From: Ardenticatenia bacterium
Lineage (GTDB): Bacteria > Chloroflexota > Anaerolineae > Aggregatilineales > JALXEW01
Assembly: GCA_027069285.1 (NCBI GenBank)
Contig: JALXEW010000305.1
Span: forward strand, 1-33,990
Reading direction: 5' to 3'
Length of the DNA: 33,990 nucleotides
Shown: positions 1-33,990 of the stretch, piece after piece
Layout of the letters: every line of letters begins with the position of its first letter
How positions within the stretch are numbered: position 1 is the stretch's first letter
Translations under genes and position numbers: made by a program
The notes under the pieces: generated by a model
The model's input: only the letters and a program-made list of their open reading frames with translations
Database searches by the model: none
Told to the model about the DNA's origin: nothing

Positions 1-194
1 CTTCAGCACACGGCGGGCGAGTCCCGCAGGGACTTCTCGGCTGTAGCCGGGTGCTTTAGCACACGGCGGGCGAGTCCCGCCAGGGCCTTCTCGGCGGTAG
101 CCGGGTGCTTCAGCACACGGCGGACGAGTCCCGCAGGGACTTCTCGGCGCTAGCCGGGTGTTTTAACACCCGGCGGGCGAGTCCTGCCAGGGAC
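1..194. repeat. Tandem array of about 53-bp GC-rich repeats
   Basis: Three full units (1-53, 54-107, 108-160) and a partial fourth (161-194) follow each other without spacers. The units differ at only a few bases and one indel. Each carries an interrupted palindrome (GTCCC-GCA-GGGAC in units 1 and 3) and a second one across the unit boundary (GTGCT/AGCAC type). The array lies 3' of the CoA-transferase operon and continues past the left edge, so its true copy number is unknown. It is non-coding on present evidence: no ribosome-binding site or family resemblance is visible in either strand. Confidence 0.85.
153..174 (-). terminator. Perfect 10-bp stem-loop downstream of the catabolic operon
   Basis: GCCGGGTGTT and AACACCCGGC form a 10-bp perfect stem with a 2-base centre (in practice a 4-base loop). 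It sits 63 bases beyond the stop of the last operon gene, at the boundary between repeat units 3 and 4. No T-run follows on the minus strand, so it may act as an mRNA 3'-end stabiliser rather than a classical terminator. It could equally be only part of the repeat array. Confidence 0.4.
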
Positions 195-237
195 CATCCA
201 CGTCGCGTGACCAATCTCGGCGATCTTACCCGGAGAG

Positions 238-999
238 CTATATGTAAAGCCCAGCGGGGTCTATCTCCTCGCGCAGAATGCGCAGCTCATCATCCGTAGG
301 CGGCTCGACCGTGCCCACGTGGTCGGGGATGATCAGCTCGAAACCGGTGTTCTCGATCACATCCTCAACCGTGACGCCCGGATAAACCGCCTCCAGGCGC
401 ATCCTTTTAGTTTCCTCGTCGAAGCCCAGCAGAGCCATCGTGCTGACGACCTTGATCGGCCCGGTTCCGGGTGGGAGGCCGGCTTCCTCGCGGGCGCCCG
501 GCCCGGTCAGGTAACCCGGCGTGGTGATGAAGTCCACCTCAGGCACGAAACGTCGTTTGCTATGCTGCATGATGGCGATCGTATGCCAGCAAAGCGACCC
601 CACATCGTTGCCGCCGCCGCTGCCGGGCAGGCGCACCTTTGGCGGGTGGTGCTTGCCGATGACGGTACTATTGAGATTGCCGTACATATCTATCTGGGCG
701 CCGCCCAGGAAACCATAGTCTATAAACCCGCGTTGGGCGGTTTCCATAATATCGGTGATGCCGGACGCGGCCAGCGCTTTACGGAACGTGCGTTCCTCGC
801 CGACGGCGAGGGGTAACTCCTCCAACATAGCGCCGGTTCCGCCGAACTCGAAAACCGTCACCAGATTCGGGGCGTGGAGTTTTTGCGCAAGCGAAGCGGC
901 CAGCATCGGTATCCCGGTGCCGATGAAGGCCGTGGTAGAATCCGGCATTTGCCTTGCCGCCACGCAGATCATAAGCTCGATTGGGCTATAATCGCTCAT
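238..999 (-). CDS. CoA-transferase, beta subunit (glutaconate CoA-transferase B-like)
   Basis: This 253-aa protein is the second subunit of a family I CoA-transferase, which moves CoA from a donor acyl-CoA to a carboxylate in the cytosol. It resembles GctB/IpdB-type beta subunits: it has the glycine-rich block GSGGGNDVG and the FITTPGYL segment. The segment VFEFGGTGA places Glu51 where the catalytic glutamate of active transferases lies. That residue is missing in the IpdB hydrolase branch, so this one is probably a real transferase. ATG at 999 is chosen because it overlaps the alpha-subunit stop as ATGA and follows a GGAGG. An upstream in-frame start at 1143 would lie inside the alpha gene. 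It is the last gene of the operon; the substrate is not readable from sequence. Confidence 0.85.
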   Translation of the reverse strand: MSDYSPIELMICVAARQMPDSTTAFIGTGIPMLAASLAQKLHAPNLVTVFEFGGTGAMLEELPLAVGEERTFRKALAASGITDIMETAQRGFIDYGFLGGAQIDMYGNLNSTVIGKHHPPKVRLPGSGGGNDVGSLCWHTIAIMQHSKRRFVPEVDFITTPGYLTGPGAREEAGLPPGTGPIKVVSTMALLGFDEETKRMRLEAVYPGVTVEDVIENTGFELIIPDHVGTVEPPTDDELRILREEIDPAGLYI

Positions 1000-1973
1000 C
1001 TTGCCGCCTCCGCCGCAGCACGCAATGCATCCAGTCGCTCCTTGCCGAAGAGTCCCAGATAGGCCTGGTGATCGGGCACGTCGTAGACATACTTCTTGAG
1101 GTATGCCTGTGTCCCCTCCTCGGTTGCCGAAGCCTCGACCCATTCCTTGATCGCATCCTCATCCCGGACATAGTGATAGGCCATTTCGCCTGGATGTGAG
1201 CCGAACGGAGCGTGAACCACCGCGTCAACCAGGTAGTACGGGATGATAGTGCGGTCTGGGTGGCGGCGGATCTCATCCGTCGGGACGATCTCCTCGGCGC
1301 TGATGATCAGGCGTTTGGCAGCGCGTGCCATCTCGAAGGCAAAGCCGCTGATACCATCGATCTGGGCGTTGCCGTATCTATCCGCCCGGTGCACGTGGAT
1401 GAGGGCCACATCCAGGATAAGCGCGGGAACCAGGCAGACCTTCATACCTGTGAACGGGTCCTCGACCAGCTTGGCGGCGCTATAGCGGAACGTATCGGTG
1501 CCGATCATACTGCGGATCGGCAGGAAGGGAACGCCCATCGCGGCGGCCTTAAAGCGCCACGTGATTCCCGCGTTACTCCACTCGGTGACCGATTCGATCT
1601 GGCCACTTTCGACCGCCCGGCGGAGCGCTTTACTCACGCCGTATACCTCCAGGCCGATATACGTGATGTCCAGCTTCTTGACGATCCCGGCTGCGATCCA
1701 CAAATCCAGCTCCAGCACGCCCTGGCCGGCCACGCGCAAGTCTTTGAACCCTTGCCGGATCACCTCGCGGGTCAGCGACATGGGAGCGCGGACGGTGCCA
1801 TAAAGCTCGGTGCCGATGTAGCAACCGTCGAACACGAAGCGCCGGATTGCCTCGTGTTCGTCCATGAGCTTATCTTCCAGTTTACGGGATTTTTTAGCGC
1901 GGTTCCACTCTCGGAATTCATCGAGGTCAGGCGGCTGGATAAGTTCACCCTGGCCGGATTCAAGCACCCGCAT
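996..1973 (-). CDS. CoA-transferase, alpha subunit (glutaconate CoA-transferase A-like)
   Basis: This 325-aa protein is the partner of the downstream beta subunit. It has the COG1788-type fold: a GGxxxxxxP-like start replaced by RAPMSLTREVIRQG, then a VAGQGVLELDLWIAAG stretch and a conserved DVALIHVHRADRYGN segment typical of GctA-like proteins. ATG at 1973 is preceded by AAAGGAGG at good spacing; a longer frame back to 2078 has no such site. A 145-bp gap with a strong hairpin and a TATAAT box separates it from the aldehyde dehydrogenase, so the two subunits may also be transcribed on their own. In the proposed pathway it would activate the dicarboxylate formed by the dehydrogenase. The family is sure, the acid is not. 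Confidence 0.85.
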   Translation of the reverse strand: MRVLESGQGELIQPPDLDEFREWNRAKKSRKLEDKLMDEHEAIRRFVFDGCYIGTELYGTVRAPMSLTREVIRQGFKDLRVAGQGVLELDLWIAAGIVKKLDITYIGLEVYGVSKALRRAVESGQIESVTEWSNAGITWRFKAAAMGVPFLPIRSMIGTDTFRYSAAKLVEDPFTGMKVCLVPALILDVALIHVHRADRYGNAQIDGISGFAFEMARAAKRLIISAEEIVPTDEIRRHPDRTIIPYYLVDAVVHAPFGSHPGEMAYHYVRDEDAIKEWVEASATEEGTQAYLKKYVYDVPDHQAYLGLFGKERLDALRAAAEAAR

Positions 1974-2027
1974 GGCGACAAACCTCCTTTCGGGCCACAG
2001 AGGGGCCACACGGCCCTCCATGCCCTT

Positions 2028-2033
2028 ATTATA
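2028..2033 (-). promoter_or_regulatory. Candidate internal -10 box for the CoA-transferase genes
   Basis: The minus strand reads TATAAT, a perfect -10 consensus, 54 bases before the alpha-subunit start. No good -35 is visible at 17 bp. It lies just past the 2067-2091 hairpin, an arrangement that fits partial termination followed by re-initiation. Confidence 0.4.
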
Positions 2034-2066
2034 TAACGCCCCCGTCGTACATAAGCCAGAACGGTA

Positions 2067-2091
2067 ACGGGCGGCCACATTGGCCGCCCGT
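2067..2091 (-). terminator. Perfect 11-bp hairpin between aldehyde dehydrogenase and CoA-transferase
   Basis: ACGGGCGGCCA and TGGCCGCCCGT form a perfect 11-bp stem with a 3-base loop. It starts 27 bases after the dehydrogenase stop. No T-run follows, so it may be a partial terminator or an mRNA-processing/stabilising structure that sets different levels of the two gene sets. Confidence 0.5.
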
Positions 2092-2118
2092 CCTGATTAA
2101 GTAGACCCCGGCCCCGGA

Positions 2119-3549
2119 TCATTTCACCTTAATGACGACCATCTTGACCGTGGTCATCTCCTCGATCGCGAATTTAGGGCCTTCGCGTCCCAGGCCGCTT
2201 TCCTTGACGCCGCCGTAGGGCATTTGATCCACGCGGAAGGTGGGGGATTCGTTGATGGTGACGCCCCCGACGTTGAGTTTTTGAACTGCACGCATGGCCT
2301 TGTTTATATCCTGCGTGTAGACCCCGGCCTGGAGACCGTATTTCGAGTCGTTGACCATATCCAGTGCCCGGTCGAAATCGTCGTATGGGATCAGGCAGAC
2401 CACCGGGCCGAATATCTCCTGGCGCATCACCTTCATATCGGGCGTGACATTTTCCAGCACGGTCGGCTGGTACATAATGCCGTCGCGGACGCCGCCCACC
2501 AGTACCCTGGCGCCCTGTTTGACCGCCTCGTTGACCCAGCTCTCGACCCGGATCGCCTCGGTCTCGGCGATCAACGGGCCTACGTCGGTATCCTCTTCGA
2601 GCGGATCGCCTACCTTGAGATTGCGGACGCCTTCGACGAATCGCTCTTTGAATTCGTCGTAAATATCCCGGTGGACATATATGCGCTGGATCGAGATGCA
2701 CACCTGGCCGGTATTGGCATATCCCCCGACCAGGCACACCGGGATCACATCGCTCAGGTCGGCATCCGGCTCGATGACGATGGCGGTGTTATTGCCCAGT
2801 TCCATCGTGACCTTTTTGAGTCCGGCGCGGGCGACTATCGCGCGGCCCACATCGGGGCTGCCGGTGAAACTGATCTTCGCGACCCGCTCGTCGCTCACCA
2901 GCCAGTTGCCGACCGTACTCCCGCGCCCGATCACCAGATTGATCGCCCCAGGCGGGACGCCTGCATCCAACAGCACCTCGAACATCTTGATGGCCGTGAT
3001 CGGAGTGGCCGTGGCCGGCTTGGCGACCACGGTACATCCGGCGGCAATGGCCGGCGCGACCTTATGTGCGAGCAGGTTAAGCGGGAAGTTAAACGGCGAG
3101 ATCGCCGCCACCACCCCGACCGGCACACGGATGTAGAAGCCGATATGCCCCACACCCCTGACGGCGGCATCCATCGGGACGGTTTCGCCGGTTATATCTT
3201 TTGCCTGCTCGGCGGCGAAGAGGAAAGTCTGCTTGGCGCGTCTGGCTTCCCCCAGGGCATAGCGCCAGGCCTTACCGCTTTCGGCGGCTATCGTGCGGGC
3301 GAACTCCTCCTCTCGCTCGGCGATCATCTGGGATGCACGGGCCAATATCTCGGCGCGGCGGTACGCGGGCATAGAGGCCATCTCCCCAAAGGCCTCATAT
3401 GCCGCGCCGACCGCCTTCCTGACCTGCTCCTCGGTCGCCTCGGGGACGGTGCCCAGCACCTGGCCGTTATACGGGTTGATCACCTCGATCTGCCTGGCGC
3501 CCTCGCTCACCCATTCACCGTCGATGTACATACTGTATGCCTGGGCCAT
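2119..3549 (-). CDS. NAD(P)-dependent aldehyde dehydrogenase
   Basis: This 476-aa protein has the normal ALDH superfamily length and oxidises an aldehyde to the acid in the cytosol. Visible landmarks are SPFNFP with Asn154 (oxyanion hole), Lys177 in AKPAT (cofactor binding), the FTGS turn at 228-231, Glu250 in MELGNN (general base) and the nucleophile Cys284 in GQVCIS. The C-terminal block MPYGGVKESGLGREG is like the lactaldehyde/phosphonoacetaldehyde/semialdehyde dehydrogenase branch. ATG at 3549 follows GGAGG, 13 bp after the aminotransferase stop; a frame opening at 3612 would overlap that gene. With an upstream aminotransferase the natural substrate is an omega-semialdehyde (succinate or glutarate semialdehyde, or malonic semialdehyde). 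The superfamily is certain, the substrate inferred. Confidence 0.9.
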   Translation of the reverse strand: MAQAYSMYIDGEWVSEGARQIEVINPYNGQVLGTVPEATEEQVRKAVGAAYEAFGEMASMPAYRRAEILARASQMIAEREEEFARTIAAESGKAWRYALGEARRAKQTFLFAAEQAKDITGETVPMDAAVRGVGHIGFYIRVPVGVVAAISPFNFPLNLLAHKVAPAIAAGCTVVAKPATATPITAIKMFEVLLDAGVPPGAINLVIGRGSTVGNWLVSDERVAKISFTGSPDVGRAIVARAGLKKVTMELGNNTAIVIEPDADLSDVIPVCLVGGYANTGQVCISIQRIYVHRDIYDEFKERFVEGVRNLKVGDPLEEDTDVGPLIAETEAIRVESWVNEAVKQGARVLVGGVRDGIMYQPTVLENVTPDMKVMRQEIFGPVVCLIPYDDFDRALDMVNDSKYGLQAGVYTQDINKAMRAVQKLNVGGVTINESPTFRVDQMPYGGVKESGLGREGPKFAIEEMTTVKMVVIKVK

Positions 3550-3562
3550 GATTTCCTCCAAC

Positions 3563-4855
3563 TCATCCCACAACCTCGCGCAATGCATTCTCGAATATCG
3601 CCACTGCCGCATCTATCTGTTCCTCGGTGACGATCAGCGGCGGTATCCAGCGTATAGTGTTATCCCACGGGCCGCAGGTGAGCAGCAGCAGATGCTCGTC
3701 TTTACACTTCTGCACCACCGCTTTAGCCGTGGCGGTATCCGGAGTATGGGCTGCGCCCTCATAGGGGGCCGAATCTGGAATCGAAAACTCGGTTGCCACC
3801 ATCAGGCCCAGCCCGCGCACGTCGCCGATGACCGGGAAACGGCTTTGCACATCGCGGAGCCGTTCCATCAGCAGGGAACCCATCATGGCGGCATTTTCCA
3901 CCAGGCCCTCGTCGCGGATCACCTGGATAGTAGCGACCGCAGCCGCGCAGGAGATGGCGTTACCGCCATAAGTGCCGCCATGTGAACCGACGATCCACTT
4001 CTCCATCAGCTCCCGGCGGGCCGCGATGCCGGAAAGTGGCATCCCGGATGCGATACCCTTTGCCATCGTGACCACATCGGGCACAATGCCAAAGTGCTGA
4101 AAGGCGAACCACTTGCCTGTGCGTCCGAAACCGGATTGTATTTCGTCGACGATCAGGAGTATACCGTGCTCATCGCATACCTCCCGCAGCCCCTTAAGGA
4201 ACGAAGGCGGTGGTGGGACGTATCCGCCCTCGCCCAGCACCGGCTCCACCAGGATGGCCGCCGTCTCGAATGGAGCAGTTTGGGTGCGCAGGACATAGCG
4301 GAGTTCGTCCAGGCACCAGGCGGCAGTTTCCTTCTCGTCCCAGCCATAGCGGTAGGCGTATGGGTACGGGGCGAAGAAGACCCCTGGGGTTAGCGGCTGG
4401 TATCCGGCGCGGTATATCGTTTTGGAAGACGTCAGGCTCATAGTCATCGCGGTGCGCCCGTGGAAGCTCCCCTGGAAGGCGATCACATTTGGGCGACCGG
4501 TGGCATGTCTGGCGAGTTTCACCGCTCCCTCGACCGCCTCGGCGCCGCTATTCGAGAAGAAGAAGCTATCCAGCTCCGGCGGCATGATCCGGCGCAGCTC
4601 CTCGACCAGGCGTAGCATCGGTGGGTGGTAGACGATATTAGCCTGGCCGTGGATGAGCCTGGCGGCTTGTTCCTGTATGGCTTTCACCACGCGCGGGTGG
4701 CAATGGCCGGTCGAAGTGACCGCGATCCCGGTGGTGAAATCCAGGTATCGGTTACCGTCCGGGTCGTAGATATAGGCGCCCTCGCCGCGTTCGGCCACTA
4801 TCTCCGAATACCGGCTCCAAACCGGCGAGAGCAAATCTTGTGGCCTGGTAGCCAT
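3563..4855 (-). CDS. Class III PLP-dependent omega-aminotransferase (GabT/DavT-like)
   Basis: This 430-aa protein is close to the usual length of 4-aminobutyrate or 5-aminovalerate aminotransferases. It carries NSGAEA (102-107) for cofactor phosphate binding, the DEIQSGFGRTG block with Asp237 pairing with the PLP ring nitrogen, and Lys266 in TMAKGIASG as the Schiff-base lysine. It should move the terminal amino group of an omega-amino acid to a 2-oxo acid and give a semialdehyde for the next gene product. ATG at 4855 has AAAGGAGG upstream, 23 bp after the amidase stop. Class III enzymes also include ornithine, acetylornithine and beta-alanine transaminases. The GABA/5-aminovalerate type fits best because of the amidase, dehydrogenase and CoA-transferase neighbours. 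Confidence 0.88.
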   Translation of the reverse strand: MATRPQDLLSPVWSRYSEIVAERGEGAYIYDPDGNRYLDFTTGIAVTSTGHCHPRVVKAIQEQAARLIHGQANIVYHPPMLRLVEELRRIMPPELDSFFFSNSGAEAVEGAVKLARHATGRPNVIAFQGSFHGRTAMTMSLTSSKTIYRAGYQPLTPGVFFAPYPYAYRYGWDEKETAAWCLDELRYVLRTQTAPFETAAILVEPVLGEGGYVPPPPSFLKGLREVCDEHGILLIVDEIQSGFGRTGKWFAFQHFGIVPDVVTMAKGIASGMPLSGIAARRELMEKWIVGSHGGTYGGNAISCAAAVATIQVIRDEGLVENAAMMGSLLMERLRDVQSRFPVIGDVRGLGLMVATEFSIPDSAPYEGAAHTPDTATAKAVVQKCKDEHLLLLTCGPWDNTIRWIPPLIVTEEQIDAAVAIFENALREVVG

Positions 4856-4878
4856 TTACATCCCTCCTTTCGGGCCGC

Positions 4879-5784
4879 TCAGGATTCGAGCTTACGGAAG
4901 AAGCGCAGCGGCCCGAGTGTTTTGAAAAGCTCGCCCTGCCCGATCCCGTCGCGGTATGCCGGGTACTGGACGGGCGTATCGCGCCATTGCTTGAGAGTCT
5001 GGGCGAGGCCGATGGTGCCGTATTCGCGTGTCTGGCGAACCAGCTCCAGGTCTATGATCTCGGTCATAATAGTTTCATGCTGGCCTGCCTCTTGCAGCAC
5101 CCTGCCGTTAGGGTCAACTATCAGCGAGCGGCCTCCACCCCACGGGCCGATCCCGTTCACATCCACAAAGTAGCACTGGTTGAAGATGGCATTGGCCCGG
5201 CTGAGCACCAGCTCCAGTTCCCGGTCGGACGTGGGGGTCATAGTAGGGTGTATGATCACCTCGGCGCCCATCCAGACCAGGTTGCGGATAGTTTCGGGGA
5301 ACCACATGTCGTAGCAGATACTGAGGCCGAATCGCCCCACGTCCGGCACGTCGAACACCACGAACTCGTCGCCGAAGGCCGTCCCGGCCTCAAGCGGCAG
5401 CCAGGGGAACATCTTGCGATATTTGGCCACGATCTCACCTTCCGGCGAGATCGCCAGGGACGTATTATAGAGCTTATCGCCGTCCAACTCGTACATCGAG
5501 CCTGGGATAAGCCATTTGCGCGTTTTCCTGGCGATCTCACAAAGCCTGGTGGAAAGCGGGCCACCGGGGATCACCTCGGCGCTGCGGCGCCAGGCCCCTG
5601 GGGAAGGCTCTGCCACAAATTGCACCAGGCCGGCCACGCAAAGCTCGTGGAACACGATCATCTGCACCCAGGGGAAGCTCCGTGCTATCTGTTGGGTCAC
5701 GTCGGCCATTTTCTCGACCGTAGCCGGGGCGTCCCAGGGGACTACGGACATCTGTACTGCGGCGATTCCGAACGGTTTGGACAT
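4879..5784 (-). CDS. Carbon-nitrogen hydrolase, nitrilase superfamily amidase
   Basis: This 301-aa cytosolic enzyme is expected to split an amide or carbamoyl bond. The Glu-Lys-Cys triad is readable: Glu47 in VFHELCV, Lys124 in KYRKMFPW and Cys157 in LSICYDMWFPE. The length fits aliphatic amidases, N-carbamoyl-amino-acid amidohydrolases and 5-aminovaleramidase (DavA, somewhat shorter). The FPWLP context after the lysine differs from the HIP context of classical beta-ureidopropionases, which argues against that assignment without excluding it. The gene sits between the transporter ATPase (16 bp) and the aminotransferase (23 bp). It therefore probably releases the amino acid from an imported amide. 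The superfamily is certain, the substrate open. Confidence 0.88.
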   Translation of the reverse strand: MSKPFGIAAVQMSVVPWDAPATVEKMADVTQQIARSFPWVQMIVFHELCVAGLVQFVAEPSPGAWRRSAEVIPGGPLSTRLCEIARKTRKWLIPGSMYELDGDKLYNTSLAISPEGEIVAKYRKMFPWLPLEAGTAFGDEFVVFDVPDVGRFGLSICYDMWFPETIRNLVWMGAEVIIHPTMTPTSDRELELVLSRANAIFNQCYFVDVNGIGPWGGGRSLIVDPNGRVLQEAGQHETIMTEIIDLELVRQTREYGTIGLAQTLKQWRDTPVQYPAYRDGIGQGELFKTLGPLRFFRKLES

Positions 5785-5800
5785 ACTTGCTCACCCCTGA

Positions 5801-6796
5801 CTAGTTTCCGACCAGGTGACATGCGACCAGATGACCGGGCGCGATCTCCTGTAACGGCGGCTCATCGGTGCGGCATATATCGGTTGCCAGGCGGCATCTG
5901 GTGTGGAAGCGGCAGCCGGATGGTGGATTGGCCGGGCTTGGGACGTTACCATGCAGCGGGATCGCCTCCTTGCGGGCACCTGGGATCGGCAGCGGCACCG
6001 ATTGCAGCAGCGCCCGGGTATACGGGTGCAACGGCTCGCGGAAGACGGTCTCTGTGGGGCCTATCTCGACCAGCTTACCCAGGTACATCACACCGATCCG
6101 GTCGCTGATATGTTCGACCACGCTGAGATTATGCGAAATGAAAAGATAAGTCAGCTGCAGCTCATGGCGCAGCCTGACCAGGAGATTGAGTATCTGCGCC
6201 TGCACCGAAACGTCCAACGCCGACGTCGGCTCATCCAGGATCAAGAGCCTGGGGTCGAGCGATAACGCCCTGGCGATTGCCACCCGCTGGCACTGTCCGC
6301 CAGAAAGCTCGTGTGGGTACCGATCCAGATGTTGCCTGCCCAGCCCTACCTGCTCCAAAAGCTCCACCACCCTATCGTACAGCAGGTGGCGGGGGAGTTT
6401 GGGTAACACTTTATGGGTGCGTAATGGCTCGGCGATTATATCGAATATGCGGAAGCGTGGGCTGAGCGATGAGAACGGGTTCTGGAATACGATCTGCATC
6501 TGGCGACGCAGGTGGCGCATCTCCCTACGGGTTAGCTCCGAAAGATCGGTGCCATCGAATATCACCTGCCCGGACGTGGGCCTGACCAGGCGGAGTATGC
6601 ATCGGCCCAGAGTGGTCTTACCGCAGCCGGATTCGCCCACCAGCCCGAAAGACTCCCCCGGCATTATCGTCAGATCGACCCCATCGACGGCGTGCAACAC
6701 GATCCGCCGCCCGGTTAGCCATCCCCCGCGCAGCCGGAAGTGTTTGACCAACGACCTGATCTCGACAAGTGGCCTATCGGAATTGGAATAGCTCAT
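5801..6796 (-). CDS. Oligopeptide/dipeptide-type ABC transporter ATPase (OppF/DppF-like)
   Basis: This 331-aa protein is the second ATPase of the importer, acting on the cytosolic face of the membrane. It has Walker A GESGCGKT (54-61), signature LSGGQ (164-168) and Walker B LLILDEP (184-190). The C-terminal extension typical of Opp/Dpp ATPases contains four cysteines in a CRFHTRC...C...C pattern, which in some family members binds an Fe-S cluster. The start at 6796 overlaps the previous gene's stop as ATGA, which indicates translational coupling; longer in-frame starts (to 6919) lie inside the upstream ATPase gene. It is 16 bp upstream of the amidase, which ties import to catabolism. Confidence 0.93.
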
Positions 6797-7776
6797 CGCC
6801 CGCCCCCGGATTCGCCGATAAAGCAAGCGCTCCAGTGGCCTGGCGCCACTTCGACCAGCTTTGGCGCCTCGACCGCGCATCTCTCGATCGCCAGCGAGCA
6901 CCTGGTACGGAATACACAACCGGTGACGGCTCCTGGGTTACTTGGCACCGTTCCGGGGATGGCTTCCAGGTATTCGGTCTGCACGCCCAATTTGGGGATG
7001 GCGTTCATCAGACCGCGTGTATATGGGTGGTGCGGACGCTCGAAAACGTCTTCCACCGTCCCGGTCTCGACCACTCGACCGGCGTATAGCACGGCCAGGC
7101 GGTCGCAGGTTTCGGCCACCACGCCCAGGTCATGGGTTATGAGCATGATAGCGACTCCGAAATCCTCCCGAAGCCGGCGCAAAAGCGCCAATATCTGTGC
7201 CTGGATGGTTACATCGAGCGCGGTAGTCGGCTCGTCGGCGATCAGCAGTTTGGGCCTGCATGAAAGCGCCATGGCGATCATGACCCGTTGCTGCATTCCG
7301 CCGGATAACTCGTGCGGATAACTTTCCATGATGCGATCCACATCCGGAAGCCCCACCGCCCGCAAGATCTCCAGCGCCTGGCACCTGGCCACCCACGGCT
7401 TGACGTCCTGGTGTTCGCGGATGACGCGCACTATCTGCGAGCCGACCGTGAAGACCGGGTTGAGAGAAGTGTACGGGTCCTGGAATATCATGGCGACCAG
7501 GCTACCTCGCAGCTGGCGCATCTCGGATTCCGGCATCTCCAGGATTTCGTGGCCGCCCAAAGTGATCCGTCCCTGGGTGATCACGCCTGGCTCCGGCACC
7601 AACCTCAGCACCGAAAGGCCGGTGACGGTTTTCCCGCATCCGGTTTCGCCCACCAGACCGAATATCTCCCCGGCCCGTACCTCCAGGTCGACGCCGTTAA
7701 GGGCCTTGACGTCGCCGCGTCCGGTTCGGAACTCGACGTGCAACCCTTCGATGCGCAGCAGGATTTCATCTGACAC
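6793..7776 (-). CDS. Oligopeptide/dipeptide-type ABC transporter ATPase (OppD/DppD-like)
   Basis: This 327-aa protein is the first ATPase of the importer. Walker A is GETGCGKT (43-50), the signature is LSGGMQQRV, and Walker B reads LLIADEP. The C-terminal Opp/Dpp domain has CVFRTRC and a final cysteine near GHWSACF, as in its partner. Translation most likely starts at GTG (7776), giving GTG-TCA-GAT-GAA, with a GAGG a few bases upstream and 9 bp after the permease stop. No ATG lies nearby in frame. It overlaps the next ATPase gene by four bases. The pair would form the nucleotide-binding heterodimer of the transporter. Confidence 0.93.
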
Positions 7777-7785
7777 GGGCGCACC

Positions 7786-8685
7786 TCACCGATACTGACG
7801 CGGGTCGAAAATGTCGCGCAGAGTATCGCCCAAGAGGTTAAACGCCAGAACGGTTATGAATATCGCCAGGCCGGGAAAAGTGGATACCCACCATTGTCGC
7901 AAAATCACCGTTCTGCCCTCGGCGACCATCAAACCCCAGTCCGGCTTAGGTGGGCGGGTGCTCATGCCCAGGAAGGCCAGCGAACCCATAGCCAGGATGA
8001 CGGTGCCCATATCGATAGTCGCCTGCACCATGATGGGCGAAATACAATTCGGCAGGATATGCTTGAAGATGATGACAATATCCGGCACGCCGATGGCCCG
8101 CGCGGCCTCCACGAAATAATACTCGCGCAGCGACAGCGTGACCCCGCGAACCAGGCGCGTATACCACGGCCACCACGAGATCGCCAACGCGATCATGGCG
8201 TTGTTTAAGCTGGGGCCGAGCGCGGCCACTATCGCCATTGCCAGCAGCAGGAACGGGAATGCCAGGAACAGGTCGGTGACCCGCATGATCAACTCGTCGA
8301 TCCAGCCGCCCATATAGCCGGCTATAGCGCCCAATGGCGCCCCTATGGCGACGGCCAGGACGACGACTATGATCGGCGCCTGGAGTGCGGCTCGCGTGCC
8401 GATTATGATCCGGCTGAGCACATCGCGGCCCAGGTAGTCGGTGCCCAGGATATGGGTCGGCGACGGGGGCTGAAAAGTCTCATCGGTATTACTACGGCCA
8501 AAGCCTTGTTCCGGGTACGGCGCCATCCAGGGGCCGAAGGCCGCGACGAGAACGAATATCGCGATTATCACCACGGCGAAGATCGAGAGCGGATCACGCC
8601 CTATCACCCGTATGATCTGGTGCCCGCGTGGTACGGTTTTCAGCTCCCCTTCCTCAACCGTGGCATCCATAACATCGCCCATCAT
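7786..8685 (-). CDS. ABC transporter permease, DppC/OppC-like
   Basis: This 299-aa inner-membrane permease is the C-type partner of the binding-protein-dependent importer. It has a cytosolic N-terminus, a first helix around residues 37-55 with the FGPWMAPYP segment, and the family hallmark NTDETFQPPSPTHILGTDYLGRDVLSR. Several further helices follow. The EAA loop is visible as EAARAIGVPDIVIIFKHILPN. The coding region may begin at the first or second of two consecutive ATG codons (8685 or 8682). The AGGAGG is only 2 bases before the first and 5 before the second, so 8682 may be preferred. The ribosome-binding site overlaps the stop of the preceding permease gene. Confidence 0.92.
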   Translation of the reverse strand: MMGDVMDATVEEGELKTVPRGHQIIRVIGRDPLSIFAVVIIAIFVLVAAFGPWMAPYPEQGFGRSNTDETFQPPSPTHILGTDYLGRDVLSRIIIGTRAALQAPIIVVVLAVAIGAPLGAIAGYMGGWIDELIMRVTDLFLAFPFLLLAMAIVAALGPSLNNAMIALAISWWPWYTRLVRGVTLSLREYYFVEAARAIGVPDIVIIFKHILPNCISPIMVQATIDMGTVILAMGSLAFLGMSTRPPKPDWGLMVAEGRTVILRQWWVSTFPGLAIFITVLAFNLLGDTLRDIFDPRQYR

Positions 8686-8691
8686 AACCTC

Positions 8692-9714
8692 CTAGCCCAG
8701 GCTGATGCGAGGGTCGATCCAGGCCTGAATGAGTTCGACGACCAGGTTGATGGTGACGTAGGCCGAGGCGCCGAAGAGAGTTATCCCCATGATCGCCGGA
8801 TAGTCCACGTTCAGCAGCGAGTGGACGGTGAAGAGGCCCAGGCCGGGCCAGTTGAACACGATCTCGACGAAGAACGTGCCGGTGAGTGAATAGGCCAGGG
8901 TGAGGCCGATGACGGTCAGAGTCGGGCCGATGGCATTTTTGAGCGCGTAGGCGTATATAACGATCCGCTGCCGGATGCCGTAGGCCCGTGCGGTGCGGAT
9001 ATAATTTTGCGAGAGCACCTCCAACATGGTAGCGCGTGTCATCCGGGCGATCAGGCCGATCGGGTAGGCGGCCAGAGTCAGCGCCGGGAGGATTATATGT
9101 CTGGCAACGTCCTGGAAGGCGATCCAATTCCCGGTCACCAGCGTATCGAACAGGTAGAACCCGGTGATCTCGTTGATCGGGCTGGTGAAACGCAGGTTAG
9201 AGTCGACCCGGTTGGTCAGTGGCAGAACCCCCAGCATCCTGAAGAAGAATATCTGGAACAGCAGCCCCAACCAGAATGACGGCAGGGAGACGCCGATTAT
9301 CGAAGTAGTCCTGGTGACCACATCGAACGGCTTCCCCTGCCACCTGGCCGAGAACACCCCCAACGGCACCCCGATCAGGACGGCCAGGCTCATGCCCACG
9401 AAAAGCAGCTCCAGCGAGGCAGGTGCCCTATCGCCGATCTCTTGCAGGACCGGTCGCTTGGTGGCGATGGAGTTGCCCCAATCCCCGCGCAAAACATCGC
9501 GGAGATAGTAGAAGTACTGAACCGGCAGCGGGCGATTGAGGCCCATCTGCTCCTCGACCCGCGCTATTTCCTCCGGGCGGGCGCGAGGCCCCAGGTAGAG
9601 GGACGCCGGGTTAGAGGGCACCACCCGCGCCAGTGTGAAAGTGACCACCGAGAGGCCGAGCAACACCAGCAGCGAGAGGGCGATCCTGCGTATGATAAAT
9701 TCGAGTTTGCGCAT
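8692..9714 (-). CDS. ABC transporter permease, DppB/OppB-like
   Basis: This 340-aa inner-membrane permease starts with an N-terminal helix (about residues 11-30) followed by the B-type hallmark RVVPSNPASLYLGPRA...QMGLNRPLPVQYFYYL. Four to five further helices follow, with an EAA-like loop at RTARAYGIRQRIVIYAYALKN. ATG at 9714 has a GGAG a few bases upstream. It is separated from the binding-protein gene by 75 bp that hold a 9-bp hairpin, and from the next permease by 6 bp. It forms the transmembrane channel with the C-type permease. Confidence 0.92.
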   Translation of the reverse strand: MRKLEFIIRRIALSLLVLLGLSVVTFTLARVVPSNPASLYLGPRARPEEIARVEEQMGLNRPLPVQYFYYLRDVLRGDWGNSIATKRPVLQEIGDRAPASLELLFVGMSLAVLIGVPLGVFSARWQGKPFDVVTRTTSIIGVSLPSFWLGLLFQIFFFRMLGVLPLTNRVDSNLRFTSPINEITGFYLFDTLVTGNWIAFQDVARHIILPALTLAAYPIGLIARMTRATMLEVLSQNYIRTARAYGIRQRIVIYAYALKNAIGPTLTVIGLTLAYSLTGTFFVEIVFNWPGLGLFTVHSLLNVDYPAIMGITLFGASAYVTINLVVELIQAWIDPRISLG

Positions 9715-9740
9715 CGATCCGCTCCGCAGAGATCATGGCC

Positions 9741-9770
9741 TGGGGGTGACGCCCCCCGGCATCACCCCCA
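9741..9770 (-). other. Stem-loop between binding-protein and permease genes
   Basis: TGGGGGTGA and TCACCCCCA form a perfect 9-bp stem around a 12-base loop. Stem-loops between a binding-protein gene and its permease genes often protect the upstream mRNA and lower downstream expression. That role is inferred here from position; there is no T-run. Confidence 0.5.
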
Positions 9771-9789
9771 TCATGTCGGGTGCTCGGCG

Positions 9790-11367
9790 CTATTCGGACT
9801 GCGCCGGGTGCAGCGCGTAGAAGTTCATGGTGAACGGGTAATTGGGGTTGTACTGGAAACCCTCGATAGTATCCGGCACCACAAATACCGCCTGCGCATC
9901 GAACAGGAACAGCGCCGGCGCATCGTCAACCAGCATATTCATCGCCTGGATATAGAGTTCCTGTGCCCGCTCAGGATCGGTGACGGTGAGCATGGCAGCC
10001 TCTTCGATCAGGGCGTCGTATTCGGGGTTATTATAGTAGCCCAGGTTGAAGAACGGGGTGTCCTCGCTATGGAACATGGTGTATAGGTTGTCGGTGCCCG
10101 CATCGCTATAGGTGGGCCAGTAGAGCAGGAGGAAAATGTCCTGAGCCTCTTCCGGGTTGCCCTTTGCCCATTCCCACTGCTGCGTCCAGAGCATCGGCCT
10201 GATCTCGACCTCGATGCCCAGCTCGCCCAATGCCTCGGCGATCAGCGGGGCAAAACGGGCCTCGGTCTGGTTCTCGGCGGCGTGCGTCAGCACCAGCGAG
10301 AAGCCGCCATCCGGGTATCCTGCCTCTGCCAATAGCTCACGTGCCCGATCCAGGTCCTGGTGGTACTGGCGCACCTCCTCGGAGTAGGGCCATACGCCTG
10401 CCGGAACCGGCCCGCGTGACTGGGTTGCATAGCCCCAGGCGCCCACCTCGATGATCTCGTCATAGGGGATGGCGTAGGAGATCGCCTGGCGCACGCGGAC
10501 GTCATCCAAAGGTGGCCTGCGGGTGTTCAGGAAGCCGACGTAGTTATAAAAGCTCGGCTCGGCGTAGAAGGTATAGCCCTCGCGGTCGCGGAATTGATCG
10601 ATGTTCTCCAGCGGGAGCGAAAGCGCAAGATCGACCTCGCCGCCTTCCAGCATCTGCTGCTGAATCTGGGCCTCTGGGACGATGCTGACGACGATGTAAT
10701 CATAGTGCGGGGCATCATCCCAACCGCCCCAGTAGTCATCATACCGGCGCAACACGACCTCGGTATCCGGCGTCCAATCGTCCAGGACGTATGGGCCGGT
10801 GCCGGCGTCGACCCCGCTCTCGAAGTATTCCGGGTCTTCTTCTGCGGCTGCGATGGCTGCCGGGCTGACGATCCAGGCGCCGTATAGCGAGGCGGCGATC
10901 AGGTCCAGCGGAGCAGGGTACGAGAGATTGAATTGCACGGTCAGGTCGTCGATCACATCAATGCTATCGAGAGGTGCCCAAATGAACGAGGCCCCGCCGA
11001 TGGCCTGTGCCCGCTCGATCGAAAGTTTGACCGCCTCGGCGGTCAGCGGCTCGCCGTCGTGGAACGTTACCCCCTCGCGCAGGTGAAAAGTCCAGGTCAG
11101 GCCATCTTCAGAAACATCCCAGCTTTCGGCCAGGCCGGGGCGGAAGCGTTCCTCGGAGCCGGGTGGGTTAACGTAGAGCAACAGCTCGTACATATTCGCC
11201 ATATAGAGGGCCTCGGTAGAGAACGAAAGGCTGGGATCCCACGTGGTGATATTGGCCGTGGCGGCCACGCGCAGCACATTCACATCCTCCTGCGCAGATG
11301 CAGCCGAGAGACCAAGTGACGCCACAAGCGCCGTCGCCACGGCGATAAAGAACACTTTGCGAAACAT
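9790..11367 (-). CDS. Family 5 extracellular solute-binding protein of the ABC importer
   Basis: This 525-aa exported protein belongs to the SBP_bac_5 (peptide/nickel) family and captures the substrate for the downstream permeases. The signal peptide (1-23) ends in SAASAQE and has no lipobox cysteine, so it looks like a signal peptidase I substrate rather than a lipoprotein. Family landmarks are LAESWDVSEDGLTWTFHLRE, GVTFHDGEPLTAEAVK and GTGPYVLDDW. ATG at 11367 has AGGAGGA at good spacing. A frame opening at 11499 would add a non-signal-like extension. It is the first gene of the ten-gene operon. Family 5 proteins bind peptides, opines, amides or sugars, so the ligand cannot be read from the fold. 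Confidence 0.92.
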   Translation of the reverse strand: MFRKVFFIAVATALVASLGLSAASAQEDVNVLRVAATANITTWDPSLSFSTEALYMANMYELLLYVNPPGSEERFRPGLAESWDVSEDGLTWTFHLREGVTFHDGEPLTAEAVKLSIERAQAIGGASFIWAPLDSIDVIDDLTVQFNLSYPAPLDLIAASLYGAWIVSPAAIAAAEEDPEYFESGVDAGTGPYVLDDWTPDTEVVLRRYDDYWGGWDDAPHYDYIVVSIVPEAQIQQQMLEGGEVDLALSLPLENIDQFRDREGYTFYAEPSFYNYVGFLNTRRPPLDDVRVRQAISYAIPYDEIIEVGAWGYATQSRGPVPAGVWPYSEEVRQYHQDLDRARELLAEAGYPDGGFSLVLTHAAENQTEARFAPLIAEALGELGIEVEIRPMLWTQQWEWAKGNPEEAQDIFLLLYWPTYSDAGTDNLYTMFHSEDTPFFNLGYYNNPEYDALIEEAAMLTVTDPERAQELYIQAMNMLVDDAPALFLFDAQAVFVVPDTIEGFQYNPNYPFTMNFYALHPAQSE

Positions 11368-11445
11368 CGTATCTCCTCCTGAAACACACGGACAGGGAAG
11401 CCACCATGTAAGACTCAACGCCGCCGGGTGGCGTGAGCCGATCTC

Positions 11446-11489
11446 AGTATAAAGCGGGGCTTTTGCAAAACTTTGGCAGGACTTTGGCA
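11446..11489 (-). promoter_or_regulatory. Candidate promoter/operator of the uptake-catabolic operon
   Basis: On the minus strand a TATACT -10-like box lies at 11451-11446, about 80 bases before the binding-protein start, with no good -35. On the plus strand ACTTTGGCA occurs twice, at 11470-11478 and 11481-11489, with an 11-base period, next to the palindrome TTTTGCAAAA (11461-11470). Direct repeats one helical turn apart over the -35 region are what one expects for a regulator site. The regulator gene is not in the window. Confidence 0.35.
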
Positions 11490-11555
11490 AAGGCAACAAA
11501 TCGGTGCGGAGCCGATCGTGGAAAGCTCATAGCCACCCTCTCGTGGAATCGCATA

Positions 11556-11577
11556 GGGGCGCCGGCTCAGGCGCCCC
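11556..11577 (-). other. GC-rich 8-bp stem-loop in the gap upstream of the operon
   Basis: GGGGCGCC and GGCGCCCC pair perfectly around a 6-base loop, 36 bases after the stop of the TolB-like gene. It may end that transcript, but no T-run follows. The GGCGCC core also recurs in the cloverleaf element at 26880-26974. Confidence 0.45.
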
Positions 11578-11612
11578 CGCAAATTCCCGATTCGGGCGCG
11601 ATTTGTGACGTA

Positions 11613-12938
11613 TTACGGCAGCGGTTGGACGGCTATCTGCCCGACATCCTCCAGGTAAAGATCCACCTGGGCCGTCCTGATGTTCAGTCGGATGATGTTG
11701 ATATGCGGCGCGTTCATCCGCAACGTGGCCGCCGAGGCGCCCTGCTCAAACACCCTGTACCACGTATCCGAATTATCCACCTGGGCGAAAAGCACATAGT
11801 CCCCAACCGGGGTGATATTGGCCAGCGTATGGGCGCTCATGGTATACAGTCGAGAGTCGGTGCCGTTGAGCAGGTCGTAGTAATGCAGCCCGACGAAGTA
11901 CACATTGATCTCCATCGGCCATACGCCCAGGATATTCACGGAGCGGTCTTGCAGCGTCTCCGGTATGGAGATGCGATCTTCCAACTGGCGTAGGGAGAAG
12001 AAGAAACCCGTCCCATCCGGCCTCCAACTCACATAATCCATCGCCCCGTTGATCTGATAGTCACGCGGCTGTGCGTTGGGCGAGGTCTGCATTATGCGCA
12101 CGGTGGTGGTCAACTCGTCCTCGCCGGGCACTATCCCGACCAGGAAGTCGCCGGTTTCCAATACATCCACGCCGATGATCGATTCATCGAGGGGGTAGTC
12201 GTTATTGGTATTCATATCCAGCAACGCGACGCCGGCAGGGAAGCACCCGATACTGTGCACGATCAGGTTAGTGGGCACCCAGTCGAACACCAGTGGATAG
12301 CTGGCGAAGCCCACGTTTTCCCATATCAGGGCTACTGACGGATACTCAGGGGTGCCGCCGCAGCCGGTATTGAACCAGAAATTGCCCACCACCCCGGACG
12401 TGATGTTGGTACAGCCTTCCGGTGCCGAAAGGCACGACATATCCGAAACATATACGTTCACCATCTCCTGGACTTCCTGGAACTGGCCGGTGCCGATGGC
12501 GTAATAGAGGTGCACCCCGTCGTCGCTCCATGCGGGCGGCATCAAAGTTACCAGATTCTGGGCGACCAGGGTCGGCTGTACGTCCGGGGTGTTCGGATCG
12601 TTCACGGATTCGACCCATCGGTTCACGTCAATGGCGTATAGCTCCTCACCATAGCCGCGAACCCATGCCAGTTTGGTGCCGTCCGGTGACCATCGCAGGA
12701 GTGTATCCTGCGGATAGTATTCCGGCGGCCAGGCCTCGGTCATGGATACCATCGGCGCGGCAGCGCTTGTCAGCTGGAGCGGGGTCTCGCCGGGCAACGG
12801 GTCAAGGTGCTGGATGTAAATATTACCCTGTTTGACGTAAGCCACATAAGGGTTGGGAGCCTCTTGTGCGGCGCCCGTTGGGACAGGCGCCAGGCTGAAT
12901 ACCAGCACAAGAACCAGGATCAACATTCCGGTCTTCAC
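11613..12938 (-). CDS. Secreted TolB-like beta-propeller protein
   Basis: This 441-aa protein has a signal peptide (about 1-24, hydrophobic LILVLVLVF core, APVPTGAAQ region). The rest reads as a WD40-like/TolB propeller. Typical PD40-type motifs are LRWSPDGTKLAWV, PAWSDDGVHLYYA and VSWRPDGTGFFF. No catalytic motif is visible, so a binding or scaffold role outside the membrane is likely. A GTG start at 12938 is chosen because AAGGAGG lies 7 bases upstream and the signal peptide begins there. It follows the orphan solute-binding lipoprotein by 76 bp and probably shares its transcript. The true partner is unknown. Confidence 0.75.
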   Translation of the reverse strand: MKTGMLILVLVLVFSLAPVPTGAAQEAPNPYVAYVKQGNIYIQHLDPLPGETPLQLTSAAAPMVSMTEAWPPEYYPQDTLLRWSPDGTKLAWVRGYGEELYAIDVNRWVESVNDPNTPDVQPTLVAQNLVTLMPPAWSDDGVHLYYAIGTGQFQEVQEMVNVYVSDMSCLSAPEGCTNITSGVVGNFWFNTGCGGTPEYPSVALIWENVGFASYPLVFDWVPTNLIVHSIGCFPAGVALLDMNTNNDYPLDESIIGVDVLETGDFLVGIVPGEDELTTTVRIMQTSPNAQPRDYQINGAMDYVSWRPDGTGFFFSLRQLEDRISIPETLQDRSVNILGVWPMEINVYFVGLHYYDLLNGTDSRLYTMSAHTLANITPVGDYVLFAQVDNSDTWYRVFEQGASAATLRMNAPHINIIRLNIRTAQVDLYLEDVGQIAVQPLP

Positions 12939-13014
12939 TGTATAACCTCCTTACCTTCCGAACCGAGCTTGTAGCGTAAGTGGGAATGGTACGGCCATCG
13001 GGAACATCGGGCAG

Positions 13015-14982
13015 CTAATCGGTAGGCATTGTCTCCATGTCCAGGTACCATCCCCCCCACCAGACCGGGCCGTGAGGTAGCGGGCCGGTCAGCCAACTTT
13101 GGCGTGCCGTTGGCACGGTAGCCACATAAAGCGGCACGACGGGATATGTTCCGTCGTCGCCGAAAAGCATCTCCTCTACCCGTGCGTAGAGCAGCGAGCG
13201 GGTGGCCGTTGCGCCGATCATGCCGGCCTCGTCCAGCAGCGAGTCGACCTCGCCGCATTCTGCGCCCAGGTCAAACGCGCCATACTCGCAGTGCAGGGTA
13301 TCGGCCAGCCAGTTGGCCGCATCCCAATAATCCGCCGACCAGCTCACGAGCCACACATGCTCACGGGCGTAGTCAATCGTCACATCGCCCCTGGCAACCG
13401 AAAGCACATAGTCAAATGGCTTTTCCCGAATGTAAAACATCGTCCCATCGCAACCCAACTCCCCCATCCATGCGCGCACCAGGAATCTGGCGATCGCCTG
13501 GGATTGCTCGGTGTAGTCCACGATCAATCGCACCTGCTCCGGCAGACCGTCGCATTCCTCATAGCCGGCGTTCGCTAGCTGGGAGCGGGCGGATTCGGGA
13601 TCGTAGCCGTGTCCCAGATCATCGTCCGGTGGCCCGGCGACCATGCCCGGCGGCACCATATGGGTGATCGGCTGTCCGCGTCCCTGCAATACCTCATCGG
13701 CCAATCGCTGACGGTCTATCGCCCAGGCGAACGCACGCCGTAACTCGACGCTGCGGGTCAAAAAGCGCTCCTGTGAGAACCCGATCAGCACCACGGACGG
13801 GAGGGCGTAGTCATATACCGCGTCCGGCGCCACGCTTTGCAATCTCTCGAAGTTCTCCTCCGATAGGTAAGCCATGTCAAGCTCGCCGGCGGTAAAAGCG
13901 CCTGCCACGTCGTATTCCCCCCAGCGTATTTCCACCCGCTCCAGATTGCCTCCGGGTGGGTCGGGCCAGAAGGGATTTCGGACAAGGGTGATCCCCTCAC
14001 CCGGCTCCCACTCAACGGGAACCCAGGGGCCGTTCACGACCGGTATCTCGCCCGGCAGGCCTTCCCAAAGGTATTCTTGTGGGATCGGTCGGAATTCCGG
14101 CATGGCCGTGATGGTCAAAAAGTAAGCGCCGGGGAACGCGAGCCGGTACCGCACAGTAGTCTCATCCGGCGCGTCCACCTCGATCCGGGCCGCGAGCCAC
14201 GCATCCGTGGCGTCGTCCGGCTCCGCCATCCTGGCCTCCTGGCAGCCGGAGACCATGTATATGCCGGTGGCATAACTGATCGAGTTAGTCGGGCTGCAGG
14301 CACGTCGTATGGCGGCCACGAAATCCCCGGCGACCACCGGCCTGATCGCCTCGATCTCGCCATCTGGACGGGGGCGCACCCAATATACGTCATCTCGCAG
14401 GTGGAAAACCCATTCCAACCCATCCGGCGATATTTCCCAATCGGTTGCCAGCATCGGCACCACATCGCCGGATACGGGGTCCAGCCGGGTTAGGCCGACG
14501 AATACATTTTCCACGATCTCGCGCGATGGCCGATCCGTCGGCGAGAGGCGAAGCGGATCGAGCGACGTGATCCCGCGCTCATACGCCATCCTGAGCACGA
14601 CCGGTCGTTCCGGGTTTGGCGTGACGGTCGGCGTCGGCGAGACCGGTGTGAGAGGTGTGACCGTGGGCTGCAAGGCCATCTCTATCGGCTCGATAGTGCG
14701 ATCCGGGCGCATTTCCTGCTCATCGGCGGTTGGGGTGGGTACATCGGTCACATAATTCGTCGGCGCCGGTATGGTGAAAGGGGTCGAAAACGGCGTGTCG
14801 GTCATCACCGGACCGGCTCCTGTCGGCGTCGGGTAGGCCGGCACGCGCGTGAATTGCCGCGTCGGCATCTGGGTAAGCCCCTGTGAGAAGCCGGCTCCCA
14901 TCGTTACCGCGCAGGCGCTTACAAATATGACCGATAATGCCAAAGTAGTCGCCACTTGTAATGATTGCGTGCGTTTTATCAT
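13015..14982 (-). CDS. Orphan family 5 solute-binding lipoprotein
   Basis: This 655-aa protein has a lipobox (Val21-Ser22-Ala23-Cys24) after a hydrophobic signal, so it should be lipid-anchored on the outer face of the membrane. A Thr/Pro-rich linker spans about residues 36-130 (with PTVTP and SPTPTV runs) before an SBP_bac_5 domain. That domain starts near LRMAYERGITSLDP and includes ATDWEISPDGLEWVFHLRDDV. No permease or ATPase lies beside it, unlike the operon binding protein 1.6 kb away. It may serve a remote transporter, act as a sensor, or deliver ligand to the other importer. ATG at 14982 has AGAGGA upstream, 15 bp after the AlkZ-related gene. Confidence 0.85.
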   Translation of the reverse strand: MIKRTQSLQVATTLALSVIFVSACAVTMGAGFSQGLTQMPTRQFTRVPAYPTPTGAGPVMTDTPFSTPFTIPAPTNYVTDVPTPTADEQEMRPDRTIEPIEMALQPTVTPLTPVSPTPTVTPNPERPVVLRMAYERGITSLDPLRLSPTDRPSREIVENVFVGLTRLDPVSGDVVPMLATDWEISPDGLEWVFHLRDDVYWVRPRPDGEIEAIRPVVAGDFVAAIRRACSPTNSISYATGIYMVSGCQEARMAEPDDATDAWLAARIEVDAPDETTVRYRLAFPGAYFLTITAMPEFRPIPQEYLWEGLPGEIPVVNGPWVPVEWEPGEGITLVRNPFWPDPPGGNLERVEIRWGEYDVAGAFTAGELDMAYLSEENFERLQSVAPDAVYDYALPSVVLIGFSQERFLTRSVELRRAFAWAIDRQRLADEVLQGRGQPITHMVPPGMVAGPPDDDLGHGYDPESARSQLANAGYEECDGLPEQVRLIVDYTEQSQAIARFLVRAWMGELGCDGTMFYIREKPFDYVLSVARGDVTIDYAREHVWLVSWSADYWDAANWLADTLHCEYGAFDLGAECGEVDSLLDEAGMIGATATRSLLYARVEEMLFGDDGTYPVVPLYVATVPTARQSWLTGPLPHGPVWWGGWYLDMETMPTD

Positions 14983-14997
14983 ACAAATCCTCTTGGA

Positions 14998-15873
14998 TTA
15001 ATGGGATACTGCCTGTCGCTCTGCCTGGAGTGAGATTAAGAATTCCCCTTCAAGGCCGTCTATCCGACCGAGGCGCACCCTGCCACCCTCGATCAATGCT
15101 TCCAGTGTACGCCTGAGCTCCGTTGGAGTCCACCGCAAGACATGGAAAAGCGCCCTGACCTGTTCGGGAGTGGCGGCCACGCAGGTATCCAGGTACCTGC
15201 TCACCAGCACCTGCCGGGCATAGCTCCGCCTGATCTGGCCGGCCATCTCCGGCAACTCCGGGTGGCGCCTGAGCACAAGGTCGTACACGAAGCCATAATC
15301 CCATGCTCCCACCTCGGCCACTCCGACCGGGAATATCTTAAAGCCGATCTGTAACTCGACCAGCGCCCGCTCGAATCTGGATTTGGAATCCCTGGCGGCC
15401 AGGCGAGCCTCGCGGCGTAATCGTAGCACGTCTAGGGGGCCGTTTTCCAGCAGGGCCTGGTATATCCGCCGCGCCTCGGCGGATAGCTCGCCAGCCTCGT
15501 ATTCATCGATATAGTCGCCGATCTCACCATATGAGTCGCTGGCGGCATAAAAATATGGCAGCATCTCCCACGAGATCAGGGTGGCCCTGCGGCGCAACAC
15601 CTTAGCGTAGAACCACCGGTCTCCGCCCAAGGATTCGTCTTTCCAGCGCCAGGACTTATTCAAGTCGGGGTCGGAGTGGGTACGTGGTACGTCACGCGCC
15701 CTGCCGCATATCGCGTGGAACAGGTTAGGGGCCTCAACGCCTTTGATCGGCCAGAAGAAGGCGAATCCGACCTCGTTTATGAAATCGACCGCCTGGTTGA
15801 TCGTATGAACCCGACGGTCGGGAGTGCGACGGTAATTGTGATCCCGTAGTGCGGATAGTCCGGCTGCGTTCAT
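14998..15873 (-). CDS. AlkZ-related winged-helix protein
   Basis: This 291-aa protein looks like an AlkZ-related member of the HTH_42 winged-helix superfamily, whose best-known members (AlkZ/YcaQ) are DNA glycosylases that remove bulky or cross-linked bases. The segment INQAVDFINEVGFAFFWPIKG...PNLFHAICGR (25-57), then RWKDESLGGDRWFYAKVLRRRATLISWEMLP, matches what I recall of this group. The catalytic QxQ motif of true AlkZ enzymes is not visible, so activity is doubtful. ATG at 15873 with GGGAG upstream is preferred over a longer frame from 15957, because the extended -10 promoter lies at 15923-15931. It is transcribed first, before the lipoprotein and propeller genes. No functional link between them is obvious. 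Confidence 0.6.
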   Translation of the reverse strand: MNAAGLSALRDHNYRRTPDRRVHTINQAVDFINEVGFAFFWPIKGVEAPNLFHAICGRARDVPRTHSDPDLNKSWRWKDESLGGDRWFYAKVLRRRATLISWEMLPYFYAASDSYGEIGDYIDEYEAGELSAEARRIYQALLENGPLDVLRLRREARLAARDSKSRFERALVELQIGFKIFPVGVAEVGAWDYGFVYDLVLRRHPELPEMAGQIRRSYARQVLVSRYLDTCVAATPEQVRALFHVLRWTPTELRRTLEALIEGGRVRLGRIDGLEGEFLISLQAERQAVSH

Positions 15874-15922
15874 TTCTCTCCCTTCCGAGCACAGCCCCAT
15901 CGTATTCGGAGCCACATGGGAG

Positions 15923-15931
15923 ATTATACCA
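15923..15931 (-). promoter_or_regulatory. Extended -10 promoter upstream of the AlkZ-related gene
   Basis: The minus strand reads TGGTATAAT, an exact TGN-TATAAT extended -10 element, about 50 bases before the ATG at 15873. Such promoters need no strong -35, and none is seen. It separates the AlkZ-related/lipoprotein/propeller group from the helicase operon that ends at 15958. Confidence 0.6.
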
Positions 15932-15957
15932 GAAGCCGGATCGCCGGGAGATGCCAA

Positions 15958-16611
15958 CTATGGGGCCATCGTCACATTGGTGATGAGCCATGCTATTATC
16001 AGAATAATAGTAACCGATAATATGACGATAGTTACCCTAGCCCTAATAAGATTTATTACCAAATTATTTTCCCTTTCTTGTAGAGTATTTGTTCTTTCGA
16101 CTAGTTTAGCTATTTGGGTAGCCTGCTCCTGGATGCTTCTCCGCAGCTCTGCGATGCGCTGCACATAACTCTCGATCGCGCTTTGGTCACCAGATGGTTT
16201 CTCTATGGTCACTTCGGATAGTCGTCTGGTCAGGTCGCTTATCACGCTGGCGCGGGCGCTTAGAGCTTCCTGGAGCTGTCTGATCTGGTCTGAAGCGGCG
16301 TTCAGTTCATTCTGGAGTGTAGATACTTTTTCATTGAGAGCAATGTTATCTTTCTTGGTGATCTCAATCTCGTGCTCCAGGCTATCTTTCTGCCTCGTCA
16401 CTTCACTGAGCTGTTGTTGGAGCCTTTTTACTTCGATCTCCATCCGGGCGACTTGGGATTTGGCATTTTCCAGCTCGTGCCTGCTTTCGTCATGCCTGGT
16501 GCTGAGCAGTTCCTCGTTACTTTCCAGCAAGCTCTCCGCTTCTTGCAGCCTGGCACTGAGAGCCTCTATTTCTTTCTCCAGCCGGTTCAAGTCCCTAAAG
16601 AGCATTGGCAT
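15958..16611 (-). CDS. Coiled-coil protein with C-terminal membrane anchor
   Basis: This 217-aa protein has no recognised family. Residues about 5-185 are almost continuous heptad-like coiled coil rich in Glu, Lys, Gln and Leu. Residues about 195-212 (VTIVILSVTIILIIAWLI) form one transmembrane helix with a very short tail, so it should be tail-anchored with the long coil in the cytosol. ATG at 16611 is preferred: it lies 1 base after the stop of the preceding gene with GGAAGG just upstream. A start at 16635 would add eight residues. The tight junction indicates co-translation with the winged-helix protein. A role as a membrane tether or oligomerising partner of the helicase complex is inference only. 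Confidence 0.75.
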   Translation of the reverse strand: MPMLFRDLNRLEKEIEALSARLQEAESLLESNEELLSTRHDESRHELENAKSQVARMEIEVKRLQQQLSEVTRQKDSLEHEIEITKKDNIALNEKVSTLQNELNAASDQIRQLQEALSARASVISDLTRRLSEVTIEKPSGDQSAIESYVQRIAELRRSIQEQATQIAKLVERTNTLQERENNLVINLIRARVTIVILSVTIILIIAWLITNVTMAP

Positions 16612-16612
16612 T

Positions 16613-18319
16613 TCACACCTTCCGGGTTTCTCCAAAGTAGACTGCGTTATGTTGTTCTTTGGCCCTGTTCAGAAGAGTACTTATTCTCTCTCTGAGGGAT
16701 TTCACCTTTTTGTCCATAGACATGATCTGCCACAGCATCGAGTTGGCCACCTCTGGGTCAACCTCGTCAATATTTATCACGGCTTCACGGTCGAATTCCC
16801 ATAAGCCCTCCCCCTTGCTCCTGAAACAGGGATACCGTGATAAGAGGCTCAAAACGGTGCGAGGAGAGCACCTGCGTATATAGCTGACTGCGCTGGCTAT
16901 TGTCTTATAGTGGACGTATCCAGTATGCTCATTGTTTTCGTTACTCAGTGCCTCGAACACCATACATATCGTGTCAAAGATTGAATACTCGGCCTCTATC
17001 TCCATCGCTTTGAGGTCTTCAAATATCACGCTATGCTCGTATAGGCCCTTATCAACTTTACACGGGAATACCCTCTCCTCGGTTCTCGCCACCAGCTCTC
17101 CATTTACGTATCTCAATACGCGCACTTGTAATTTCTGACCAGTTGAGCGTTCGAATCCTATCTTGATCTCGTAATCCCTGTCTGTCCTCTCGAGGGTTAT
17201 TATCCCCCCTGGGGGGATGAGGTAGCTATCGAACCATTCCATTAGCCTCGGTCCCCCAAAGCATTTTTTGGAGTAGGAGATCCTTGCCTCGAAGCGCTCA
17301 CCCCCCATAGCGTCCACGATCCAAATAGGTCGCTCATCAGGCCCGCGTCCCTGCTCCGGGAATAGCCCAATTGTTTTATTATTGAGTGGCACAAGGCCGG
17401 CCTCGCGGTAGCCCACGGGCACCGCTATAATTGCGTACTTTCGTTTTGCGTACTTAGGTTTAGTGCGTTTGATGGGTCTGGCCGCCTTGGACCTGGTTCT
17501 TTGGCTTCTCTTGTAGCGGGAGGAGACAGCGGGGATGGCTTTTCTAGTTGGTTTGCTGACGCCCGGTGCTGCGTGCTGAGCGGCCCATGTGAATGGTGGG
17601 CTATCTCTTCCCTTCACAAACAAGCCGGAATTTTCCAGGCACCATCCTACGATGAACCGTTGGACCGGATCGGATGGGTCTTCCAGAATGCCATGCACGA
17701 TTTGGTCCAGGGTAGCGTACTGGGCGTACTTGATGAGAAAGGCCTCTATTGTGGTGGGTAATTCGTTTAATGAATCAGACATCAACTCATAAATGAACCA
17801 TTGCCTATCATATGTCACGAATCTATTATCTTCACGTAGCTTTGCCTTAAGAGCGTCGCGGCAGGGTTCCCCCACTTCTTCCAATATGCTTGCTGCAGCA
17901 TCTGCCGACTCCAGATGTTTCAGCTCCAGGTCATCCGGCATAGTGCGGTAGTAGGTTTTGGAGCAGAAGAACTTTTTCTGGATGCCTTCAAATCTTATGT
18001 AGAATCCTTTATGTATGCTGCCGTCGCTTTTTGGCAATTCCGCAGGCTCTTTGCTTTCAACGGTGGCGATTCTCCCCAATGTTCCCACGTATACTCTCTG
18101 TCCGACCTCATAGTCTGATGACTTTTGGAATATCACAGTATCTGGGGGAATATCAACGCATTGAATCCGTTCGTCCCTCGATATAGCTATTCTCCGCTCC
18201 AGGAGGCGCCTGGCCAACATATCGGTAGTACATGGCACTCCCTCGGAGACTATGTACTCTACGAGGTAGTTTAGATCATCGGCATCAGGTGTGCACAGGT
18301 TAACAACTAAGTCTGACAT
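16613..18319 (-). CDS. Multi-winged-helix DNA-binding-like protein of unknown function
   Basis: I do not recognise a named family for this 568-aa protein. Reading it in order: a winged-helix-like segment (about 14-50), a small beta-rich barrel-like part with YEVGQRVYVGTLGRIATV (70-87), and a second winged-helix-like part ending in FVTYDRQWFIYEL (167-179). Then comes a strongly basic linker (about 254-296, many Lys/Arg), a beta-rich domain (about 297-425, with YLIPPGGIITLERTD), and a last winged helix ending in CFRSKGEGLWEFD (498-510). The winged-helix endings recall HARE-HTH-type modules, also suggested at the N-terminus of the helicase encoded 16 bp upstream. ATG at 18319 is preceded by AAGGA. 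A DNA-binding adaptor for the helicase is the simplest inference. Confidence 0.7.
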   Translation of the reverse strand: MSDLVVNLCTPDADDLNYLVEYIVSEGVPCTTDMLARRLLERRIAISRDERIQCVDIPPDTVIFQKSSDYEVGQRVYVGTLGRIATVESKEPAELPKSDGSIHKGFYIRFEGIQKKFFCSKTYYRTMPDDLELKHLESADAAASILEEVGEPCRDALKAKLREDNRFVTYDRQWFIYELMSDSLNELPTTIEAFLIKYAQYATLDQIVHGILEDPSDPVQRFIVGWCLENSGLFVKGRDSPPFTWAAQHAAPGVSKPTRKAIPAVSSRYKRSQRTRSKAARPIKRTKPKYAKRKYAIIAVPVGYREAGLVPLNNKTIGLFPEQGRGPDERPIWIVDAMGGERFEARISYSKKCFGGPRLMEWFDSYLIPPGGIITLERTDRDYEIKIGFERSTGQKLQVRVLRYVNGELVARTEERVFPCKVDKGLYEHSVIFEDLKAMEIEAEYSIFDTICMVFEALSNENNEHTGYVHYKTIASAVSYIRRCSPRTVLSLLSRYPCFRSKGEGLWEFDREAVINIDEVDPEVANSMLWQIMSMDKKVKSLRERISTLLNRAKEQHNAVYFGETRKV

Positions 18320-18335
18320 CGTATCCTTCTTCACC

Positions 18336-21300
18336 CTAGACCTCCCACCCGAGTTTTTGCCCGGATTCCAACTGCCGGTACCCTTTTTCCAGCAAAAAGG
18401 GCACATCGTAAGAGACTTCGTTGTTCTGGTCGCGAGGTACAAAGCTATGGCGCCTGAAAGTGATATATCCCTCGCTGGCGAGCCGTCTGAATAGAGCTTT
18501 CACCTTATTCTGCCTTCCGCGCAGCCACGATAACCGCCCAAAGAATTTGATACCGCGTAAGTTGCGTCTTCGCCCTTTATCGAAATAGTCGTTACCGGTT
18601 AGTAGGCGTACTATCTTATTGACGCCGAAGTAGCCTCCGCGTTTTCCTTTTTCCTGATTCCATAAGATAGCTTCGAGTATAGTGAAGGCCGGGTCGAAAA
18701 CTGCGCTGGGATCGATCAGATCGGATTCGGTTACTGCGGCCCAGGGGAACTCGCCTGGCGCACAATTATCGCAAGTGCCGCAATACGACCTGGTTGATCT
18801 TTCCCCAAAGTAGTCCAATATGAATTTGCGGCGGCATTGGTCTTGACTAAGATGGACGTATTCTATCATATGCCCTAGTTTTTCTTCCTGGACTTTCAAA
18901 TGCTCTGTGACGTCCTCATGAGGCAAACTGAGGCCTGGTGAGGAGAGTAGCTTCTCTGTTCGGTAGATAACGTACCCACGCTGCCATGGGCGGAAGCTAA
19001 GGACATTGCGTCTGGTTAGTTCGTTAAGCACGTCCTCTATCTCTATTGGGCTAAGCCCTGATGACTGAGCTATGTCGATCAAGTTCAACTCGTTTCTGCT
19101 TCTCGGCCCGTAAGAGTGAGTGTGTGCGAGCACTTGTTCCATCACTTTGCGAACATGTTCGGGCTGCGATTGTATTGCCGCATCGAGATATGCCCTTGTC
19201 CCGTGAATGCGCATTACTCCGCGAATAGCCACGTCCTCTTCTCTGCGCAGGTAATCCGCTGTCTCCAGGATATGGCATATTACCCGCAAGGTCTGTTCCT
19301 CGAGTCCGTAGGCATCGGCCATCTCCAATGGGTTGACGTACACGGGGTCTGAGGGTGCCTCTCGTAGGTACCTGTAAAAGACATCGAAGTCAATCTGATC
19401 GGGCAATGAGGTTGCCCTGAAGTAATCATGGATTCTTCTATCGCTTCTGTGGTAAATGAGCACACAATACGCCGGCTCCCCATCGCGCCCGGCTCTCCCT
19501 GCTTCTTGATAGTAGCTTTCTATATCGCCTGGCATATCATAGTGGATAACGTACCGTATATCCGGTTTATCCACTCCCATGCCAAACGCCTTGGTGGCCA
19601 CAACCACGTCTACCAGGCCTTCGTCGAACATTTCTTGAACCTGTGAGCGGGAGTAGGAGTCCATTTTCCCGTGGTAGGCTCTTGCCCTATAGCCAAACCA
19701 GCTTAGACGATTGGCGATCTCCTCTGCCGTTCCAGTGGTTGCCACATAGACGATGGCAGGGCCTATTTGGTTGTGCAGGATCCTCTGGAGCACTCGGAAC
19801 TTCTCTGTGAGGGAGTTAACCTTATAGACTTTGTAGTATAGGTTAGGCCTGTCGAACGATGTGATTTTCTCTTCTGGTTGTTTCAATTCCAGGCTTGATC
19901 GGATCTCATCTTTGATATTCTCAGTGGCCGTGGCGGTTAACGCGACTACAGGGGGCCGTTTTTTCAGCGAAGAGAGGAATCTATTGATGTATAGGAAATC
20001 CGGGCGAAAATCGTGTCCCCACATAGAAATACAGTGGGCTTCATCGACTACGACCTGGACGATGTTAGCCGCTCGCAACGCGCCCAATAGGGCCGGATCT
20101 CGTAGCCTCTCCGGCGAGATGTAGAGCAGGCGAAGTTTTCCCTCTGCTACACGTCGTAGAATTGTTTCCCTTTCGAGGGCATCCTGCCCGGAGACGATAT
20201 AGTCGGCGCAATAGATCCCGCGCTGGTGTAGCGAGTTTACTTGGTCTTTCATCAAGGCGATCAGTGGGGATATAACTACCGTTAACCCATTCCTCAGTAG
20301 GGCAGGTAGCTGAAAGGTGAGGGACTTACCTGCTCCGGTGGACATTAGCACGATCACGTCGCGGCCTGTTAGTATAGATTTCACAACGCTTTCTTGAGTG
20401 TTATTTTTAAAGCCGGGATGTCCAAATAATATCTTCATGGCGGACAATATATGATCTCGCTTTAATTCGTATTCATCTTCGCTAAGATATGTGCTTTCCA
20501 ATGTATATTTTGATAATGTAACATCAATGTCCAATACAGTTTGTTCTGGTAACGATGCTATAATCTGGTCAATCCCTTCGAGTGACATAAAATCAGCTAT
20601 CATCCGATAAGTGGCTTTTCTACTACCTTCCGCCCCTTCATTTCGAGCATAGCCTGGCAATGATTGCAACACTTCCCAGCTATAGCTTTTGGTATGTATT
20701 CGCTTGTCGAAGAGCAGTACCACCCCCCTATCGTCAGCTTTGCGTAAAAGCCGACCAAACCCTTGTTTGAACATGATAATTGTCATTGGCAGTATGAAGA
20801 GGGGGAACTCTGCGCCGTCGCCATATTGTCTCATCCTGGCCTCGATGATTGGCTCGAAAATCATCGGGAATGGCAGTTTCTCGATGAGGATGTAGGAAAG
20901 CGCTGGGCCTGGCACATCCAGTCCTTCCCAAAAACTGCGTAACCCGAACAGTACCGACTCCTCTATATCGGCGAAGTCTTCTTGCAGCGCGCGGTTGCTG
21001 ACTTCAGGGGTCTGGACCAAGAGGGGAATTCCCGCCTCCTCCAGCGGTTTACGCACACGCTCTGCAACTTGCTCCATGCGCTCCCGCGATGAGAACAGAC
21101 ATAGTGCCCTCCCTCCGGTGAAGGTTATCATTTGCCGGTATTCCTCGCTGATCTCTTCCACAAATCGGGCGATTTCCTTTTGGGTGGGCAGGGCTTCTAT
21201 GTATCTTGGCAGGATCAGCAGTGCATTGTTCTCATAGTCGAAGATCGGGGGAAGCTGCACGAGGTCATTGTCACCCAGCAAATCGCCAAGCCCTAGTCGG

Positions 21301-23798
21301 TCTATAAAATAGTCGAAACCCCCATTCGCAACTGTAAGGGTAGCGGAAGTGAACACACAGCCTTCCAGGTTTTCGTAAAGCCCTTCGCGCAACTCCCTGT
21401 CGACCCTCAGCGGGGCACATTTAATAGCCCATCCGAATGTCGGCTCACCTTCGCCGGTCTGCCTCTCAACGACCTCTAGCCAGTAGACGTTTTTGGTGTT
21501 GTTCGCCTTGGGCAATTCGTTCAGCTTCGCCTTATGTTCGAACACAAGGCGTCCTATACGGTCGATTTCATCGACAAGATCGATGCCATGAGAGCTCTGG
21601 GTTGCTTTCAGTGTCTCTTTTAATTTGGCTATAATTTCTATAACCCTGCCCATCTCCGCTACTAATGCAGAGAGGGCTACACATAGCTCATAAGCTTGCC
21701 TATCTGCCCTTATATCATATGTTAACCTGAGCTTTGCCCCGTGCCTGGGATGTATCTTCCTGGCCCTGCGTTTGAGATAGTCAGCAGCTTCCTCTCCGAA
21801 GTTAGTGACTAATGCGCTTATGCGTCTGCGTGCTCCCATGAGCTTGCGGGCATTGGCATTCACTTTGTCTCCGGCATTGGATGCTATTAATCTTGGTGCA
21901 AGCCCTCGGTTTGTTTGATAATCCAGAATGCGACTAAATGTGCTTTCCAGGCTATCCGACGAAACCTCAATGGTGAGCGCATTGGTGATAGAATCTTCTA
22001 GGTCGTGGGCCTCGTCCACGACTAAATATCGGATTGGCTCCCCGAAAAATGCCTCCCAGCCTTTGGTGACGAGGAGTGAATGGTTGACGATCACCAGGTC
22101 AGCGGCCCGTGCACGTTCATAAGCCCTTCTGGGCATACATGAACCTCGATAATCACATCGATAACCACTTACATTATTGGGCAGGCTATTGGTTGCTGGG
22201 GCGCTCTCCGGCTCCCCAGCGGAGATCTCTCGCTTGAGGCTGCTCAGGATCGGGTATGTTTTCTCCAGCCAATAGCTCATCTCGCCCAAATCGCCGTTTT
22301 TGGTGTGCGCGAGCCAATGCAGTATGTAGAAAAGAGCGACTCTTTCATCCAGACTCGCCTTTTCCAAGTTAAGCTCATCATAAAGTCTGGCCAGCCTTGC
22401 TATGCAGACATAATTACTCACACCTTTGAGTATCTGATACGTGAAAGACGTTCCTGGTAGCCTGCTCAGGTCTTCCAATTGCTTTCCCAGTTGATCTTGT
22501 AAGTTTTTGACGCTGGTTGATATAAAAACTGGCATCCCTACAGAGCGCGAATAATCAACAGCGGGCAGTAGATAGGCCAATGTTTTACCCGTACCTGTTG
22601 CTGCCTCTATCATCTTGAAACGTCCGTTATCGAAGGCTTCGCAGACCTGCTTGGCCATCTCTATCTGTTCTGCTCTCTCTTCGTATCTCTCCCCCAGTGC
22701 TTGATGTAGTTTGCCGCCTGCCTGGAAATATCTTATTACCCTTTCGCGATCGAAAGGCCTGGTCGGGAAGCATCGGTAGGGCGCTGCCTCGTCAGCAGAG
22801 GGGATAAAATTCTGGATGTCAACCGGCTCTGTTGCCGGTTGTACCGATTGACGGATAAGGGAAGAAAGGGGATACTCCTCCCTGGGCAACAATCTTAGCC
22901 ACTCAGATAGTACTTCGTCTGGAAGGGAATTCAACTCACTCCGGAGGCGTTCGAATAGGTGCCATGTAATTAACACGTCGTATCTTGCGTCGTGGTAGGT
23001 GCGTCCTTTAGCGCCGAAATTCTCGATTAGCTGTTTAAACTGGGGGTCGCTGTCTATATCCTGGGGGAGGAATTCTTCTCTGAGAGCACCCAGTCGATAC
23101 GTACTCAGCGAGGGGCGAATCATCACGGCCAGTTCCAGAGTATCCAGAACCGCGTTTGTAATGTCGTTATGGCCCATGCGTTCCACCAGGGTATGTCGGA
23201 TAAAGCCTAGATCGAATCTGGCGTTATGGGCTACCAGTGGCAGATCGCCAACGAAATTAATAAGTTCACCGATCGCTTCTCCTATAGGGCGGGCCTCGAG
23301 GAAATCTTTCTCGGAAGCGCCGGTCTTACGTCTGATAATCAGCGGTATATTCTCGCCGGTGCCCACGTATGACGAGAAGATAGTCGGAGTTGGCGCCCCA
23401 TTTTCCACCTTCAAAGCCGCTATTTGGAAAATATCACCTGTAGAATAATCCAGACTCGTGGTCTCAATATCGATAACTACGTATGAATTAGTGTCTTCGA
23501 TAGGTAGAGCACACTTGGGAAGTGTGTCGTACTTGCGTTTCATGTGGAGAACGGGGGATTCGGCGGCCTGTGGTTTAGGAGGGGGACGGTTTTCCAGTGC
23601 TGCCCGCAAGGTGAATTTGTCCCCGTGGAGTCTGGTGAACACATCGTTATGTTCCAGTACCTTGCGGATGCTGGTCTGCCCGGATTGGAACCCTCGATCG
23701 CGCAGTCGACGCTCTATCTCGTCTGGAGTCAGGCCCTCAGGCTCTTCCTCTAGTAGGCTCTGGATTTCCACTCCGAGGGGGGAGTTCGGACTCAGCAC
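18336..23798 (-). CDS. DnaQ exonuclease-DinG helicase-RecQ helicase fusion
   Basis: This protein is about 1820 aa, far longer than any one of these families. Numbering is from the GTG at 23810. Order: a HARE-like winged helix (about 10-72); a DEDDh exonuclease with DIETT (Asp114, Glu116), HNARFD (Asp200) and YHDARYD (His273, Asp278). Next is an XPD/DinG helicase with Walker A AATGTGKT (403-410), DEAH (599-602), Fe-S-region cysteines 469, 552 and 558, and QGFGRLLR (1016-1023). Then a RecQ helicase with STGAGKS (1157-1163), DEAH (1256-1259), TATAT and [10 protein letters not shown], followed by RQC zinc cysteines 1659, 1677, 1680 and 1683 and a winged helix. No HRDC is seen. GTG at 23798 follows GAGG; GTG at 23810 is the alternative. 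It is the first gene of a three-gene operon. Confidence 0.92.
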
Positions 23799-23848
23799 GG
23801 CCCGCCTCACATGTCAATATCAGCCCGTGGTACATATCGTTGCCAATA

Positions 23849-23876
23849 TTATTACATAACGTTCCATACAGATCAA
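23849..23876 (-). promoter_or_regulatory. Candidate promoter of the helicase operon
   Basis: The minus strand has TTGATC (23876-23871), a 16-base spacer and TAATAA (23854-23849), 40-50 bases before the GTG starts. The match is moderate. The 199-bp gap after the membrane-protein gene, AT-rich here, makes an own promoter plausible. Confidence 0.35.
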
Positions 23877-23997
23877 GCAGTTTTTCAAATATGGTGGGAT
23901 TGGTCTGGCGCCGGTACATCCCCGGCGATACCGTACCTGGTGAGGAGAGCGATGAGTTACGCTTCAGGATCGGCCATCGCAGGTGCAGATGTTCTCA

Positions 23998-24441
23998 CTA
24001 TTCTTTAGGCCAGGTGCCTGTCAATAGGGGAAATAGGGCCTTGATGGACAGGTAACCGATGGCCATTGTCAGCACGGGGTCCAGGACACAGGTGAGCGCG
24101 GGATCGTTTTCGTTTCCTCGAAAGATGAGCACTGTTATAGGGAGTAAAACAGCGTAACCCGACAGGAATGCCGTCCCATTGGCTACGCCTATCTTCTGGT
24201 GAGAGGAAATCACCGAGGCCAGGGCAACTCCGATTAGCATGGAGACGACTTCGTACTTGAAGAACGGTATCTCTCCTATCGGAGTTCCTTGTATCGAATA
24301 CAAAAAAGTTCCCGGTTCGACGATTAAAATGCAAAGCCAGGTAGCAATGAAGCTGGCCACACCTCCCAATATAAACAGAATATGGGGAGGGAGGAGAAAA
24401 ATGTCGATGACGGAGCGCGTATTTCCTCTATTATTGTTCAT
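23998..24441 (-). CDS. Small four-helix membrane protein, unknown function
   Basis: This 147-aa protein has four likely membrane helices at about 20-41, 64-80, 89-107 and 118-140, with short loops and no cysteine pair or charged catalytic motif. I recognise no family. ATG at 24441 begins MNNNRGNTRS; the ribosome-binding site is weak (GGCAGG). A perfect TATAAT lies about 160 bases upstream. It precedes the helicase operon by 199 bp in the same direction. Read-through would make it a fourth member, but nothing in the sequence proves that. Confidence 0.65.
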   Translation of the reverse strand: MNNNRGNTRSVIDIFLLPPHILFILGGVASFIATWLCILIVEPGTFLYSIQGTPIGEIPFFKYEVVSMLIGVALASVISSHQKIGVANGTAFLSGYAVLLPITVLIFRGNENDPALTCVLDPVLTMAIGYLSIKALFPLLTGTWPKE

Positions 24442-24601
24442 ATCGACCTGCCGCTCATATTGCTGCAGATAGCATCCTGATCCCGTACATTAGATGGGAG
24501 AGCGGAGTGTCTATTAGGTACGATGGCAAAGTAGGGTTAGATGCAAGGGGCCAACGTATAGTTTTTTCTCCTCACGAAGTACGGGAGACACCAACGCTAC
24601 C

Positions 24602-24607
24602 ATTATA
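24602..24607 (-). promoter_or_regulatory. Candidate -10 box upstream of the small membrane protein gene
   Basis: The minus strand reads GCTATAATGG, containing a perfect TATAAT, with no clear -35 at 17 bp. It would give a leader of about 150 bases before the ATG at 24441. The remaining sequence between 24442 and 24670 shows no gene and no other clear signal. Confidence 0.45.
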
Positions 24608-24670
24608 GCGTAAAGGTCAGACGAACGCGAAGCTCATCATATTCAGGAGTCCCGAAAAAGGTATGTTGTA

Positions 24671-24732
24671 GGCAGGTATGGGGGCCGGGTGTGCGGCCTC
24701 GGTTCATCGTATAACCGGCCACCATACCTGCC
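24671..24732 (-). terminator. Long-stem terminator after the cytochrome gene
   Basis: GGCAGGTATGGGGGCCGG (24671-24688) pairs with the arm at 24715-24732 over 18 bp with a single mismatch, around a 26-base loop. It begins 6 bases after the cytochrome stop. On the minus strand a CCTTTTTC run follows about 10 bases beyond the stem. It most likely ends the propeller-cytochrome transcript. Confidence 0.7.
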
Positions 24733-24738
24733 AGCCCG

Positions 24739-26847
24739 CTATTCGACTGTGACGCTAACCTCTTCCATCAGGATGTCCGGGATGTCCCAGCTTTTCTGGC
24801 GCATCAGCTCGTAAAACGCCCGGCGGAATATCAACCGTGCCTCAACCGTAACCGGGCCTGACCCCGGCGCCGCGAATGTATAGCTCGATGTAGCGGTCTG
24901 GAGCGCCGGGATGCGGGTATCCTCGCGGATGCGGGTGGGCATCCAGTAGGCGCCACTTGGGTATATCTCCGTCCATATCTCTTGCAGTATTTTGGCGAAG
25001 TAGACCCCTGGCTCGCCCGCCAGGTCACCGGCCCAGTCCGGCAGCACCGGCCCAGACGCAAGCGGGAGTTCATTCCCATCCGCATCGGTTGCCGTGACGA
25101 TCAGGAATATCTGGCGCAATGGCGAATCGGTTGGGATGTGGTGCCCTGCGCCAGTATTGGTCACCGCCACCATGACGCGGATCTCATCGCCATTCCGACC
25201 GGCGGTCACTTCAACTTCGGCGGTGTTTTGCAATAGCTCCTCATCTGCCGCCCCCGGCATCCTGTGGCTGAATATGGTGCTGGGGTCGCGTTCCAGGCCG
25301 CCTTGATCTGGCCGGGCGAAGTAGCTCGCTCCCAAAGGCGGCATGTGGCAGTCCTGACAGGTCTGGCCGGTCTCCGGGTCGCTGTACGGGCTTTCCAGCC
25401 ACTCGCCGAATGAGTTATATACGACGGTATCCCAGAAGACCCCGAAGTGGCATGGCGCACAGAATTGGCTTTGGGTCATCACCGGCAGGTATGTGTCCTC
25501 ACCCGGCGCGACGTCATCGTATGGGCCTGCGAAGTATTGGTGACCCTCCGGTGGCCTGCGGAATTCGTAAGAGAGCACGCCGGGCATGTTCGGATAAGGC
25601 ATCCCGCTTTCGGGGTCAAGGCGCACGTCCCACACCTTGTGGCAGAAGTCGCACGGGATGCCTTCTGCCGGCACACCGGTCAGTTCGGTCGGGTTCACGC
25701 CGTATGGGGCGTTCACCGAGGCTGCCGGGGTATGGCAAGCCGCGCAGTTCCCGTCGGTATTTGGAAAGTCGAGTTTGTAGCCGGGGCCGTAGTAAGGCTC
25801 GTTTGGATCGGGCCGCAGGGGGAAAGTGCCGTAGTCACGGCTGTAGCCGTAACGAGTGGGCGGACTCTGATTGCCGTATACATCGGTCCCGTTGTACATG
25901 GTGATGAACCGGATGTTCTGAGCGCTCTGTGAATGGGCGTCCTGTAGCCATTCGTCGACCGGCAGGGTGAAATCCAGATCGGTGCCCTCGGCGCTATGGC
26001 ACGCCGCACAGCCCTGATCTTCTCCCTCGCCGGGATGGTAGACCGAGGGCATCCATTCGTAGCTCTCGTCGTCGTAGTCGTGGTGTGCCTCCAGTTCGAT
26101 CTCGACGTCGGTCTGCCCGGCGGTTACCTCGACCGTACCGGCGCAGAAGTACCCACGTGCCCAGGCGGTCAGGTTATAAGGCCCTTCGCCGGGTAGCTCC
26201 AGGATGAAAGAGCCATCGGGATTCGTCGTGGTGAAGTACCCTGTGGTTTGCACCCGGACGGTTGCCCCGCCGACCGGATTCCCCTCTTCGTCTACCACCG
26301 TGCCGGTTACCACGTACCCGGTCTGGGCGGGGGCCATGCCATGTCCTTCGGCAACCTCCAGCAGCCTTTCCGCAATTGGGTATGGGTCGGCAGCCGCACC
26401 CTGGTAGGTGCTATTGTACGACGTGGTGACTCGGAATATCCTTCTCCCGTCAAGCCAGGCGATCCATCGGGCATCCTGGTAGTGTTCGGCCTGCATACGG
26501 GTGATGCGCCCCCATTTGGCCGGGAATCCGTGGAATCGACCGGTTTCGTCTGCTTCCAGGGTGTCAAACGCGGCCTGAGCAGCTTCGTCCGACGGGTAGA
26601 CGGTTATCTCGATGATATGGTCTGCTCCTGCCATGACGGTTTGGGAGACCCTGTACGTCGCGATCCCATCCGATATTTCGGAGCGGCTCTGTGGGAATCC
26701 CCAGTTCAGGGCGCGGGCCACTTCGGCCAGCACGACTGATTCCGGCGCCGGGGTTGGGGTGGATGTGATCGAAGACGCGGTCGGCGCGGATATGAATGCC
26801 AGTGCCATAGCGCCGGCTGTGATTAGTGCGAGAAGTGTCCATTTCAT
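24739..26847 (-). CDS. Secreted pentahaem cytochrome c with carboxypeptidase-regulatory-like domain
   Basis: This 702-aa exported protein has a signal peptide (about 1-25), followed by a Thr/Pro stretch and a globular N-terminal part. A carboxypeptidase-regulatory-like Ig fold lies at about 178-252 (TGTVVDEEGNPVGGATVRVQ). Five CXXCH haem sites follow, at 280-284, 368-372, 399-403, 463-467 and 497-501. The C-terminal part is beta-rich and contains TNTGAGHHIPTD, a motif seen in multihaem cytochromes of the c554-like group. It should carry electrons outside the membrane; no redox partner or maturation gene is nearby. ATG at 26847 has GGAGG 8 bases upstream; an extension to 26913 would run into the palindromic element. 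It is the last gene before the terminator. Confidence 0.88.
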   Translation of the reverse strand: MKWTLLALITAGAMALAFISAPTASSITSTPTPAPESVVLAEVARALNWGFPQSRSEISDGIATYRVSQTVMAGADHIIEITVYPSDEAAQAAFDTLEADETGRFHGFPAKWGRITRMQAEHYQDARWIAWLDGRRIFRVTTSYNSTYQGAAADPYPIAERLLEVAEGHGMAPAQTGYVVTGTVVDEEGNPVGGATVRVQTTGYFTTTNPDGSFILELPGEGPYNLTAWARGYFCAGTVEVTAGQTDVEIELEAHHDYDDESYEWMPSVYHPGEGEDQGCAACHSAEGTDLDFTLPVDEWLQDAHSQSAQNIRFITMYNGTDVYGNQSPPTRYGYSRDYGTFPLRPDPNEPYYGPGYKLDFPNTDGNCAACHTPAASVNAPYGVNPTELTGVPAEGIPCDFCHKVWDVRLDPESGMPYPNMPGVLSYEFRRPPEGHQYFAGPYDDVAPGEDTYLPVMTQSQFCAPCHFGVFWDTVVYNSFGEWLESPYSDPETGQTCQDCHMPPLGASYFARPDQGGLERDPSTIFSHRMPGAADEELLQNTAEVEVTAGRNGDEIRVMVAVTNTGAGHHIPTDSPLRQIFLIVTATDADGNELPLASGPVLPDWAGDLAGEPGVYFAKILQEIWTEIYPSGAYWMPTRIREDTRIPALQTATSSYTFAAPGSGPVTVEARLIFRRAFYELMRQKSWDIPDILMEEVSVTVE

Positions 26848-26879
26848 GGTGAGTCCTCCATTTAGCGCTGGCGCCGGTG

Positions 26880-26974
26880 GGGGGCCGGGCGGGGAGCGAT
26901 GTGCGGAGCACATCGCGGTCGGGCGCCGCAGGCGCCCGACTAGGCGCCTTACGGCGCCGCCCCGCCCGGCCCCC
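26880..26974. repeat. Cloverleaf-forming GC-rich palindromic element
   Basis: A 15-bp perfect outer stem (26880-26894 with 26960-26974) encloses three consecutive perfect hairpins. These are 9 bp with loop GGA (26896-26916), 10 bp with loop GCA (26918-26940) and 6 bp with loop TTAC (26943-26958). Together they can fold as a four-way-junction cloverleaf in DNA or RNA. It fills most of the gap between the third propeller gene and the cytochrome gene. It encodes no tRNA (no anticodon arm or T-loop sequence). It may be a mobile REP/MITE-like unit or a transcript-processing structure. Confidence 0.85.
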
Positions 26975-26987
26975 GTGATGCGTGCGC

Positions 26988-29213
26988 TCAGCGCACATCC
27001 ATGCGATAAACACCGTTTCCATCCGTCGCAACGTACACACGTTCCCCGTTTGCCGAGACCGCCAGTCCCAGCAGTGAGCGATTAAGCAGCCCCTCGTTGA
27101 TCCGTTGCCACGTGATCCCCCCGTCATACGAGACATAGGCGCCGCTGTAGTAATCAGTGGCGTAGACGGTCTGGGGGTTTGTCGGATCGAACTCGATCTC
27201 GTGGATCGAGCCATTGACCTCCAATCCGGCGATACCTTGCTGCCATGTTACGCCGCCGTCACGCGACACGATAGCGCCATATCGCTCGATGGCCGCTATG
27301 ATGTAGTTCGGATCGTTTGGAGAGACGGCGACTGCCCTGAAGATGGCGCCGTTGCCGGAATGCAACGTATCCCATGTGACGCCCCCGTCGTGAGAAACCA
27401 TTAGTCCGGACGTTGTGGCGGCGTAGAGGGTATTAGCGTTATCCGGGGCGACGGCTACATCGAGCACATTAAGCCGGTCTCTGGCGTCCCAGATCAGCTC
27501 CCAGGTAGTTCCGCCGTCGTGCGAGGCCATAACCCCGCCCATGAGGAACTCCGAGCAAGTTGGCTCGTGCTTGACCAGGCAATCCTCTTCAGAGAGACCG
27601 ATGTAGACTATATTCGAGTCGGACGGTGCGAAGGCTATCGTCCCCGGCGACATACCCTCGCGCAAGGCGATCACGGAATGCCAGCTCATTCCCCCGTCGC
27701 TGGATTCGGCGATGACCGGCCCAGTCATACCGATCAGGATATGTCCGGGTCGCATCGGGTCCGCCGATACCGAGATACCTTCCATAAAGGCCACAGTTGT
27801 ATCTCCCGTGCTTATGGGATATGTTCTGCCGAGCCACGAGTTGCCACCGTCCGGTGTGTACCACACCCCGCTGCGCCCTATGGCGTAGACTGCGTTGGCA
27901 TTCTCTGGAGAGAGCGTCACCTCGCGTATTTGAGCGCCCGTATAGCCCTGGCTGGCATTACTCCACGTTCTGCCGCCGTCCTCGCTGAGGAAATTGCCGC
28001 CGCCATAGTTATTGACGAATAGGCGATTTGGATCGCGGGGGTCGCATTGGATGTCTATTGGGAACCCGGCGATGACGCCTGGTGACCCCCACGAGTCGCC
28101 CTCGGTAGTGCGCGTCCAGGTCTGTCCGGCGTCCTCACTGCGGTAGAAGCCTTCCCGGCTGCCCGCGTAAGCGATATTCGGATTAGCGGTACAATACTCG
28201 ACCGAGCTGAAGACCTCGAACGCGCTCAGCACCTGTTCCCAATGCTCACCGCCGTCGGTGGAAAGGTAGACACCTGTCGGACTGGGCAAATTTTGTTCCA
28301 TCAAGCCCTCGATGAACGGCAGGATCTCCGGCTCGAAGACATGGCCTGCCGCTGCCAGCAAAATATCCGGATTCTTCGGATGCATTGCCAGGCTACCGAT
28401 ATAGAGCATCCGCAGGCCGCTTTCATAGCCGATGACACGCCAGGTCTGGCCGCCATCGGTTGACTTAAGGATGCCCAGGCCGCCGAGCGGGTTATCAGGA
28501 GTAGCCGTCTCACTGGTTGCGCCACGGTCGAAGATGCCGGTGGACACGATCAGCACATTTGGGTCGCGCGGATCGATCCACATGTAGCGTGTCAGGCTTG
28601 AGGGCATTCCCCCGTCCCAGATCAGTTGCCAGCTGGCGCCGCCGTCCGTCGTCTTGTATATCTGGCCGCCGGTGCCGGAATTCCACGTGCGAGGCCCGCC
28701 CAGTGACTCATCGATCGTCTCGGCCATCGCGTAAACGATGTCTGACGAGCGCGGGTCCACCGTAAAGCCACGGAACGTCAGTCCGTCATATTGGATCGTC
28801 ACCCCGTTATCGCGTTGCTCCCACGTGCGACCGCCGTCGGTCGAGCGATAGATGTGGCCGGTCACATCGGTGCCTGCCCAGACTATATTTGGATTGAGAG
28901 GGTCAACCGTCAGGCTGAAGATCGGAATCCAATCGCCGGTAGGCCCGGATTGCGGTGGGATACCGGTATTGCTCGGCTGCCAGGTCAGGCCATTATCGTA
29001 GCTGATCGAGACGCCTGCGAAGTTATCCGTCACGTACCAGATATTTGGATCGTTGAAGTTGTAGCGGATGTCGTAGCCCAGGCCGCCGGGCGGGCCGCCG
29101 GTGCGTATCCAGGTCAAATTCTGGCGGGGCGGAGCCGCCAGGATGTTCCCGGTGAGCAAAGCTAATGCCAATAAAGTCGTTGCCGCTATAGTCAAACGGA
29201 CATCGTGTTCCAT
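26988..29213 (-). CDS. Secreted Asp-box (BNR/Vps10-like) beta-propeller, paralogue 3
   Basis: This 741-aa exported protein has a signal peptide about 1-26 (TTLLALALLTGNILA). I count 13 Asp-box motifs of the form SxDxGxTW (first SYDNGLTW, last SYDGGITW), enough for two propellers, as in sortilin/Vps10 or GH74 proteins. The N-terminal GGPPGGLGYDIRYNFNDPNIWYVTD resembles the opening of GH74-type xyloglucanases, but catalysis is not established. It shares the block FVNNYGGGNFLSEDGG with its two neighbours. ATG at 29213 follows GAGGAAGAG, 9 bp after the stop of the second paralogue. Its products may bind or cut an extracellular polymer. The C-terminus ends on the last blade, so no anchor is seen. 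Confidence 0.88.
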   Translation of the reverse strand: MEHDVRLTIAATTLLALALLTGNILAAPPRQNLTWIRTGGPPGGLGYDIRYNFNDPNIWYVTDNFAGVSISYDNGLTWQPSNTGIPPQSGPTGDWIPIFSLTVDPLNPNIVWAGTDVTGHIYRSTDGGRTWEQRDNGVTIQYDGLTFRGFTVDPRSSDIVYAMAETIDESLGGPRTWNSGTGGQIYKTTDGGASWQLIWDGGMPSSLTRYMWIDPRDPNVLIVSTGIFDRGATSETATPDNPLGGLGILKSTDGGQTWRVIGYESGLRMLYIGSLAMHPKNPDILLAAAGHVFEPEILPFIEGLMEQNLPSPTGVYLSTDGGEHWEQVLSAFEVFSSVEYCTANPNIAYAGSREGFYRSEDAGQTWTRTTEGDSWGSPGVIAGFPIDIQCDPRDPNRLFVNNYGGGNFLSEDGGRTWSNASQGYTGAQIREVTLSPENANAVYAIGRSGVWYTPDGGNSWLGRTYPISTGDTTVAFMEGISVSADPMRPGHILIGMTGPVIAESSDGGMSWHSVIALREGMSPGTIAFAPSDSNIVYIGLSEEDCLVKHEPTCSEFLMGGVMASHDGGTTWELIWDARDRLNVLDVAVAPDNANTLYAATTSGLMVSHDGGVTWDTLHSGNGAIFRAVAVSPNDPNYIIAAIERYGAIVSRDGGVTWQQGIAGLEVNGSIHEIEFDPTNPQTVYATDYYSGAYVSYDGGITWQRINEGLLNRSLLGLAVSANGERVYVATDGNGVYRMDVR

Positions 29214-29222
29214 CGCTCTTCC

Positions 29223-31490
29223 TCACGGAGTCCCTAACCTATAGACGCCGTTGCCGTCTGTCGAGGCGTACAGAACCGACCCATCGGGTGAAAGGGCCAG
29301 GTCGAACACCGTGTAAATATAGAGGCCATCTGCCAGGCGCTGCCAGGTTGTGCCGTAATCGGTGGAGAAGAAAACACCGGAGATACCGGATGCGGCGTAG
29401 AGCAGCCCCGGCACGTTAGGGTCGGCCACTATACGATGTATTGGCTCGTTTGGGTCCATGCCTGCGGCGGATACCTCCCAGGTTTGGCCGCCGTCGGTGG
29501 AACGAACCACGGCATGTGAGAACGTGCCCAGGTAGATATACTGCGGGTTAGTGGGATCGAAGACGATAGACGAGATGATCACGCCTGGGTGTCCCATCCA
29601 GGCCACCGCATCTGGGTCGGGAGGGGGGCCGGTTGCGGCGAAATCGTCCAGCGACTGGAGCCTCTGCCAGGAATCCCCGCCATCGTGGGTGATGTAGAGG
29701 CCGTCACCCGCGCCCGCGTAGACGGTGAGTGGATCATTTGGGTCTGCCACCATGTCCATCGCGCCCACGGTGTCAAAAGGCGACTGGACGTGTTCCCACG
29801 TAGCTCCCCCGTCGCGAGAGCGGAAGAATCCGGGCGATGGGCGACCGCACTCACCGAGCAAGCCATTGAGGCACGAGCCGGTGGCGAATGCAACGTACAC
29901 ATAGCCGGGATTTGCCGGGGAGACGGCCATAGCGCGTATGTTGGTCATCAGCAGACCGCTGGGATTTTCTGGGGCTGGGGGCACGTGGAATTCTGGGTTG
30001 GCGACCGGACTGTCCTGCCAGGAATTGCCGCCATCGTGACTTATCCATATCGTGCCACCCGAGGCCACCATCATATCGGTAGGTGGCGCGCCGGCGCGCG
30101 AGGAATAAAACAGCATACCCCAACCGGGGCCGGGGCGGTGATCGACCGGGCCGGCGCCCACCCACGTATACCCACCGTCATCGCTGCGGAAAAAGCCGGT
30201 ATTGGCCGAGGCGTAGACCGTGGAACTGCTCCACGGCGCCACCCCTATTGCCTTCATTTCGGCGCCGGTATAGCCCCTGCTGGCGTCGACCCATGTCTCT
30301 CCGCCGTCCTCACTGAGGAAGTTGCCGCCGCCGTAGTTATTGACGAATACCCTATACGGATTCCGGGGATCGACCTGCAAGTCTATCGGCACACCAGGTC
30401 CCCTATCCGGGGAGCCGAGCCGGAACCGTTGCCAGGTTTGACCGGCATCATCGCTGCGGAAGAAGACCCCTTCCCCTGCCGCGTACCATATATTGGGATT
30501 GGTTTCGGATATTTCCACGGCCTCGGTCTCGCCTTGCTCGGCCAGCATCGCCGGTTGCCACGTATCGCCGCCGTCGTAAGTGACGTAAACGCCCGATTGC
30601 GGCCCCTGCATCCCGACCGCCGCGATCAGGATGTCCGGATTGGTTGGGTGCATGTAGAGGCTGGGGATGAATCTACCGCCCAGGCCGTTATTCTCGTTCA
30701 GCACCGTCCAGGTCTGGCCCCCGTCATCGCTGCGCAGGATGCCCACGCCGCCCGGATCGCCGGTCTCCCAATTCGCGTTGAACGCGCCCCGGTCGAATAT
30801 CCCGGTCGAGACGTAGATGCGGTTCGAGTTACGCGGATCAACCCAGACGTAACGGGCCAGATTCTCCCCCTCCCAGATGCGGAACCAATTCTGTCCCCCG
30901 TCTACGGACTTATAAACTTCGCCGCGCGTGCCGTGGTTGCCCGGATACTCCTGCTCCACAATGAACGACTCCACCTCGACGCCTAGGTAGAGCACGTTCG
31001 GATCGTTGGGGTCAACGGTTATGCCACGTATAGTGCGCCCATAAGTCTCCACGCCGTTATCCCATCTTTGCCAGGAGTATCCGCCGTCGGTGGAGCGGTA
31101 CAGGTGGCCCAGAATCTGGGTGCCCGCATAGACGATGTTCGGATCGTGGGGATTGACGGTGCATGAGAATATAGGTGCGCCGATAGCTCCGGGTGGGATG
31201 TCCTCTTCCATACCGGTATTGGATGGGAACCAGGTATGCCCACCGTCGGTACTCATATTGAGGCCGGAGTTGACATCGGTTACGTACATAATGTCGGGGT
31301 TATCCGGCCTCATGCGGATGTCGTAACCTATTCCGCCTGGTGGTCCACCCATACGCTCCCAGGTGCCGGCCATATAGGCCGGGGTACCGCCTCCGAGTGA
31401 AAGAACCGGGGATTGCGGAACCGATGTGAGCACAGTGACCGAGGCCACAAGTGCCACGATGTTAGCGATTGTGAAATATCTCTTCATCAT
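29223..31490 (-). CDS. Secreted Asp-box (BNR/Vps10-like) beta-propeller, paralogue 2
   Basis: This 755-aa exported protein has a signal peptide of about 30 residues (IVALVASVTVLTSVP core). It again has 13 Asp boxes, from STDGGHTW to STDYGTTW, and the shared FVNNYGGGNFLSEDGG block. Compared with its neighbours the first cysteine of that region (QCDPRDP) is replaced by valine, so paralogues 1 and 3 may have a disulphide or ligand that this one lacks. Two consecutive ATG codons (31490, 31487) follow AGGAGG; the second has the better spacing and would give 754 aa. A 178-bp gap follows paralogue 1, holding only short inverted repeats such as CCGCC-AACC-GGCGG (31562-31575). Confidence 0.88.
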   Translation of the reverse strand: MMKRYFTIANIVALVASVTVLTSVPQSPVLSLGGGTPAYMAGTWERMGGPPGGIGYDIRMRPDNPDIMYVTDVNSGLNMSTDGGHTWFPSNTGMEEDIPPGAIGAPIFSCTVNPHDPNIVYAGTQILGHLYRSTDGGYSWQRWDNGVETYGRTIRGITVDPNDPNVLYLGVEVESFIVEQEYPGNHGTRGEVYKSVDGGQNWFRIWEGENLARYVWVDPRNSNRIYVSTGIFDRGAFNANWETGDPGGVGILRSDDGGQTWTVLNENNGLGGRFIPSLYMHPTNPDILIAAVGMQGPQSGVYVTYDGGDTWQPAMLAEQGETEAVEISETNPNIWYAAGEGVFFRSDDAGQTWQRFRLGSPDRGPGVPIDLQVDPRNPYRVFVNNYGGGNFLSEDGGETWVDASRGYTGAEMKAIGVAPWSSSTVYASANTGFFRSDDGGYTWVGAGPVDHRPGPGWGMLFYSSRAGAPPTDMMVASGGTIWISHDGGNSWQDSPVANPEFHVPPAPENPSGLLMTNIRAMAVSPANPGYVYVAFATGSCLNGLLGECGRPSPGFFRSRDGGATWEHVQSPFDTVGAMDMVADPNDPLTVYAGAGDGLYITHDGGDSWQRLQSLDDFAATGPPPDPDAVAWMGHPGVIISSIVFDPTNPQYIYLGTFSHAVVRSTDGGQTWEVSAAGMDPNEPIHRIVADPNVPGLLYAASGISGVFFSTDYGTTWQRLADGLYIYTVFDLALSPDGSVLYASTDGNGVYRLGTP

Positions 31491-31668
31491 CAACCTCCTG
31501 TAACGGTAGCGAATCGGCGTTGGGTGAACCCCCATGCCCACCCGGTCATCATTCCCATCATCCGCCAACCGGCGGTATCATGTATCCTCACCGGGCGATG
31601 ATCATCTCGTTACGCATCTCGCCGTTTACCGGTCAGGCCCGGACGGAGCCAAACCCGGCGCCTGCCCG

Positions 31669-33888
31669 TCAGGGCGTCCCCAGGCGGTACACACCGTCGC
31701 CTTCAATCCCGACGTAAAGCACCCTCCCGTCGTATGAGAGCGCCAGCACATTGGCCGAGCGATGAGTCAGGCCGTTATTGAGCGCCTGCCAACTCGTACC
31801 CCTGTCCTCGGAGAGGAAGACGCCACCCAGAGGGCTGGCCAGGTAGACGATCTGCCCGTTAGTTGGGTCAACGACTATGCTGGATACCGGCGCCTCCGCG
31901 TCCAGACCGGCGCCGACTTGAACCCAACTCATCCCGCCGTCAGCGCTGCGGTAGATACCGCCCATCTCACTCCCGGCGAATATCACGTTTGGATCATTCG
32001 GGTCTATCTCCAGCGCCTCCACCGAAACGAATGCCCTATCGCCCGAAACCATCGTCCAGGTGCTGCCCCCGTCGGCGCTCATAGCGATCCCGGCGCCGTA
32101 TACGGCGGCATAAACCACATTCGGATCGGCTGGGTGCACCGCCACAGCCGATATAAGCGCATGTCCCTCGAACGTCGGCTCGAAAGTGATCCCCCCATCA
32201 TGCGATACGTATAGCCCAAACACATCTCGATTACACTCCGGGACGTCAATTGCCTCCGGCTCCAGGCACCTATCGGGGGTAACGGCGGCGTAGACCGTAT
32301 TCGGATCGGAGGGCGCAAAGGCTATAACCCTCACCGGCACGGGCACCCGGCTTATCTCCCACGTTTGCCCGCCGTCGAAGGTATAAAGTATGCCGCCGAA
32401 ATCGCCGGGCACCGCCAGGGCGTGGTACATATCGCTCGGATTGACCGCCAGCGCCTCTATCTCGTTGAACTTGGCGGGCAGATCGTCCGGCGGATTCACC
32501 AGAGCGATCCAGTCATCGCCGCCGTTCTCCGAACGGTACACACCGCTCCTGCTGGCGGCGTAGACCACGCCCGGGTATCCCCTGACGGTAGCCAGGTGAT
32601 GTACCAGAGCGCCGGTATAGCCGCGACTGGCCGAAATCCACGTCTGGCCGCCGTCCTCGCTGAGGAAGTTGCCGCCCAGGTAGTTATTGACGAAAACCCG
32701 CATCGGATCGCGGGGGTCGCATTGCATATCGATCGGGAACCCGGCCACGATTCCGGGCGGCCCCCAGGTGTTATTGGGTCGGCCAAAGCGCTGCCAGGTA
32801 TGGCCGCCGTCGTCGCTGCGGTACACAGCACTTGTACTGGCGGCGTATGCCACCTCCGGGAAGTTATCGCAATACTCAACGGCGCCGAATATCTCATCCT
32901 CGGCGGGCAGCACACGAGTCCAATGTTCCCCGCCGTCCACTGTCAGGTAGACCCCGCCTGTATTGGCGCCGCCATAAGTAGACCAATTATTCTGCCCGGC
33001 GGCTGCGAGCAGGACATCCGGGTTTGCGGGGTTCATGTACAGACTGCCTATATACAGATCGAGCAACCCGTTCTCATGTTCCAGCACACGCCACGTCTGG
33101 CCCCAGTCTGTGGACTTGAGGATGCCGACGCCGCCTGGGAACCCGGCATCCACATCGGTATTTGCCGCCTCGCGGTCGAAGATACCGGTGGAGACATATA
33201 GCACATTCGGGTCGCGCGGATCGATCCAGCAGTATCGGGCGAGGTTATCCCCGCGCCATATCAGCGTCCAATTACGGCCACCGTCGGTGGTTCTATACAC
33301 CACGCCCTGGGTCATATCCATCTCCAGGCCTATGCGTTCCCCACCGTCTGGTGTCCAGCCGGGGCTGCTTATCTCCCCCATCGCATATACAATATCCGAC
33401 GTGCGCGGGTCGACCGTGAAGCCACGGAAGGTGAGCGGGCGGAGGTTCCTATCGATCCCGTTATCCATCTCCACCCACGTGTGCCCACCGTCCGAAGACC
33501 GGAAAATCTGTCCGGTACCGCTGGTGCCGATCCAGATGACATTTGGGTCGTGGGGGTCTACCGTTGCGCTGAAGATCGGGATAGAATCGCCCGTGGGTCC
33601 GAAGATGACGGTTATACCCTGATTGCTGGGCGTCCACGTGAGGCCGTTATCCGTGCTGATGTGAAAACCTGACCAGGCGTCGGTGACATACCAGATATTC
33701 GGATCGGCGAAGTTGTAGCGTATGTCATAGCCCAGTCCGCCGATGGGGCCACCTGTGCGCACCCAGGACTCGTTCTGATAGGCCGGCACCCCGGCCTGCG
33801 ATCCAACATGGGTGACCTGAGCGGTCAGGATGGCGACCGAGAATGTGATCACCATCAACCTGATCGCCGACACATTCCTGAGACTCAT
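31669..33888 (-). CDS. Secreted Asp-box (BNR/Vps10-like) beta-propeller, paralogue 1
   Basis: This 739-aa exported protein has a signal peptide about 1-31 (LMVITFSVAILTAQV core). It has 13 Asp-box-like motifs from STDNGLTW to SEDRGTSW, two of them degenerate (SENGGDDW, SHDGGITF). The shared block reads FVNNYLGGNFLSEDGG, one residue different from the others. The start ATG overlaps the stop of an alpha/beta hydrolase gene as ATGA, which means the two are translationally coupled and probably work in one process. GGAG lies 8 bases upstream. It is the first of three tandem copies, which suggests gene duplication with retained order. Confidence 0.88.
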   Translation of the reverse strand: MSLRNVSAIRLMVITFSVAILTAQVTHVGSQAGVPAYQNESWVRTGGPIGGLGYDIRYNFADPNIWYVTDAWSGFHISTDNGLTWTPSNQGITVIFGPTGDSIPIFSATVDPHDPNVIWIGTSGTGQIFRSSDGGHTWVEMDNGIDRNLRPLTFRGFTVDPRTSDIVYAMGEISSPGWTPDGGERIGLEMDMTQGVVYRTTDGGRNWTLIWRGDNLARYCWIDPRDPNVLYVSTGIFDREAANTDVDAGFPGGVGILKSTDWGQTWRVLEHENGLLDLYIGSLYMNPANPDVLLAAAGQNNWSTYGGANTGGVYLTVDGGEHWTRVLPAEDEIFGAVEYCDNFPEVAYAASTSAVYRSDDGGHTWQRFGRPNNTWGPPGIVAGFPIDMQCDPRDPMRVFVNNYLGGNFLSEDGGQTWISASRGYTGALVHHLATVRGYPGVVYAASRSGVYRSENGGDDWIALVNPPDDLPAKFNEIEALAVNPSDMYHALAVPGDFGGILYTFDGGQTWEISRVPVPVRVIAFAPSDPNTVYAAVTPDRCLEPEAIDVPECNRDVFGLYVSHDGGITFEPTFEGHALISAVAVHPADPNVVYAAVYGAGIAMSADGGSTWTMVSGDRAFVSVEALEIDPNDPNVIFAGSEMGGIYRSADGGMSWVQVGAGLDAEAPVSSIVVDPTNGQIVYLASPLGGVFLSEDRGTSWQALNNGLTHRSANVLALSYDGRVLYVGIEGDGVYRLGTP

Positions 33889-33990
33889 CTGGCTATCTCC
33901 AAATAACTCTCAAAAAACTCCAAAGTAGGCTCCAGGAACTCGGACGCCACCTCCTGCCCTGGCCCGTCGAAGAAGTGGCCGAATCCCGGA
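33885..33990 (-). CDS. Alpha/beta hydrolase (dienelactone hydrolase-like), C-terminal end only
   Basis: Only the last 34 codons and the stop are inside the window; the gene continues past base 33990. The reading frame gives PGFGHFFDGPGQEVAS followed by EFLEPTLEFFESYLEIAR. The GHFF(D)GPG motif is where the catalytic histidine of dienelactone hydrolase or S9-type alpha/beta hydrolases sits, followed by the usual amphipathic last helix with LEFF. The stop overlaps the first propeller gene by ATGA. Subfamily and N-terminal features cannot be judged. Confidence 0.7.
   Translation of the reverse strand, partial: PGFGHFFDGPGQEVASEFLEPTLEFFESYLEIAR

Follow-up and report, generated by a model that had tools for sequence, protein, structure and literature searches.

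The middle of a 33,990-nucleotide stretch of DNA from an Ardenticatenia bacterium (contig JALXEW010000305.1; the whole stretch that was analysed is called the window below) encodes a single protein that joins a DEDDh exonuclease, a DinG helicase and a RecQ helicase, which raises the question of whether such an enzyme serves the repair of its own chromosome or the defence against foreign DNA. A sequence-only reading of the window had described the fusion as the head of a three-gene operon, followed at 16 bp by a basic protein (gene 2) and at 1 bp by a coiled-coil protein (gene 3), and had proposed a dedicated repair or anti-phage system. The three open reading frames and both gaps were confirmed, all on the minus strand, in the following setting:

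14998..15873, minus strand: gene 4, related to AlkZ (PF24741, E=3.6e-33), with a host-like GC of 0.596
15958..16611, minus strand: gene 3, 217 aa, ATG start at 16611, a long coiled coil that is tail-anchored by a C-terminal transmembrane segment
16613..18319, minus strand: gene 2, 568 aa, ATG start at 18319, described from the ORF and a structure model
18336..23810, minus strand: the fusion, 1824 aa, GTG start, described from the ORF, Pfam and conservation
Fusion, residues about 1-75: N-terminal winged helix, from conservation among fusions
Fusion, residues about 108-300: DEDDh 3'-5' exonuclease
Fusion, residues about 370-1060: DinG helicase
Fusion, residues about 1120-1470: RecQ helicase core
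Fusion, residues about 1480-1824: C-terminus with a zinc-binding part and an RQC-like winged helix
23998..24441, minus strand: hydrophobic ORF of 147 aa upstream of the fusion, with an island-like GC of 0.491
15958..24700 (right-hand end approximate): low-GC island, GC 0.502 and GC3 0.55-0.57, between flanks with GC 0.607-0.608 and GC3 0.71-0.79

The exonuclease, DinG and RecQ parts of the fusion are each supported by Pfam, with RNase_T at residues 111-250 (4e-17), the DinG-type Helicase_C_2 at 893-1052 (1e-34), the DEAD and Helicase_C domains of RecQ at 1137-1444 and RecQ_Zn_bind at 1635-1683 (3e-13), and the catalytic motifs of all three enzymes are intact. The DEDDh motifs are D114/E116, HNARFD (195-200) and HDARYD (273-278), the Walker A motifs are ATGTGKT (404-410) and TGAGKS (1158-1163), and two DEAH boxes and four zinc cysteines are also present. 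The earlier domain calls thus hold for the three enzymes and are weaker at both ends of the chain: the RQC match (E=0.02) lies under the family cut-off, and the N-terminal winged helix has no Pfam match and is supported by its conservation among fusion homologues. An HRDC domain was not seen. The presence of an Fe-S cluster in the DinG part is uncertain because this part keeps three cysteines (469, 552 and 558).

The sequence-only reading had considered such a fusion unusual. However, a DnaQ-DinG-RecQ three-domain fusion was already reported in Thermus thermophilus HB27, and as absent from HB8, by Omelchenko et al. (2005; PMC1274311), who discussed it among thermophile and repair genes, and it is annotated on Thermales plasmids, where RefSeq names it a RecQ-family helicase. 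The HB27 copy, on plasmid pTT27 (TT_RS10770), has the three enzymes in the same order in one frame and is about 30% identical to the window protein over most of its length. An assembly artefact, the alternative that the earlier reading had left standing, can in practice be dismissed, since full-length homologues (34-43% identity) occur in independent assemblies and complete Thermus plasmids carry the same fusion. We found no function or defence role assigned to it in the literature. A recent Tn-seq study of pTT27 (2026; PMC13140390) describes the plasmid as largely dispensable and its recQ as highly permissive to insertion and part of the shell genome; we infer that this recQ is the fusion.

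The base composition of the cassette differs strongly from that of its surroundings. The 1-kb windows outside the island have a mean GC of 0.608 (SD 0.012), the highest value inside it is 0.529, and three other pieces of the same genome (a 2.96-Mb assembly in 320 contigs, 89% complete) have GC values of 0.60-0.62. The foreign composition is confined to the cassette, the island spanning the three genes and the 147-aa hydrophobic ORF, and the cassette has apparently been acquired horizontally. The hydrophobic ORF probably encodes a multi-span membrane protein and could possibly be a passenger or a fourth component of the cassette. A search of the island ends for repeats and tRNA returned no convincing attachment or target site. 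Gene 4 was rejected as a member of the operon, as it has the GC of the host and no match beside the other fusions examined. A phage origin of the cassette was also rejected, since phage records hold no full-length match to the fusion and gene 2 is absent from viral contigs. On the other side, the window continues with a multihaem cytochrome-like protein with a CarboxypepD_reg domain (24739-26913), which adjoins three consecutive proteins of 739-781 aa with BNR / Sortilin-VPS10 repeats (26988-33888), apparently a tandem family.

The fusion is sparsely distributed. The window genome is the only one of 154 genomes of its order to carry it, and in the class the fusion or a piece of it occurs in about 9 of 396 sampled genomes (about 2%; two further matches cover the DnaQ-DinG part only). 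It is also present in 3 of 47 Ktedonobacteria, in 2 of 158 genomes of another class, in one Acidimicrobiales genome and on plasmids of Thermus, Meiothermus and Deinococcus; all Thermales copies found are on megaplasmids, in a plasmid collection that by design shows plasmids only. A scan of named genomes retrieved mostly ordinary RecQ, with fusions only at Ktedonobacteraceae and Acidimicrobiales loci. In contrast, nearly every genome sampled from the order, that of the window included, keeps a housekeeping DnaQ-DinG without RecQ. This enzyme shares the exonuclease and DinG architecture with the fusion, as does the DinG of Bacillus subtilis, a 3'-5' exonuclease on single strands (PMC12525004), and most copies are 30-34% identical to residues 108-1059 of the fusion.

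In the tree of the DinG domain, all 18 fusions, that of HB27 included, form one clade (support 1.0) apart from the housekeeping DinG. Within this clade, the copy of genome G908 groups with those of Ktedonobacteria (support 1.0) and not with that of its class-mate G759, and the actinobacterial copy branches among the Chloroflexota copies. Such branching is typical of a mobile accessory gene, the DinG part having arisen once and been transferred since. The RecQ tree recovers three supported fusion groups and no single clade, on an unresolved backbone and with a biased sampling of RecQ.

Several related architectures were seen alongside. In G165, an ORF of 446 aa (L050:1191-2531) covers the fusion only as far as its winged helix and exonuclease (49% identity) and is possibly a decayed or truncated copy. 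Proteins of 1720 aa in Methylobacter and Methylomicrobium (L078:8852-14008 and L082:8795-13963) have a DEDDh-like N-terminus (by eye) and a RecQ without DinG, that is, another exonuclease-RecQ architecture. In Actinobacteria the partner is a different one, as the Acidimicrobiales fusion (L086:6506-13689) precedes a gene for a UvrD-like helicase.

Gene 2 had been described as a basic adaptor made of several winged helices. These winged helices are recovered, and the protein appears to be more than that. It has no Pfam and no PADLOC match; its layout is a winged helix, an SH3-like barrel, two winged helices, a B3-like domain (about residues 290-400), another winged helix and a C-terminal coiled-coil helix. 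The AlphaFold2 model (mean pLDDT 71) shows the winged helices, the SH3-like barrel and a central beta domain, and nearly all of its top PDB hits are B3 DNA-binding domains, with LlaJI.R1 in the list as well. The model of the 511-aa partner of a Ktedonobacterial fusion, of low confidence (mean pLDDT 57), matches BfiI, LlaJI.R1, UbaLAI and plant B3 domains. The best structural E-values against B3 are 5e-3 and 2e-3 for the two separate models, none passing 0.001, and no B3 relative of gene 2 was found by sequence profile. The two partners are related to each other at the profile level only (E=7e-5, over the winged helix and B3 region), and the agreement of their predicted folds is hard to ascribe to chance. 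From these models, gene 2 appears to carry a B3 domain of the restriction-enzyme type.

Homologues of gene 2 adjoin the fusion in G181, G166, G182 and at both loci of G210, and its C-terminal module does so in G759; G209 and G908 have no linked gene 2. Gene 3 has no homologue in the 13 other genomes that carry a fusion and was therefore rejected as a conserved component. The conserved linkage that had been claimed for both downstream genes is thus true of gene 2 in Chloroflexota and fails for gene 3, and the conserved unit in this phylum is the fusion with gene 2, not all three genes. No homologue of gene 2 was found on plasmids, and profile comparison revealed no homology between gene 2 and the Deinococcus partners or the 514-aa Thermus partner. 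Of 41 sampled genomes of the order, 39 carry a single copy of a roughly 525-aa protein (L015-L025; G000:C255:7115-8683) to which gene 2 is paralogous, though diverged to about 22% identity. This paralogue, with B3-like and winged-helix parts and no Pfam family, is followed in several loci by an HTH protein of 144-148 aa, and its order-wide occurrence shows that the gene-2 family also has a housekeeping role. At one G210 locus (L041:763-4131), a gene-2-like N-terminus is found in a protein of 1122 aa whose C-terminal part resembles a LAGLIDADG endonuclease by eye; the genes after it encode a DNA methyltransferase, the fusion and, by eye, a TIR-like protein.

Gene 3 fits its earlier description as a tail-anchored coiled coil, with PADLOC returning coiled-coil matches and a single strongly hydrophobic segment at the C-terminus. 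At the corresponding place, the HB27 fusion and other Thermales copies have partners of their own, two unrelated coiled-coil genes and the 514-aa protein, which gene 3 resembles as a coiled coil only. One of these coiled-coil genes co-occurs with the fusion on 21 plasmid records.

The neighbours of the fusion in relatives are frequently defence genes. In G532 and G775, the genes for HsdR, HsdM, HsdS, the fusion and a gene-2 homologue follow one another on one strand, and in G775 they are followed by a protein with TIR-like, nSTAND1 and WD40 parts. On the strand of the fusion, G908 has HsdR and HsdS ahead of it and, behind it, an HmaA protein (1309 bits), G166 has several DNA methyltransferases followed by the gene-2-like ORF and the fusion, and G210 has a DNA methyltransferase before it. 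In G759, the next gene encodes a TmtA-like ATPase fused to the C-terminal module of gene 2. On several Thermales plasmids, the fusion lies near CRISPR or toxin-antitoxin genes, the pTT27 copy being near CRISPR genes. The window copy has no restriction-modification (R-M) neighbour: no HsdR, HsdM or HsdS is present in the window, no DNA methyltransferase is annotated among the window genes examined, and the N6_Mtase profile (type-I-like N6 methyltransferases) has no match in the window genome (89% complete). The G759 and Thermales copies likewise have no R-M gene directly adjacent.

No full system among the named PADLOC systems (2023) matches the fusion with its partner. The fusion itself retrieves single-domain helicase or exonuclease matches only, and its DpdF matches were dismissed as general RecQ homology, since the same models match one neighbouring ORF at the control loci. 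For these controls, the loci of the housekeeping DinG were taken from the seven genomes whose fusion loci were counted, and there 3 of 69 ORFs have PADLOC matches (one of the three RecQ-like), against at least 12 of 50 ORFs beside the fusions (Fisher p=0.002; the counts were compiled from per-model tallies, 12 is a lower bound, and ORFs within one operon are not independent). Counted per locus, the difference (6/7 against 3/7) is not significant (p=0.27). The enrichment near defence genes that the sequence-only reading had put forward for testing is therefore significant per ORF and not per locus, and it should be taken as support for a defence role, not as proof.

Taken together, the suggestion of a dedicated repair or anti-phage system holds, and the context (foreign GC, R-M neighbours and PADLOC matches) favours defence, which is probably the likelier role of the two. 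On balance, we lean towards the cassette being a horizontally acquired immune module that degrades invading DNA, with the fusion as its engine and gene 2 as its reader. As is known from their families, RecQ moves 3'-5' and DinG 5'-3', so that two such motors in one chain can travel the same way along a duplex, each on a different strand. In the mechanism that we infer, from polarity and end-to-end degradation to recruitment by gene 2, membrane tethering and immunity itself, RecQ would pull 3'-5' on one strand and DinG 5'-3' on the other, starting from an end or a gap, while the DEDDh domain would digest the exposed 3' strand. This would be functionally similar to RecBCD/AddAB. RecBCD also joins motors of opposite polarity to a nuclease and degrades linear DNA; however, the folds are unrelated, with SF1 motors and the RecB nuclease there, whereas the fusion combines SF2 DinG and RecQ with a DEDDh nuclease in a single chain.

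Gene 2 would act as reader and loader, its winged helices and predicted B3 domain recognising a DNA sequence, structure or modification, and it may recruit or switch on the fusion, by analogy with the B3-bearing R-protein of CglI and NgoAVII and its SF2 partner. In those systems, the B3 protein and an SF2 ATPase are the products of adjacent genes; the former recognises DNA and raises the activity of the latter (PMC4267653). The window cassette would resemble them in the placing of a protein with a putative B3-type domain (here from predicted models) beside an SF2 helicase. They differ in having a PLD nuclease on the B3 protein, a Z1-domain helicase and a cytosine methyltransferase, whereas the cassette has a DEDDh nuclease fused to two helicases and no methyltransferase seen in the window; Pfam found neither a PLD nuclease nor a Z1-type helicase in the fusion or gene 2. 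Gene 3 would anchor the complex to the membrane at the site of DNA entry. Several observations weigh against the immune reading: the window copy has no R-M neighbour and its genome (89% complete) no N6_Mtase match, which bears on the discrimination of self from non-self; the defence enrichment is not significant per locus; the B3 matches are to predicted models, with E no better than 2e-3; the gene-2 family also has a housekeeping role; the RecQ parts form no single clade; and a linked gene 2 is lacking in G209 and G908. With no N6_Mtase-type methyltransferase found in the genome, what the reader detects may be DNA ends, DNA structures or a foreign modification, and not missing methylation. 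More tentatively, the cassette could represent an undescribed class of ATP-dependent interference against incoming DNA, in which a single chain with a 3'-5' exonuclease and two oppositely directed helicase motors is guided by a separate B3/winged-helix reader, tethered to the membrane in this genome, and needs no methyltransferase for the protection of its own DNA.

An accessory role in DNA repair or fork rescue would have the fusion unwind and trim stalled forks or damaged ends, with gene 2 as loader and the AlkZ-related gene as a partner. DinG, RecQ and DnaQ-type exonucleases all belong to the classical repertoire of repair, the DinG of B. subtilis works under replication stress (PMC12525004), the Thermus fusion was treated among thermophile and repair genes in 2005 (PMC1274311), the gene-2 paralogue is single-copy across the order and an AlkZ-like gene does lie downstream of the cassette. 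Nevertheless, we regard this role as unlikely: the fusion is very patchy, moves horizontally and has foreign GC, the genes around it in relatives belong to R-M and other defence systems and not to repair, the AlkZ-like gene shares the GC of the host and does not recur next to the other fusions examined, the order already has its housekeeping DnaQ-DinG, and pTT27 is largely dispensable (PMC13140390).

The R-M neighbours could also mean that the fusion has no recognition of its own and clears DNA cut by type I R-M or other nucleases, the window copy being a displaced accessory. Type I R-M resembles the cassette in its SF2 motor with a nuclease and its separate specificity protein, and is a frequent same-strand neighbour of the fusion in relatives, with HsdR, HsdM and HsdS lying immediately before it in G532 and G775, HsdS upstream of it in G908 and methyltransferases in G166 and G210, although neither the fusion nor gene 2 is homologous to HsdR, HsdM or HsdS by Pfam. 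The copies of the window, G759 and Thermales that lack a directly adjacent R-M gene, and the apparently B3-like reader that is conserved beside the fusion, make this somewhat less probable still than repair. Least probable in our view is a function for the plasmid or mobile element itself, such as maintenance, conjugation or plasmid competition. The Thermales copies, on megaplasmids throughout and with their own coiled-coil partner on those 21 records, would fit it, but they come from a collection restricted to plasmids, the Chloroflexota copies found are on contigs with chromosomal-type genes, and no relaxase or replication gene is present in the window.

The architecture of the fusion has been known since 2005; what is new here is the island, the DinG clade with its patchy spread, the R-M neighbours and the B3-like partner, and the resulting system-level reading as a mobile, R-M-associated module with a B3-like reader appears to be undescribed in the papers and sequence collections examined. 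If the immune reading is true, a Thermus curiosity of 20 years ago would be the engine of a mobile immune system found across at least three phyla, guided by a restriction-enzyme-type reader, and would constitute an analogue of RecBCD in one chain, made of parts unrelated to it. As T. thermophilus HB27, a cultured strain, carries the fusion naturally, the question is testable there. Gene 2, in turn, draws attention to a B3-like protein family that is spread through this order of Chloroflexota.
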